DNA of 54,817 nt from Bacteroidales bacterium (GTDB taxonomy: Bacteria > Bacteroidota > Bacteroidia > Bacteroidales > P3): positions 1-54,817 of the forward strand of contig JAFRRK010000009.1 in assembly GCA_017428115.1 (NCBI GenBank), given 5' to 3'. The position numbers and the translations under genes were made by a program. Below, in pieces: positions 1-54,817 of this stretch. Within the stretch, counting starts at the first letter, position 1; each line of letters begins with the position of its first letter. The notes below the pieces were generated by a model that was given only the letters and a program-made list of their open reading frames with translations, searched no databases and was not told the origin of the DNA.

Positions 1-2745
1 CGCATGGTGCAGAAGGTGGGCAGCAAACGCTATTGGGAGCAGTGGGCTGGCGATGTGGCACGGATAGCCGAGAAACATATCGAGCAGATTAACCGCCTGA
101 TAGCCGAGGATGGCAAGGCACGAAAGGCATTCGACAGTTTTCTGCGAGGGTTGCATAAGGACATCAACCCCTCCGTGAGCGAGGCACAGGCGGTGGAGAT
201 GCTGGCGCAGCATATTATCACCCAGCCTGTATTCGAAGCTTTGTTTGAGAACTATGCCTTCACAGAGAACAACCCCGTAAGCAAGGCGATGAATAGAGTG
301 GTGAAGGTGCTGAACGAGAAGATAGACGAGAGCGACCACAAGAGCTTGGAACGGTTTTATGAGAGTGTGCGGATGCGGGCAGAGAAAATTGACAATGCCG
401 AGGCGAAACAGAAGATAGTGGTGGAACTGTACGACAAGTTTTTCACCACCGCATTCCCCCGAGTGAAAGAGCAGCTGGGCATCGTATACACGCCTGTAGA
501 GGTGGTGGACTTCATCATCCACAGCGTGGAGCATGTGCTGAAGGAGCAGTTTGGCCGTTCCATGAACGACAAGAATGTGAAGATAATCGACCCCTTCACC
601 GGCACAGGCACCTTCATCACACGACTGCTACAAAGCGGCATCATTGAGGGAGAGAACCTAGAGTACAAATATCGCAACGAGATATTCGCCAACGAGATAG
701 TGCTATTGGCATACTATATTGCCAGTGTGAATATAGAGAATGTATACCACGACCTGCGGCAGCAGCAGACAGAGTATACACCCTTCCCAGGCATCTGCCT
801 GACCGACACCTTTGAACTGGGCGAACAGATGTACGCCAAGCACAACGGCCTCACCAAGCAGGGAGAGTTGGAAGGCATGGAGACCCCCTTTGTAGAAAAT
901 AGCAAGCGCGTGCAACGCCAGCTGGACAGCCCCATAACCGTGATAATTGGCAATCCACCATATTCAGCAGGCCAGAAAAGTGCCAACGACAATGCACAGA
1001 ACCAACACTATCCGCTATTGGAAAACAGAATACAAAAGAAATATGTTGAAAGTGGTGTGGCCACCAACAAGAATGCTCTTTACGACAGTTATATAAAGGC
1101 ATTTCGTTATGCTACAGACCGATTGAATGAAGAGGGAATTGTGGCTTTTGTCAGTAATGGGGCGTGGATTGACAACAACGCCTTTGATGGTTTCCGAAAA
1201 AGCATCGAGCAAGAATTCGCTGAAATATATGTTTTCAACCTACGGGGTAATGCACGTACACAAGGTGAATTACGTAGGAAAGAGGCGGGAAACGTCTTTG
1301 ATAGTGGTAGCCGCACACCTGTCGGTATCACTCTTCTGGTCAAGAAGAAACATGATGGTAAGGCAACAATTCACTACCACGATATTGGGGACTATCTTAG
1401 TAGGGAACAAAAATTGGGGATAATCAAAAGGGTAAGTTCTGTTAGAAACCTTGATTTTAATATATTACACCCTAACGAACAGGGGGATTGGATAAATAAA
1501 CGGAACAACCTATTCAGTACATTTATACCGATAGAACCTGAAAAGAAATTTGTTGAAGACCAGCATAGCTTCTTTATCACAAACTCATGTGGTATAAAAA
1601 CTCAAAGGGATCCATGGTGCTATAATTTCTCGGAAAACAAATTAGCCATTACCGCTCAACAAATGATTGATTTTTATAACCAGCAAAGAGAAAATATATA
1701 TTCCGGTGAGGGAAAAGAGGTAGACTTCGATACACAGAAAATTGCATGGACTCGAGCTGTTCTTTACGATATAAAGAAAAACAAAGAATACGTTTACGGC
1801 GATGGCAAAATAGTTAGAGCTATGTATCGACCTTTTTCTCATCAATTCCTTTTTTATTATACTCCTTTGAACGAGATGAGGTACCAAATTCCTAAATTGT
1901 TCCCACAATCCTCACATGAGAATATGGTCATTTGTATACAGGGAGAAGGCGGTACTAAAGATTTCTCATGCCTTATAGCGAATGATATACCTGACCTAGG
2001 GCTTATTGGAAGTGATCAATGCTTCCCTCTCTACTGGTATGAGGAGAGGAAAGGGGGGCAGGGCTCATTGTTTGATGACGGGGAGGGGAAGTATATACGG
2101 CATGAGGCAGTGACAGACTTTATATTGAAGCGGGCAAGAGAGCAGTATGGCGGGAAGGTGCAAAAGGAGGATATTTTCTACTATGTATATGGTTTTCTGC
2201 ACTGCCCAACATATAGAGAGACTTTTGCCAACGACCTGAAGAAGATGTTGCCACGACTGCCGTTGGTGGAGCGGGCAGAGGACTTTTGGGCATTCAGCCA
2301 GGCGGGACGAGCATTGGCAGAGCTGCACCTAAACTACGAACAGGTGGAGGCGCCAAAGGATGTGGTGGTAGATTGGAAAGGCAACTTGTTTGCTGACAGC
2401 CTACCCCCAGAGAGACTATACAGGGTGGAGCAGATGAAATTTGCCAAGAATGGCAAGGAGAAAGAGCGCACAGTGATAGAGTACAACCCATTCATCACAC
2501 TGCGGAACATACCACTGCGGGCATACGACTATGTGGTGAATGGGAAGAGCGCGATAGAATGGATAATGGAACGCTACTGCGACAAGGTTGACAAGAAGAG
2601 CGGCATACGCAACGATGCCAACCAGTGGGGAATAGAACACGGCAACCCACGCTACCCGCTGGACCTGTTGCTGAGCATCATCACCCTCAGTCTGAAAACC
2701 CTCGACATTGTGGACAGCCTGCCAAAAGTGTCGTTTGAGGGATGA
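1..2745 (+). CDS. Type ISP restriction-modification enzyme, methyltransferase and target-recognition part (5'-truncated by window edge)
   Basis: Single-chain restriction-modification enzyme that would methylate adenine in its target and, with an upstream nuclease-helicase half, cleave unmodified DNA. The visible 913 residues hold an N6-adenine methyltransferase: SAM-binding motif I DPFTGTGTF near residues 196-204 and catalytic motif IV NPPY near 317-320. About 500 residues follow that fit a target-recognition region. Family members are about 1,500-1,600 residues and begin with an Mrr-like nuclease and a superfamily 2 helicase. Neither is visible, and the frame is open to the first base, so the Met at position 4 is probably internal and the gene starts outside the window. 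The middle of the gene (about 1400-2000) looks more AT-rich than its ends, as often seen in exchanged recognition domains. Convergent with the peroxidase gene. Class assignment is good; specificity is unknown. Confidence 0.85.
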   Translation, partial: RMVQKVGSKRYWEQWAGDVARIAEKHIEQINRLIAEDGKARKAFDSFLRGLHKDINPSVSEAQAVEMLAQHIITQPVFEALFENYAFTENNPVSKAMNRVVKVLNEKIDESDHKSLERFYESVRMRAEKIDNAEAKQKIVVELYDKFFTTAFPRVKEQLGIVYTPVEVVDFIIHSVEHVLKEQFGRSMNDKNVKIIDPFTGTGTFITRLLQSGIIEGENLEYKYRNEIFANEIVLLAYYIASVNIENVYHDLRQQQTEYTPFPGICLTDTFELGEQMYAKHNGLTKQGELEGMETPFVENSKRVQRQLDSPITVIIGNPPYSAGQKSANDNAQNQHYPLLENRIQKKYVESGVATNKNALYDSYIKAFRYATDRLNEEGIVAFVSNGAWIDNNAFDGFRKSIEQEFAEIYVFNLRGNARTQGELRRKEAGNVFDSGSRTPVGITLLVKKKHDGKATIHYHDIGDYLSREQKLGIIKRVSSVRNLDFNILHPNEQGDWINKRNNLFSTFIPIEPEKKFVEDQHSFFITNSCGIKTQRDPWCYNFSENKLAITAQQMIDFYNQQRENIYSGEGKEVDFDTQKIAWTRAVLYDIKKNKEYVYGDGKIVRAMYRPFSHQFLFYYTPLNEMRYQIPKLFPQSSHENMVICIQGEGGTKDFSCLIANDIPDLGLIGSDQCFPLYWYEERKGGQGSLFDDGEGKYIRHEAVTDFILKRAREQYGGKVQKEDIFYYVYGFLHCPTYRETFANDLKKMLPRLPLVERAEDFWAFSQAGRALAELHLNYEQVEAPKDVVVDWKGNLFADSLPPERLYRVEQMKFAKNGKEKERTVIEYNPFITLRNIPLRAYDYVVNGKSAIEWIMERYCDKVDKKSGIRNDANQWGIEHGNPRYPLDLLLSIITLSLKTLDIVDSLPKVSFEG

Positions 2746-2819
2746 TGAATGCTAGATGATGCCAAAAACCGAATAAGTTAATGGCACTATCGAAAGGCTG
2801 ATAGGATAAGTTTAAGCAA

Positions 2820-2872
2820 TGGAATGCACTCCAAAAAGTTGGAATTATCCATAGTTTTTGGAATGCATTCCA
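2820..2872. terminator. Long inverted repeat between convergent genes, likely bidirectional terminator
   Basis: Arms at 2820-2837 and 2855-2872 pair over 18 bp with one mismatch around a 17-nt loop. The arms start GGAATGCA and end in an A/T run, so each strand reads as a GC-containing stem followed by T residues. It lies between the stop codons of two convergent genes. Confidence 0.7.
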
Positions 2873-2881
2873 AGAGAAGGC

Positions 2882-3526
2882 CTACAGCTGCTCGGCGACG
2901 GCTTGGGAGAGGTCGGCCATGCTGGCAGTAGGCTCGAAGCGGGCGACGACATTGCCCTGACGGTCGATAAGGAACTTGGTGAAGTTCCACTTGATGTCGG
3001 GGTTCTGATAGTAGAGGCTGTCCTGCGCAAGGAAGGCAGCATGGAGGTAGGCTCCACGGGGGTCGGTGGTGTCAAAGCCGCCAAAACCGGCCTTGCTCTT
3101 AAGCCAGGTGTAGAGGGGTGCGGCATTGGAGCCGTTGACATCGATCTTGTCCATCTGTGGGAAGGTGATGCCGTAGGTGCCGGTGCAGAAGGTGTGGATG
3201 TCTTGGAATGAGCCTGGAGCCTGCTCGCCAAACTGATTACAGGGGAAGTCGAGGATTTCCAGCCCACGGTCGTGGAAACGGGTGTAGAGCGACTGCAGTT
3301 CCTCGTACTGTGGGGTGAAGCCGCACTGTGTGGCGGTGTTGACCACCAGCAGCACCTGGCCGGCATAGTCGGAAAGCGACACGGTGTCGCCCGCGCCGTC
3401 GACGACGTTGAACTGATAGATGTTGTCGGTGTTCACTGCCTCGGCGGTGTCGGCAACTTTCTGTTGGCAGGCACCAAAAGAAAGAAGGGCCGCCAATGCG
3501 ATTGAAAAGATAGAGATTTGTTTCAT
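2882..3526 (-). CDS. Glutathione peroxidase-family lipoprotein (Cys type)
   Basis: Thiol peroxidase of the glutathione peroxidase family, which reduces hydroperoxides, usually with thioredoxin in bacteria. The 214-residue product starts with a lipoprotein signal ending LLSFGAC, so Cys20 is the likely lipidated residue and the enzyme should sit on the periplasmic side of a membrane. The catalytic triad is readable: Cys68 in TQCGFT, Gln98 in CNQFGEQ and Trp180 in KWNFTKFL. It is Cys- rather than selenocysteine-based. The mature domain has normal family length; the lipid anchor is the unusual part. It lies 48 nt downstream of a MarC-family gene on the same strand and could share its transcript. 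Substrate is not inferable. Confidence 0.93.
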   Translation of the reverse strand: MKQISIFSIALAALLSFGACQQKVADTAEAVNTDNIYQFNVVDGAGDTVSLSDYAGQVLLVVNTATQCGFTPQYEELQSLYTRFHDRGLEILDFPCNQFGEQAPGSFQDIHTFCTGTYGITFPQMDKIDVNGSNAAPLYTWLKSKAGFGGFDTTDPRGAYLHAAFLAQDSLYYQNPDIKWNFTKFLIDRQGNVVARFEPTASMADLSQAVAEQL

Positions 3527-3574
3527 TGGTATGTTGTTAAATTTATAAAAAAATGATATTTGAGAGCGGTTGTC

Positions 3575-4165
3575 TTAATTAACGTTGAGGTTTTGTATCA
3601 TACTGCCCAGGTTGGTGGTGATAAGCTTGATGCCGATGGCGAGGAGTATGACTCCAAAGAATTTGCGCAAGATGGTGATGAGGGTGCCGCCAAGGATACG
3701 CTCGAGCTTATCGATATAGCGTAGCACAAGGTAGTCAAGCACTATATTGAGAAGGAGGGCTATGAGGATGTTGATGTCGGCATACTCGGCACGCAGGGAG
3801 ATGATGGTGGTGAGGGCTCCGGGGCCGGCAATGAGTGGAAAGGCGATAGGCACGACGGTGGAGCCGCCGTCGCCTGCCTCGGTCTTGAAGATTTCGACAC
3901 CCAGTATCATCTCGAAGGCCATGATAAAAAGGACGATAGAGCCTGCCACGGCAAACGACTGAATGTCGACCCCAAAGAGACGCAGGGCGGCATCGCCAAG
4001 ATAGAAGAATACGACGAAGAGGCCCAGCGACAGCAGGGCTGCGTAGAGGGGGTGGAACTTGTTGCCGCTATGCTTGAGCGACAGGAAGATGGGTATAGAG
4101 CCTGTGATGTCGATTATGGCGAAGAGGACTAGGAAGGCTCCGACAATTTCTTTGATGGCAATCAT
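3575..4165 (-). CDS. MarC-family integral membrane protein
   Basis: A 196-residue polytopic protein with about six hydrophobic segments. It has the family's features: an opening segment with IDITGSIPIF, a central EMILGVEIFKTEAGD stretch, and the repeated-half motif PIAFPLIAGPGALTTI near residues 106-121. MarC/YhgN/SnatA relatives are small inner-membrane proteins. One archaeal member transports neutral amino acids, but the role of most members, including E. coli MarC, is unsettled. Length is typical (about 200). The start at 4165 gives a Met directly before the first hydrophobic helix. The downstream neighbour is the peroxidase lipoprotein gene. I would not assign a substrate. Confidence 0.9.
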   Translation of the reverse strand: MIAIKEIVGAFLVLFAIIDITGSIPIFLSLKHSGNKFHPLYAALLSLGLFVVFFYLGDAALRLFGVDIQSFAVAGSIVLFIMAFEMILGVEIFKTEAGDGGSTVVPIAFPLIAGPGALTTIISLRAEYADINILIALLLNIVLDYLVLRYIDKLERILGGTLITILRKFFGVILLAIGIKLITTNLGSMIQNLNVN

Positions 4166-4276
4166 TGGGCTTTTCTTGAATTGAGACTGGAGAATTGAGA
4201 ATTAGGGCGGGAGTTGATTCAACTAAACTACGTGGTTCTTAATTGTTCCTTCAGCAATGCTTATTAATTGTCTTAC

Positions 4277-5818
4277 TTAAAAATAGAAGCCGACGGTGAA
4301 GGCAAAGGATTGTTTCTTGGCAGGGGGGATGATGGAGGTGGAAGGGGGCGTGAAGAGGTCCTGCAACTGATAGTAGGAGGTGAAGGCGAAGGAGAGGTTG
4401 GTCATGCGCAACTCAAAACTCCAAACGACACCGTATTGGTGCTGTGAGGGATAGGTTTGAAGGATGGTGCCATCAGCATCGAGGGTGGAACGAAAACGAT
4501 AGCCATAGAAGCCACCCACCCCAAGATTGAAGCCCGCCTGTGTGCCACCCAGGAGGGCACGGAACTGTACAGGTACCACTACCGACTGCTGACGGTAGGT
4601 ATTGGCACTGCTAAATAGTGCGGTCTGGTCGGGGTAGTAGGCATGGGCAAACTCGTAGAGGGCATCGGCCTGAATGCCGAAGTGGCTGCAAAGGTTCCAC
4701 TGAGTGCTGAGGCCGGTGGTAAGGCCAATGCGAGAAAAGGGCTGTAGGATTGAACCGTGGAAATGCAGGTTAGTGTTGTTGTAGCCGATAACGGGGGCCA
4801 CCTCAAAAAGCTTACGGGTGCCGCGATGCTTAGGAGCCAGATGGCCTGATGCTACCATGGGCTGCTGGTCTGAAGCCATGCGAAGGGTGAGGGCGGCGAG
4901 GAAATCGGTGACCCGCGAGAGGCCGGGATAGTCGATAAGCTCGGGGTCGTCGCCAGGCTTGTGATAGGGCGACTTGAGACCGGTGGTGACGGCCAGCGTG
5001 GGTACGCCCTTGCTGGCGAAGGGTTCGGTATCGGTGGCGGTGAAGGGCGAGGACTCGAAGCGCGAGGTGGAAACGGGAAGAGCAGTTTCGTCCGCCACCT
5101 GACGGATGAGGGCGGCACAGTCGTCGAGGGTGCCTGTGCCGGTAAGACGCAGACGCTTGCCCTGTTTGAGCCAGCCTACCATGTCGATGCTCATCATCAT
5201 CTTCACCTTGCCTATCATGCCCAACCTTTTCAGCTCGTTCGAGAGGGCTTGCGAACCATAGAGACCAATCTCCTCGGCATCGAAGGCACAGATGAGAACA
5301 CTGCGCTTCAGCTCGCCACGGCGTGCGAGGAGCTGACGTGCCACCTCGGTTACAGAGGCAGTGCCCGAGGCGTTATCGTCGGCACCGTTGTAGACCTGGC
5401 CATTGCGCACACCAAGGTGATCGTAATGACCTCCAATGACGATAAATTCGTTTTTCAGTGCAGGGTCGTTGCCTTCAATGACACCCACCAAATTACAATA
5501 GACGGTGCGGTCGTGTTGGCGGTAGTAGTCAACCGAATCGGGATTGAGGGGAGAGGCATTACCTCGGATGGATGAGTATCGGGTGATGAAGTAGTGGCGA
5601 TAGGTGGTGCCAAAGGGTTGGAGACCCATCTGGCGGTACTCGTTTTCGATATACTGGGCTGCCTTGCGGCTGTCGGGCGAACCTGCCGCACGCCCTCGCA
5701 ACGAGTCGGAGGCCAGATAGTAGAGATGCTTTTCGAGACGTTGTTGCTGGGTTTGTGCTGACAAATTGCCACCCATCAGCAACAAGACCAACAAAAGAAG
5801 GATGACTTTACGATGCAT
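4277..5818 (-). CDS. Secreted M28-family zinc aminopeptidase with C-terminal beta-barrel-like domain
   Basis: Zinc peptidase of family M28 exported by a signal peptide (residues 1-22, ending LSAQ). Metal ligands of the two-zinc centre can be placed: His131/Asp133 in GGHYDHLG, Asp147 in NGADDNASG, the Glu pair 182-183 in DAEEIGLYGS, Asp212 in SIDMVGW and His286 in SPYHKPGDD. After about residue 338 the sequence changes to roughly 175 residues of alternating, aromatic-rich strands ending in Phe (TVGFYF). That resembles an outer-membrane beta-barrel, so the protease may be anchored in the outer membrane. I start the gene at 5818 rather than an in-frame ATG 14 codons upstream, because the signal peptide begins MHRKVILLLL. 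Divergent from the YqiA-like gene. The barrel reading is inference. Confidence 0.88.
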   Translation of the reverse strand: MHRKVILLLLVLLLMGGNLSAQTQQQRLEKHLYYLASDSLRGRAAGSPDSRKAAQYIENEYRQMGLQPFGTTYRHYFITRYSSIRGNASPLNPDSVDYYRQHDRTVYCNLVGVIEGNDPALKNEFIVIGGHYDHLGVRNGQVYNGADDNASGTASVTEVARQLLARRGELKRSVLICAFDAEEIGLYGSQALSNELKRLGMIGKVKMMMSIDMVGWLKQGKRLRLTGTGTLDDCAALIRQVADETALPVSTSRFESSPFTATDTEPFASKGVPTLAVTTGLKSPYHKPGDDPELIDYPGLSRVTDFLAALTLRMASDQQPMVASGHLAPKHRGTRKLFEVAPVIGYNNTNLHFHGSILQPFSRIGLTTGLSTQWNLCSHFGIQADALYEFAHAYYPDQTALFSSANTYRQQSVVVPVQFRALLGGTQAGFNLGVGGFYGYRFRSTLDADGTILQTYPSQHQYGVVWSFELRMTNLSFAFTSYYQLQDLFTPPSTSIIPPAKKQSFAFTVGFYF

Positions 5819-5861
5819 AGTGGATTCTTTTTTACTGTTTGATAACGACTGACACGGCATT

Positions 5862-5880
5862 TTATTGTAGTGTACAATAA
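5862..5880. promoter_or_regulatory. Operator-like palindrome between divergent genes
   Basis: TTATTGTA and TACAATAA form perfect 8-bp arms around a GTG centre. It lies between the M28 peptidase start (minus) and the YqiA-like start (plus), where a regulator could affect both promoters. No cognate regulator is identified. Confidence 0.35.
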
Positions 5881-5907
5881 AAATAGGGAATCGCCGTTTG
5901 AAGAGAT

Positions 5908-6465
5908 ATGAAGACCATTATGTACATACATGGCTACGGCTCGACAGGCAATGCCGTCAAGGCCCAGCATCTGCAAGCCATGTTTCCCGATGCACGACTG
6001 CTGTCGCCCACCTGGGACTATGACGGGCTGCCGCCCCAAGAGATCTTCCATGGGCTACAACGCATCATCGCCGAGGAGAAGCCCGACATGATTATGGGTA
6101 GCAGCATGGGAGGGTACTATGCGCTTTGTTGCACACAGTGCTATGATGGCCCGGTATGGTGCATTAATCCTGTGCGCGACATCATTGCCACTCTTCGTAG
6201 GCTACATCCAGAGGCAGCCGACAAGGTCCTCTTCGAACAGAGATGCGAGGAGTACGCCCTTTTCGACCGCCAGGTGTTCCAACAAATAAAGCCTCGCGAC
6301 GGGCAGCTCCACTTCGCCCTCAGCACCGACGACGAGCTGCTGGGCGACCACAGCCCGCTGCTAGCCATGTTCCCAAACTATGGCAGCGTGGTGTGGAAAG
6401 AGCGTTGCGACCACAGATTTTACCGTTTTGACGAACTAAAGGGGGAAATAGAAGCTCTCTTATGA
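5908..6465 (+). CDS. YqiA/YcfP-family alpha/beta-fold esterase
   Basis: Small alpha/beta hydrolase of the YqiA/YcfP type (185 residues, normal length). The protein opens with MYIHGYGSTG, the usual oxyanion-side strand of this family. The nucleophile elbow is GSSMGG with Ser66. Asp141 or 142 in STDDELLGD and His169 in CDHRFYRF complete a plausible triad. E. coli YqiA hydrolyses short acyl esters such as palmitoyl-CoA in vitro; the physiological substrate is unknown. No signal peptide, so cytoplasmic. The next gene, a GT2 glycosyltransferase, starts 15 nt downstream, so the two are probably co-transcribed. Confidence 0.88.
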   Translation: MKTIMYIHGYGSTGNAVKAQHLQAMFPDARLLSPTWDYDGLPPQEIFHGLQRIIAEEKPDMIMGSSMGGYYALCCTQCYDGPVWCINPVRDIIATLRRLHPEAADKVLFEQRCEEYALFDRQVFQQIKPRDGQLHFALSTDDELLGDHSPLLAMFPNYGSVVWKERCDHRFYRFDELKGEIEALL

Positions 6466-6480
6466 CAATACAACATAACG

Positions 6481-7425
6481 ATGCACAACAATCTCAAGAT
6501 AGCTGTAGCCATACCGTGCTATAAAGTGGAACACCACCTACGACAGGTGGTAGCCGAACTGCCCGACTTTATCGACCAGGTGATATTGGTTGACGACTGC
6601 TCGCCCGACGGCACCCCACTTTTGATCGACACCCTAGCCAAAGCCGACAGCCGCATCACTCCCCTACACCACGACAGGAACCGTGGTGTAGGAGGTGCGA
6701 TGAAGAGTGCTTTTGGCGAAGCCATCAAGATGGGTGTGGATGTGGTGGTGAAGCTGGATGGCGACGGGCAGATGGATGTCTCATACATAGAAAAGCTGGT
6801 TGATGCACTCGGCGATGCCGAGTATGCCAAAGGCAACCGCCTCTTCGACCGCAGAACATTGCAACGCATGCCTGCCATACGCCGCATGGGCAATATGGGA
6901 ATAGGGTTTATGGTCAAGGCGGCCTCGGGCTACTGGAACATCAGCGACCCTGTAAACGGTTTCTTCGCCATACGCACCATCACATTGAAACAGATGGATT
7001 TCGACCGTATAGCAGAGCGTTTCTTCTTTGAGAGTTCGATGTTGATAGAGATACATTATACGGGCGCACGCATCAGCGAGGTGTCGATGCCAGCCATATA
7101 TGGCAGCGAGAAGTCGAACCTCAGCATCGGCAAAACCCTCTTCTCGTTCCCTCCAAAGCTATTTACGGCCTGGCTGAGGAGACTGCACTTGAGCTATTAT
7201 GTGTTCGACTTCAACATTTGTTCGCTCTATATCTTGGTGGGGCTTCCCAGCTTCTTGTTTGGCCTGATATTTGGCATCTGCGAATGGATACACTATGCCA
7301 GCATCAACAGCCCGTCGCCAACAGGCACTATCATGGTAGCGATGCTGACATTTGTGTTAGGATTCCAGATGCTGCTGGCCGCTGCACAATACGACATCTC
7401 GTCCAAGAACCCATTTGAAAAGTAG
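6481..7425 (+). CDS. GT2 glycosyltransferase, polyprenyl-phosphate sugar synthase type
   Basis: Family 2 glycosyltransferase of 314 residues resembling dolichol-phosphate mannose synthase. The N-terminal GT-A domain shows VILVDDCSPDGT near residue 36 for nucleotide binding and the metal-binding VVVKLDGDGQMD near 83-94. Two hydrophobic helices follow near residues 243-265 and 282-305, as in membrane-attached enzymes that load a sugar onto a polyprenyl phosphate. It sits 15 nt after the YqiA-like gene. A polytopic protein of possible GT-C type is encoded just beyond on the other strand; such enzymes use polyprenyl-linked sugars, but a link between them is only inference. The stop codon lies inside a hairpin that may end transcription. 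Confidence 0.88.
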   Translation: MHNNLKIAVAIPCYKVEHHLRQVVAELPDFIDQVILVDDCSPDGTPLLIDTLAKADSRITPLHHDRNRGVGGAMKSAFGEAIKMGVDVVVKLDGDGQMDVSYIEKLVDALGDAEYAKGNRLFDRRTLQRMPAIRRMGNMGIGFMVKAASGYWNISDPVNGFFAIRTITLKQMDFDRIAERFFFESSMLIEIHYTGARISEVSMPAIYGSEKSNLSIGKTLFSFPPKLFTAWLRRLHLSYYVFDFNICSLYILVGLPSFLFGLIFGICEWIHYASINSPSPTGTIMVAMLTFVLGFQMLLAAAQYDISSKNPFEK

Positions 7426-7453
7426 GGAAGTTCCTTGGGCTTCCGCCCTACTT
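7420..7453. terminator. Hairpin between convergent genes
   Basis: AAGTAGGG at 7420-7427 pairs with CCCTACTT at 7446-7453, with extra AAG/CTT pairing inside. The hairpin overlaps the stop codon of the GT2 gene and precedes the end of the convergent GreA-like gene. Likely works for both strands. Confidence 0.55.
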
Positions 7454-7483
7454 CTTAATCCTTAACACTTCACTCTTAATTCG

Positions 7484-7936
7484 CTAGAAGAGCTGTTTGA
7501 TGGTCTGTGATTGGCCGTTGAATACTATAGTGTCGCCTACCCTCTTGCCTTTGAGGGCAAGGTAGATGGGAGTTTGGGCACTTATGGCAAACCACATCTC
7601 GGAGCCCACCATGAATTTGCCTGCACCAATGGAGAGGAAGAACTTTTGTCGGTCGGTGATGACGCAGGCTCCATGCTCAACAGTGTCGAATGGAGGCAGT
7701 TTGAGCAGATCCTGAAGATAGCGCACGCCTGTTTGCGCATTGCTATACTGACGGGCATACATGTCGCGGCTGCGCATCATCTTGGTGCGATAGCTGTCGT
7801 ATCGATCTACGTTGGCACCATAGTCGTTGCTCTGCTGCTGTGCCGAATCCATCTCTTGCTTGGCTACGGCAGCGATATGCTCCTGATGGGCAATACAGGC
7901 ATTAATCACTTGACTACGACGTTCTGTTCGTTCCAT
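7484..7936 (-). CDS. GreA/GreB-family C-terminal domain protein
   Basis: A 150-residue protein with a charged, coiled-coil-prone N-terminal half (about residues 1-80, rich in Gln, Arg, Asp). Its C-terminal half ends AISAQTPIYLALKGKRVGDT-type sequence and then an IVFNGQ strand, matching the FKBP-like C-terminal domain of GreA (family motif SP.ARALLGK..GD). GreA and GreB bind the RNA polymerase secondary channel and stimulate transcript cleavage. This protein has the same coiled-coil plus C-domain order but a divergent coiled coil, so it may be a Gre-like factor with another effect. The downstream end faces the GT2 gene. The upstream neighbour is a membrane protein gene 19 nt away on the same strand. 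Confidence 0.7.
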   Translation of the reverse strand: MERTERRSQVINACIAHQEHIAAVAKQEMDSAQQQSNDYGANVDRYDSYRTKMMRSRDMYARQYSNAQTGVRYLQDLLKLPPFDTVEHGACVITDRQKFFLSIGAGKFMVGSEMWFAISAQTPIYLALKGKRVGDTIVFNGQSQTIKQLF

Positions 7937-7955
7937 GACTGAGGACTTTTTTGAA

Positions 7956-9257
7956 TCAATGCTTCTTATTTCTTAACTCTTGGCTCTTGCTTAACAAATT
8001 AGGCCAATCGACCATGGCGGCAGCTGCCATCAGTAAGGCAGCCACGGCAGTGAGCAGGGCTCGATAGTTGAACCAGGCATGATTGAATGCCGGATGCGCC
8101 ATGACAACATAATAGACGAAAGGTATCAAAGCCAGGGGTAGATATTGCACCGCCTGCTTCCACCCCCTGCCACGGGGAGAGATGACGGCCATTGCCAACA
8201 GAGCAAACAATGCCAGCACCACATATTTATAATGCAGTAAGGCAAGGTTGGAAGAAAGTGCCTGCATGATGTAGGAAGACCCACCATCGGTCCACCATCT
8301 GCTCTGACCGTAGGCATCGGCAAAAACATTCTCGCCTGTAAACAAGGTGGTAATGCCCCATTTGGCCATCCAAGTGAGTAGGTATCCAGCAACCCACCAC
8401 AAGCCCAACTTCAGCAAGGTGCATAAGCCACACCACGGCCTGTGGTCGGGATGCATTGCCACCCAGATGACCAAGGGCAGGCCAAGGGCAACGGTAGGCA
8501 CGGTGATAAGGTCGAAAAAAACCGTCAGTGAGCCAAGTACAAGGAACAATAGCTCGCCATCTGACGATGGATGATAGGTAAGCCACAGAATGCCACCCAG
8601 AGTGATTATCAGCACTGGCACAAACTGTAAGGAGAACTGCATAACAAATAGATTGACCGATAGCAGCGAGAATGCCAACACCACTGCAGCCACCTTCCCT
8701 ACCCTTTTCCACAAGCGTAGCAGACACCACAGCAGCAACGACGAAGATAAGAAATAGAGGAAGAAGCGAATGTTGGAATAGGAGGTAAGAGCCAACAACA
8801 GACGTGCCACGAAAGTGGTGCCATGCCAGTAGCGGGCATAATGGGTGGTAACACCTTGCTCGGAACCAGCCATCAGTTGGCGCAGATTGTGGCACTGCAC
8901 CACACCCTCGTCATGCCGTGGGAGCAAGAGGATACCTTTCAGCCCCTCGCTGCGCAGATTCACCACCTGGTTGATGATGAGGGCATCGGTAAAGTTGTCC
9001 ATCGTATAGGGATCTAGCTCAAAGCATTTGTCGCGGACTATGGCCTTGGTATAGTCATCTTGCAGGTCGCAGGAGTTGATAGTCTGCTCTACATGACGGT
9101 GCACTGGTGCATCAGGCACACACCATGCCAGCAGCCCCAACAGCAAGTAGGCTGCCACCAAGGCTACGAAGAGGACTGCGCCTCTAGTGACTTTATACAG
9201 GAAAGTTTTATTAATCAAGTTTTTTTGAATTGATAATTCGGAATTGTCGGACATCAA
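7956..9257 (-). CDS. Polytopic membrane protein, possible GT-C-type glycosyltransferase
   Basis: A 433-residue protein with about ten hydrophobic segments. One N-terminal helix (about residues 23-47) is followed by a long polar loop (about 50-150) and then closely spaced helices. The first loop carries acidic residues and FTDALIINQVV. This architecture, with a large loop after helix 1, resembles GT-C glycosyltransferases that use polyprenyl-linked sugars, and a polyprenyl-sugar-synthase-like GT2 gene lies nearby. No diagnostic catalytic motif is certain, so the enzyme call is only a possibility. Two adjacent Met codons compete as start. The gene ends 19 nt before the GreA-like gene on the same strand. 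Confidence reflects a real membrane protein, not the function. Confidence 0.75.
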   Translation of the reverse strand: MMSDNSELSIQKNLINKTFLYKVTRGAVLFVALVAAYLLLGLLAWCVPDAPVHRHVEQTINSCDLQDDYTKAIVRDKCFELDPYTMDNFTDALIINQVVNLRSEGLKGILLLPRHDEGVVQCHNLRQLMAGSEQGVTTHYARYWHGTTFVARLLLALTSYSNIRFFLYFLSSSLLLWCLLRLWKRVGKVAAVVLAFSLLSVNLFVMQFSLQFVPVLIITLGGILWLTYHPSSDGELLFLVLGSLTVFFDLITVPTVALGLPLVIWVAMHPDHRPWCGLCTLLKLGLWWVAGYLLTWMAKWGITTLFTGENVFADAYGQSRWWTDGGSSYIMQALSSNLALLHYKYVVLALFALLAMAVISPRGRGWKQAVQYLPLALIPFVYYVVMAHPAFNHAWFNYRALLTAVAALLMAAAAMVDWPNLLSKSQELRNKKH

Positions 9258-9291
9258 TGACTTGTCGGACGATAGTGGCTAGTTTCCTTAC

Positions 9292-9323
9292 AAAAAAGTA
9301 GGGGGGACTGTTACGCCCCCCCC
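9292..9323 (-). terminator. Rho-independent terminator after the aminotransferase gene
   Basis: Read on the minus strand, a GGGGGG/CCCCCC stem with a 9-nt loop is followed by TAC and a run of six T. It lies about 40 nt past the aminotransferase stop codon. Confidence 0.8.
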
Positions 9324-9363
9324 GTTTACTATATTGTTCAATGCATTCCGTTGGGGGTTGTGG

Positions 9364-10581
9364 TCAGGATATTCTGCCCGGATAAACCCTCAAGGCCTCT
9401 TCGAGGCACTTGATAGCCTTCTTCAAGTCCTCGATACAGATGCAATAGGTGATACGGGCCTGATGGCGGCCTCGCTCAGGATCGACATAGAAACCAGTGG
9501 CTGGAGCCAGCATCACCGTGGCACCTTGGTAAGAGAAGTCGGTGAGCAACCATTGGCAGAAGCGGTCGCTGTCGTCTACCGGCAAGTCGATAACAGTGTA
9601 GAAGGCACCCTTGGGCATGGGGCAGAAACAACCGGGAATCTTGTTGACACCCTCTACCACCACATTGCGGCGTGCAACATACTCGGCCTGCACCTTGTCG
9701 AAATACTCTTGAGGGGTATCGACGGCTGCCTCGGCAAAAATCTGACCGAAACTGGGTGGCGACAGACGGGCCTGAGCCAGACGCATGGCGATGGCATAGA
9801 CCTCGCTGTTGCGTGTCACCATGCAGCCCACACGGGCACCGCAGGCACTGTAGCGTTTCGACACCGAGTCGAAAAGGATGGTGTTGCGCTCAAGACCTTC
9901 AAGCTGCATAACGCTGAAATGCTTGTGTCCGTCGTAGCAAAACTCGCGATAGACCTCGTCGGCAAACAAATAGAGGTCGTATTTTTTCACCAAGCCAGCC
10001 ACCTTGAGCAGCTCCTCGTGGGTGTAGAGGTAGCCTGTGGGGTTATTGGGATTGCAAATCATGATGGCGCGGGTGCGCGGGGTGATAGCCTTCTCAAAAT
10101 CCTCGATGGGAGGCAGAGCGAAACCGGTTTTGATATTGCTGGGGATGGTGACAATCTTGGCATCGCAGAGCTTAGCGAAAGTATTGTAGTTGGTATAGTA
10201 GGGTTCGGGGATAATAATCTCGTCGCCAGGGTTGAGGCAGACGGTGAAAGCCATCTGCAATGCCTCGCTGCCGCCGGTGGTAACAATAATTTGGTTAGGG
10301 GTCACGTCGATACCATGACGATGGTAATAGTTGCACAAGGCACGACGATAGGTGGGAATACCTGCCGAATGGCTGTATTCCAACACACCGTGGCTTGCGG
10401 GCAACTCACGGGCAGTGTCGGCCAACACTTTCAGAGCACCCTTAGGCGTTTCGATATCGGGCTGGCCGATATTGAGGTGATAAACATGTACTCCACGTTC
10501 TTTAGCAGCATCGGCAAAGGGGACCAGTTTACGGATAGCCGACTGCGGCAGTTCGAGACCTTTCTTAGAAATAGTAGGCAT
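9364..10581 (-). CDS. PLP-dependent class I/II aminotransferase
   Basis: Fold-type I aminotransferase of 405 residues, of the aspartate/alanine/aromatic transaminase group. Visible motifs are NPNNPTGYLY near residue 175 (the Asn that contacts PLP), FADEVYREF (the Asp that binds the pyridine nitrogen), and SVSKRYSACGARVGC (the Schiff-base Lys in SKR). The C-terminal RITYC holds the carboxylate-binding Arg seen in the family. Length is normal and no signal is present, so it is cytoplasmic. The precise amino donor cannot be read from sequence. A strong terminator follows, and about 200 nt of simple repeats separate it from the DUF1573 gene upstream, so it may have its own promoter. Confidence 0.92.
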   Translation of the reverse strand: MPTISKKGLELPQSAIRKLVPFADAAKERGVHVYHLNIGQPDIETPKGALKVLADTARELPASHGVLEYSHSAGIPTYRRALCNYYHRHGIDVTPNQIIVTTGGSEALQMAFTVCLNPGDEIIIPEPYYTNYNTFAKLCDAKIVTIPSNIKTGFALPPIEDFEKAITPRTRAIMICNPNNPTGYLYTHEELLKVAGLVKKYDLYLFADEVYREFCYDGHKHFSVMQLEGLERNTILFDSVSKRYSACGARVGCMVTRNSEVYAIAMRLAQARLSPPSFGQIFAEAAVDTPQEYFDKVQAEYVARRNVVVEGVNKIPGCFCPMPKGAFYTVIDLPVDDSDRFCQWLLTDFSYQGATVMLAPATGFYVDPERGRHQARITYCICIEDLKKAIKCLEEALRVYPGRIS

Positions 10582-10584
10582 ATG

Positions 10585-10788
10585 ATTTGAGAATTGAGAA
10601 TTGAGAATTGAGATGAATAAAGACCAGTGGACTTTCGATAGCGAAGCAGAGAATCAGGGCAGATGCCACCCAACGACTTCACGACTCCTCTACTTTCAAC
10701 TCTAAACTCTAAACTTATTATCTGATAACTATGAATTGAGAATTGAGAACCGAGCGTGTACGACAGCCCATTCTCAATTCTCAACTGT
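10585..10788. repeat. Intergenic simple repeats: TTGAGAA and CTCTAAA units
   Basis: Tandem TTGAGAA units occur near 10589-10612 and 10735-10750, with the complement near 10770-10790. CTCTAAA units occur near 10698-10716. The same unit types recur at about 4190, 34.3-34.6, 35.5 and 51.5 kb, so this is a dispersed low-complexity family rather than a local accident. Confidence 0.7.
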
Positions 10789-11202
10789 TTAATTGGGATT
10801 TACCACGTTGCCCTTGATTTTCACCACCACACGGGGTTCGTTAATGGCGTTGGAGGTGATGGTCACCGTCTTGGTGAAACCGCCAGGGTTGTTGGTGTTG
10901 TAGCGCACACCTATTTCGCCAGTCTTACCCGGCATAACGGGCTTCTGAGTCCATTTAGGAGTGGTGCAGCCACAGCTGGCACGCACGCTGGAGAGAATCA
11001 ATGGCTCGTCGCCAGTGTTGGTGAATGTGAAGGCGCAGTTGCCGTCGCCACCCTTTTGGATGGTGCCGTAATTGTGTTCACGTTCGGCAAAAGTAATTCT
11101 CGGACCGTGCGCACGCTCGGTAGCCTCTTCTTTTTTCTCTTGAGCATTCACTGCACCCATCGTCACTAAGGCGAGCATGCAGAACAAAAACAATTTTTTC
11201 AT
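10789..11202 (-). CDS. DUF1573 domain secreted protein
   Basis: A 137-residue exported protein. The signal peptide is MKKLFLFCMLALVTMGAVNA. The mature part holds one DUF1573 domain, an immunoglobulin-like fold typical of Bacteroidetes and Planctomycetes: it shows FTFTNTGDEPLILSSVRASC, CGCT near residue 84, and a closing strand rich in Val. The domain's function is not established. Some members sit beside T9SS or envelope genes. A spacer of about 170 nt separates it from mfd upstream, so it may have a separate promoter. Start choice is supported by the signal peptide. Confidence 0.88.
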   Translation of the reverse strand: MKKLFLFCMLALVTMGAVNAQEKKEEATERAHGPRITFAEREHNYGTIQKGGDGNCAFTFTNTGDEPLILSSVRASCGCTTPKWTQKPVMPGKTGEIGVRYNTNNPGGFTKTVTITSNAINEPRVVVKIKGNVVNPN

Positions 11203-11373
11203 AGTACAAATGCTTTAAAATATGTTTCTCTTTTGTATCGTTTTATCTAGTTTTCTTGCACCTCTGCCCAAGGGTATGAGGTATAATGTTGCTTTCAATA
11301 ACACCGAAATGTTTTTTTTATTGTGCGACGAACAAAAAAAAACGTTTTCTCCTATCGACGATCTAGCGACTCA

Positions 11374-14300
11374 TCATCCCTCCATGAGCGAGGTGATACT
11401 CTCGATGGCTTTTTGGATGGTGGGGACTTTGTCGTAAACAAGGGTAAGACGTTCGGTTGTTTCGCGGAGGTGTACTTCTTGAGGATGGTTTTGCGCGTAG
11501 CGTATCATCTTGGAGAAGTTGGGGGATCGGTAGAATGGGTTGTCGGGGTTGGCGGAGAAATGGCACACCATCTTGCGCTGCTTGAGCACCAGCTTCTCGA
11601 TGCCGAACTGCTGAGCCATACGACGGAGGGTGATGGTGCTGATAAGCTCCTGAGTAGGTTTGGGCACAGGACCAAAACGGTCGATAAGCCGCTCGCGGTA
11701 ACGGTCTAGCTCCTGTTCGGTGCTGAGGTCGTTGAGCTCCTTGTAGAGCAGCAGACGCTCGCTGACGCTAGTCACGTAGTCGTCGGGCAGCAGCACCTCG
11801 AGGTCGGTCTCGATGACACAATCTTTGGCATAGTTCTTATTCTCTTCGGCCTCCTGCCGAAAGAGGTCGCGAAAGTCGGTCTCTTTTAGTTCTTCGATAG
11901 CCTCGTTGAGTATCTTGTGGTACATATCGTAGCCAATCTCGCTTATAAAGCCGCTCTGCTCGGCACCCAGTATGTTGCCTGCCCCACGGATGTCGAGGTC
12001 GCGCATGGCGATATCGAGTCCGCTACCGATGGCCGAGAACTGTTCTATTGCCTTCAGCCGACGCTGGGCATCGTCGGTGAGCATACTATAGGAGGGGATG
12101 AGCAGGTAGCAGAAGGCCTTTTTGTTGCTACGCCCCACACGGCCGCGCATCTGATGCAAGTCGCTCAAGCCGAAGTTCTGGGCATTGTTAATAATCATTG
12201 TGTTGGCATTGGGAATATCCAATCCGTTCTCAATGATGGCTGTGGATACAAGCACGTCCACCTCGCCTTCGAGAAATTGCATCATAGTCTCCTCCACCTC
12301 CTTGCCATCCATCTGTCCGTGGGCAATACCCACACGGGCATCCGGAACCAGACGGCTCACCAACCCCGCCATCTCGGGCAGATTCTCCACACGGTTGCTC
12401 ACAAAGAAAGTCTGACCGCCACGGCTCATCTCGAAACGGATGGCATCGCGTATCAGCTCCTCGCTAAAGTTGGCCAGCTCGGTCTGTATGGGTTGGCGGT
12501 TGGGAGGCGGGGTGCGAATCACACTAAGGTCGCGAGCACCCATAAGCGAGAACTGCAATGTACGCGGAATGGGGGTAGCAGTGAGCGTGAGGGTGTCCAC
12601 CCCGGCCTTCATCTGGCGCAATTTTTCCTTAGCACTAACACCAAACTTTTGCTCCTCATCGATGATAAGCAGCCCCAGGTCCTTGAACTTAAGGTTCTTG
12701 TTGGTAATGGCATGGGTGCCTATGAGTATATCTATTTTTCCGCTTTCTACGTTGCGGTATATCTCGTTCTTCTCCTTGGTGGTACGGAAACGGTTCAAGT
12801 AGTCGACATTGACAGGCAATCCTTGCAGACGGTCGCGGAAAGTATTGTAGTGTTGGAAGGCCAAAATAGTGTTGGGCACCAGCACTGCCACCTGTTTTGA
12901 ATCGCACACCGCCTTGAAGGCTGCACGTATGGCAACCTCAGTCTTGCCAAAGCCCACATCGCCACACACCAGACGGTCCATTGGCGAGGTGGCCTCCATG
13001 TCGTGCTTGACCTCTTGGGTGGCCTTGAGCTGGTCGGGAGTATCCTCGTAAAAGAACGAGGCCTCGAGCTGCTCCTGAAGGTAGCTGTCGGCACTAAAGG
13101 CGAAGCCCTTGGATGCCTTGCGGCGGGCATATAGGGCGATAAGGTCCTTGGCTATATCCTTCACCTGCCGTTTGGTCTTCTGCTTGAGCACCTGCCAAGT
13201 GTTGCTGCCTAGGCGGTTGAGCGTAGGGGGCGTGCCCTCCTTGCCCACATAGCGGCTTATCTTATGGAGGCCGTGAATGCTGATATAGAGTGTGTCGTTA
13301 TTCTTATAAATGAGACGTATCACCTCTTGAGTATGCCCTCCAACCTCAATCTTCTCCAATCCGCTGAAACGCCCTACGCCATAGTCGATATGGGTGACAT
13401 AATCGCCAGGCTTAAGTTCAAATAGCTCTTTAAGAGTCAATGCCTGGTGCGAGTCGCGAAGGTCGCGAACTGTGTATTTGTGATAACGCTCAAATATCTC
13501 ATGGTCGGTAAAACAGAGCAGATGCTCATCGTTGTCGATAAAGCCATGGCTGAGCTGGAAGTCGAGGAATTCCACATCGGCAGCCAACGACTGCGCCTCC
13601 AACCCCTTGCCGCCAGCAATGGCAATGGCATCGTATGAGGGCATCACACTCGACAGTATTTTTGTGAGACGTCTTTGCTGTTGCTCGTTAGCCACAGTGA
13701 CGAGGATGCGGTAGCCGCGGTCGCGGTATTCGCCGAAAGTGCTGATAAGCATGTCGAATTGCTTGCCCAGCGCAGGCTGGGGAGTCGACTGTGCAGAGAG
13801 TCTTTCCGCCTTGTTGAAATAGGTGCTGTTGCCCTGCTCCACGATGCGACAACGCAACAGTGAACGCAGCAGGTCGTTGGCCGAGACATAGTGGGTGTCG
13901 TCACGCCCTCCTTTGGCATACAAAGTCTCAATCTGCTCGCAGGCGAACATCAACCCCTGTACCCACACCACATCGCCACTGCCAAAATAATGCGTCAGCG
14001 GCACACGGTCCTCCACAGTGACGACATCCTGAGCCCTACGCTGCATGTTAGGCAGGACACTGATATTGTCGTACTGGCGTACTGATAGCTGCGACACAGG
14101 GTCGAACGAGCGGAGCGAGTCGACCATATCGTCAAAAAACTCTATACGGTACGGCTGGTCATTGGCAAAAGAGAATACATCAATAATGCCGCCTCGCACA
14201 GCATACTGGCCAGGCTCCACAACAAAGTCCACCCTATCAAACTCATACTCCTGCAACACATCTATCACAAAGTCCATATCCACCTTTGCCCCCTTGGCAA

Positions 14301-14805
14301 TACGCAGTGTGTTCCTAGTAAGGGTGCGGCTGGAGACCACCCTCTCCGACAATGCCTCGGGAAATGTAACCACCAGCAAGGGACGACCCGAATTGAGCTG
14401 GTTCACCACTTCGCTGCGCTGCATAATATTGGCATTGTCGGTTTCAAAAAGGTCGCCCCCGTCATCTTGCACAGCAGGGGGCTGGCTGGGATTGGAGCTA
14501 CCGCTGCGAACACTCCTAGGCTTGCGGTAAGAGGGAGGGAAGAGCAGGGCTCGTTTCTGTCCCAGTTCCACATTCGCCTCGCCGAGCAAGGTCTCCAAAT
14601 CGTTAAGCAAATAATATGCCTCCTCCTTGCCCGAGGCAACAAGCAGCTGGCTTTTGTCGGGGTAACGTTCAGCCAATGCTGCCGCCACGATGGCCGGCAA
14701 CGAACCCGTCAATCCATCCACATGAATACGGTCGGTGCCCTTCTCAAGCAGCGCACCCAATTGGCTTACGATTTTCGACTGGCTATATATGTCTGTTAGT
14801 ATCAA
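11374..14805 (-). CDS. mfd: Transcription-repair coupling factor Mfd
   Basis: ATP-dependent DNA translocase that removes RNA polymerase stalled at lesions and recruits UvrA. Length 1,143 residues is normal. In order there are an N-terminal UvrB-like region (about 1-330), the CarD-like RNA polymerase interaction domain with GDYVTHIDYGVGRFSGLEKI near residues 455-475, and a superfamily 2 helicase core. The core shows CGDVGFGKTEVAIRAAF (Walker A), LLIIDEEQKFGV (DEEQ box), TATPIPRTL and QMRGRVGRSNKKAFCYLL (motif VI). A C-terminal TRCF domain closes the protein. A structured intergenic repeat separates it from the upstream helicase-exonuclease gene, so co-transcription is uncertain. Identification is secure. 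Confidence 0.98.
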   Translation of the reverse strand: MILTDIYSQSKIVSQLGALLEKGTDRIHVDGLTGSLPAIVAAALAERYPDKSQLLVASGKEEAYYLLNDLETLLGEANVELGQKRALLFPPSYRKPRSVRSGSSNPSQPPAVQDDGGDLFETDNANIMQRSEVVNQLNSGRPLLVVTFPEALSERVVSSRTLTRNTLRIAKGAKVDMDFVIDVLQEYEFDRVDFVVEPGQYAVRGGIIDVFSFANDQPYRIEFFDDMVDSLRSFDPVSQLSVRQYDNISVLPNMQRRAQDVVTVEDRVPLTHYFGSGDVVWVQGLMFACEQIETLYAKGGRDDTHYVSANDLLRSLLRCRIVEQGNSTYFNKAERLSAQSTPQPALGKQFDMLISTFGEYRDRGYRILVTVANEQQQRRLTKILSSVMPSYDAIAIAGGKGLEAQSLAADVEFLDFQLSHGFIDNDEHLLCFTDHEIFERYHKYTVRDLRDSHQALTLKELFELKPGDYVTHIDYGVGRFSGLEKIEVGGHTQEVIRLIYKNNDTLYISIHGLHKISRYVGKEGTPPTLNRLGSNTWQVLKQKTKRQVKDIAKDLIALYARRKASKGFAFSADSYLQEQLEASFFYEDTPDQLKATQEVKHDMEATSPMDRLVCGDVGFGKTEVAIRAAFKAVCDSKQVAVLVPNTILAFQHYNTFRDRLQGLPVNVDYLNRFRTTKEKNEIYRNVESGKIDILIGTHAITNKNLKFKDLGLLIIDEEQKFGVSAKEKLRQMKAGVDTLTLTATPIPRTLQFSLMGARDLSVIRTPPPNRQPIQTELANFSEELIRDAIRFEMSRGGQTFFVSNRVENLPEMAGLVSRLVPDARVGIAHGQMDGKEVEETMMQFLEGEVDVLVSTAIIENGLDIPNANTMIINNAQNFGLSDLHQMRGRVGRSNKKAFCYLLIPSYSMLTDDAQRRLKAIEQFSAIGSGLDIAMRDLDIRGAGNILGAEQSGFISEIGYDMYHKILNEAIEELKETDFRDLFRQEAEENKNYAKDCVIETDLEVLLPDDYVTSVSERLLLYKELNDLSTEQELDRYRERLIDRFGPVPKPTQELISTITLRRMAQQFGIEKLVLKQRKMVCHFSANPDNPFYRSPNFSKMIRYAQNHPQEVHLRETTERLTLVYDKVPTIQKAIESITSLMEG

Positions 14806-14851
14806 GGTTCAATAAATCGTTTAGTAGGTTCCTATTAATTTGCTTTTATTG

Positions 14852-14955
14852 TCGCGTCCCTTCGGGACGCAGTTTCTTTACTTTTTGACTATCGCCGCAC
14901 TGCGCCCTGCGGCTTGTACGGTGTTAATAATAGTCACACCTCTCCGAGGTGATTT
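14852..14955. repeat. Multi-hairpin intergenic repeat, copy 1
   Basis: Contains GCGTCCC-TTC-GGGACGC at 14854-14870. A second GC-rich stem region (CCGCACTGCG to GTACGGTG) is bracketed by GACTAT/ATAGTC. A third hairpin is CACCTC-TCC-GAGGTG near 14937-14951. A clearly related element lies at 35341-35436. It sits between mfd and the upstream gene. Confidence 0.75.
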
Positions 14956-14968
14956 ATAGAAGTCCCCT

Positions 14969-17656
14969 TTAGTTAGATAAGGGGGTATTTTTCACCGGCA
15001 CCACCTTCCCCTCTTGCGGGTCAAAGGCAAAGAAGGTGAAACAGTCGACAATAGGTTTCATAAATGGTGTAATCTTGTTTGGAAACCCCCGTGAATTGAC
15101 ATGAGAATAAGTGACACAGAGGTGCTTTTTGGCACGCGACAAGGCCACATACAATCGTCGCGCATCCTCGTCGATATGCTCTTGGTCATTATTTTTGATA
15201 TTATAGTAATATGGGTAAGAGCCCTCCACAGCATTGAACACCACCACACTCTCAAACTCCAAACCCTTCGCCTTGTGTGCTGTGGCGATAAAGAAACGCT
15301 CGCTACTCCGTGTTCGCATACTTACGCTATCGCACAAATCAGCCTCCCGCGTGGTGTTGATGTCGCCCAGATAGCGGTCAAGCTGTTGGCGCAGCATAGG
15401 TGCCTGCCGAAGGTCTATCACATCCATCGCCAAATAGTCCACAATATGCTGCCACTTGGGCGCAGGCTCTACCACCCCCGCTGCTAGCAGCTGCCCATAG
15501 ACATATTGTAGTTCATCCACCAAAGCCGGCGTGTCGCCCATTGGCCCAGCCTCTATATACTGACGGTTAAAAGTGTGCATAAACAGGTCGCCATACACCT
15601 CCCTAAACCTAGCAGCCATGCGCCGCACTTCGGAACGCGAAAGCAAGTCGTACTGCAGCGGCAGATAGTCGTTGCAGCGACGCCTACAATAGGACAGCAG
15701 CGACAAAGTAGCCTTCACATCATCAATGGCATTGTGCGAGTTCGTACCCTCAAGATGCAGCGTTTCCAATAGCCTCTCCAATTTATACACTCGCAGCCTA
15801 GGCTCCACCAAGCGTGCTATTTTAAGCGTGTCGAAACGCTGCCTATGCCCCAACGATTTCGATAACGTGCGCCGCACATTGGAGTCAAGTATATGGTAGT
15901 CAAACTCCACATTATGTCCTATCAACACATGCCCCTCGCAGTAGTCCAAAAACCGTTGCAGCCCCTCAGCCCTGCTCACCCGCTCGCTGTTGAGATATAC
16001 AGTGAGCATCGGGTTGTCGTGCCCGCCCACTATGGGCGGTATCTCTTTGGTCGTCTCCAGGATAATCTCAAAGTCCGACCCTTCCACATAGCAACCCTTG
16101 CACACCTTCACCGCAGCTATCTGTATGATATCGTCATCAAACACATCCAACCCCGTTGTCTCTGTGTCGAACAGCACAATCTCTTCACCGTCCAACACCT
16201 CCACAAACTGCTGCAGGTAGCTGCTCCCGTCATACAGCAGCAAGTCGGTAGGCGATATGGCACGGCTGCGCAATTCGCGCATCAAGTTACGTGCGGCAGC
16301 ATACTCGCGGAATATATGCAGATGATAAAGCAACTTAGCCCACGCTATAAAACAGGTCTCATTGGCCACCACGTTCAGGTGCGCCAACAGCAGCTGCACC
16401 GTAGGCGTGGAGAAGATATCCCTGCCCGATATCTTGAAATGGGGTGTGTCGCCAAACTCCTTGCTTATCCTATCGGCATCGGCATTAGTAGGAACTATCA
16501 CAGCAACCTTCCCGTCGGGCTCCAACTCTGCATATCGGCGTGCCACTCCCACTGCCAAACGATACTCATCAGCCACCGCCCTACGGCATAGGGTACACGC
16601 CTTACCGTCATAGCCACAACGAAGGCTCTCCTTTTCGTGCATCTGCCCCAAACCATGATAGCATGCACGAAACAGGCAGCAGTCCTGCGGCTGTGCCGTA
16701 CGCGTGTCGTCGGTGGTAGGAAGCAAGGCAGCATCAATGCCCAGCTGTCCTGCAGCATACTGGTTGAACACCTCCAGCAAATATCTGGGCGAGCGATGAT
16801 TCTTGCCAAGATGGTGCAGGTTGGGACTGCAAAGCTTACGCAGATAGTCCAATGCCTCCAGACGGGCACCCACAAACGAGAATATCGCCTGCTGTTCGTC
16901 TCCGAGATACACGATGGTCGCATCGTCGGTAGCAAAGAGGTCTACTATGGCCAGCTGCAGGAAATTGAGGTCCTGCACCTCGTCAATCTGTATCCACCTG
17001 TATCGGTGTCGCGTCTCATCTTGCTGGGCGTAGAGGTAAGTCTTTTCCAGCAGGTCCTCGAAATCCAACAGACAGTCGGCATCCTTGTATTCGGCATACA
17101 GGCGTGCCAACTTTGTCTTGTGCTGCCCTTCGGGTTTGTCAGCCTCACCCAGGCGGTCGGCATGGACTATCAGTCGCCTTGGCATCCCTGCATCGCGTTG
17201 GCTCAACGCATGCTGCAGATCCACTATATCGCCCGAATAGCGTCCATTATTCTCCAGAGGGTTCAGCCTTGCCAAATTGGCGATGATGCTCTCGCTGTCC
17301 ATATCGTCAATCACCGCACTATTCTGTGGCACCTTCTTTTGGTCGAACAGGTAGTTAGAGCAAAAACGGTGCACATTGCCCACAAAGAGATCGCCTGGCA
17401 CCGGGTTGTGCGTACGCTCGCTTATGCGCTCACGCATACCACGGCTGGCACGGTTAGTGAACGTCAGGCACAGCATGTCGGCATACTCCACCCCCCGAGC
17501 ATGAGCCTGTATTACACGCTCAGCCAAGATAAAGGTCTTGCCACATCCCGGAGGGGCCAACACCAGGTGCCGCCCCCCGCTGATATCTATAACGGCCTGT
17601 TGGTCGGCATCAGCAGCAATAGACATTGATGCGTTGTTAGATTGTGCGACAGCCAA
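14969..17656 (-). CDS. UvrD-type superfamily 1 helicase with embedded DnaQ-like 3'-5' exonuclease
   Basis: An 895-residue fusion. The N-terminal helicase 1A domain has LAPPGCGKTFILAERV (Walker A near residue 35) and IDEVQDLNFLQLAIVDLF (motif II, DEVQD). Near 480-650 lies a full DEDDh exonuclease: VLFDTETTGL, GHNVEFDYHIL and SHNAIDDVKATLSLL (His and last Asp). After it the helicase resumes with TAHKAKGLEFESVVVFNAVEGS and RRLYVALSRAKKHLCVTYS. Thus the nuclease is inserted in the 2A/2B region and is not a C-terminal addition. A Cys-rich stretch between motifs (CGYDGKACTLC near 350) may bind metal. It starts 30 nt after glmS and is probably co-transcribed. A second Met at codon 11 (17626) is an alternative start. 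The likely role is DNA repair or recombination. Confidence 0.9.
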   Translation of the reverse strand: MAVAQSNNASMSIAADADQQAVIDISGGRHLVLAPPGCGKTFILAERVIQAHARGVEYADMLCLTFTNRASRGMRERISERTHNPVPGDLFVGNVHRFCSNYLFDQKKVPQNSAVIDDMDSESIIANLARLNPLENNGRYSGDIVDLQHALSQRDAGMPRRLIVHADRLGEADKPEGQHKTKLARLYAEYKDADCLLDFEDLLEKTYLYAQQDETRHRYRWIQIDEVQDLNFLQLAIVDLFATDDATIVYLGDEQQAIFSFVGARLEALDYLRKLCSPNLHHLGKNHRSPRYLLEVFNQYAAGQLGIDAALLPTTDDTRTAQPQDCCLFRACYHGLGQMHEKESLRCGYDGKACTLCRRAVADEYRLAVGVARRYAELEPDGKVAVIVPTNADADRISKEFGDTPHFKISGRDIFSTPTVQLLLAHLNVVANETCFIAWAKLLYHLHIFREYAAARNLMRELRSRAISPTDLLLYDGSSYLQQFVEVLDGEEIVLFDTETTGLDVFDDDIIQIAAVKVCKGCYVEGSDFEIILETTKEIPPIVGGHDNPMLTVYLNSERVSRAEGLQRFLDYCEGHVLIGHNVEFDYHILDSNVRRTLSKSLGHRQRFDTLKIARLVEPRLRVYKLERLLETLHLEGTNSHNAIDDVKATLSLLSYCRRRCNDYLPLQYDLLSRSEVRRMAARFREVYGDLFMHTFNRQYIEAGPMGDTPALVDELQYVYGQLLAAGVVEPAPKWQHIVDYLAMDVIDLRQAPMLRQQLDRYLGDINTTREADLCDSVSMRTRSSERFFIATAHKAKGLEFESVVVFNAVEGSYPYYYNIKNNDQEHIDEDARRLYVALSRAKKHLCVTYSHVNSRGFPNKITPFMKPIVDCFTFFAFDPQEGKVVPVKNTPLSN

Positions 17657-17685
17657 TTATTAATACTTAACTCTTACTTCAACCC

Positions 17686-19545
17686 CTACTCCACCGTCAC
17701 ACTCTTGGCCAAATTGCGTGGCTGGTCCACATTGCGCCCTTTGGCTATGGCCACATAGTAGCTCAGCAGCTGGAGCGGTATCACTGCCAACAGCGGCACA
17801 TAGCAGTCCCTCGTGTCGGGAATGGTGAAATAATAGTCGCTCATGCCCTTCACCACAGTGTCGCCCTCGGTGACGACAGAGATAATTTTTCCCTTGCGCG
17901 ACTTAATCTCCTGTATGTTGCTAACCACCTTGTCGTAGTTCCCTCTCTTGGGCGCAATCACCACCACGGGCATCTCCTCGTCCACAAGGGCTATAGGGCC
18001 GTGCTTCATTTCGGCGGCAGGATAGCCCTCAGCATGTATATAGCTTATCTCCTTCAACTTCAGTGCACCTTCCATTGCCACGGGATAGTTGTAGCCACGC
18101 CCCAGATAGAGGAAGTTCTTACAATAGGTGAACGTCTTGGCATACTCCTCAATCCCCTTGTTGTGTTCCAGTGTCCACTGCATCTTGTCGGGTATTCTTT
18201 GCAACTCATCCACCAGCATGTGGAACATGTCGTCGCTCAGCGTCTTCTTCTCCTTGGCTATTGCCAAACCAAGCAGAGCCAATGTAATCACCTGCCCCGT
18301 AAATGCCTTGGTCGATGCCACACCTATCTCGGGTCCCACATGCAGGTAGGTGCCGCTGTGGGTGGCGCGCGCTATCGACGAGCCTATCACGTTGCAGATG
18401 CCATATAGGAAAGCTCCCTTCTCCTTGGCCAGCTGTATGGCCGCCAGGGTGTCGGCCGTCTCGCCCGACTGCGACACTGCTATCACCACATCGTCAGGAT
18501 GTATCACAGGATTTCTATAGCGAAACTCCGACGCATATTCCACTTCCACCGGTATTTGGCATGCCTCCTCAATAAAGTATTTGCCTATCAGAGCCGAATG
18601 CCACGAGGTGCCACAGGCGCAGATGATGATACGGCGGCAGTTCAAAAACTTATCCTTATGGTCTATAATGCCGCTCAAGAGCACATCCTTCTCTACCACA
18701 TTCACACGGCCCCTAATACAGGTTCTCAACGCATTGGGCTGTTCCCATATCTCCTTGAGCATAAAGTGGGCATACCCGCCCTTCTCCAGCTCGTCCAGGT
18801 TCAGCTGCAGACGCACCAGTTGCGGTGTCTGCTTCACATTGGCCAGATTGGTAATCTCCAGCCGTCCTGTGCGGTCCATGATGGCTATCTCCTCATCGTT
18901 CAGATACACCACATCTTTGGTATACTCCACTATAGGCGTGGCATCCGAACCCAGATAATACTCCTTACGCCCCGTAGCACTCTTCCCCACACCTATAATC
19001 AACGGGCTGCCCTTGCGGGCACACACCAACTGGTCGGGATGGCTCTTTTCCAATATGGCTATGGCATACGCCCCCACCACATTCTTCAGCGCCAGCTGCA
19101 CGGCAGTGTATAGGTCGCAATGGTGCGAATTCATCATATACTCCACCAGTTGCACCAACACCTCAGTGTCCGTCTCGCTGCAAAACGTCATATTGTTCTT
19201 CTCCAGCTCGGCACGCAACGACTTATAGTTCTCAATAATACCATTATGCACCAAGGCCAGATTCTTCGACTGCGAATAGTGCGGGTGGGCATTAGCCTCG
19301 TTGGGCTCGCCGTGCGTGGCCCAACGGGTATGGGCTATGCCTATGGTGCCACTCACATCCTTCCCTTCCACGCTCGCCTCCAACGCCGACACCTTGCCCT
19401 TAGCCTTATACACTCTCAGCTCCCCTTGGGGATTAATCATGGCCACTCCGGCACTGTCATAACCGCGATATTCCAACCTATGCAGGCCCTTTATCAAGAT
19501 GGGGTATGCCTGCTGCTCCCCGAGATATCCTACTATTCCACACAT
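17686..19545 (-). CDS. glmS: Glutamine-fructose-6-phosphate aminotransferase (isomerizing)
   Basis: Makes glucosamine-6-phosphate from fructose-6-phosphate and glutamine, the first step toward UDP-GlcNAc for peptidoglycan and lipopolysaccharide. I begin the protein at MCGIVGYLG (19545), not at the ATG three codons earlier, because the glutaminase nucleophile must be Cys next to the initiator Met. The N-terminal Ntn domain shows THGEPNEANAHPH and HNGIIENY. Two SIS domains follow with CGTSWHSALIGKYFIEE and SQSGETADTLAAI. The end, RNLAKSVTVE, is the standard C-terminal tail. 619 residues is normal. A TAnnTTTG promoter element lies upstream. No glmS ribozyme is recognisable in the leader. Confidence 0.98.
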   Translation of the reverse strand: MCGIVGYLGEQQAYPILIKGLHRLEYRGYDSAGVAMINPQGELRVYKAKGKVSALEASVEGKDVSGTIGIAHTRWATHGEPNEANAHPHYSQSKNLALVHNGIIENYKSLRAELEKNNMTFCSETDTEVLVQLVEYMMNSHHCDLYTAVQLALKNVVGAYAIAILEKSHPDQLVCARKGSPLIIGVGKSATGRKEYYLGSDATPIVEYTKDVVYLNDEEIAIMDRTGRLEITNLANVKQTPQLVRLQLNLDELEKGGYAHFMLKEIWEQPNALRTCIRGRVNVVEKDVLLSGIIDHKDKFLNCRRIIICACGTSWHSALIGKYFIEEACQIPVEVEYASEFRYRNPVIHPDDVVIAVSQSGETADTLAAIQLAKEKGAFLYGICNVIGSSIARATHSGTYLHVGPEIGVASTKAFTGQVITLALLGLAIAKEKKTLSDDMFHMLVDELQRIPDKMQWTLEHNKGIEEYAKTFTYCKNFLYLGRGYNYPVAMEGALKLKEISYIHAEGYPAAEMKHGPIALVDEEMPVVVIAPKRGNYDKVVSNIQEIKSRKGKIISVVTEGDTVVKGMSDYYFTIPDTRDCYVPLLAVIPLQLLSYYVAIAKGRNVDQPRNLAKSVTVE

Positions 19546-19635
19546 AGTATTCACATATTAATTACAACAAACAAAAACAATAAATCATCTATCATCCAAC
19601 AAGATAGAGCTATCACCCCATCCGATATGGACATA

Positions 19636-19643
19636 CAAAAATA
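19636..19643 (-). promoter_or_regulatory. Bacteroidetes -7 promoter element for glmS
   Basis: TATTTTTG on the minus strand, matching TAnnTTTG, about 90 nt before the glmS start codon. No clear -33 element at the usual spacing. Confidence 0.55.
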
Positions 19644-19695
19644 CACAAAAAAAACAGAATCCTAAACTTTTTTTCTCCTAACACTCTCCCACATA

Positions 19696-21021
19696 TCATT
19701 CGACCACCAGCCGTTGTGTACTGCTGCCCTCCTTCGTGGTCAGCGACACCATATAGGTGCCGGCAGGGTACCCCTGCAGCGGCACAACAAGGCTTGGTGA
19801 CTCAACTGCCGTCCTATACACTTCGCGCCCAGCGGCATCGCGTATGGTCAGCGTAGCCCCCTGCCAATATGCCGACATGCGGACTGCAACTGTGCCCCTG
19901 GCCGGGTTGGGCGTAAGCGTGAAGAGCTGCTGACCGTCGTTTCCGACTATCCCTATGGGGTCGCTAGGCTGATAGCCAAAGAATAATACCGGCACACTCC
20001 ATTCGCTATACATCACCGTGTCATACGGGTGGCACACATGGTGGCATCGCGCCCTGATGTAGGCCACATAGGTGGCGGTAGTGTCCCACTCGTCAGTCAG
20101 TATTAAGGGGCTGGCACTGGCATCAAACAGGTGGCAGAGTTCGGGTGGTGTTCCTTGCCGTCCTATGGCAATTTGATAGTCCTGCTGCCCTGGCTCCGAC
20201 TCCCACGAAAACTCCACCCTGCTGCTGTCGAGCGGCACAACCACCATATCTGGCACCTGGGCGCACGTGAGGCTGTCTAATTTGCACGGAGCCTGAATAA
20301 TGGGCAATAATCCCGACCAGTCGAGGGGAATCATTCTATGCAACCGGTACTCCCCCCCATACTCAAAGATGCTATACCATATTGGTCGGGGTAATTTATT
20401 GAAACACGTGGACTGTAGAAATACCCTGTAGACATATCCGGTAGAATCTACGTCATAATGTTGATGACTCTGATGCTGTAGGCCGTCTACCCCCAACGTA
20501 TTATACCCCACCAGAAAGGAGTCGATGGCAACGAACGGGGTATCGAAGTAGAATTCATAAGCTGTTGCCGTGTCGATATAATGTATATTATCCTCACGCC
20601 CACATTGCGAAGCCTCATAAACTATGCGCCTCACAGGCAACGAGTCGCGCCACCTCATCTTCTTGACGAGGTTACTGCGTTCACTACTCTGGAATGAATG
20701 AAGCACCACGTTAAAGTCGCGACGGGCCGAGTCCTGCCCCCAGAGGACCATCGCTATGCCATAAATCGTTGTCGGCCTATCAACATAGAATAAACGAGAA
20801 CGTGTAACTATATCAGCTACTGGCAGAGCACCAAATGCAGCCCATCTAGCTCCTTCTCCATTTAAATTGGGTACAATGCGTAGACAATGGTATCCCGAAT
20901 CCAACGGCATCTCCATAGGCCACTCCATATAGCAAGTGAAAGGGTAGCGAATCACCTCCTGGCAAAATCCTGCCACCGCCACCGACAGCATCACGGCAAC
21001 AAAAACTATTCTTTTCATCAC
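19696..21021 (-). CDS. T9SS-sorted secreted protein, cassette gene B copy 1
   Basis: A 441-residue exported protein with signal peptide MKRIVFVAVMLSVAVAGFC. The C-terminal 80 residues form a T9SS type A sorting domain (LTPNPARGTVAVRMS, then GTYMVSLTTKEGS and a QRLVVE end). The middle holds a fibronectin-III-like segment (PLDSSRVEFSWESEPGQQDY) and a conserved YIRARCHHVCHPYDT motif. It is closely similar over its length to the protein at 51504-52835; both start MKRIV, share TCYMEWPM and carry the same RARCHHVCHPYDT stretch. Its upstream neighbour is likewise a paralogue, so a two-gene cassette is duplicated. Function unknown; expected to be on the cell surface or released. Confidence 0.88.
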   Translation of the reverse strand: MMKRIVFVAVMLSVAVAGFCQEVIRYPFTCYMEWPMEMPLDSGYHCLRIVPNLNGEGARWAAFGALPVADIVTRSRLFYVDRPTTIYGIAMVLWGQDSARRDFNVVLHSFQSSERSNLVKKMRWRDSLPVRRIVYEASQCGREDNIHYIDTATAYEFYFDTPFVAIDSFLVGYNTLGVDGLQHQSHQHYDVDSTGYVYRVFLQSTCFNKLPRPIWYSIFEYGGEYRLHRMIPLDWSGLLPIIQAPCKLDSLTCAQVPDMVVVPLDSSRVEFSWESEPGQQDYQIAIGRQGTPPELCHLFDASASPLILTDEWDTTATYVAYIRARCHHVCHPYDTVMYSEWSVPVLFFGYQPSDPIGIVGNDGQQLFTLTPNPARGTVAVRMSAYWQGATLTIRDAAGREVYRTAVESPSLVVPLQGYPAGTYMVSLTTKEGSSTQRLVVE

Positions 21022-21082
21022 TGTATTATATTAAATGTGAGTCAAATTGGACAATTCAAAAAAATCTCTGCCACCAGACGAG

Positions 21083-22087
21083 TCAATACTGAAATGGTAC
21101 TATACACTCGATATTGGTAGAGATATCGCTGATGGCAACATCCTGAAGCCCGAGCTCGATATTATATCTAAAGTCATACTTTGATATATTCACAGGAATA
21201 AATCTTTCGTCCGAATTCATGTCTGCAAGGGCTTTCGCCATCAAAGCAACATTGCTCACCTCCAACGATTCTCCCTCCAAATTAAAGACAACCTCGTCGA
21301 GGGGAGCGGCATAGCGGTAGGCTGTGCCGTATGTGCCAGCCACATTGTTTCTATCACAGCGGTGGATAACATACTCGTCCGATGTCTCACGGTAACGGAC
21401 AAACGCCACATAGTCATCCGTCAGCAGCACCTCAGGCAACGGCTCGTAACTCGTGCTGCTATGGTCGTCGACCACCTCAACAGTGGCAGTGTGCATCGTA
21501 TAAAAAGTAGATGTCGTCATGGGCATGTTGTTGTACTTGATGTGTACCGCCACCCAGTCGGCAGAGGTCAACGTTCCCCCTCTGCCTATGGCCGCAATAT
21601 GCTCGTTGGCGCTAGTGATGGGGGGAAGTGCCTGACCGTCCCCCTGACCATAGACAACCAGCTTCTCCAACGAGGCGACATATCTGTAATCCAACTCCTT
21701 GTACGATATAGCCGTAGTGGAGGGCGGGGTGCCGCTGCCCAAGATGTGCATAAACATGTAGTGGAGATTAGCCACCGCGATGAAACCACACGACTTCTCT
21801 CTGCCACAAAAATAGAGCAGGTTACCATACACCCTCATGTCCTTCACCTCATACATCAGCGGAACGGGGATACGGCATGCCGCCACCCCCTCTACCCACA
21901 ACTCCAGATAACCCGACTCACTGTCCTTGGTATATAAAACTTCCGAATTGCTGGCATAACCCGTACACGACCTGATGATATGGTTCTTGCAACCCGTATT
22001 CGCAGAATATTGAACATAATGCTGGGCTTGGATGGCAGTGCACGAAGCCAAAAATGCCAACAGAAAGGTTAACAATAGTCTTTTCAT
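21083..22087 (-). CDS. Secreted protein, cassette gene A copy 1 (internally shortened)
   Basis: A 334-residue exported protein of unknown function (signal peptide MKRLLLTFLLAFLASCTAIQA; the Cys in ASC could be lipidated). Conserved with the product of 52873-54279: both contain TGCKNHIIRSC or TGCDNHIIRSC, ELWVEGVA.CRIPVP and EVLLTDDYVAF.RY, and both end DIST(N/T)IECI. Here the last shared block follows soon after ADM (about residue 280), whereas the longer paralogue has about 134 extra residues at that point. This copy therefore looks internally deleted, with frame kept. Gene B follows 61 nt downstream. No T9SS tail is present in gene A, so how it is retained is unclear. Confidence 0.82.
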   Translation of the reverse strand: MKRLLLTFLLAFLASCTAIQAQHYVQYSANTGCKNHIIRSCTGYASNSEVLYTKDSESGYLELWVEGVAACRIPVPLMYEVKDMRVYGNLLYFCGREKSCGFIAVANLHYMFMHILGSGTPPSTTAISYKELDYRYVASLEKLVVYGQGDGQALPPITSANEHIAAIGRGGTLTSADWVAVHIKYNNMPMTTSTFYTMHTATVEVVDDHSSTSYEPLPEVLLTDDYVAFVRYRETSDEYVIHRCDRNNVAGTYGTAYRYAAPLDEVVFNLEGESLEVSNVALMAKALADMNSDERFIPVNISKYDFRYNIELGLQDVAISDISTNIECIVPFQY

Positions 22088-22194
22088 AATACGATTCTTT
22101 TACATTCAACTTATTATATATCAACAAATATCAAATAGCCAAGACCTCCCCCGACACGCCGACCAACAATCGCAGCATCAATTCAAATCGTCTG

Positions 22195-22202
22195 CAAAAA
22201 TA
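22195..22202 (-). promoter_or_regulatory. -7 promoter element for cassette A-B copy 1
   Basis: TATTTTTG on the minus strand about 110 nt before the gene A start. The second cassette has an identical element at 54364-54371. Confidence 0.6.
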
Positions 22203-22274
22203 CAACTTTTTTTTTACATAACAAAAAAAAGAAGAAAAAACAACACCCTTGTATCATAAATAACAATTTTTCAA

Positions 22275-22291
22275 TAGCCTCTAAGAGGCTA
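22275..22291. repeat. Short perfect palindrome
   Basis: TAGCCTCT and AGAGGCTA, 8-bp arms around a single A. The arm resembles the third hairpin of the multi-hairpin repeat (CAGCCTC...GAGGCTG at about 35.4 kb). Confidence 0.4.
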
Positions 22292-22611
22292 AATAGTTAT
22301 ATCTTCAGTTTATCAAGTAAAAACTAGCATGTATTCATAAACATTCTGAATCGATAAGCATTTATTCCTCTTTCCCTGGTCCTTAGTCTGGTTGTTTAGT
22401 GGTTGTGTGGCCATACCTTTTCAATTGAGAGTTGACAAGTGGCAACCGTCCCGCCACTTCGTAGTTCTTAGCTCTCACTTCTTACCTCCTTTCGCTCATC
22501 CTACGTCCATGTAAGCGAAAGCACGTCGAAGGCACTACGAAGGCATGGTGTGTGATGCGCGATTGTCATCGGGCATCTGCTATAATTATACCGAAAAAGC
22601 AAAAAATTAGG

Positions 22612-22642
22612 GTGCCACTTTTAGAAAATAAAAAAGTGGCAC
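22612..22642. terminator. Strong hairpin, terminator-like on both strands
   Basis: GTGCCACTTTT at 22612-22622 pairs perfectly with AAAAGTGGCAC at 22632-22642 around a 9-nt A/T loop. There is no adjacent gene end, so it may be a relic or serve an unannotated transcript. Confidence 0.45.
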
Positions 22643-23085
22643 ACCGTTGCACAAAGTCAAAGCAAAGGAATCCAGCACTCTATGCCGCCCCACACAAAAC
22701 TGTGTACCAAGAAAAGTGGGACATGATGACGATGACAATGACAATAAAGATGGACGCACCTACCGCCCCCTGGTGGGCGAATTAAAAGAGCCAGATCGCC
22801 AACCCACTGATTATCGTTGCAAACAATACTAAGAAACAACCATTTGTAAAAACAAAACAAATCACTTCCGTAGAAAATGACTTATCAAACCACAATACAA
22901 CCCAAGTGGAAGCCCCCCCCACGCGGCCTCTAAAGCATCCGGGCCAGCCCGCAGCTCGCCCTAGACGGTGGCCGTCCCATCCCGAACCTGCACAATGGGA
23001 GTGCCCACCATTGATTCGGACACATCCACAAGGAAATAAATTGGTAATCTTCTCATAGCTTCTTTATCAATTCAAAATAAATGTG

Positions 23086-23093
23086 TACTTTTG
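23086..23093 (+). promoter_or_regulatory. -7 promoter element for the DUF4160-DUF2442 pair
   Basis: TACTTTTG matches TAnnTTTG, with a TTTA at 23063-23066 at about the spacing of a -33 element. Transcription would start near 23100, which places an upstream GTG out of the transcript and supports the ATG at 23116. Confidence 0.55.
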
Positions 23094-23115
23094 CAAAATA
23101 AATGGAGAAGAGGCC

Positions 23116-23274
23116 ATGATTGACATTGTCGACGGTCATATTACAGGTTCCCTTCCACGGAGAGCTTTGAGACTTGTATATGAATGGCTTGATTTGCATC
23201 AAGAAGAACTTATGGAAAACTGGGAAAGACTTACTAACAGTAAACCAGCTGTTAAAATCGACCCTCTTAAATAG
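23116..23274 (+). CDS. DUF4160 protein, N-terminally truncated
   Basis: A 52-residue product matching the C-terminal two thirds of DUF4160: MIDIVDGHITGSLPRRALRL and then LHQEELMENWERL. The family's N-terminal part, with the PPHFHA-type His motif, is absent, and the frame closes upstream at 23056. The promoter element overlaps where the missing part should be, so the ATG at 23116 with an upstream GGAGAAGAGG is preferred over a GTG at 23083. DUF4160 genes are commonly paired with DUF2442, as here 6 nt downstream. The pair is sometimes discussed as toxin-antitoxin-like, but this is unproven. The truncation may make it inactive. Confidence 0.65.
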   Translation: MIDIVDGHITGSLPRRALRLVYEWLDLHQEELMENWERLTNSKPAVKIDPLK

Positions 23275-23280
23275 ATAAAT

Positions 23281-23532
23281 ATGGAAAAACCATTTTTTTT
23301 GAAAATAACTGCTGCTGACTATGTGCGCGATTACATCTTGAGACTTACTTTCAATGATGGTGCAGTAAAGCTGGTGGACTTTACGCCATTGATGCAGAAA
23401 GGTATTTGCCGCAAGCTTCAAGACATGGACTATTTCCGCAACTACACACTCGACCCATTCACCGTCGACTGGAACAACGAAATAGGCTTCGCACCCGAAT
23501 CACTGTATGAGCGTGGGGTAACCGTGTCTTGA
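23281..23532 (+). CDS. DUF2442 domain protein
   Basis: An 83-residue protein of the DUF2442 family: an N-terminal strand region (YILRLTFNDGAVKLVDFTPL), a short helix region around LQDMDYFRNYTLD, and the closing TVDWNNEIGFAPESLYERG, which resembles the family's WPNGADIAPEALY. Family members are small and often paired with DUF4160. Function is not established. It is 6 nt behind the truncated DUF4160 gene and convergent with the large operon that ends at 23619. Length is typical, so this gene looks intact. Confidence 0.85.
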   Translation: MEKPFFLKITAADYVRDYILRLTFNDGAVKLVDFTPLMQKGICRKLQDMDYFRNYTLDPFTVDWNNEIGFAPESLYERGVTVS

Positions 23533-23618
23533 TTTATTCAGCAATGGTTGAAAACATTGTGACCAACAACAATTACTTCTTATTATTCTTACTTCGCTCC
23601 ACCCCTCGCAAAATATAA

Positions 23619-26150
23619 TCAGCATAAAGCATCTGATAGATATTCAAGTAATTGTCCAAAATATTTGTTTCTATTATCATTATACGTGCTAAAATTGCGG
23701 CTGGTATTATAGAACCAGTTGAAAAGATCCGAATCGTCACCTTTAGTGATCATTCGTTTGTTGTTCTCCACGAACTTTTTGTAGAGGTTACAATTATGAA
23801 GGAAATTAGATTCTGCTGCGTTATGGGGATAATTTGACAGTTCTTTACCAAGAGCGTCAATTTTCAATATTTCGTCAGAAGAGAGCTCTGTCAACTGACT
23901 TGCTCTATAGTACCATCTGTATAGGCAACCCTCAAAACCATCTCGACCAGAATAAGGGAACCTCTTATTCTTGATAACAAATTCCCTAAACGCCAGCAAC
24001 CAATCATCAAATGTTTGGGGCATAAGTGTATATTCACCGATATATTTCTTTCGAGGAAATCCAATAAAATCATCATAGAAAAGCAACAATTCTCCGGAAG
24101 ATGCTGTTTGCCGAATAATAGAAGATATGCTTCTTTCATTAGAATCCGGCCTTCTTTTCATAACTAATTCCGTAAGATCGTTGATTTTTATTGGTTGTTT
24201 TGCTTTTTTCACAATCTGGATTGAGATTTCTCGAATACTGCCTGTTTCCTCCTCCCACTCTTTTAATCCCCAGAATCCAGATTTAGCGATAGAAACAATA
24301 CGTGGATCTTTAGTGAGGTATGTCGTTAGTTGGACTACATCCGTGATGCTACAAGTAATACCTTTCTCCTGACATCTTTGTTTTAGTTGTCTTAACAATT
24401 CGTCTTTATTTGATCGTTCCCCTGCATCTTGTAAGATTTCATACAACTGATTACTATAATCCATACTGTTTGCTTTGATAAACAAACTCTCATTACGTAT
24501 TTCTGCGTTACATATTCTCTGAAAGATCTCAACCAGAATCACTTTCATATTTCTTCTATCCTCATCGGAGGGAGAAAAGGTGTCGTCCCAATAATAATTG
24601 TTATCTATAAAATAACTAACAATTGGTATTAAAACATTCTCTTCGGTCTTTACTTTCATGAGGCGACAAACTTCACTGAGGGCTTTGTTATACCTAAAAG
24701 AAGTATATTTAATGTCAATATAAAAAGAGAAGTGAACATTTTGTGGGAATGAGAAGTAAGGATAGATTCTTTTCTTTTCCAAATTGGCAAAGTAGCAAGT
24801 CAATCCAAAAACCTGAAACAGAAATGTTTTGTTAATTGGACAATAAACATCTTGGGTATTACCATTTTTAATGCATTCGGTTGATTGTTGTTCGGATAAA
24901 TAGTCGCACAAAACACCGTTCTCCATTTCCACCTTTCTATCGAAGATTGAGTACATGTTCAAAGAATCACAAAATGGCGGGATGTTATTGATATCATAGT
25001 ATTTCCAATCCGGATGATTACGCAATTCCTTTAATAAAAAATTGTCACCTATCTTTTCTAACGCTTTATCAATTATTTGTTGTAATCGGGTCTTTGACAA
25101 AGTCATCACTTCTTTGGGCATCACTGTTTTTTCCCCATTAAGTACCATTAATTCTTGTTCTGAAAAGACATATTTGGAACACTTTAGTGATAAAAATAGC
25201 ATCGGCCAATGGTTACACTTCTTGTGGAAAAAAGATAAGAAACCCTCTTCAGTGGCATCAAAAGGAATAGTATCCACAAAAGGGAAACCGCCATTAATTC
25301 TGTATGGAACTCGAGAAACACTCTCACAAACAACCTTTTGCAATTCACATGCCAAAGCCAATAATTCTTGGGCAGACTTTTTGCCACAATTCCTAAATTG
25401 GAGAAAGTCTTTTTCGGCAGAATTCAAATATGGTTCAAACTTCTTCCATTGTAGGAATCCATGAGCTTTTGCAATATTGTATGTTCTGACAGACAAACAG
25501 CTTAATGATAGTTCATATTGTCTTTGAATAAATTGGACTTCCGAGAGTGATAACTCTTGAATTGCTTTTTGTATTTGAATTGTTTCTACATCATTCTCAT
25601 TGGTTTTATTCAAAGAAGCATTACTTTTTCTAAGACAACAAACCTCATCAATAATCTTTTGCAATTCAGAAGCCAAGGTTAATAATTCTTGGGCAGACTT
25701 TTTTCCACAATTACTATATCGAAGAAAGTCTTCTTCTGTTGAATTCAAATAAGGTTCAAATTTTGTCCATTGAAGTAGTCCATGATTTTTTACAATGCTT
25801 TGTGCTCTAACTGACAAGCAGTTTAATAATTGTTCATATTGTCTTTGAATAAATTGGACTTCTGAGAGAGATAACTCTTGAATAGCTTTTTGGCTTTGAA
25901 TTGCTTCTTTTTTATTCTCATTGGTTCTTTTCGAAGTATTATAATATTCTCGGAGTTGACAAACCATTTTGTGGATTTCTCCCACGGTTTTAAGCCCACA
26001 ATTTCTAAGTAATAATATCTTTTTGGGGTCAGTGAGAAGAGAAAGGACATCTGTTGCCTTCTCAAATCCTCCAAACTCCAGAATGTGATTTGCCCTCACT
26101 GACAAGTTTTTTCGCAATTCTATATAGTATTCTTGCAGGTCATCTCCCAT
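23619..26150 (-). CDS. Large protein with three RNA-polymerase-alpha-CTD-like repeats, winged-helix-like and helicase-associated-like segments
   Basis: An 843-residue protein, last gene of the operon, overlapping the radical SAM gene by 11 nt. Near residues 12-70, 108-170 and 213-275 lie three helix-hairpin-helix repeats of the RNA polymerase alpha C-terminal type: each has LSVR near its start and RNCG or SNCGKKSAQEL near its end, as in alpha-CTD, which binds DNA. Repeats 2 and 3 are near-identical and come from a 321-bp tandem duplication. Further on are two possible winged-helix segments (about 590-650 and 655-720; IKINDLTELVMKRRPDSNER) and a C-terminal part resembling helicase-associated repeats (FDDWLLAFREFVIKNKRFP). 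No catalytic motif was found. Likely a multivalent DNA-binding or targeting subunit; this is inference. Confidence 0.8.
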   Translation of the reverse strand: MGDDLQEYYIELRKNLSVRANHILEFGGFEKATDVLSLLTDPKKILLLRNCGLKTVGEIHKMVCQLREYYNTSKRTNENKKEAIQSQKAIQELSLSEVQFIQRQYEQLLNCLSVRAQSIVKNHGLLQWTKFEPYLNSTEEDFLRYSNCGKKSAQELLTLASELQKIIDEVCCLRKSNASLNKTNENDVETIQIQKAIQELSLSEVQFIQRQYELSLSCLSVRTYNIAKAHGFLQWKKFEPYLNSAEKDFLQFRNCGKKSAQELLALACELQKVVCESVSRVPYRINGGFPFVDTIPFDATEEGFLSFFHKKCNHWPMLFLSLKCSKYVFSEQELMVLNGEKTVMPKEVMTLSKTRLQQIIDKALEKIGDNFLLKELRNHPDWKYYDINNIPPFCDSLNMYSIFDRKVEMENGVLCDYLSEQQSTECIKNGNTQDVYCPINKTFLFQVFGLTCYFANLEKKRIYPYFSFPQNVHFSFYIDIKYTSFRYNKALSEVCRLMKVKTEENVLIPIVSYFIDNNYYWDDTFSPSDEDRRNMKVILVEIFQRICNAEIRNESLFIKANSMDYSNQLYEILQDAGERSNKDELLRQLKQRCQEKGITCSITDVVQLTTYLTKDPRIVSIAKSGFWGLKEWEEETGSIREISIQIVKKAKQPIKINDLTELVMKRRPDSNERSISSIIRQTASSGELLLFYDDFIGFPRKKYIGEYTLMPQTFDDWLLAFREFVIKNKRFPYSGRDGFEGCLYRWYYRASQLTELSSDEILKIDALGKELSNYPHNAAESNFLHNCNLYKKFVENNKRMITKGDDSDLFNWFYNTSRNFSTYNDNRNKYFGQLLEYLSDALC
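25321..25962 (-). repeat. 321-bp imperfect tandem duplication inside the alpha-CTD-repeat gene
   Basis: Markers such as TAATTCTTG (25362 and 25683) and TCTTTGAATA (25521 and 25842) recur exactly 321 bp apart, so 107 codons are duplicated in frame. Edges are approximate. It encodes alpha-CTD-like repeats 2 and 3 plus their linkers. Confidence 0.8.
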
Positions 26151-28131
26151 GGCACTCCTTTCTCCTCAATTGTCTTGTTGGGTGTTGGTCGTATTCTTGT
26201 TTCAAATGATAAAGTTCGGTACCAGGCGTAATAATGTTATGACGGTAATCGACATAACAACGAAGGAGTTCTCTTACTTCAATATCATTAAATTCAAGTA
26301 TTGTGTCGTCATTGAATACGTTAGCATGGATAGTAGACAGTACCTTAGTCCATTCAGACTCGGTCAGTTTTCCTTTACACTGAAACCATAAAGTTCTCCA
26401 ATGTTCAGTGCCACGCCCATTCCGCTCATCAAGCCACTTGAAGAAGAAACGGTATAGTATAATAGTTTCTGGCATTTCAAGCAGTTCCAAAAACTCTTCC
26501 TCTTTGTGACCGAAAGCTTCACCGAAAAACTCAGCACCTTTGCCCACCTTTCCCTTCGTACTATTCAATATAGCCTGAACTGCACGAATATATTTTCTAT
26601 TCCAATGCTCACCAATATAATCACGATTATGGCTATACTCTCCTTGCAAAGGATGGTACTTCATTGGGAAAGAGTAGATACTCACCCCCAATTCTTCGCA
26701 TAGTTCAACATTTATTTTCAGTCGGCGATAAAGGTCGATGGGTTCATCCTTAAAATTGTAGAGGAGATAATTCGAAAAATCTTTAATTCCAGCGGCGACG
26801 CTCCATCGAATTGCATTTTCATAAGCAGGTCGAGTCTTGATATCATCAAATGCAATACGCAATGGACGTATAGCAATAGAAGCCAATAGACGAGCTTTTT
26901 CTTCAGTAAAGAGACGTGCGTCTACGCCTTGGTTGAAGTCAACATATCGTTGTTTTAGCCCAGCATTAAAGTGTTTATCGTGATATGGCTTTATTTCCCC
27001 ATAGGCGGCAAGCAGATTCTCCTTTTTAGAGGTAATCAACTTCTTGATATGGTATTTCTCAAGAATCTTATATACCTCATACGATTCTTCTTTGTTGGTT
27101 AACGATTCGTAAAACTCTTTTATCAAGAACTGAGTCTTGCGGATATATGCACGGTCGTTCCAACCGTCACGCAAATTCCTTACGGATATTTCAAGTTGAT
27201 TGGGCTGTGAAAACTTTGCTCCTCGTACAAAACCACAGGCTTTTATTTCGTTGATTATGTCTTCAAATCGTTCAGAAGCAAGGACGTTATTGTCCATCAG
27301 TAGCAAGTCTTTCTGGTCACCATAACGCGCACGGATACCGTTTATTCGGTCGGTCAGAGAGATATAAGGTATATAAACAGGTTCAAGCGTAGGAACTGCG
27401 CAGAAAGAACAATGTCGAATACATCCTCTAGACATATAGCCATAGAATGCATTCGACATAGGATACTTATAATCTATTTCATCAAGAATAGAGTAATCTA
27501 ATGGTAACTCGTCAATAATTTGAGTGTCTCCTTTATCGAAAAGCCCAGGCTTGTTTAGCACACCTACAGAAGGCTTTATCCCCGTAACCTCATACAACTT
27601 GTCTGGCTGTATGGAAGCCAATACCCCACCTACATTCAAGTTTTTCTTATTCTTGACAAGAAGCTTTGCAAAGTTGATGGTATCAACAGTAATATCCCAA
27701 TAGAAGGTAAATAACGTTGTCACACACACTCGGTCCCACTCTGGCTCGGATTTCCAAGTACCTTTCCAATAATAGTTTTTATAATCGTCAAGTTTCTTAC
27801 GTAATGACATCGCCGATTCAGAATCTTCAACGTTAATACTATCTAATGCATCATGCTTACGAGTTTTAATATAGTCAAAAATTCTATCTTTGCGAATGGT
27901 CCAATCAATTGTACTATCAAGTACTTCCAACTCTGCAATACATCTGTCTACTATACGTTCTATCACAAAAGTTGATAAATCCCCCTTATAGAACACAACA
28001 TCCCAATTGCCAAGATTCTTGTAGTAGGTTGATATTTTCATCAAACCTATAGGAGGAAACTTGTTGGCATAATTTGGTTCTATGAGCAGTACTTTCTTTC
28101 TTGTTTTCTTTCTTGTTTTCTTTCTCATCAT
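26140..28131 (-). CDS. Radical SAM protein
   Basis: A 663-residue radical SAM enzyme. After a basic start (KKTR repeated) comes VLLIEPNYANKFPPIGL, typical of the N-terminal Rossmann-like domain of B12-binding-type family members (about 13-220). The 4Fe-4S ligands are Cys237, Cys241 and Cys244 in SRGCIRHCSFC (CxxxCxxC). The barrel follows, with LLLMDNNVLAS and FNQGVDARLF. About 200 extra C-terminal residues (from about 460) do not match anything I know. Overlaps the alpha-CTD gene by 11 nt and follows the GHKL ATPase gene by 4 nt. The substrate is unknown. Nuclease and translocase neighbours suggest nucleic-acid or nucleotide modification, but that is inference. The N-terminal KKTR repeat is encoded by a 12-bp DNA repeat, so the exact start is uncertain. 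Confidence 0.88.
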   Translation of the reverse strand: MMRKKTRKKTRKKVLLIEPNYANKFPPIGLMKISTYYKNLGNWDVVFYKGDLSTFVIERIVDRCIAELEVLDSTIDWTIRKDRIFDYIKTRKHDALDSINVEDSESAMSLRKKLDDYKNYYWKGTWKSEPEWDRVCVTTLFTFYWDITVDTINFAKLLVKNKKNLNVGGVLASIQPDKLYEVTGIKPSVGVLNKPGLFDKGDTQIIDELPLDYSILDEIDYKYPMSNAFYGYMSRGCIRHCSFCAVPTLEPVYIPYISLTDRINGIRARYGDQKDLLLMDNNVLASERFEDIINEIKACGFVRGAKFSQPNQLEISVRNLRDGWNDRAYIRKTQFLIKEFYESLTNKEESYEVYKILEKYHIKKLITSKKENLLAAYGEIKPYHDKHFNAGLKQRYVDFNQGVDARLFTEEKARLLASIAIRPLRIAFDDIKTRPAYENAIRWSVAAGIKDFSNYLLYNFKDEPIDLYRRLKINVELCEELGVSIYSFPMKYHPLQGEYSHNRDYIGEHWNRKYIRAVQAILNSTKGKVGKGAEFFGEAFGHKEEEFLELLEMPETIILYRFFFKWLDERNGRGTEHWRTLWFQCKGKLTESEWTKVLSTIHANVFNDDTILEFNDIEVRELLRCYVDYRHNIITPGTELYHLKQEYDQHPTRQLRRKECHGR
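28092..28130 (-). repeat. 12-bp tandem repeat at the start of the radical SAM gene
   Basis: Minus-strand unit AAGAAAACAAGA repeats about three times, coding for KKTRKKTRKK. Unit length is a multiple of three, so copy-number changes alter the basic tail length without breaking the frame. Confidence 0.65.
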
Positions 28132-28135
28132 TCCA

Positions 28136-29869
28136 TCAAAGACTATTCACAGCGATTTCCATAAGTTGAATGATCCTCTTTTTGTCAGATGAAGAACAAA
28201 CAACAAGCATGGTCTTAAACACTTGCCTCAAGATTGCAATTTGTTCTGTACTATACTTTTTGCCTTCAAGGGAAGACAACATCTCGTCCACCTGAGACTT
28301 AGCCTGAGTCTTTGGAGTAGTCCTCAGGAGTTGAGAGCTGGGCTTTATTGGCGACTGTTCTGACGATGGTGTAGAAATGGTTGCTGCCTCTACTAGAATC
28401 TCGGGAGAAGGAGTTTTTTGTTTCTCGGGAGAAGGCGTTGGCTTAGTAGGGAGATCCGTTGTTTCAAAGACCATATCGAGTATATCTTGCGACTTCTCCT
28501 GTGACATTTTTTGTGGAGCAAGATATTTCTCCACTTCGGCTTTCAATTCAGAGTTAAACTTGTTTTGATAGATGGCTATAATATCATTGATTTCTACTTT
28601 CTCATCTTTAGAAACGAGCTTATTGAATTCGTTATAATGTTCTTGTAGTTTGTTTGTCAATGGTCCTGAAGCACTCGAAAAATCAGGATTATTTAGTTTG
28701 TCAACAACCTCAGCAATTTTATTTAATGCCGTTTTTAGCTTATTGGCACGATAGTACACTTGGCGCAACGTTTCTGAGAAGTATCGTTTGATTTCTAACA
28801 TTAATGCTTCTGCTTCTTCACCAGCTGCCAATCCTTGTCTTCCGCTATCAGGGACGATATTGTCGTTGGTGATAAAGATTTCGCCATAAAAATATTTATT
28901 ACCCCTAGGTTCCTTAAAACATGAATTGAGGAAGTTTTTATCCAACGATATATTGTGTTTACGCAACCGAATACCAGCACAGTTATCCTTCTCTTCATTG
29001 ATTTGTACAGAAAACTCCGTAACGGCATACCAACCCCACCCAAGCGAACCGTATTTGGGGTGCATAGGAAGCTCAAAATACCGAATCTTCTCAATAGGGT
29101 CATCCGTACCAACGATCTTCACACCATAACCCTTCTCTATATCGGAGTATTCATTGAGAGATACTCTTATTTTGTCTATCTTTTTATGTCTCTTTACAAA
29201 TTCTGCTTGAGGGCAACTGTTTATCAGAGAATTGAAAAGTACGGAATAATCAATAGGAGCATATTCAGTAATATAGTTCTTTATCTCGTCAACATCCAAA
29301 AGAATTTCTCGCGAATTGATAACGTTCTTTAGACGGACAATGAAATTATGGTCTTCTTTTATGGCGGGAATAGTCTTCGTAGTGCAGATTATTCTCATTG
29401 CATCTTCAGCAGAGATGTCTGCCTTCTTTTTGTCAATCAGACCTCTCAACGCCATCGTGTCAAGAGAGACAATAGTTGAAACCTCTTCTCCCTTATAAGT
29501 AGTCTCAAATTCAAGAGCCTCACAATATCCACCACCAGAGAGACGCCCAACTCCGAACTGACCAGCTGTATCTACACCATTCTTTACACTATTGGCAATG
29601 TCTGTGAGAATTTTCACAGCTCTATCACTGCGTATACCAGTACCATTATCCTCAATGCAAATATCATTTTTGGTGATACTAATTGACACTCGACCATCTT
29701 TCTCCTGAGATAGTATACCATTCTTTACTGCCTCATTAATTGAATCTAGAGCATTCTGGATATACTCTCTGTATATACAGCGAGGATTACTATAAAGCTG
29801 TAACATCAGCATCTTTAAGAGATCTATGCCGATGACTGGACTATCTATGTTTTGCATATTATTAGCCAT
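28136..29869 (-). CDS. GHKL (Hsp90/MutL-like) ATPase
   Basis: A 577-residue ATPase with the GHKL fold. The N-box is YREYIQNALDSINEA (Glu35, Asn39, Asp42). The G1 box is EDNGTGI (Asp74) and the G2 box is GQFGVGRLSGGGYCE near residues 103-117. An Hsp90/MORC-like middle region runs to about 440. A Pro/Ser/Thr-rich linker (PTPSPEKQKTPSPE) and a short C-terminal helical tail follow. Such ATPases form ATP-gated dimeric clamps and occur in restriction-linked and other defence clusters. It overlaps the HerA-like gene by 8 nt and precedes the radical SAM gene by 4 nt. A two-component kinase is excluded because there is no phosphoacceptor His domain. Confidence 0.88.
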   Translation of the reverse strand: MANNMQNIDSPVIGIDLLKMLMLQLYSNPRCIYREYIQNALDSINEAVKNGILSQEKDGRVSISITKNDICIEDNGTGIRSDRAVKILTDIANSVKNGVDTAGQFGVGRLSGGGYCEALEFETTYKGEEVSTIVSLDTMALRGLIDKKKADISAEDAMRIICTTKTIPAIKEDHNFIVRLKNVINSREILLDVDEIKNYITEYAPIDYSVLFNSLINSCPQAEFVKRHKKIDKIRVSLNEYSDIEKGYGVKIVGTDDPIEKIRYFELPMHPKYGSLGWGWYAVTEFSVQINEEKDNCAGIRLRKHNISLDKNFLNSCFKEPRGNKYFYGEIFITNDNIVPDSGRQGLAAGEEAEALMLEIKRYFSETLRQVYYRANKLKTALNKIAEVVDKLNNPDFSSASGPLTNKLQEHYNEFNKLVSKDEKVEINDIIAIYQNKFNSELKAEVEKYLAPQKMSQEKSQDILDMVFETTDLPTKPTPSPEKQKTPSPEILVEAATISTPSSEQSPIKPSSQLLRTTPKTQAKSQVDEMLSSLEGKKYSTEQIAILRQVFKTMLVVCSSSDKKRIIQLMEIAVNSL

Positions 29870-31529
29870 TGGGATATTGTTTATATGTTGGACGAGGGAA
29901 TCTAATGTTAACTAATGAGCGTAATGCTGGATTAGAGATAATATACTCGCCAGGCGATAAGCGAGTCATCATATTTTGGTACACCTTGGGGATATAGCGA
30001 TAGTCAGACTTGGACACTTCTATCGCGTTGGTACGTCCATAGGCTTGTGTAGCACAATTGCCCTTCACACGGTCATGAATGGCACTACGGAACTGTTCAA
30101 CTGAAAAAAGGATAATACCAAGGGAACGACCACGTTCTGCAATATCAAGCAACTGCTGGAGAATAGGAGAACTCTTTGGTACGTCGTTGGATGCATATTT
30201 GTTTAACTCATCAACAAACAAGATTACTTTTTCTGGAATATTATCACGTTCTGCACCAAGTTTCATATCATAAATAGCTCGAGCAACACTTCCGAAAACA
30301 AAACTCTGAGCGTTATCGTCAAGTCTCGCAATGTCAATTACCATTACTTGCCCAGCCACCAACTCATTGGTTATTTCTTCAGTTAAATCCACTTCGGCTG
30401 TAGCATCATTGAGGTTCGTGCCAAAAAGTGGGTTTTGTATTGCTTTATTTACACAACGCTTAAACTTACGCCAGCTTGTTACTTGTATTTCGTTCTTTTT
30501 TCCACCATTGGCTTCAGTTTTGGTGCATTCATCAATTTTGTCACGCAGAGTTGTCCAACTATCAACAGCGTTAAATGGTTCTTGCCGATTGATAATGTAG
30601 TTTACACAACTTTCGAGTGTTCCAGTAGAGTCATCTTCGTTAGCAAGCAGCAGGTCAATTTTCTCAATACAGTTTTCGTAAATAAATTTATACTTTTTCG
30701 CTTTGCCTTTTTTTATTTGATTTATTACATCTTCTGGTTGAGCATAGCTTTGTACATAGGCGGTAGCCTTGTCTTTACTATAGGGGTAATAGTAACGCAC
30801 ATTATTGAAAGGTTGTGTGGACAATCCAAGGTCATGATATATTTTCTTATCTAAGCTTGGAAGTTCTGTGTTTGGTTCATCTATTGCCATTAAATCACGT
30901 CCTTTGACATTGAAAAATACAAAGGCAACGGTTTCTCCATTTTCTGTACGAAACTTCTCCTGAATAGCTTTGAGAAGAAACATTGAAAAAGATGTTTTCG
31001 CAGCAAGGCCAGAAATACCAGATACGTTTATATGTGCACCATCAGGGCCAAGTAGGAAATGAGAATTTAGTACTACAGGTACTTTAATAGCCGCATCTCC
31101 CTGATACATCTGAAGGTATCCACAAACCAAAGGGTTCTGAACATCTTTCTCACTTAGCCCGAGTGCAATTTTGATGTCGTTCTCGTCACAAAGAGATACA
31201 CGTCGGTCATTCAAAACAGGAGTATAGATATTCTGGGTATTGCACGACACTCGCACCTTCACATAGTTCATCCCCAACCGATTCATATCGCCAATATTAT
31301 CATCAATAGCACCAAAATCACTTGAAATATAGCTTGTGAAATGGCTTGGAGAATCAGTTACGTGATTTATCTCTTCAATAACACCATAGGTTGTTGAGTC
31401 ACATTCATGTTCCACTTTTACAATATCGAAAGGACTCAATATTTGACGTTTGTCAGTCCAAAAGAAAAACTCATCTATTGTTGATGGGGCTTTTTCTGTT
31501 GCTGATACTTTACCAATAATCTTAGTCAT
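29862..31529 (-). CDS. HerA-like DNA translocase ATPase with deviant Walker A
   Basis: A 555-residue P-loop ATPase of the HerA/FtsK class. Residues about 30-100 look like the HAS-barrel domain of HerA. The P-loop is GISGLAAKTS (171-180), in which the Gly before Lys178 is Ala, a departure from GxxGxGK(S/T). Walker B is KVILFVDELNKYA (Asp440, Glu441). A later RGRSLGIILFSVEQF matches the sensor strand of HerA-type proteins. HerA proteins form hexamers that pump DNA and partner with NurA nuclease. Here the NurA-like gene is directly upstream, 1 nt apart. Overlaps the GHKL ATPase gene by 8 nt. Whether the altered P-loop still hydrolyses ATP is open, although Lys and Thr are kept. Confidence 0.86.
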   Translation of the reverse strand: MTKIIGKVSATEKAPSTIDEFFFWTDKRQILSPFDIVKVEHECDSTTYGVIEEINHVTDSPSHFTSYISSDFGAIDDNIGDMNRLGMNYVKVRVSCNTQNIYTPVLNDRRVSLCDENDIKIALGLSEKDVQNPLVCGYLQMYQGDAAIKVPVVLNSHFLLGPDGAHINVSGISGLAAKTSFSMFLLKAIQEKFRTENGETVAFVFFNVKGRDLMAIDEPNTELPSLDKKIYHDLGLSTQPFNNVRYYYPYSKDKATAYVQSYAQPEDVINQIKKGKAKKYKFIYENCIEKIDLLLANEDDSTGTLESCVNYIINRQEPFNAVDSWTTLRDKIDECTKTEANGGKKNEIQVTSWRKFKRCVNKAIQNPLFGTNLNDATAEVDLTEEITNELVAGQVMVIDIARLDDNAQSFVFGSVARAIYDMKLGAERDNIPEKVILFVDELNKYASNDVPKSSPILQQLLDIAERGRSLGIILFSVEQFRSAIHDRVKGNCATQAYGRTNAIEVSKSDYRYIPKVYQNMMTRLSPGEYIISNPALRSLVNIRFPRPTYKQYPNG

Positions 31530-31530
31530 A

Positions 31531-32706
31531 TCAAAATAGATTAAGTATTATATTCTGGTTGATGTAATTTGATTTACAAAATGTCTCGGTTAGAAAGACG
31601 GGATAAAGATGGTTCGCCCAACGACTATCATTTCCGTAACAAGTAGGATAGGCTTCGCGGATTAGGTTGGCACTAATGAGGTCTACAAGTTGTGTATCCA
31701 ATGCACCCCCATTTTCCTCCAACACCATCTCGCACTTCACAACATCGGAGAAATGAGTCTCTCGGAAGTTGCTATTACGTAACCTAAGATACCACATAGC
31801 AAATTCAGATTGACTGCTTGATGCCGGGTACCGATAAACTTTGGTTCGTTCAAAAGGCTTCAAGTTAGCAATAGTTTTTGAAAGACGATGTCCCTTGAAG
31901 TCGCGTAACAAATCGGGGTTAAACATTTTGGATACTCCCACCACATGCTTATAATTAGAACGAAGCTGGTTCCATTCTGTGGTTGACAAATTTGAATAGC
32001 TGGCGTTATACTCTAACGAGCCATCTTTTATAAGGAAATGTTCGTTATCGAGCAAGTTGTGTTTGCATAGTTCAGCAACCATTAACTGCTCTTCATCGGT
32101 CATCTCATTTTGAATTTTTGCTGTGCCACTGTTTTTGTATCCATTCTTGTCAGCAGTAATATCCTTAGAACCATCCGTGGGATAAAGCAAGATTTTGTCA
32201 ATCATGATGCCATGTTCCTGAACAAAAAGATTTTTTGATAGCTCCTCATTTATTTTCTCACAATACATCCGACAAAAGTTCTCTTCTTTGTCGTCATCAT
32301 AGTTAAAATTTCGAGGTAAGGAGAGCAATGCTTTTCGTGTAATAGAATGGCACTTAAATGTATCTCGGTTCTTTCTCACACAACATCCTACAATAATCTG
32401 ACCTGCAAGGAATGGGAAGATACGGTTACCTATAGCAATATCATCGACTTTGTACACATGGCGAGAGCCGTCAAGGAAAAAAGAGAAGAGAGGTGTACTG
32501 GCCAATTTCATCATTTGCTGGCTAATGGTAACCGTTTCTTTTCGTGAGAGGTCGGTTTCTGCGATACTGGCACTATTAAGAGAGACGGCAGGCCTGTCAT
32601 CATAATCGAGTGTATCTTGGTCGTTTTGGTCAAGGATAAGTTTCTTCGTTTTATAACAAGAATACTTTCCTTCCCCCTCCTTTTCTATGAAGTCTAATAT
32701 CTTCAT
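31531..32706 (-). CDS. NurA-like nuclease
   Basis: A 391-residue protein resembling NurA, the RNase H-fold nuclease that works with HerA in end resection. Key signatures are FFLDGSRHVYKV (Asp79-Gly-Ser) and FLIKDGSLEYN (Asp228), the two DGS-type acidic motifs of NurA, VVGVSK near 255-260, and a late block with YLRLRNS, VKCEMV and SRWANHLYPVFLTE. The order and spacing fit the NurA core; overall similarity is remote, so this is a motif-level call. It is followed after 1 nt by the HerA-like gene, the classic partner. Upstream is a frameshifted small gene whose stop lies 13 nt before this start. Probably the cleavage subunit of the operon. Confidence 0.75.
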   Translation of the reverse strand: MKILDFIEKEGEGKYSCYKTKKLILDQNDQDTLDYDDRPAVSLNSASIAETDLSRKETVTISQQMMKLASTPLFSFFLDGSRHVYKVDDIAIGNRIFPFLAGQIIVGCCVRKNRDTFKCHSITRKALLSLPRNFNYDDDKEENFCRMYCEKINEELSKNLFVQEHGIMIDKILLYPTDGSKDITADKNGYKNSGTAKIQNEMTDEEQLMVAELCKHNLLDNEHFLIKDGSLEYNASYSNLSTTEWNQLRSNYKHVVGVSKMFNPDLLRDFKGHRLSKTIANLKPFERTKVYRYPASSSQSEFAMWYLRLRNSNFRETHFSDVVKCEMVLEENGGALDTQLVDLISANLIREAYPTCYGNDSRWANHLYPVFLTETFCKSNYINQNIILNLF

Positions 32707-32719
32707 CCGCGCACTTATC

Positions 32720-33000
32720 CTAACCCCAAGTCTCCAACGGGTGATTGTTCAACAATAAGAAAGGCATGAGACTTATGTGCTCATGTCCGTTTTCACAGAG
32801 GTAACGCCAATCACCTTCGAAGGAACGGGTAAAACCATCAGGCTTCTCCATGGAACAAATCTCACGCCTGAGGGTATGCCTCAATGAATGACAGCATACG
32901 CAACAAGCAAAAGCAATATGCTCCGTCCTCCTTCATAAAAATTGGCGTATTCCTGTGAAAGGACAGTTAATAGCAATGCTTTCTTCGCATCGTCCAGCAT
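32720..33000 (-). pseudogene. Frameshifted small Cys-rich gene at the head of the operon
   Basis: ATG at 33000 opens a frame (MLDDAKKALLLTVLSQEY, then ANFYEGG) that stops at 32881 after 39 codons. The next frame continues without a break: TEHIAFACCVCCHSLRHTL, then FEGDWRYLCENGHEHISLM and a final NHPLETWG, stopping at 32720. The two join at GAAGGAGGACGG (about 32918-32930), where one missing base, or a -1 slip, gives a coherent 93-residue protein with several Cys and His, perhaps zinc-binding. A -7 promoter at 33024-33031 directly precedes it, so it is probably the first gene of the operon. Mutation, programmed -1 frameshift at the internal AAGGAGGA, and sequencing error all remain possible. 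I do not recognise the family. Confidence 0.55.
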
Positions 33001-33023
33001 GTCTCTCGCTGGAAAATCGGGTG

Positions 33024-33031
33024 CAAATATA
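33024..33031 (-). promoter_or_regulatory. -7 promoter element of the NurA/HerA/GHKL/rSAM operon
   Basis: TATATTTG on the minus strand matches TAnnTTTG exactly and lies 23 nt before the ATG at 33000, leaving a short leader. No clear -33 element. Confidence 0.6.
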
Positions 33032-33538
33032 CACATTTTTTTTGATACGTGATGCCTTCGAGATAAAGTTCTTTTTAAATATAACTAAATCAATGGTTTT
33101 AAAATAGAAAGTTATGGTTTTTATCATTATGCTCTTCCTTTTTTCTAATCGCCGCCGACACGTTTTGACTCGTGTTGACATAATGACTGGGGGCAGGATG
33201 AAGAATCTATGTCAGGTTTTCTTAAAAGGCCTTATTTTCTTCAAAAAGGATTATAGACTCATTGGCTAACATTTCGTCATCATACTCCGGGAGAGAGTGC
33301 GACTGAAACATTTCCACAGAAAGGGCGTTCTAATGATGGGGTGGCTATCTCATTCGGCGCGGCACAGCATTGTTTGCTGTTAGGGGATCGGTCAACGGGT
33401 TGGGAGGAATTGGGTATGCATAGGAAATACTGGTGCGGAGGGGCGTAGACAGGGGGCGGACGGCAGGGCGAGGAGGGGTACTAGCATGTGTTAATAACTT
33501 TTTCCTAGAAAAAATATGACGGAATGAAATAAAGTTGT

Positions 33539-33546
33539 TATACTTG
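33539..33546 (+). promoter_or_regulatory. Probable -7 promoter element for the AT-hook gene
   Basis: TATACTTG, one mismatch from TAnnTTTG, 17 nt before the start codon at 33564. The leader would be very short. Confidence 0.45.
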
Positions 33547-33563
33547 CACAAATTTTCAAAACA

Positions 33564-34292
33564 ATGAAAGCTAATAGAAATCGCAAAAAGAACTTGATAG
33601 TCAGCTACAAGAACCTTTCCGAGGAGTTGAAGGAATTGTTCAAAGAACGCTATCCGGAAGGCTACAACGACTACCTTCAACGTTTCGAAAAGCCTAATGG
33701 GGAGGTTATTTTTGTCGCTCCAATGGAGACTGACGACACGGTGTATATGGTGAAATTTGATGTGAAGATCGACACTACTTATACTGACGACGATATTGAC
33801 AAGGACTATTACGACGAGGAAGTGGAGAAGGCCGACCAGGAGTTTGCCCCACTGCAGGAGGCTATAGACAAGGAGGAGGAGGACCCCTCACATACGGAGC
33901 GGGTGGTGCGCCACGGCAACTACGACGACGAACTGGACACCGGCAAGAAGAAGTCGAAGATTGTCCACGGCTCGCTGAGCGCATTGGGCGAAGAGCTGCA
34001 GGAGGCTTTTAGCGACGACGGCAGCGACAGCTATGACGAATACCCCGACAAGGATGAGGAGGAGGACGAGGAGGAGGACTTTGAAGAGCCTACCGACGAG
34101 GAGCTGATGGATATAGACAGCGAGATATTTGCCAACGCTGAGATACCACCCGAGGAGCTGGCACGCATGGAGGCAGAGAAGGCCGCAGCCGAGGCCGCCA
34201 AGCCTAAGAAGGGGCGCCCTCGCAAGAATGCCCAACCCGCCAACGCCGAGCCTGCCACCCCTAAGAAGAAGGGCAGACCACGTAAGGAGTGA
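33564..34292 (+). CDS. Acidic protein with C-terminal AT-hook motifs
   Basis: A 242-residue protein in three parts. A basic, conserved-looking N-terminal domain (about 1-75, NLIVSYKNLSEELKELF) comes first. A very acidic middle follows (about 75-190, runs of Glu and Asp such as KDEEEDEEEDFEEP). The Ala/Pro/Lys-rich tail has two AT-hook-like motifs KKGRPRK near 213-219 and 234-240, which would grip the minor groove of AT-rich DNA. I recall similar proteins in Bacteroidales but know no proven function; a chromatin-like or nucleoid role is possible. It stands alone between the operon and nadD and is convergent with nadD across 400 nt of simple repeats. Start is set by the ATG after the promoter. 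Confidence 0.8.
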   Translation: MKANRNRKKNLIVSYKNLSEELKELFKERYPEGYNDYLQRFEKPNGEVIFVAPMETDDTVYMVKFDVKIDTTYTDDDIDKDYYDEEVEKADQEFAPLQEAIDKEEEDPSHTERVVRHGNYDDELDTGKKKSKIVHGSLSALGEELQEAFSDDGSDSYDEYPDKDEEEDEEEDFEEPTDEELMDIDSEIFANAEIPPEELARMEAEKAAAEAAKPKKGRPRKNAQPANAEPATPKKKGRPRKE

Positions 34293-34691
34293 CGGGATTT
34301 GAGAACTTATCGAATTGAGAATTGAGAATTAAGATTTTTGTATCGCCCATTTTTACTCCCAGTTTTTCTCCTACGGGGAATTGAGAATTAGGGCGAGTGT
34401 CAAAAAATCTCACCACCTATCTACTTTAAACTCTAAACTTATCGAATTGAGAATTGAGAATTAGGGCGGGTGCCATTATTCTCACAACTCATCTGCTTTC
34501 AACCTTCAACTCTAAACTCTCAACTATAAACTCTAAACCCTAAACTTTAAACCCTAAACTTTAAACCCTAAACTCTCAACTCTAAACTCTAAACTATGAA
34601 CTTATAGACTTGAGATTTGGCTCCGCAAATCATATGTGTCTCTACTAACCTCCTTCTCAACTAACTCTTTAACCCCTTTTTAACTCCCCTT
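34293..34691. repeat. Intergenic heptamer repeat tract, partly telomere-like
   Basis: TTGAGAA units occupy about 34311-34335, 34378-34390 and 34443-34460, two of them followed by TTAGGGCG. From about 34500 to 34600 the DNA is an array of CTAAACT and CCCTAAA units with drift. No coding or stable RNA feature is seen. It lies between convergent genes. Confidence 0.75.
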
Positions 34692-35270
34692 TTACTTTTC
34701 GTAGAAGTGCATCTCAGTGAGGTACTGGTAGACGGGGTCGGTGAGGAGGTAGCGGACGTCGTGTCGCTGGCGTATCTGCTCACGGATATAGGTGGATGAG
34801 ATGTCGATCATGGGTACGTCGACGAGGTTGACGTTGGGGTGCGAGGCATGAGGGCATTCTTGATAGCCGGGGCGTGGATAGACGTAGATTGTGTAGTGGT
34901 CGAGGATGTATTGCCAGTTGCGCCACCGTTCGATGGTAGCGAGATTGTCTGACCCCATGATAAGGCTGAACTGTTTGTCGCGATATTGCTCGCCTAGATG
35001 GGCGAGGGTGAGGACGGTGTAGGAGGGTATGGGGAGGTGGAACTCCACGTCGCAGGCGCGCATGTGGTAGTTGTCGTGCACGGCACGGCGCACCATCTCG
35101 AGTCGCTGTTGGTCGGCAAGGAGGGTGCGGCGTTCTTTGAGGGGGTTCTGGGGTGAGACGACATACCACACTTCGTCGAGGTTGCTGTGGGCCAGCATGG
35201 CGTTGCCGATGATGAGGTGCCCCACATGTATGGGGTTGAAGGAGCCGAAGAAGAGACCGATGTTTCGCAT
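34692..35270 (-). CDS. nadD: Nicotinate-nucleotide adenylyltransferase
   Basis: Adenylates nicotinate mononucleotide in NAD synthesis. The 192-residue protein has the nucleotidyltransferase signature GLFFGSFNPIHVGHL at its N-terminus (the H..H-type ATP site). PLKE near residues 43-46, SLIMGSDNLATIERWRNW in the middle and the second signature ISSTYIREQI near 158-167 match NadD. Length is normal (about 190-200) and no signal peptide is present. Co-transcribed partners are not visible: about 280 nt containing a multi-hairpin repeat separate it from the upstream gene, and simple repeats lie downstream. Identification is secure. Confidence 0.95.
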   Translation of the reverse strand: MRNIGLFFGSFNPIHVGHLIIGNAMLAHSNLDEVWYVVSPQNPLKERRTLLADQQRLEMVRRAVHDNYHMRACDVEFHLPIPSYTVLTLAHLGEQYRDKQFSLIMGSDNLATIERWRNWQYILDHYTIYVYPRPGYQECPHASHPNVNLVDVPMIDISSTYIREQIRQRHDVRYLLTDPVYQYLTEMHFYEK

Positions 35271-35312
35271 GGGATGAAATAGGAAATGCTCTAAAAAATA
35301 TATAAAGCATGG

Positions 35313-35443
35313 CTGATTTTTTATAACCCTTCTCCATGTCGCGTCCCTTCGGGACGCTGATAGAGTGATTCTTCTGACACCGCACTGCGCTCCGCTTGTA
35401 CGGTGTTGTTGAGATTCAGCCTCTTCGAGGCTGTTGAAAAATC
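35313..35443. repeat. Multi-hairpin intergenic repeat, copy 2, bracketed by an inverted repeat
   Basis: GCGTCCC-TTC-GGGACGC at 35341-35357 is followed by a CACCG...CGGTG stem (about 35378-35405) and CAGCCTC-TTC-GAGGCTG (about 35417-35433). The set is enclosed by CTGATTTTT and AAAAATCAG arms. Same order of hairpins as 14852-14955. Confidence 0.75.
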
Positions 35444-35547
35444 AGTCAGATGTTGCATAAGAAACATAGAAAATTGAGAATTGGGAATTGAGAATTGCCG
35501 GTGCGGCAGTCTGATTCTCAATTCTCAATTCTCAATTTTCAACTCGA

Positions 35548-36144
35548 TTAATAGTATTTGTATTTGCTGATGATCTGTATGTGGCGGAGGTGGTTGCCTT
35601 TGAAGGTGTAGATTTCGCCTACCTCGGCAGCTCCGGCAATGACCTTGAGGACGTTGATTTGGCTGGTGTAGGATTTGGGGTAGCTTTTGAACACCACTTT
35701 GAAGACATCCTCTTTGGACATGCCTACATGGACTCCGTTGTCGAGAACGACGGCGCTGTCGGTGATCTTGGCATAGACCATTTCCAGTTTGTCGGTCCAG
35801 ATGCTGCGATAGACATTGATGTTGGTGCCGTCGAGGCGTTTGAGGGTGTTGACGGCGACAGTCATGGTGTCGTAGAAACGTTTGTAGCCGCTTTCGCGAT
35901 ACCAAAGGAGCTGGCTGTTGGTGATGTATTGTTCAACATTATTCCACTTGCCCAGGGGGTAGATGGGATAGTCGGCGAGGGAGAAGACTGTCATGGTGTC
36001 GGCATAGACTTTGACATCTTTGACCTGGTATTCGGGACGGGCATAGGCCAGCATGCGTACGGCTTTAGCCTTGGAGCTAACCTGCTGTGCATTAGCCATA
36101 AGAGCCGACAGAAAGAGGGCTGCTATGAGAAGTGTTTTCTTCAT
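35548..36144 (-). CDS. Secreted protein of unknown function
   Basis: A 198-residue exported protein beginning MKKTLLIAALFLSALMANAQ, a clear signal peptide. I start at 36144, not at an in-frame ATG 15 codons upstream, because the -7 promoter element at 36167-36174 would lie inside the longer version. The mature part is mainly beta-strand-like with YRESGYKRFYDTMTVAVNT and a GVHVGMSKEDVFKVVF segment; the latter resembles the start of outer-membrane assembly factor (SmpA/OmlA-like) folds, but only weakly. No T9SS tail or lipobox. The upstream neighbour on the same strand is the Omp28-like gene, about 90 nt away. I do not assign a function. Confidence 0.75.
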   Translation of the reverse strand: MKKTLLIAALFLSALMANAQQVSSKAKAVRMLAYARPEYQVKDVKVYADTMTVFSLADYPIYPLGKWNNVEQYITNSQLLWYRESGYKRFYDTMTVAVNTLKRLDGTNINVYRSIWTDKLEMVYAKITDSAVVLDNGVHVGMSKEDVFKVVFKSYPKSYTSQINVLKVIAGAAEVGEIYTFKGNHLRHIQIISKYKYY

Positions 36145-36166
36145 GTTGTTATCGTATTTCGATTTG

Positions 36167-36174
36167 CAAAAGTA
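36167..36174 (-). promoter_or_regulatory. -7 promoter element
   Basis: TACTTTTG on the minus strand, 23 nt before the start codon at 36144. Matches TAnnTTTG. Confidence 0.55.
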
Positions 36175-36234
36175 CGCATTTTTTGGCACATAACGTAAAA
36201 AAACATGTTTTATTATTCCGTGGGGTGGAAAAAA

Positions 36235-37305
36235 CTAGCGTATGAGCAGCTGGCGGGTGGCCACGCCGTCGGGGGTGGTGAGGCGGACCAGGTAGAGGCC
36301 GGCGGGGAGCTGATGGGTGTCGAGTTGTAGGGTGGCAGCGCCCTGTGCGGTGCGGGTGAGGAGGCAGCGCCCGGCGGCATCGAGGAGGTCGACACGGCAG
36401 GCTGAAGATGGTGAGGAGAGCTCGACGGTGGCTACATGGTGGGCGGGGTTGGGGAAGATGCGCATAGCGGTGCTTTCGGCCACCTCGCCGACGCCCAGAT
36501 GGCTGTCGAGATATTTACCCTGGGCGGCATTGAGCACTGAGCAGTTGTTGACGTCGGAGGGGTCGTAGTTGTAGACGAATGCCACGAGAAGGCAGTTGCG
36601 ATAGACGAAGTCGTCGGGGAGGGTATAGTCGACGGTGTAAGAGAAGCTGTTCTCGTTGGCAGGGTCGACGACAAGCGGGTCGCCCCACATGTCGGTGATG
36701 GCGGCTCGCACGGTGCCCATGTGGACAAAATTGTTAATTCTGCCGCGGTCGTGGTCGGTTTGGGGGCCTACGATGCTGTCTTCGACCACGTAGAGGACCA
36801 GACGGGTGCTATCGCCGTATGAGTTGTCGCCAAAACGCCCGGTTACGGTGCCGGAGAGGTGGCGTGTGGCGGGGTCGTAGGCGACGTCGGGGGTATATAC
36901 CTTGCAGGTGGTGGCAACGCCCTTGGCCTGGGCAATGTAGCCACGTATGTCGGACACCTGGCCAACGCTCATGACGGGAGCAGGCTGGGAGGAGTTGAAA
37001 TGGGTACGGTCGAACATGACGGCGGGTGCAAAGAGTCCGCCACCGTAGAAGATGGTCATGGAGGTAGCGATGTCGTTGGTGAGGAAGTCGGTGCCGAAGC
37101 CTGCATGATGTTTGATCCAGACGACACTGCTGCTTGAGGAGATGGCGGAGGCGATGCGCTCGGCGCCGCTAGGGCACCACTGGCATGCGGCACCGGTGAA
37201 CTGTTCGATGAGCACCTTGCGGGTAAAGGTCTGCTTGGTGTCCTGCGCCAAGGAGGCGGCAACGAAGATAGTGGACAATAATAGAAGAATGGTAATCTTT
37301 TTCAT
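36235..37305 (-). CDS. Omp28-related secreted protein with T9SS sorting domain
   Basis: A 356-residue exported protein. Signal peptide: MKKITILLLLSTIFVAASLA. The mature N-terminus carries the Omp28 hallmark EQFTGAACQWCPSG with Cys41 and Cys44, a thioredoxin-like CxxC, followed by KHHAGFGTDFLTND. The last 75 residues form a T9SS type A sorting domain (IFPNPAHHVATVELS, then GLYLVRLTTPDG). Omp28 of Porphyromonas gingivalis is a surface protein with proposed adhesin function; the enzyme role of the CxxC here is unknown. Divergent from another T9SS protein with a thioredoxin-like CxxC at 37527, with mirrored promoters between them. A shared redox theme is plausible but unproven. Confidence 0.88.
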   Translation of the reverse strand: MKKITILLLLSTIFVAASLAQDTKQTFTRKVLIEQFTGAACQWCPSGAERIASAISSSSSVVWIKHHAGFGTDFLTNDIATSMTIFYGGGLFAPAVMFDRTHFNSSQPAPVMSVGQVSDIRGYIAQAKGVATTCKVYTPDVAYDPATRHLSGTVTGRFGDNSYGDSTRLVLYVVEDSIVGPQTDHDRGRINNFVHMGTVRAAITDMWGDPLVVDPANENSFSYTVDYTLPDDFVYRNCLLVAFVYNYDPSDVNNCSVLNAAQGKYLDSHLGVGEVAESTAMRIFPNPAHHVATVELSSPSSACRVDLLDAAGRCLLTRTAQGAATLQLDTHQLPAGLYLVRLTTPDGVATRQLLIR

Positions 37306-37347
37306 ATAGCAAACATTATTATATTTATAAAGCGATTATTCATGGTG

Positions 37348-37355
37348 CAAAAATA
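37348..37355 (-). promoter_or_regulatory. -7 promoter element for the Omp28-like gene
   Basis: TATTTTTG on the minus strand, 43 nt before the start codon at 37305. Confidence 0.55.
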
Positions 37356-37417
37356 CACTTTTTTTTGCATGTGGCGATTTTTTTTTTGCCAAAAGGTGTA
37401 TTTTGAAAAAAAAAGTG

Positions 37418-37425
37418 TATTTTTG
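37418..37425 (+). promoter_or_regulatory. -7 promoter element for the thioredoxin/PKD T9SS gene
   Basis: TATTTTTG on the plus strand, about 100 nt before the start codon. It is back-to-back with the divergent element at 37348-37355. Confidence 0.55.
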
Positions 37426-37526
37426 CAACTTGAATACTCAAACTAGAATAAAACGCATTATTATTATAAACAACTAACAATCAGAGCCGATGAGTCTGAT
37501 GGCATATAACAAGACAAAAAAAATTG

Positions 37527-39845
37527 ATGAAAAAAATTTTATTAGTAGCACTGGCACTGCTTGTGAGCACTGCATCGTTCGCACAGTTCAGGACTGCACC
37601 TCGTGAGGTAGGTGCCCCCATGGCCACTAAGACTCTTGACTTTGGCCAGGCTCACGACTTCACCGTCACCACCATCAACAACCAAAGCATCCATCTGCAG
37701 GACTGGCTTGACTCGGGCTATTATGTGCTGCTCGACATTTCGGCTACATGGTGCAGCTGGTGCTGGCGTCTGCATTCGGCCCATGTGCTGGAACAGCTGT
37801 ATCAGAACTATGGTCCCAACGGTACCGACGAGATGCGTGTGCTGTGGGTTGAAGGCGATGACGAGACTGACCCGTCGCTAATCTATGGTGGCACTGGCAG
37901 CCAGGGCAACTGGACCTCGGGTGCCACCTACCCCATCGCCAACGACGACAATATCTCCAGCCTGTATGGCGTCACCGGCTATCCCACTGTGCTGCTCATC
38001 TGCCCCAGCGGCTACACCCAGAATGCTTACAGCGTGTGCGACTGGAATGGCAGCCAATTTGTCACCAACACCTCTGTGGCAGCAATCTATGGCCTGCTGA
38101 ACACCTGCCCCGCTGCCGGCGTGGCTCCCATTGTTGAGATTGATGGTCTGGCCACCGTTGTTGCCAATTCCCCTTCAACTTTCCATGCTTCTTATGCCAG
38201 CGTTGACGAAGTGACCTCCGTGACCTGGAGCGTTGACGGTGGTGCCACTCCAAGCACTGGCACTGGCGACGACTTCACCGTGACCTTCCCCAGCGCTGGC
38301 AACTACACCGTCAGCCTCTCTGTGACCAACACCACCGGTACCACCACCGAGACCCTCAATGTGCAAGCTATTGAGTGGAACTGGGACAACACCATGACCT
38401 ACGACTTGACTGAGACCTACCAGAACGCTTTCGGCCTCAACGGTGGCATGATTTGGGGTGCTAAATATCCTGCTGCCTTCATGGCCAACCGCAACTATCT
38501 GGAAAAGGTGGAAGCTTACAGCGGCTATGACGGACACTTCACCCTGAGTGTGTATCAGACCACTCCCGGTGCCGACCCCACCAACAACGACATGCTCTAT
38601 CAGTACACCTATGCCATCTCGGCCGAATCGTACAACACCATGATGATTTATGACCACCTGCAGCTTGACAACACCAAGGACCTTTGGATTGTGCTGTCCT
38701 GCACCGACATTGCCTATCCTGCCGCCGTCACCGAATTCAGTGGCGACCCCAATGGTAGCCTCGTATACATCCAAGGTGGTTGGGGCCCCATCTATGATTA
38801 CGGTGCCGACCCCTGCACATTTATGATTAAGACCACCACCAGCGCCACTGCCCCCGCTTTGGCCGTTGCCATCAACGGTCCTACATCTGGACTTACCAAC
38901 GACAATATCACCTTCACCGCTGCTGGTGTCTCCACTGCAACCTATAGTTGGGTTATCGATGGCGGCACTCCTGCCACCGCTACTGGCACAAGTGTCACCA
39001 CCACTTTTGCCACCACTGGCAACCACACTGTGACACTGACCGCCACCCTCGACGGCGAGACCGCCACTGCCACCCACACTATCAATATTATGAACTGCGA
39101 AGTTTCCCTGCCCTGGACCTGCGGCTTTGAGACTACTGACAACCTGAACTGCTGGAACTTCATCGACGCTGACGGCGACGGCTACGGCTGGGTGTATGCA
39201 TCTGAAGCTTTGGGCTCCGGTGCTGGCCATAGTGGTTCTAACTCCTTTGCTTCGGCATCTTACAGAAATGACGTAGGTGTCCTTAATCCTGACAACTATA
39301 TGATTACCCCCAAAATTACCATCCCCGCCGAAGGTGCAACTATCGAATGGTGGGATTGGGGGCAGGATCCGAATGACTTCGCCGAGCACTATGGTGTGTT
39401 TGTCTCTACCACTGGCACTAACGCTGCCGACTTCACCCACACGGTTTATGATGGCACTATCGCCGCTCCTAGAACATGGGTGAAGCACAGCCGCTCTCTG
39501 GCTGGTTTCGCCGGACAGGATGTCTACATCGCTTTCCGCCACTATAACATCTCCAACATGTTCTGGCTGCTTATCGACGACATCTCGATTACTGCCGGCA
39601 ACACCGCCAGCATCTCCGAGGTGGAGAACGCCCACGTATCCCTCTATCCCAACCCCGTGACCAACATCCTCCATATCGATGCCCAGGGTATCCAAGAGGT
39701 CAACGTGCTTGATGTGAACGGCCGCACTGTTATGACCGAGCAGAACACCAACCGCATCGACATGAGCAACCTTGCCAACGGTGTGTACTTCGTGCGTGTG
39801 ATCACCGCCGACGGTGTTTCCACTCAGAAGATTGCCAAAAAGTAA
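37527..39845 (+). CDS. T9SS-sorted protein with thioredoxin-like, PKD and choice-of-anchor J domains
   Basis: A 772-residue surface or secreted protein. Signal peptide: MKKILLVALALLVSTASFAQ. A thioredoxin-like domain has DISATWCSWCWRLH (Cys76, Cys79) and a later GVTGYPTVLL (cis-Pro). Two PKD-type domains follow near 212-270 and 450-510 (each with a WSVDGG or WVIDGG core and a GNYTVSL or GNHTVTL strand). Next is a choice-of-anchor J/cleaved-adhesin-like domain, about 525-690 (CGFETTDNLNCWNFIDADGD). A T9SS type A sorting domain ends VRVITADGVSTQKIAKK. I use ATG at 37527; a TTG directly before is also in frame. Codon use is notably C-rich at third positions, as in highly expressed genes. A terminator follows. 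Likely a redox-active or adhesive surface protein. Confidence 0.9.
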   Translation: MKKILLVALALLVSTASFAQFRTAPREVGAPMATKTLDFGQAHDFTVTTINNQSIHLQDWLDSGYYVLLDISATWCSWCWRLHSAHVLEQLYQNYGPNGTDEMRVLWVEGDDETDPSLIYGGTGSQGNWTSGATYPIANDDNISSLYGVTGYPTVLLICPSGYTQNAYSVCDWNGSQFVTNTSVAAIYGLLNTCPAAGVAPIVEIDGLATVVANSPSTFHASYASVDEVTSVTWSVDGGATPSTGTGDDFTVTFPSAGNYTVSLSVTNTTGTTTETLNVQAIEWNWDNTMTYDLTETYQNAFGLNGGMIWGAKYPAAFMANRNYLEKVEAYSGYDGHFTLSVYQTTPGADPTNNDMLYQYTYAISAESYNTMMIYDHLQLDNTKDLWIVLSCTDIAYPAAVTEFSGDPNGSLVYIQGGWGPIYDYGADPCTFMIKTTTSATAPALAVAINGPTSGLTNDNITFTAAGVSTATYSWVIDGGTPATATGTSVTTTFATTGNHTVTLTATLDGETATATHTINIMNCEVSLPWTCGFETTDNLNCWNFIDADGDGYGWVYASEALGSGAGHSGSNSFASASYRNDVGVLNPDNYMITPKITIPAEGATIEWWDWGQDPNDFAEHYGVFVSTTGTNAADFTHTVYDGTIAAPRTWVKHSRSLAGFAGQDVYIAFRHYNISNMFWLLIDDISITAGNTASISEVENAHVSLYPNPVTNILHIDAQGIQEVNVLDVNGRTVMTEQNTNRIDMSNLANGVYFVRVITADGVSTQKIAKK

Positions 39846-39870
39846 GTAACTTTTCATAATCAATGCCCAG

Positions 39871-39900
39871 AGAGCCCGCCTAAAAAAACGGGCTCTCTTT
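39871..39900 (+). terminator. Rho-independent terminator
   Basis: AGAGCCCG and CGGGCTCT form an 8-bp perfect stem around CCTAAAAAAA, followed by CTTT. It lies 26 nt past the T9SS gene stop. Confidence 0.8.
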
Positions 39901-39955
39901 ATTACCCCACATGGGCCATTCATTCCCCCACTTGGACCATCAAAACCTCATATCA

Positions 39956-42085
39956 ATGAACTACGCCGCACATATTGCCGAACAGCTGGGCCTAGGCCAG
40001 CGACAGGTTGAGAAAACCATAGAACTACTAGAACAGGGCGCTACAGTGCCTTTCATAGCCCGCTATCGCAAGGAGGTGACGGGCAGCCTTGACGAGGTGC
40101 AGATAGCTGCCATACGCGATATGCTTGCCCGCCTCAAAGAGGTGGACAAACGTCGCGATGCCATCATAGCATCTATCACTGAGCAAGGCAAGCTAACACC
40201 CGATTTGGAAAAACAGCTCTTAGCCGCCACCACCATGACGGAGCTGGAGGACCTATACCTACCCTATAAGCCCAAACGGCGCACCCGCGCCATCATGGCT
40301 ATGGAAAAGGGGCTGGAGCCTCTGGCCAACGAGATACAGAAACAGTATTCCTGCCATCTGGAACAATTGGCGCAGCGGTATGTCAACCCCGAGAAGGGTG
40401 TAAACGATGTGGAGGAAGCACTCGCAGGGGCTCGCGACATCATAGCCGAAAGAGTCAGCGAAAATGTGCAGGCACGAAACAAGGTGCGCAACATATTCCG
40501 CCGCAGTGCGATGCTTACGTCGAAGGTGGTAAAGAACAAGGAGGAAGAAGGCGGCAAGTATGAGTCGTGGTTTGACTGGAAAGAGAATGCTATGCGGGCT
40601 CCCTCACACCGCATCCTGGCCCTGTTTAGGGGTGAGAAAGAGGGGGTGCTAAGGGTGCATGTGCAACCTGAAGATGACAGCAGTGCCTTTGAGGCGTTGG
40701 AGCGGCAGTTTGTGAGTGGACGCTTTGATTCGTCGGAGCAGGTGCGATTGGCTGTTCGTGACGGCTACAAGCGACTGTTGATGCCCTCTATCGAGACCGA
40801 ATACTACAACTTATTGAAGGAAAAGGCGGACAAGGAGGCCATCCGTGTCTTTGCCGAGAACCTAAGGCAACTGCTGCTGGCCTCGCCACTGGGGCAGAAA
40901 CGCATATTGGCAATCGACCCTGGATTTCGTACGGGTTGCAAGACCGTGTGCCTCGACGCGCAGGGGCAGCTGCTACACAACGAGACCATCTACCCATTCA
41001 CCTCGGTGCGTGAAGAGCGTGCAGCCATTGCCAAGCTTGAAGCACTGGTGGAGGCTTTCCACATAGAGGCTATAGCCATCGGCAACGGCACCGCAGGCCG
41101 CGAGACAGAAGAGGTGGTGAAGCGATGCCACTTTAAAGGAAAACTGATTGCAGTAATGGTGAGCGAGAACGGAGCTTCGGTATATAGTGCATCGGAGGTG
41201 GCACGACGCGAGTTTCCGGATTATGATGTGACAGTGCGAGGCGCCGTAAGCATCGGACGCCGACTGATGGACCCCCTGAGCGAGCTGGTGAAGATTGACC
41301 CCAAGAGTATCGGCGTGGGGCAGTATCAGCACGATGTGAACCAAACTCTACTGCAAGAAAGTTTGCAAGACGTGGTGGTAAGCTGTGTAAACAGTGTAGG
41401 CGTTGAGCTGAACACCGCCAGCCGCGAGCTTCTGAGTTATGTGAGCGGCATAGGCCCGTCGCTTGCCAACAATATCGTAGAATACCGCAATCGCGAGGGA
41501 GCATTTCACTCGCGCCAAGAGCTGAAGAAAGTGGAACGCTTGGGCGACAAAGCCTTTGAGCAGTGTGCCGGTTTTCTAAGAGTGCGCGAGAGTGACAACC
41601 CGCTAGACCGCAGTGCAGTCCACCCGGAACGGTATGCACTGGTGGAGCGCATGGCTAAGGATGCGGGATCATCAGTTGAGCAGCTGATGCAGCAGAAGGA
41701 ACTACGTGAGAAGATTGACATCAACAAATACATCAGTTCCGACTGCGGACTACCCACCCTGCAGGACATTATGAAAGAGTTGGACAAGCCAGGGCTTGAC
41801 CCCCGCGCCCGATTTGAAGTGTTTGAGTTCGACAAGAATGTAACCCGCATTGAAGATCTACAAGAGGGGATGGTTCTGCCCGGTATTGTCACCAACATCA
41901 CTGCTTTCGGTGCGTTTGTGGATGTAGGTGTGCACCAAGATGGGTTGGTCCATGTCAGCCAGATGGCCAACCGCCGAGTGAATGACCCTGCCGAGGTGGT
42001 GCACCTGCACCAACATGTGAGGGTAAAGGTAATCAGCGTAGACTTGCGCCGCAACCGCATATCACTATCGATGAAAGGTATATAA
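39956..42085 (+). CDS. tex: Tex-family S1 RNA-binding protein
   Basis: Tex/Spt6-like nucleic-acid-binding protein of 709 residues, the usual size. N-terminal Tex helices include ATVPFIARYRKEVTG and YLPYKPKRRTRA. A YqgF/RNase H-like domain shows ILAIDPGFRTGCKT and AIAIGNGTAGRETE. Helix-hairpin-helix domains include YVSGIGPSLANNIVEYRN. A C-terminal S1 domain has GIVTNITAFGAFVDVGVHQD, then VHVSQM. Tex is thought to act in transcription or RNA metabolism and stress tolerance. I start at 39956 (MNYAAHIAEQLGLGQ), because the 15 codons upstream overlap the preceding terminator region. The stop lies 3 nt from the end of the convergent sirtuin gene, with no room for a normal terminator. Confidence 0.95.
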   Translation: MNYAAHIAEQLGLGQRQVEKTIELLEQGATVPFIARYRKEVTGSLDEVQIAAIRDMLARLKEVDKRRDAIIASITEQGKLTPDLEKQLLAATTMTELEDLYLPYKPKRRTRAIMAMEKGLEPLANEIQKQYSCHLEQLAQRYVNPEKGVNDVEEALAGARDIIAERVSENVQARNKVRNIFRRSAMLTSKVVKNKEEEGGKYESWFDWKENAMRAPSHRILALFRGEKEGVLRVHVQPEDDSSAFEALERQFVSGRFDSSEQVRLAVRDGYKRLLMPSIETEYYNLLKEKADKEAIRVFAENLRQLLLASPLGQKRILAIDPGFRTGCKTVCLDAQGQLLHNETIYPFTSVREERAAIAKLEALVEAFHIEAIAIGNGTAGRETEEVVKRCHFKGKLIAVMVSENGASVYSASEVARREFPDYDVTVRGAVSIGRRLMDPLSELVKIDPKSIGVGQYQHDVNQTLLQESLQDVVVSCVNSVGVELNTASRELLSYVSGIGPSLANNIVEYRNREGAFHSRQELKKVERLGDKAFEQCAGFLRVRESDNPLDRSAVHPERYALVERMAKDAGSSVEQLMQQKELREKIDINKYISSDCGLPTLQDIMKELDKPGLDPRARFEVFEFDKNVTRIEDLQEGMVLPGIVTNITAFGAFVDVGVHQDGLVHVSQMANRRVNDPAEVVHLHQHVRVKVISVDLRRNRISLSMKGI

Positions 42086-42088
42086 ACA

Positions 42089-42925
42089 TCAAACTGCTTC
42101 TAAGATTGTAGCAATATCCTCAGTGAATGCAATAAAGCGAGGCAAATCCTCAATATAAGGCTCAGGGTTGTCACGATTGAAACGGACGAGAGTGGTGTGG
42201 GGGTAACGCTGTGCCATCTGCTCAAAAGGCAGACGTATGATGCCAGGGGTGTTATAGCCAATGCCAAACTCTAGCAGCAGTAGGTTGCCCTGCGAAGCTT
42301 GATGCACAAAATCGGTATACCTGCGTGCCTGACGATGCCAACGAAAATCCTCAACAAAGGTTTCGTCTACCCGTAGATTCAATGTAGTCTCGCTCCCATC
42401 GGGCATAGTGGGTAGGGACTTAGTGGGTATACGGCAATCCTCAATCAAAGGCAACACCTGCTCTACCCATTCACGATTGCTTATCAATGTTTTGGGGCTG
42501 CCAGACACTGGTTGGAAAAAGCCATAATCGCCTTGAGTGGCGAAGATATTGTCTTGGTTGAAGCCCGCCAGCTCAAACTGGGCATCCACATTGGTTGTGA
42601 CAACAAAGGCATTGGGGAATAGTCTCTGGAGCTGCTCATACAACGGCAGGGGACCCTTGCTATAGCGACAGAACCAAATGTGTTTTGCCCAATAGGCCCA
42701 GTACTCCTCTTTGGTTTCAAAGGGATAGAACCCTGATGAGTAAAGGTCGGTAAAGCCGTAACGCTCAATCCAAGGCGCAAACTGATTACGAAAATCATCT
42801 CCTGCATAGTCAAGCCCTGCCGCAGTGGAAAGGCCACTACCCGCACCTATTATGATATTGCCAGACTCATGTATGGCTTGGCGCAATGCATCAAGACGCG
42901 CCGAGAAGCTGTTGATAGGTGGCAT
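42089..42925 (-). CDS. SirTM-type (class M) sirtuin, macrodomain-linked
   Basis: NAD-dependent sirtuin of 278 residues resembling SirTM, which ADP-ribosylates proteins in some pathogens. The Rossmann NAD site GAGSGLSTAAGLDYAG (about 27-42) is clear. TTNVDAQFELAGF (Asn112, Asp114) replaces the canonical TQN(I/V)D.LH, and the catalytic His of HG-type sirtuins is Gln131 in FATQGDYG. The Gln is a hallmark of SirTM and suggests ADP-ribosyltransferase rather than deacetylase action. The gene overlaps the macrodomain gene by 35 nt, as in known SirTM-macrodomain operons. The usual GcvH-L and lipoate-ligase partners are not found in this window, so the acceptor may differ. Conclusion from family and context; activity untested. 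Confidence 0.88.
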   Translation of the reverse strand: MPPINSFSARLDALRQAIHESGNIIIGAGSGLSTAAGLDYAGDDFRNQFAPWIERYGFTDLYSSGFYPFETKEEYWAYWAKHIWFCRYSKGPLPLYEQLQRLFPNAFVVTTNVDAQFELAGFNQDNIFATQGDYGFFQPVSGSPKTLISNREWVEQVLPLIEDCRIPTKSLPTMPDGSETTLNLRVDETFVEDFRWHRQARRYTDFVHQASQGNLLLLEFGIGYNTPGIIRLPFEQMAQRYPHTTLVRFNRDNPEPYIEDLPRFIAFTEDIATILEAV

Positions 42926-43619
42926 AGTCTAAATCTTTAAAAACATTGAAAACGACCCGTATTCGTGCACAACGGCAGGTTTCAACGGCTATCTCTGCCG
43001 CACGCCGGTTAGGGAAATGGAACTCACCCGTAGAGATGCAACAGAAAGCCACACTACGGCAGCCATGCTCTTCGGCCAATCGCAAACAGGAGCGGTAGCA
43101 AGATGCCAGCTGTAGTTCCTGCTCAGCCGTGGGCTGGGATTCCATAACAATGGGGCCCACAGTGTGAAGTACCCAACGTGCCGGCAGGTTGAAACCTGGG
43201 GTTATAATGGCATGGCCTGTTTGGAGCGCACCGCCTTGGAGAATGTCGTCACAGGATTGCCGCAGCTGCAATCCAGCTGCAGAGTGGATGGCATTGTCGA
43301 TACATGAGTGCAGCGGGTGCCAACATCCCAAGCCCTGGCTGTTGGCAGCATTTACGATGGCATCTACTTTAAGCCGTGTGATATCGCCCTGCCACAATAG
43401 CCCACTGGTCTCAACCACACCTTTGTCGCTCAACTGGGCTTGCAATTCGGCATCCTGGGCATTCAGGAACTGGTCGCTCAGGGGCTGGGGATGCCAAATA
43501 TTCATCAACGCCCGAAGCAGCTGCTGCTTCTCACGTAAGGCATTGGGTATCGAGGCTTCGACACCATTTTGCTTCAGAAGATACTGGATGCAGAAGTCAA
43601 TGTTCTCCAACCTGTTCAT
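42891..43619 (-). CDS. Zinc-type macrodomain ADP-ribosyl hydrolase
   Basis: A 242-residue macrodomain protein of the SirTM-linked class that removes ADP-ribose from proteins. An N-terminal helical extension (about 1-70) precedes the macro fold. GDITRLKVDAIVNAANSQGL is followed by GCWHPLHSCIDNAIHSAAG, in which Cys99, His104 and Cys106 match the zinc ligands of this class. CISTGEFHFPNRRAAEIAV closes the phosphate loop. It overlaps the HxlR gene by 23 nt and the sirtuin gene by 35 nt, implying translational coupling. With the sirtuin it would form a writer-eraser pair for mono-ADP-ribosylation. Length is normal. Confidence 0.92.
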   Translation of the reverse strand: MNRLENIDFCIQYLLKQNGVEASIPNALREKQQLLRALMNIWHPQPLSDQFLNAQDAELQAQLSDKGVVETSGLLWQGDITRLKVDAIVNAANSQGLGCWHPLHSCIDNAIHSAAGLQLRQSCDDILQGGALQTGHAIITPGFNLPARWVLHTVGPIVMESQPTAEQELQLASCYRSCLRLAEEHGCRSVAFCCISTGEFHFPNRRAAEIAVETCRCARIRVVFNVFKDLDYATYQQLLGAS

Positions 43620-43980
43620 AATAGTGTTCTCTATCTACAATAATGTCATGCAAGTTGCTGTAGGCCCAATCCATCAATTGCTGCATGATGGGTAGGAACG
43701 ACCGCCCACGCTCGGTAAGGGAGTATTCTACACGTGGCGGCATTTCAGCAAAAACAGTGCGCTGCACCAATCCGTCCGCCTCTAATCCTCTAAGGGTCTG
43801 TGTGAGCATTTTCTGCGAGCAATCGGTATTCTTTTTCTCAATATCGCGAAAGCGCATAGGGGCGGCCGACTCGCTGAGGGTATAGATTACGGCCAAAGTC
43901 CATTTGTTGCCTATGCGTGCCAATATGTTTCGGATAGGACACTCTGGGAATATGGGGTCTTGGATGAAATCTTTTGTCAT
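43597..43980 (-). CDS. HxlR-family transcriptional regulator
   Basis: A 127-residue winged-helix regulator of the HxlR (MarR-like) family. Features: ECPIRNILARIGNKWTLAVI (Cys14 at the family's redox-sensing position), RFRDIEKKNTDCSQKMLTQTL as the recognition helix region, and VEYSLTERGRSFLPIM at the end of the wing. Relatives such as Bacillus HypR and YodB sense disulfide or quinone stress through this Cys. The gene is first of three overlapping genes, so it probably controls the macrodomain-sirtuin pair and itself. The motif CTACAATAATGT occurs both just upstream of its start (about 43981) and within its coding region (about 43637); whether it is an operator is unknown. Confidence 0.92.
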   Translation of the reverse strand: MTKDFIQDPIFPECPIRNILARIGNKWTLAVIYTLSESAAPMRFRDIEKKNTDCSQKMLTQTLRGLEADGLVQRTVFAEMPPRVEYSLTERGRSFLPIMQQLMDWAYSNLHDIIVDREHYYEQVGEH

Positions 43981-44125
43981 CTACAATAATGTTTTAGACT
44001 TCGTTTTCTCTTAAACAGTTGTGTTTCTCATTGGAGCTATCGACATTGGCCTCCAAAATCAATTGTTATAGGCAGGCGGCAATAGACACCACCTGCCTAT
44101 TATATGTTTCTAGAGGTTGACCATC

Positions 44126-44578
44126 TTACCAAGTAAGCGGATCGGACAATATGTTGCCATCGTTCATCGGGCTATCGGCATCGGTGAAAGCATTGGCTTT
44201 GTATTGGATGCAGAGCATAGTAAGCGGTTCGGAGCCGGTATTTTTCAAGGCACGACGGCCTTCGGGAGAAACTCTTACAATAGAACCCTCACTGACGGGG
44301 AACTGCTCGCCATCCACCTGATAGGTGCCTTTGCCACGCAAGATGATGTATAGTTCTTCATGCGTTTTGTGGGTGTGTAGGAAACCGCTGTCCTGACCGG
44401 GCACCAATGTCTGGAACGACAACTCGCTGCCTGTAGCGCCCACCGCCTGTCCAACAAACACCTTGCCTTTAATAACATTCGGTCCCATAGGGAGCTCGTG
44501 CTCGATAATTTGGTCAATTGTTCCCACACTAACGGCCGCATAGTTACGACCCGATTTGATTTCTTCAATTGTTCTCAT
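44126..44578 (-). CDS. Cupin-domain protein
   Basis: A 150-residue single-domain cupin. Motif 1 is HTHKTHEELYIILRGKGTY with His and Glu metal ligands (HxH, E) near residues 68-84. Motif 2, SPEGRRALKN, lacks the usual His, so metal binding would be partial. No signal peptide. It lies upstream of the HxlR operon on the same strand, 145 nt away. HxlR regulators often sit near small oxidoreductase or cupin genes, so a stress link is possible. Substrate is not inferable. A -7 promoter element is at 44610-44617. Confidence 0.85.
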   Translation of the reverse strand: MRTIEEIKSGRNYAAVSVGTIDQIIEHELPMGPNVIKGKVFVGQAVGATGSELSFQTLVPGQDSGFLHTHKTHEELYIILRGKGTYQVDGEQFPVSEGSIVRVSPEGRRALKNTGSEPLTMLCIQYKANAFTDADSPMNDGNILSDPLTW

Positions 44579-44609
44579 AATTGTATGTTTTAATGTTTTA
44601 TTTCAATTG

Positions 44610-44617
44610 CAAAAATA
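44610..44617 (-). promoter_or_regulatory. -7 promoter element for the cupin gene
   Basis: TATTTTTG on the minus strand, 32 nt before the start codon at 44578. Confidence 0.55.
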
Positions 44618-44829
44618 CAACCATTTTCAAAACCCCACAAGAAGATACCCTGGAGAAACCTACTTACCTTTTGGTATGTAACATTGTTTCTTCTCGAAAC
44701 TATTTTGCCATAATTAACATTATTTAGCAACACGCCACACAGCAGCAACACCCTTAAAATAGGATTTAAAATAGTCTAATTTCAGAAAAAGAGCCGCACA
44801 AGAGAGTGGTACAATCAACGATAGATGCC

Positions 44830-46644
44830 TCAGCGCACAATCGAAAGCCTCTGCACAGCAGTCGTACCATCAACAGCGCGCAGAACCACCAAGTAGCACC
44901 CTGCGGATAGCATACTCACATCAATAGAGTGGTTGTTAGCGCTAAATCGCCTGCTCATCACTTCACGGCCTGTAGCGTCAAAAAAAATTACAACCCCTTC
45001 GCAGCTTGGAAAAGCATCCAAAACACAAACCACCTTATCGTGAGCCGGATTGGGATAGAGGGTGTAAGCGACATTCTCGGTTTGTAGCGACGAAATAGTC
45101 ATGGTATCTGCAAGAGTGGAAAAAGTGGCCAGTGTCCAGCTGCTCTGTCGAAGGCTATCACATAGCGTTCGCACGTAGAGTAAATATGTCGATCCCTCTT
45201 GGAGATTGACGAATTCGACATTCTGTTGATGGGCAACAGTGTCAACGACAGTGTCGGCATTGTGGAGCAGCACTAGTTGGTAGACATCAGTGTCGGAAGA
45301 AGAAAAGAGTGCTATCGAGCATTCTGTGAAATCGATGTCGTTTACAACTATACTATCCACCGGAAGACAATCTGCAGCAGGTAGGTCACCCGTGGTAAAC
45401 GATACCGTTTGGCTCCACTCGGAGTAGACATTGTCGCCACACAGTGCTCTTATATAGAGGTCATAGTCACGATTGTACTCCAAGTCCTGTAGCAATATGG
45501 CGGGTGCTTCACAAATAGAGCCCGCACCTGTTCCGAGTGTGAAACCATGCAAGCCATACTCTACCTCCCAATACCGGTTGTTGGCACCTGCCGACCAGCT
45601 GATTGCCACATTGTTGCCCTCAACTCGTTGCATAATCCCATCGACCGTGTCGCATGGCAGTGGAGGACAAGAGAGGGTAATGGTATATAAGCGGCTGGTA
45701 ATGGAGTCCTCTGCCACCACATGCAATACGAACTGCCTTGTCAGCTCATCGGGCTGAATAGTGTCGACTGTTACTGTAGCATCTGCTGCTTGTGCAACAT
45801 ACGAAATTGTTGCACTCTGCAAGGCAAGATAGTCCGACAGTTGACAGACATAATCGAAACTATCGCGCCGGAAGTCGGCAACTGCAGTGCCATTAACTAG
45901 CAGGCTGTCCAACCAGGCACTATACACAAACTCAATGTCATCGACCGAAAGCGAGTCATTGGCACTACCTCCACCAGGGGTAGTGTTTGTAGTCATCGAC
46001 ATTAAAACGTAGTTGACCGAGGATGCCCCATTATATTCAAAAGGCACCTTTTGTTGCACCCACGTAGGAGAGGATGAGGAGGTGGTGGTGCGGCCGAACT
46101 CAGCCACTGCCCTACCGCGAAACAAGTTGGTAGAGGAGCAGTCGTTAGGGTCGCGAAAGTCGTTATTGCCGTGGAGATATGCCCGGATACTGCCTTGCGA
46201 AGAGGCACTGGCAGCATAATACGACACCCATACATACATCGAGTCGGGCGTACCGCTGAATGCATGGCAATAGCTGCCACCCCTGTGGGTATAGTTGTAG
46301 TTGCTGGAGTTAGAAGCAGAGGTGCTGCCCACATGTATCTGGCCCGTGGTCATGTTGCCATTGGCCACAATACCCAGCACCGAACGGGAATAGATAGTCA
46401 GATAAGAACTGCCTGCCGTACCCGGGCGCCCGCCATGACGGTGATAATGCTGCGCCGTACTTGCTGCCCATGCCCACGAGCCGTCAGCCTGCGGAAAAGA
46501 ACTCCAATGACTGGGACGAGAGGTAGCTGACGTTCCCTCCCACGACTCAAACCCAGGGTTTGACAACTGATACTGAGCCTTGGCTGCAACAGGCGCAAGC
46601 ATCAAGGCAGTCAGTGCCACAACAATAAGTAATCTATTGGTCAT
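44830..46644 (-). CDS. T9SS-sorted secreted protein, PCMD-like N-terminal domain and fibronectin-III-like repeats
   Basis: A 604-residue exported protein. I start at 46644, where MTNRLLIVVALTALMLAPVAA forms the signal peptide; an ATG 15 codons upstream would bury it. The mature N-terminus (YQLSNPGFESWEG, then a Ser/Gly/His-rich beta domain to about residue 260) resembles the putative carbohydrate metabolism domain. A cadherin-like strand region and two fibronectin-III-like segments follow (NRYWEVEYGLHGFTLGTG; VYSEWSQTVSFTTGDL). The C-terminal tail has the T9SS type A pattern TLYPNPAHDKVVCVLD and GCYLVVLRAVDGT. Likely a surface glycan-related protein. PorX, regulator of T9SS, is encoded just upstream on the same strand. 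Confidence 0.88.
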   Translation of the reverse strand: MTNRLLIVVALTALMLAPVAAKAQYQLSNPGFESWEGTSATSRPSHWSSFPQADGSWAWAASTAQHYHRHGGRPGTAGSSYLTIYSRSVLGIVANGNMTTGQIHVGSTSASNSSNYNYTHRGGSYCHAFSGTPDSMYVWVSYYAASASSQGSIRAYLHGNNDFRDPNDCSSTNLFRGRAVAEFGRTTTSSSSPTWVQQKVPFEYNGASSVNYVLMSMTTNTTPGGGSANDSLSVDDIEFVYSAWLDSLLVNGTAVADFRRDSFDYVCQLSDYLALQSATISYVAQAADATVTVDTIQPDELTRQFVLHVVAEDSITSRLYTITLSCPPLPCDTVDGIMQRVEGNNVAISWSAGANNRYWEVEYGLHGFTLGTGAGSICEAPAILLQDLEYNRDYDLYIRALCGDNVYSEWSQTVSFTTGDLPAADCLPVDSIVVNDIDFTECSIALFSSSDTDVYQLVLLHNADTVVDTVAHQQNVEFVNLQEGSTYLLYVRTLCDSLRQSSWTLATFSTLADTMTISSLQTENVAYTLYPNPAHDKVVCVLDAFPSCEGVVIFFDATGREVMSRRFSANNHSIDVSMLSAGCYLVVLRAVDGTTAVQRLSIVR

Positions 46645-46794
46645 ATATGTATGTTTTGTTAATAGCAATACGTCCTCTCGGACTACCAATACATCGAATA
46701 GCCAGACGTTTAGTTAAGCCGAGCGCAGACAAGCCTGCTTGGATGCCGAGGTAAGAAAACGACTGATAATAATCGACCTATACTGAATCACCAA

Positions 46795-48357
46795 TCATCT
46801 CGGTCGTAACATGACAAACGGGATGAGTATCTCCTCCATCGAAATGCCCCCATGCTGGAATGTGTTCATATAGTACTGCACATACTGGTTATAATTGTTG
46901 GGGTAGACGAAGTAGTCATTTTCATGGCAGAAGATATAGGGCGATGTGACATGCCTTCGAGGTAAGAACAGCTTGGCAGGGTCCTTCACCTCAAACACCT
47001 CTTTGGGGTTATAGTCCAACAGACGGCCCTGCTTATACCTCAAATTCACACTCACACTCTGGTCGCCCTTCACTCGAACAGGACGGTCAATGCGCACCGA
47101 GCCATGGTCGGTAGTGATGATGATGTTCACATCTTTACCTCCCAACGCCTTGAAGACCTCGGCCAACGGCGAGTGCTCAAACCAGCTCAGCGTCACCGAG
47201 CGGTAGGCCTTTTCATCTGCTGCCAACTCACGCACTATATCGCTGTCGGTGCGGGCATGCGATAGCATATCCACAAAGTTGTATATTATCACATTCAGCC
47301 TATTCTGCAACAGATTGGAGATATTGTCCACCAACCTCTTACCATACTGAGCATTCAACACCTTGTTGTAGCTGTGCTTGATGTTGAGCCCGTTCCTACG
47401 TAGATTCTCGTCCAACAGCTCATTTTCATATTGATTTTTAAAACCCTCCTGGTCTTCGTTCACCCAATACTGGGGATACTTCCGTTCAATCTCTGAAGGC
47501 ATCAAGCCGCCGAACATGGCATTACGGGCAAACTGCGTAGTAGTGGGTACAATGCTGTAATACAAACCGTCTTCCTCTGTACGAAGATATTGCTCTATAG
47601 CTGGCTGCAGAAACTTCCACTGGTCATAGCGAAAATTGTCTATAACGATAAGAAATGTGGGGCGCTCTTCTTTCAGCAGAGGAAACAGCCGCTCGCGCAA
47701 CACTGTGGGCGACAATGTGGGCTTATCCTCAATGGCATTTCCGCCAATCCAATCCAGATAGTTCTTTTCGTAAAACTTACAAAACAGCTGGTTTGCCTCA
47801 GCCTTTTGAGAGATGAAGATTTCGTGGATATTCTCATCCTCCGATGCTGCCAGCTCCAATTCCCAATATACCAACTTGCGATACAATTGCACCCACTCGT
47901 TGTGGTCCAGCCTCCCCGACAGCTCCATACCTATCTCACGAAACTGCTGCTGGTAGTTCATTGTCGACCGTTCGCTCTGCAAACGCCGTGCATCAGTATG
48001 TTTCTTGATAGCAAGCAATATCTGGTTGGGGTTGACCGGTTTAATAAGATAGTCGCTAATCTTGCCGCCCAAAGCCTCATCCATGATATGTTCCTCTTCG
48101 CTCTTGGTAATCATTACCACCGGCACCTGGGGGTGACGGGTCTTAATCTGGCTTAGTGCGTCCAGTCCACTGATGCCAGGCATATTCTCATCTAAGAACA
48201 CCAAGTCTATATCATTAGGATGCGCCTCCAGCTCGTCGATAGCCTCGCTGCCGCTCATAACAGGAATGACGCTGTAGCCTTTTTCTTTCAAAAAAAGGAT
48301 ATGGGGCTTCAGAAGGTCTATCTCATCGTCGGCCCAAAGAATGGTGATATTATCCAT
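46795..48357 (-). CDS. porX: PorX-type response regulator with PglZ domain
   Basis: A 520-residue two-domain regulator of the type IX secretion system. The receiver domain (1-120) has the acidic pair ADDE (10-12), phosphoacceptor Asp56 in VFLDENMP, and Lys106 in YLIKPVNP. The C-terminal PglZ (alkaline-phosphatase-like) domain shows FLIVIDNFRYDQWK, YNFVDMLSHARTDSD and NIIITTDHGSVRIDRP, with metal-binding Asp and His. PorX acts with PorY and sigma factor SigP in Porphyromonas gingivalis, and its PglZ domain has been reported to act on oligonucleotides. No porY is in this window. The six T9SS or Omp28-like secreted proteins seen here are plausible beneficiaries. Identification is secure. Confidence 0.95.
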   Translation of the reverse strand: MDNITILWADDEIDLLKPHILFLKEKGYSVIPVMSGSEAIDELEAHPNDIDLVFLDENMPGISGLDALSQIKTRHPQVPVVMITKSEEEHIMDEALGGKISDYLIKPVNPNQILLAIKKHTDARRLQSERSTMNYQQQFREIGMELSGRLDHNEWVQLYRKLVYWELELAASEDENIHEIFISQKAEANQLFCKFYEKNYLDWIGGNAIEDKPTLSPTVLRERLFPLLKEERPTFLIVIDNFRYDQWKFLQPAIEQYLRTEEDGLYYSIVPTTTQFARNAMFGGLMPSEIERKYPQYWVNEDQEGFKNQYENELLDENLRRNGLNIKHSYNKVLNAQYGKRLVDNISNLLQNRLNVIIYNFVDMLSHARTDSDIVRELAADEKAYRSVTLSWFEHSPLAEVFKALGGKDVNIIITTDHGSVRIDRPVRVKGDQSVSVNLRYKQGRLLDYNPKEVFEVKDPAKLFLPRRHVTSPYIFCHENDYFVYPNNYNQYVQYYMNTFQHGGISMEEILIPFVMLRPR

Positions 48358-48422
48358 GATAAGCGCTATTTTTTATCAATTCACCAGTATAACGACAGAT
48401 GGTCACAAATATTGTGCATACA

Positions 48423-48458
48423 AACAAAGGCACCCCACAAAACAGTGAGGCACCTTTG
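48423..48458 (-). terminator. Imperfect hairpin after the 2-oxoacid oxidoreductase operon
   Basis: ACAAAGG and CCTTTGT outer arms with a partly paired interior (CC/GG, CAC/GTG) around AAAACA. On the minus strand it ends in TTTG. It lies between the gamma-subunit stop and porX. Confidence 0.5.
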
Positions 48459-48481
48459 TCTATTCAAGAAAGCAGAAACGC

Positions 48482-49033
48482 TTATAGTACCTGTACAGGT
48501 TCAATCAGTCCCTTACCAAGCTCGATAGCCTGCTCGTTCTGGGGGATGAGGTTGTGGTGACGCTCGGGGAGCGACTTTTCCAAACCTTTGTGGATAAACT
48601 CAGAACCCACGATGGGCTTCAGTTTCAAGAAGCCACCCAGAACCACCATGTTGAACACCTTTGAGATACCCATTTCCTGAGCCTTCTCGGTAGCGGGAAT
48701 CTTATAGATGTTAATATCCTTACGGGTAGGCTCGTGTGTGATACCATTCGGGTCGTATATCAGCAGACCACCAGGCTTAACCGAACTCTCAAACTTGTCG
48801 AGCGACTGCTGGTTGAGCACAATAGCGGTGTCGAACTTGCTGATGATGGGCGAGCTGATGCGCTCGTCGCTGACGATGACGGTGACATTAGCGGTGCCGC
48901 CGCGCTGCTCGGGACCGTAGGAGGGCATCCAGAGCACTTCTTTATCTTCCATAACGCCTGAGTAGGCAAGGATCTTACCCATCGAGAGGACACCCTGGCC
49001 ACCAAAACCGGCGATGATTATTTCTTCTGTCAT
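48482..49033 (-). CDS. 2-oxoacid:ferredoxin oxidoreductase, gamma subunit
   Basis: A 183-residue gamma subunit of the pyruvate/2-oxoacid:acceptor oxidoreductase family. The signature GFGGQGVLSMGKILAYSG starts the protein, followed by SYGPEQRGGTANVTVIVSD, both typical for this subunit. The neighbouring genes encode the ferredoxin-like delta, alpha and beta subunits in the order delta-alpha-beta-gamma, which fits 2-oxoglutarate or branched-chain (Kor/Vor) enzymes of Bacteroidales rather than single-chain pyruvate oxidoreductase. The enzyme oxidises a keto acid with CoA and reduces ferredoxin, or runs in reverse. Exact keto-acid preference is not visible. Confidence 0.92.
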   Translation of the reverse strand: MTEEIIIAGFGGQGVLSMGKILAYSGVMEDKEVLWMPSYGPEQRGGTANVTVIVSDERISSPIISKFDTAIVLNQQSLDKFESSVKPGGLLIYDPNGITHEPTRKDINIYKIPATEKAQEMGISKVFNMVVLGGFLKLKPIVGSEFIHKGLEKSLPERHHNLIPQNEQAIELGKGLIEPVQVL

Positions 49034-49098
49034 GATTTTTATTGTTTTTAAGGTCGGACTGGTCTGACTAGGCTTGACAGCTCCGACGATGTTATTTC

Positions 49099-49923
49099 TT
49101 ATTGCTTAACAGTTAGAGGAGCGCTGACCACCAAACGGTTTGCATCGATGCCTTCGGCTATCTTGCCGTCCACCTTGATGTCGCCCAGCGGATAGTTCGG
49201 GAACATGTTCTCTTCCATCCACTTGTTGGCCTGCACGGGGGTCATCTTCCAACCACTGTTGCAGCTGCTGACGATCTCCACGAAGGCTAGGCCCTTCTTG
49301 TCGCGCTGCACCTCGAAAGCCTTGCGGATAGCAGCTTTGGCCTTACGCACATTGGCGGGGGTGTGCACGCTCTGGCGGGTCACATAGTAGGAGCCGGGCA
49401 GGGTGGCCAGCAGCTCGGTGATACGCAGGGGATAGCCGTTCAGGTCCACGCGGCGGCCATAAGGAGTCGTTGCCGACTTCATGCCCACCAGGGTGGTAGG
49501 AGCCATCTGACCACCTGTCATACCATAGATACCGTTGTTGATAAACACCATCACGATGTTCTCGCCACGGTTGGCAGCATGAATAGTCTCGGCAGTGCCG
49601 ATAGCGGCCAAGTCGCCATCGCCCTGATAGGTAAACACAAACGTGTCGGGATTCAGACGCTTGATAGCGGTGGCAACTGCTGGAGCACGGCCGTGTGCAG
49701 CCTCCTGGAAGTCCACGTCGAAATAGTTATAGGCCAAGACGGAGCATCCCACGGGGGAAACGCCGACGGTCTTATCTTGGATACCCATCTCGTCGATCAC
49801 CTCGGCGATGATGCGGTGTGCTGTGCCGTGGCCGCAGCCGGGGCAGTAGTGCATTACATTGTCGGTAAGCACCTTTGTTTTGGTGTAAACCAGATTCTCA
49901 GGTTTTACTATATCGTTAGCCAT
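49099..49923 (-). CDS. 2-oxoacid:ferredoxin oxidoreductase, beta subunit (TPP-binding)
   Basis: A 274-residue beta subunit carrying the thiamine diphosphate site. YCPGCGHGTAHRIIAEV at the N-terminus holds Cys residues of the TPP/4Fe-4S region, and GDGDLAAIGTAETIHAANRG, with the following VFINNGIYGMTGGQ, forms the GDG...NN TPP-binding motif. 66 nt separate it from the gamma gene downstream and 18 nt from the alpha gene upstream, so all belong to one operon. Length is normal for KorB/VorA-type subunits. Confidence 0.95.
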   Translation of the reverse strand: MANDIVKPENLVYTKTKVLTDNVMHYCPGCGHGTAHRIIAEVIDEMGIQDKTVGVSPVGCSVLAYNYFDVDFQEAAHGRAPAVATAIKRLNPDTFVFTYQGDGDLAAIGTAETIHAANRGENIVMVFINNGIYGMTGGQMAPTTLVGMKSATTPYGRRVDLNGYPLRITELLATLPGSYYVTRQSVHTPANVRKAKAAIRKAFEVQRDKKGLAFVEIVSSCNSGWKMTPVQANKWMEENMFPNYPLGDIKVDGKIAEGIDANRLVVSAPLTVKQ

Positions 49924-49941
49924 TGTAATTCGATTTAAAAG

Positions 49942-51024
49942 TTACTTGATGATTTTCTGTTCCATAGCTTCGAGGACCTCTTCGGGAGTGGGGATGATAC
50001 CACCGAAACGGCCGTAGTGCTCGATAGGAATCTGGCAGTTGGAAGCCAGCTTCACATCCTCGACCATCTGACCGGCACTCATCTCTACGCACAGCATACC
50101 CTTCACTCTCTTAGCCAGCTCGGCCACCTGCTTGGTGGGGAAAGGATACAGCGTGATAGGACGCAGCAGACCCACCTTCAGGCCCTTCTCACGGGCAATC
50201 TGCATGCTCTTCATGCAGATACGCGACGATGTGCCATAAGCCACAAACACATAATCGGCATCCTCGCAGTTCAGCATCTCATAGCGCACATCCTCTTCCT
50301 TCATCTGGGCATACTTCTTCTGCAGCTTCTGGTTAAACACCTCCTGGCGCGACGATTCCAGCTCCAACGAGGTGATGATGTTGCGCTCACGGTTGGCAGG
50401 CTTGCCCCAGGTGCCCCAAGGAGCCTTCTCCTTGCGCTCCTCGTCAGTCCAACGAGGCACATAGTCGCGCGTATAGCACTTCTCCATGCACTGGCCAATA
50501 GCACCGTCGGTGAGAATCAGCACCGGGTTGCGATACTTAAAGGCGATATCCCAAGCGTCAAACACAAAGTCGTACATCTCCTGAACGCTGGCGGGAGCCA
50601 TCACATACAGCTGATAGTCACCGTGACCGCCACCCTTGGTGCTCTGGAAATAATCGCTCTGGGCAGGCTGGATGGTACCCAGTCCGGGACCGCCGCGCAT
50701 GGCGTTCATCACCACGCAAGGAATCTCGGCACCGGCCAGATAGGTCAGACCCTCGCACATCAGCGAGATTCCGGGCGACGACGACGAGGTGGCCACCTTC
50801 TTACCAGTAGCAGCACCGCCATACACCATATTGATCGATGCCAGCTCCGACTCAGCCTGCAGCACCACCATGCCGGTAGTCTCCCAAGGTTTCTCGGCCA
50901 TCAGCGTTTCCATAACTTCCGACTGCGGCGTGATAGGATAGCCGAAATAGCCGTCCGTACCGCTGGCAATCATAGCGCGGGCAATAGCCTCATTGCCCTT
51001 CATCAGTTTAAGTTCTTTTGCCAT
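49942..51024 (-). CDS. 2-oxoacid:ferredoxin oxidoreductase, alpha subunit (VorB/KorA type)
   Basis: A 360-residue alpha subunit. KGNEAIARAMIASGTDGYFG and YPITPQSEVMETL at the start are the TPP-pyrimidine-domain hallmarks. QAESELASINMVYGGAATGK and TSSSPGISLMCEGLTYLAGA follow. The C-terminal part has the VGLLRPITLYPFP motif that contacts the substrate pocket. Length and subunit order match the four-subunit VorB/KorA arrangement seen in Bacteroides. It is 18 nt before the beta gene and 22 nt after the delta gene. Substrate remains unassigned: 2-oxoglutarate and branched-chain keto acids are both possible. Confidence 0.93.
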   Translation of the reverse strand: MAKELKLMKGNEAIARAMIASGTDGYFGYPITPQSEVMETLMAEKPWETTGMVVLQAESELASINMVYGGAATGKKVATSSSSPGISLMCEGLTYLAGAEIPCVVMNAMRGGPGLGTIQPAQSDYFQSTKGGGHGDYQLYVMAPASVQEMYDFVFDAWDIAFKYRNPVLILTDGAIGQCMEKCYTRDYVPRWTDEERKEKAPWGTWGKPANRERNIITSLELESSRQEVFNQKLQKKYAQMKEEDVRYEMLNCEDADYVFVAYGTSSRICMKSMQIAREKGLKVGLLRPITLYPFPTKQVAELAKRVKGMLCVEMSAGQMVEDVKLASNCQIPIEHYGRFGGIIPTPEEVLEAMEQKIIK

Positions 51025-51046
51025 GTTATTGTTCCTTTTTTCTTGT

Positions 51047-51265
51047 TTAACATTTGACTTTGTAGACGGAGATCACACCGTCAGGGCACACGATAGCGCA
51101 GCTGGCGCAACCGATGCAGTTCTCGTTTACGACATGGGTGTAGTTATAACCCTTGCCGTTTACATTCTTCGACAACTCGATGCAGTGCATCGGGCATGCT
51201 TCTAGGCATACGCCGCAACCCTTGCAATGCTCGGTATCGATAACGATTTGTCCTTTAAATGCCAT
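51047..51265 (-). CDS. 2-oxoacid:ferredoxin oxidoreductase, delta subunit (2[4Fe-4S] ferredoxin)
   Basis: A 72-residue ferredoxin-like subunit with two 4Fe-4S clusters: CKGCGVCLEACP and CIGCASCAIVCPDGVISVY. Starts the four-gene operon delta-alpha-beta-gamma. A -7 promoter element lies at 51323-51330, 58 nt upstream. It passes electrons from the TPP centre to soluble ferredoxin. Length fits the separate delta subunit of Vor/Kor enzymes. Identification is secure. Confidence 0.95.
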   Translation of the reverse strand: MAFKGQIVIDTEHCKGCGVCLEACPMHCIELSKNVNGKGYNYTHVVNENCIGCASCAIVCPDGVISVYKVKC

Positions 51266-51322
51266 AATATCAGATTTATAAGATTAATAATTACAATAGT
51301 ATCTATCCACTTGTAGGATTTG

Positions 51323-51330
51323 CAAAGATA
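51323..51330 (-). promoter_or_regulatory. -7 promoter element of the 2-oxoacid oxidoreductase operon
   Basis: TATCTTTG on the minus strand, an exact TAnnTTTG match, 58 nt before the delta-subunit start codon. Confidence 0.6.
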
Positions 51331-51380
51331 CGACTTTTTTTTAATATATTAAATAAAATATTTTTTTCTCAATAGTTATC

Positions 51381-51439
51381 TCCACGTATCGCACGTATCA
51401 CATGTATTAGAATACGTGTAAATACGCGAGATACGTGGA
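51381..51439. repeat. Nested inverted repeat built from ACGTAT units
   Basis: Outer arms TCCACGTATC (51381-51390) and GATACGTGGA (51430-51439) are perfect. Inside them CACGTAT (51392-51398) pairs with ATACGTG (51412-51418). Located between gene B copy 2 and the oxidoreductase promoter; it could terminate the cassette transcript or be a protein-binding site. Confidence 0.55.
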
Positions 51440-51503
51440 GCCGTCCCTCAATTCTCAATTTCTACCGGCTCCTGCCCAATTCTCAATTCTCAACTTTCAA
51501 CTT

Positions 51504-52835
51504 TCAATTTCCCACCACCAGTCTCCTCGAGGCAGTGCCTTGCCACGTATGAGCCCTCACCACATAGCTGCCCGCCGCCCACTGGCTGATGTCCAATTCC
51601 AGCTCATTGCCTTGCGCCGTCAGCGACAGCACCTGCCGTCCCTGCGCGTCATACACCTCCACACCCTTCAGTCCGCTGTCGCTCTGCACCCTCACCCTAC
51701 CCTTGACGGGATTGGGCGTGACAGTGAAGAGGTCTACCTCTCCGTCAGGGGTTGTGATGCCCATGGGGTCTGGGTACCCAAAGAAATGGACAGGCACGCT
51801 CCATTCGCTCCACACCAACGTGTCGTATGGGTGGCATACATGGTGGCATCGCGCCCTGATGTAGGCCACATAGGTGGCGGTGGTGTCCCATTCGTCCGTC
51901 AACACAAAAGGACTGGCACTGACATCATACATTCTACCAGCGTCGGGCGGCGTGCCTTGCAGACCTATAGACAGTTGATAGTCCTGGTGTTCCGGCTCGA
52001 AAGGCCACGAGAACTCCACTCTGCTGCTGTCGAGCGGAACAACCCCTATATCCGGCACAGCGGCACACGTGAGGGTGTCGGGGTTGCACGGAGCTTGGAT
52101 GATAGGCAGTAGACCCGCCCAATCGCCGAATTGACTTATGTTTGGCACCATTGTCAATTGGTAATTTCCACCATATCTGTCCCAGACACTATACCAAGTT
52201 GGATGGGGAAAATTATTGTCACATGTAACTTGTACAAATACCCGATAGGCATAGCCAGTAGAGTCGTTGTCCCAATATTGGTAGGACTGATGCTGCCGAC
52301 CGTCTACCCCCAACGTATGATAGCCCAGAAGAAAGGTGTCGGTTGCAACAAAGGGGGTGTCGAAGTAGAACTCGTAGGCTGTTGCCGTGTCTATGTATTT
52401 AATATTATCATCCATCCCACATTGCGAAGCCTGGAACTCTATATACCGTACGGGCAGCGAGTCGCGCCACCTCATCTTCTTGATGAGGTTGGCTCCGTCA
52501 CTCCCCTTGCGGGTGAAGAGCATCACGTTAAGGTCACGCTGGGCCGTGTCCTGCCCCCAAAGGGTCATCGCTATGCCATAAATCGTAGTCGGTTTATCAA
52601 CATAAAATTCGCGGGCGCGGGTCACCTTTGCCGCTTCCGGTTTAGCCTCAAATGCGGCCCACCTGTATCTAACAGTACTATCTGGAAAGAAGATGCGATG
52701 ACGGAAGTACCCCGAATCCAACGGCATCGCCATGGGCCACTCCATATAGCAGGTATAGGGGTAGCGAACCACCTCTTGGCCGAACCCCGCCGCTGCCACT
52801 GCAAGCATCAGGGTTACTAAAACTATTCTTTTCAT
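51504..52835 (-). CDS. T9SS-sorted secreted protein, cassette gene B copy 2
   Basis: A 443-residue exported protein with signal peptide MKRIVLVTLMLAVAAAGFG. Paralogue of the product of 19696-21021 along its length: shared TCYMEWPM, YGIAM(T/V)LWGQD, PLDSSRVEFSW and RARCHHVCHPYDT. The C-terminal tail (TVTPNPVKGRVRVQSD, GLKGVEVYDAQGR, GSYVVRAHT) is a T9SS type A sorting domain and is the least conserved part between the copies. Gene A copy 2 lies 37 nt upstream. Function unknown; the conserved Cys/His motif CHHVCHPYDT is worth noting as a possible metal or disulfide site. Confidence 0.88.
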   Translation of the reverse strand: MKRIVLVTLMLAVAAAGFGQEVVRYPYTCYMEWPMAMPLDSGYFRHRIFFPDSTVRYRWAAFEAKPEAAKVTRAREFYVDKPTTIYGIAMTLWGQDTAQRDLNVMLFTRKGSDGANLIKKMRWRDSLPVRYIEFQASQCGMDDNIKYIDTATAYEFYFDTPFVATDTFLLGYHTLGVDGRQHQSYQYWDNDSTGYAYRVFVQVTCDNNFPHPTWYSVWDRYGGNYQLTMVPNISQFGDWAGLLPIIQAPCNPDTLTCAAVPDIGVVPLDSSRVEFSWPFEPEHQDYQLSIGLQGTPPDAGRMYDVSASPFVLTDEWDTTATYVAYIRARCHHVCHPYDTLVWSEWSVPVHFFGYPDPMGITTPDGEVDLFTVTPNPVKGRVRVQSDSGLKGVEVYDAQGRQVLSLTAQGNELELDISQWAAGSYVVRAHTWQGTASRRLVVGN

Positions 52836-52872
52836 CTCTTATTGTATTATATATTACCTTCTACCACTCATT

Positions 52873-54279
52873 TCATTCTGTGATAATGCACTCAATGTCG
52901 GTCGTGATGTCGCTAATGGCAGCCTGTTGCGGCACGATTTCGTACTGAGACCAATAATCGGTCCAAGATATATTATCAGAAACACCTGTTAGAGGAGACA
53001 TAACATAAATTGTGAATCCACGCAAATTGAAGCAGGTTTCGTTATTACCGCTGTTCATAGGCAGGCTCTTGCGCAGCCAGCCGTTTTTGTCCATTGCTAC
53101 AAAATGCACCCCAAAAGTCTGGTCCATGGGGATGAATATACGGTGGTTGGGGTCTAGGATTGCGTCCGAAGAATAATAGCTCGTGCCCGTAAAGGAATAC
53201 CACGGGTCGATTTCGATGAGTCCATAGTCATACCCTCCCAAATTCGGCAACTGGTAGTGCAGTGACGACACAAGTTTCTGCTTGTTTCTATTATAAACCA
53301 TAGCCAAGTCGTCCTGCTTTGTGTCGTCAACAGGGATATATTGGGAGTTGACCATATTCCAGGTAGACAGGTCGATATTCCGCACCCTTATTTCATAATT
53401 ATTATAATACATATCAGCGAGGGAACACGTTGCCAACGCGATATTGTTGCCTTCCAACGTCTCCCCCTCCAAATTGAAGATAACCTCGTCATTGGGGGCA
53501 GCATATCGGCGGGCCGTGCCGTATGTACCAACCATGTTATACTTACCACAACGGTGGATGACGTACTCGTCTGTGCCATATCGGTAGCGTGCAAACGCCA
53601 CATAGTCGTCGGTCAGCAGCACCTCCGGCAACGGCTCGTTAATTGTGCTGGTGAGGTCTTCTATCACACTAACGGTGAGAATTGAGGGCGAATAAATTGG
53701 AAGCGGGACCATGGGCAGGCTGTCGTACTTGATGTGTACCGCCACACAGCCTGTATTAATCCACGTACCCCCTTTGCCTACGGCAGCAATATGTTCGTTG
53801 GCATAGTTAATGGGGAGGGTCATGGGCCCGTTCTCCTCTCCATATACCACCAGTTTCTCCAACGAAGAAACACACCTGGGATCTAAGCAATTATACGATA
53901 CGGCAGCACTGGTAGGCGGGGTGCCGACACTCGTGGCATGCATATACATGTCGTGCAGGTTCGCCACAGCAATGAACCCACACGAGTTTTGTTTGCCACA
54001 AAAGTAGAGCAGGTTGCCATACACCTTCATATCCTTCACCTCGTAATCCCACGGAACCGGGATACGACAGGTCGCCACCCCTTCTACCCACAACTCCAAA
54101 AAGCTTGACTTGCTGTTCTTGGTATACAACACTTCTGTCCAGCTCGTGTATTCTGGACACGACCTGATGATATGGTTGTCGCAGCCCGTATTCGCGAAAT
54201 AACTGACGTATTGTTGAGCCTGAATGGCAGTACACGAAGCCAAAACAGTCAACACAAGTATTAATAAAATTCTTTTCAA
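52873..54279 (-). CDS. Secreted protein, cassette gene A copy 2 (full length)
   Basis: A 468-residue exported protein (signal MKRILLILVLTVLASCTAIQA; the Cys could be lipidated). Paralogue of 21083-22087 but with about 134 extra residues near 285-430 (around NRNKQKLVSSLHYQLPNLGG and PMDQTFGVHFVAMDKNGWL), so this looks like the complete form. Repeated short motifs such as DDYVAFARYR and NLLYFCG.Q.SCGFIAVANL suggest a beta-propeller-like or repeat-strand fold; that is a guess. Gene B follows after 37 nt. A -7 promoter lies at 54364-54371. Function unknown. Confidence 0.84.
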   Translation of the reverse strand: MKRILLILVLTVLASCTAIQAQQYVSYFANTGCDNHIIRSCPEYTSWTEVLYTKNSKSSFLELWVEGVATCRIPVPWDYEVKDMKVYGNLLYFCGKQNSCGFIAVANLHDMYMHATSVGTPPTSAAVSYNCLDPRCVSSLEKLVVYGEENGPMTLPINYANEHIAAVGKGGTWINTGCVAVHIKYDSLPMVPLPIYSPSILTVSVIEDLTSTINEPLPEVLLTDDYVAFARYRYGTDEYVIHRCGKYNMVGTYGTARRYAAPNDEVIFNLEGETLEGNNIALATCSLADMYYNNYEIRVRNIDLSTWNMVNSQYIPVDDTKQDDLAMVYNRNKQKLVSSLHYQLPNLGGYDYGLIEIDPWYSFTGTSYYSSDAILDPNHRIFIPMDQTFGVHFVAMDKNGWLRKSLPMNSGNNETCFNLRGFTIYVMSPLTGVSDNISWTDYWSQYEIVPQQAAISDITTDIECIITE

Positions 54280-54759
54280 TGCAACTTATTATTTATATTG
54301 TTATTGTATTTCTAACATCCATAGGTACATAACCCGCCCTCACATCACCAACGAAACAGCGTGCAAAAATACATTTTTTTTTCAACTTGGCAAAAAAAAT
54401 CAAGTAAAAGTAAAAAATTAACATACAATAAGGAGTTAAAGTGAAAGTTAAAATGGACAATAGGATAATGTGCCAGCGGCACAGATAACATCCGCTTTTT
54501 TAACGTGTTTTCCCTAGCCAATTCGTATTTCTTTTGCGATTGAAAAAGTACGCAAACCAGGGCAAACGCATGAAATTTTTAAAAATCACCACGATGTTAA
54601 CAGGTTTGCCCAAGTTGTTAACAGGTGCTCCCGCGTTGGATTGAAGAAAAAGCACGATATGAACAATTTTCTGTGCCATGTGTTGATAATTATTTGTGTG
54701 TCAATATGTAATATATCACAACGGCAGACGTTATACTTCCATAACCGACCCAAGATGAT
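54280..54759. other. Intergenic region with promoter and operator-like repeats
   Basis: Holds the promoter of gene A copy 2 and two direct copies of TGTTAACAGGT at 54595-54605 and 54616-54626, spaced exactly 21 bp (two helical turns), each containing the palindrome TGTTAACA. No coding frame was convincing. The repeats lie upstream of the possible gene at 54760. Confidence 0.5.
54364..54371 (-). promoter_or_regulatory. -7 promoter element for cassette A-B copy 2
   Basis: TATTTTTG on the minus strand, 85 nt before the start codon; same motif and context (TGCAAAAATACA) as copy 1. Confidence 0.6.
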
Positions 54760-54817
54760 ATGGCAAGTTTATACGAGACAGCAGCACGGCTGCACGACCC
54801 CCGAGTGAAGGGAAGGA
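54760..54817 (+). CDS. Possible gene start, truncated by right edge
   Basis: ATG at 54760 opens a frame reading MASLYETAARLHDPRVKGR to the window end. Protein-like composition is the only support; another ATG at 54755 in a second frame closes after 17 codons. No family can be named from 19 residues. Confidence 0.3.
   Translation, partial: MASLYETAARLHDPRVKGR

Follow-up and report, generated by a model that had tools for sequence, protein, structure and literature searches.

A patchily distributed NurA-HerA, GHKL ATPase and radical-SAM gene cassette with a candidate role against foreign DNA

Five large open reading frames lie on the minus strand between positions 23,619 and 32,706 of the 54,817-nt stretch of Bacteroidales DNA analyzed here (the window), and encode a NurA-like nuclease, a HerA-type translocase, a GHKL ATPase, a radical-SAM enzyme and a fifth protein that is optional in related loci (Table 1). 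By their coordinates in the ORF list, two of the junctions between them are gaps (1 and 4 nt) and two are overlaps (8 and 11 nt), and the GC content over 23-33 kb is 0.34-0.41, compared with about 0.49-0.58 in most of the remaining window. The original prediction, made from the sequence alone, had described these genes, their tight spacing and the low-GC island, and the ORF coordinates and a GC scan show all three to be real. A -7 box, which we take to be of the Bacteroidetes promoter type, is located just upstream of a non-coding leader. The DUF4160-DUF2442 pair predicted beside the operon is also present, as judged by Pfam, and resembles DhiT/DhiA with scores under the cut-offs of those models. 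The near flanks of the operon look ordinary on reading and include a nadD-like gene.

Table 1. Features of the operon and its leader in the window.
Feature	Coordinates	Strand	Basis
Presumed Bacteroidetes-type -7 box TATATTTG, operon promoter	33024..33031	-	Sequence reading
Structured non-coding leader RNA	32752..32982	-	Between promoter and nurA; reading frame unconserved, structure covaries
NurA-like nuclease, 391 aa	31531..32706	-	ORF, weak NurA matches, invariant residues, place before HerA
HerA-type translocase ATPase, 555 aa	29862..31529	-	Profile match to 7f6d_B, invariant Walker residues
GHKL (Hsp90/HtpG-like) ATPase, variable C-terminal region, 577 aa	28136..29869	-	Pfam, profile, invariant residues
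Radical-SAM enzyme, B12-binding-like N-terminal domain, 663 aa	26140..28131	-	Pfam in orthologues, phrog_9298, invariant Cys
Optional fifth protein, 843 aa	23619..26150	-	Three alpha-CTD-like segments, hypervariable N-part, conserved C-terminal part

The leader had been read as the gene of a small Cys-rich protein, an assignment that we reject: the frame is lost in the aligned relatives, and covariation marks the sequence as a structured RNA, in which 98.3% of cells are paired and 15 pairs are changed on both sides, with none of 500 shuffles scoring as high on either measure. The window leader has no Rfam match at the gathering score, and a relaxed search returned a chance hit (E 4.2). We also considered this RNA as a component of the system, in the manner of a retron or guide RNA, and rejected this because copies (four in the window's own genome) stand before many unrelated genes, and because it lies near nurA in only six of the 84 sources scanned (the window being one of the six), with weak or partial matches in three. 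The leaders of other loci are structured too, with a mean z of -2.4 for 39 leaders compared with -1.3 for 39 control stretches, a control that is itself non-zero and in which two loci (L032 and L034) have the stronger structure in the control stretch (-7.7 and -8.9). No RNA family shared among these 39 leaders was found.

The HerA, GHKL and radical-SAM identities are borne out by profile and Pfam matches. HerA matches the HerA chain of PDB 7f6d (7f6d_B) at 9.4e-55, and K178-T179 and D440-E441 are invariant in the alignment. The GHKL protein matches Pfam HATPase_c_3 (3.1e-9) and, by profile, HtpG (2.6e-13), and E35 and N39 of the N-box, together with D74 and G78 of the Asp...Gly motif that follows it, are invariant in 49 sequences. 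All 38 orthologues of the radical-SAM enzyme match Pfam Radical_SAM at E<=0.1, the window's own at only 0.012, and C237, C241 and C244 of its CxxxCxxC cluster are invariant in 38 sequences; nine of the 38 orthologues have a B12-binding Pfam match, the protein matches phrog_9298 at 2.4e-38, and a profile search of the PDB gave chance hits only. The NurA-like identity stands in part, the family match itself being weak: 7f6d_H NurA is matched at E 0.05, and Pfam NurA is found in 2 of 45 orthologues, with the window's own protein absent from those shown. The call is supported because the gene directly precedes HerA in 80/80 genome loci among the matches listed; D79, D228 and K260 are also invariant in the alignment, and may be equivalent to D53/K201 of drNurA. 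The residues singled out beforehand (NurA D79/D228, GHKL E35 and radical-SAM C237) are thus all among the invariant ones.

The four core genes form a coherent set. With HerA alone as bait, NurA, HerA, GHKL and radical-SAM genes are all on one strand in 62 of the 63 listed loci with room for them, at median spacings of 1, -8 and -4 nt, and the set therefore survives the co-conservation check fixed beforehand. Among the matches listed, GHKL is present in 72/73 and radical SAM in 65/65 loci with room, L095 being the sole HerA locus with room and no GHKL gene. Distances among the four proteins correlate over 21 loci (r 0.50-0.85), and for each of the six pairs none of 2000 permutations is as high. 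The cassette occurs in Bacteroidota and in scattered other phyla. Across 296 genomes from the phylum, a strong HerA and a full-length or nearly full-length radical-SAM protein occur in the same four, with two partial exceptions: a radical-SAM fragment without HerA (G552) and a distant HerA without radical SAM (G477). A distant HerA on a viral contig (L106) is accompanied by NurA, with neither GHKL nor radical SAM near. The listed matches comprise 80 of the 156 HerA relatives in genomes and 80 of the 302 radical-SAM relatives on viral contigs, and the 80 genome loci are not 80 independent events, because nine (L024-L030, L042 and L086) have a HerA at least 83% identical to that of the window and others cluster mutually. 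By contig name or length, some loci repeat one genome (L016/L049, L020/L068, L021/L076, perhaps L078/L079, L104/L156 and L105/L155; L255 is the L028 contig and L262 the L026 contig).

The fifth protein, predicted as part of the operon, is present in the window but is not part of the conserved core, since 23 of the 55 decidable loci have it and 32 do not (81 loci were considered, namely the window and 80 genome loci, and in 26 the sequence was too short to tell). Its three alpha-CTD-like segments are confirmed by segment analysis (residues 16-59, 112-156 and 219-263), with Pfam itself finding one. The family of 27 was reduced to 24 by leaving out L056 and L081, in which the gene is upstream of nurA, and L091, in which it is opposite; L017 is the 24th member beside the 23 counted. 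Two of the 24 have no alpha-CTD-like segments, and in L064 and L088 the gene begins 1.9 kb after that of the radical-SAM enzyme. The C-terminal part is conserved and the N-part hypervariable: over 45 pairs with HerA more than 88% identical, the median identity of the fifth protein is 44.9%, compared with 94.2% for HerA. In the pair L027/L029, NurA, HerA and radical SAM are 99% identical and their synonymous codons 94-99% identical, and the N-parts of the fifth proteins are 28% identical.

The cassette is widely spread and mobile. It is found in 8 of 295 genomes of the order (at E<1e-170) and in 10 of 120 genomes of the genus, the window's own included in each, and the genus copies are of two versions, 93-95% and 53-55% identical to the window. 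Among loci with the fifth protein, the 4-kb flanks share just 246-630 nt upstream and two short downstream pieces in one pair. In the eight HerA-bearing genus genomes listing both flanking markers (G600, G614, G633, G640, G653, G656, G686 and G696), HerA is on a contig other than that of either marker. A clean empty site was not obtained among the genus relatives: in six genomes without a HerA match (G672, G623, G688, G668, G665 and G709) the markers are 3.7-5.8 kb apart, compared with 15.1 kb in the window, and this candidate region is rearranged, since its left marker has the opposite orientation to that in the window.

Elsewhere the cassette has defense-type neighbors. Its flanking genes match 112 PADLOC families (148 proteins), compared with 23 for 124 control proteins, a count of families and not of proteins, in which one protein may match many models. 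No family is matched by more than three proteins in either set, the commonest family, PDC-S01, occurs in both, and the control also matches the defense models MzaA, AriA, PtuA and GajA. The test set spans many phyla and the control a single order (seven genomes). For each locus the nearest genes of 150-700 aa were taken, three at most, with 12 of 160 dropped at random; 24 loci (L016-L023 and 16 judged redundant) and three viral ones were omitted, and of 131 control proteins the 7 located at fragment ends were left unaligned.

Modules are exchanged in relatives of the cassette. Some related operons have an inserted AAA_15 ATPase whose best PADLOC match, among 92 models for the L063 protein, is NsnB of Menshen (7.1e-67), together with a 280-aa partner whose sole PADLOC match is Cas11a at 0.0092; other insertions are an HNH protein and a second GHKL with a protein of about 330 aa. 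SbcD and SbcC/SMC follow HerA in the three plasmid relatives opened, of six. Radical-SAM relatives adjoin a DndB-domain protein (L160), weakly ParB-like proteins and an SNF2 helicase (L163), and type IV Cas genes (L175). The ParB label for the c3 genes beside phage radical-SAM genes comes from reading the sequence, and the one tested against Pfam gave no match.

The defense role proposed in the original prediction has circumstantial support from this patchiness, the unrelated surroundings, the swapped modules, the hypervariable fifth protein and the defense-type neighbors. The cassette probably acts against foreign DNA, and we put at roughly one in two the probability of a specific reading, in which it is a mobile module built on a translocating nuclease, with the GHKL ATPase as its gate, the radical-SAM enzyme as its licensing factor and, in loci that have it, the fifth protein as its targeting part. 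In Deinococcus, it is established that HerA-NurA pumps double-stranded DNA and cuts it; by homology, the window's HerA ring would pump double-stranded DNA into NurA, which would cut. The GHKL ATPase, which appears to fill the place of SbcD-SbcC (Mre11-Rad50 type) in related HerA operons, could be an ATP-driven clamp or switch that times loading of the ring. The radical-SAM enzyme would covalently modify nucleic acid, most likely DNA, or less likely a complex protein, and in this way license or protect. Where present, the fifth protein may aim the complex, its conserved C-terminal part docking on the core and its interchangeable alpha-CTD/HhH-type N-part reading DNA or a structure made by the invader; its absence from 32 of the 55 loci that can be decided means that it cannot provide the aim everywhere.

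A bolder version is doubtful, namely that here, for the first time, a restriction-type immunity tells self from non-self by a mark made by a radical-SAM enzyme and not by methylation, phosphorothioation or deazaguanine. The radical-SAM enzyme would write the mark and the GHKL clamp with NurA-HerA would destroy unmarked DNA, the Bacteroidales fifth protein being an interchangeable specificity subunit common to writer and destroyer and rewired by recombination. Elsewhere the radical-SAM and GHKL pair would be joined to an SNF2 helicase with ParB-like partners (often with a small nuclease-like protein) or to a NERD-helicase. Type IV CRISPR genes and a DndB-domain protein would be joined to radical SAM with no GHKL. 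Recurrence of the pair with different effectors suggests a wider family of systems, and radical chemistry as a DNA mark in bacterial immunity is a directly testable question.

An unlikely reading is an accessory DNA-repair cassette, in which NurA-HerA prepares broken ends for recombination by resection, and GHKL and radical SAM either serve as loaders in place of Mre11-Rad50 or mend altered bases. It draws on the pairing of HerA with SbcD-SbcC in plasmid relatives and on the nearest solved relative, the Deinococcus NurA-HerA, described as an end-resection machine (PMC9960219). Against repair, the same study found that Deinococcus lacking nurA-herA showed about tenfold greater resistance to UV and mitomycin C at high doses. 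Repair also fits poorly with presence in 10 of 120 genus genomes, non-homologous flanks, module swapping and a hypervariable fifth protein. Less likely still is cargo serving a mobile element itself, helping it to replicate, to transfer or to shield its DNA from the host. Complete four-gene copies do occur on three viral contigs (L104, L105 and L174) and on a fecal 8.9-kb clone labeled 'Bacteriophage sp.' (unverified), Marinitoga camini virus 1 has a NurA-HerA pair with a convergent radical-SAM gene (which as bait found no viral relative), and radical-SAM relatives are common on viral contigs (302). However, HerA has at least 3 viral relatives, a lower bound because the scan missed L174, compared with 156 in the genome scan, and occurs in six plasmid records, none above 60% identity, and two phage records. 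Prokaryotic viperins are radical-SAM enzymes in defense and GHKL ATPases serve as sensors in other contexts, but abortive infection, with the radical-SAM enzyme making a toxic or signaling small molecule and activated NurA-HerA degrading whole-cell DNA, is the least probable reading, given the B12-binding-like N-terminal domain (Pfam 9/38), the grouping with phrog_9298 and the lack of any PADLOC match to the window's radical-SAM protein at E<=1, viperin models included.

The fixed alliance of NurA-HerA with an Hsp90-type ATPase and radical SAM is, as far as we searched, apparently undescribed. The six window proteins gave only weak PADLOC-DB 2023 matches and the set matches no model there, consistent with the original prediction, and the literature searched, judged by titles and abstract openings, contained no description of the four-gene set. 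By its HerA-type RecA-fold ATPase with NurA beside it the operon belongs with bacterial NurA-HerA, and the window HerA is of the same subfamily as that of Deinococcus radiodurans (PDB 7f6d; PMC9960219), sharing the unusual Walker A GISGxAxKTS. In the available portion of that report, nurA-herA is an operon, as in the window, and is studied as an end-resection machine with no mention of a GHKL or radical-SAM partner. The plasmid HerA-SbcD-SbcC sets of Streptomyces (L151), Chlorohelix (L152) and Sphaerospermopsis (L153) likewise place a HerA relative among DNA-end enzymes, with a hypothetical gene of 331 or 346 aa directly upstream in the latter two, but their HerA is only 25.5-30.5% identical, and they carry SbcD and SbcC/SMC where the window has GHKL and radical SAM.

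Nucleases driven by HerA form an expanding group in both immunity and repair, and in HerA-Sir2 and HerA-DUF4297 defense a HerA ring is coupled to an effector enzyme. In the window the effector is NurA, with GHKL and radical SAM added; the PADLOC HerA model matches at only 4.6e-6, and Pfam and PADLOC scans of the window proteins gave no SIR2 or DUF4297 partner. The six proteins lack the mad1-mad8 set of MADS, the sole match being a mad8-type HerA (7.3e-7), and have no match to NsnA, NsnB or NsnC of Menshen, an NsnB-like ATPase being confined to related operons, with L063 as the one scanned. The GHKL protein matches TmtA weakly (9e-4), and the radical-SAM protein, a superfamily member by its CxxxCxxC cluster, is not a prokaryotic viperin by the PADLOC search. 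Type I restriction-modification has a specificity subunit, HsdS, which like the fifth protein combines hypervariable and conserved parts. The window has radical SAM and NurA-HerA in place of a methyltransferase and HsdR, and its fifth proteins, exchanged between near-identical cassettes, offer a natural series of putative recognition parts through which the question of the target can be approached.

The genes for NurA, HerA, GHKL and the radical-SAM enzyme (rSAM) are one unit. With HerA as the sole bait, 156 relatives were found in 84,980 species genomes, and in the best 80 of these NurA lies directly upstream of HerA at every locus (80/80), GHKL follows HerA in 72 of the 73 loci with room for it, rSAM is present in all 65 with room, and all four genes are found in 62 of 63. 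Median spacings between the core genes are 1, −8 and −4 nt. Listed loci come from Bacteroidales, Flavobacteriaceae, Saprospiraceae, Cytophagales, Ignavibacteria, Desulfo-bacteria, Lentisphaerae/Victivallales, Treponema, Aminicenantes, Patescibacteria and Bacilli MAGs, a spread in which binning may misplace contigs and in which the Patescibacteria and Treponema contigs stop before rSAM. The protein distances of the four core proteins correlate (r 0.50-0.85; 21 loci common to the four alignments), and among 296 genomes of the phylum a strong HerA and a nearly full-length rSAM coincide in the same four, the exceptions being an rSAM fragment alone (genome G552) and a distant HerA alone (G477).

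In the window these genes belong to a series of five minus-strand ORFs (391, 555, 577, 663 and 843 aa) arranged head to tail, and the GC content of the stretch is 34-41%, compared with mostly 49-58% elsewhere in the window. A −7 box, which we take to be of the Bacteroidetes type, lies about 300 nt from the first ATG. The DUF4160-DUF2442 pair at the far end resembles the DhiT/DhiA toxin-antitoxin families, with scores below their cut-offs.

Coordinates of features in the window and at related loci on viral sequences
Feature	Sequence	Coordinates	Strand	Remark
−7 box	window	33031-33024	minus	TATATTTG, read upstream of the five ORFs
Leader	window	32752-32982	minus	
Five ORFs	window	32706-23619	minus	
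DUF4160-DUF2442 pair	window	23083-23532	plus	convergent with the operon's end
DndB-domain protein and rSAM relative	L160	5651-9176		
Type IV Cas genes and two radical-SAM proteins	L175	5125-10591		
NurA-type, HerA and rSAM genes	L150, Marinitoga camini virus 1	6933-10759		rSAM convergent

HerA has a profile match to the HerA of PDB 7f6d (9.4e-55), the Deinococcus radiodurans HerA-NurA complex (PMC9960219), with which the window's family has in common an altered Walker A motif, GISGxAxKTS. Weak matches link NurA to the NurA chain of 7f6d (E 0.05) and, for two of its 45 orthologues, to Pfam NurA; D79, D228 and K260 are invariant in the alignment. The nearest relative of GHKL is HtpG (2.6e-13), and residues E35, N39, D74 and G78 are invariant. 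Radical_SAM is matched by all 38 rSAM orthologues (E≤0.1) and a B12-binding domain by nine; the three cluster cysteines are invariant, and the protein groups with phrog_9298 (2.4e-38).

The original prediction placed a gene for a small Cys-rich protein in the roughly 300-nt leader, and this was not borne out: the reading frame is lost in L026 and L028, the two relatives that align along the full leader, and the leader is an RNA with covarying structure. An alignment of twenty copies, drawn from the window's genome and others, shows compensatory double changes in 14 of 51 predicted pairs; when the structure is imposed on 19 copies, pairing is possible in 98.3% of cells and 15 pairs are changed on both sides. 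The covariation score is 0.229; shuffled alignments give 0.079, with none of 500 reaching the observed value, and shifting the pairing partners by 1-3 columns gives 0.024-0.031, a comparison in which the structure has an advantage over the shifted versions because it was derived from the alignment being scored. At the 3' end an invariant hairpin precedes a run rich in U, resembling an intrinsic terminator. No Rfam 15 family was matched, relaxed search included. The window's genome has four copies; at least one is present in 22 of 149 genomes of the order, and a BLASTN match (E≤0.001) in 114 of 190 genomes of the family. At 20 fetched places, three copies precede a NurA-HerA-GHKL-rSAM operon, including those of L026 and L028. 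Others include copies upstream of a type III Mod gene (6k0w, 3.9e-43), of a MotA/TolQ/ExbB protein (8vvi, 6e-16) followed by an OmpA-like protein (the latter by eye), of rimP-nusA-infB (L268, by eye), and, in L258 and L261, of two large ATPase-like proteins without a match in a PDB search. Because its copies precede varied, unrelated genes, we regard it as a general leader rather than a component of the system. The family (window and L255-L274; 210-230 nt, multi-copy, strongly covarying, with a terminator-like end) occurs in many Bacteroidales ahead of both defence-type and ordinary operons, and is a candidate new RNA class, possibly an attenuator.

Additional genes are inserted between HerA and rSAM in some listed loci: an AAA_15 ATPase in nine, with a 280-aa partner in seven; a second GHKL together with a protein of ~330 aa in eight, two from one genome; and an HNH protein in three, two from one genome. 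The one AAA_15 protein tested matched 92 PADLOC models, best NsnB of Menshen (7.1e-67). Of 55 loci where the point could be decided, 23 encode a fifth protein downstream of rSAM, always from a single family; the other 32, several of them Bacteroidales, do not. The window's copy of this fifth protein has three alpha-CTD-like segments. In the L088 copy a sigma-70 region 4 is recognised as well (2.9e-7), together with HARE-HTH and helicase-associated domains that score below family cut-offs. In 45 pairs with HerA above 88%, median identities are 90% for NurA, 94% for HerA, 80% for GHKL, 88% for rSAM and 45% for the fifth protein; the GHKL tail (about 400-520) is likewise variable. In the group of eight to which the window belongs, identity of the fifth protein is 51-72% over the final 240 columns of the alignment and 15-48% over the remainder, where large changes in length also occur. 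Synonymous codons of NurA, HerA and rSAM are 94-99% identical between L027 and L029 and the N-parts of their fifth proteins only 28%, and therefore the N-part has been exchanged rather than slowly diverged. Other pairs are alike throughout (L036/L041, fifth protein 90%) or nearly so (L047/L048, 80-81%), are similar in fifth protein (91-92%) and rSAM and more diverged in NurA-HerA-GHKL (L036/L040), or have C-parts 99% identical (L029/L086); these patterns fit reshuffling of the fifth gene, with exchange isolated in a minority of ten pairs.

The cassette is accessory and mobile. A strong HerA match occurs in 8 of 295 genomes of the order, its own included, the rest yielding one contig-edge fragment and five genomes with weak generic matches only. 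Ten of 120 genus genomes carry the cassette, again counting its own; relative to the window, identity is 93-95% in five of the others and 53-55% in the remaining four. Flanks of cassettes with the fifth protein are non-homologous except for 246-630 nt before nurA; downstream homology is confined to two short pieces in one pair. In the draft assemblies of eight HerA-bearing genus genomes with both of the window's flanking markers listed, HerA is on another contig than either; in a ninth (G613) the left marker alone was placed, again on another contig. Three viral contigs (L104, L105 and L174) and L154, a phage clone of unverified status, bear full four-gene copies. Marinitoga camini virus 1 encodes a NurA-type protein and HerA alongside a 360-aa member of the rSAM family. 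In L017 (G292), HerA is split by an insertion-sequence-like stretch with an opposite-strand 428-aa ORF.

Rarity, patchiness, mobility, swapped modules and an exchanged hypervariable part would all count for a role in defence. On the same side, 148 proteins of flanking genes matched 112 PADLOC families (oligonucleotide-cyclase, AbiE and AbiU models included), compared with 23 families for 124 control proteins. Weighing against this, the tally is one of families, none matched by more than three proteins in either set, and the control, drawn from seven genomes of one order, matches defence models too. A repair role has no stronger backing for the bacterial pair, because Deinococcus deleted for nurA-herA became more resistant, not less, to high-dose UV and mitomycin C (PMC9960219).

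Relatives of rSAM on viral contigs (302 found; loci drawn from 80) have other partners. In eight loci (L161, L162, L163, L165, L167, L168, L172 and L173) rSAM and GHKL accompany an SNF2 helicase plus a pair of ParB-like proteins, so labelled from one weak Pfam match (0.0051, L163) and reading of the sequence, with a small 135-147-aa protein in six. This appears to be a second gene set, without an assigned name, that has the rSAM-GHKL pair in common with the window's operon. One relative lies with a NERD-helicase (L164), another directly after a DndB-domain protein (1.2e-12), and in L175 and L169 type IV Cas genes (Cas8/Csf1, Cas11, Cas7, Cas5; identity tested on L175) are directly followed by the same rSAM family and a second radical-SAM protein. 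Because of the DndB and type IV neighbours, we infer that rSAM may mark nucleic acid. On phage-type contigs (L179-L186, L189) a small ParB-looking gene, without a Pfam match in the one tested, directly precedes a short rSAM relative, and terminase-like genes often follow (by eye).

No model in PADLOC-DB 2023 covers the NurA-HerA-GHKL-rSAM set. Nor did a full-text literature search on HerA/NurA combined with radical SAM, GHKL, Hsp90, defence islands or anti-phage, and on radical SAM combined with ParB, yield a paper describing it, as judged by titles and abstract starts; subscription papers, preprints and supplements lay beyond its scope. The nearest paper (PMC10853773) concerns HerA/FtsK capture systems, and a term search of its main text gave none of the words NurA, GHKL or Hsp90. 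We regard the cassette as a form of HerA-based DNA-processing system for which we found no description, and one may have been published earlier. Archaeal HerA-NurA acts with Mre11-Rad50 (PMC4641729, PMC8910471). The three plasmid HerA relatives opened, of six found (L151, L152 and L153, from three phyla), lie upstream of SbcD and SbcC/SMC-type genes; a similar arrangement is seen in L145 (G477). Where these plasmids have SbcD and SbcC/SMC, the window's operon has GHKL and rSAM, and because they occupy that place we suggest that GHKL and rSAM would control the timing and the target of the NurA-HerA motor. Should the proposed radical-SAM mark prove real, the cassette would be a new kind of system.
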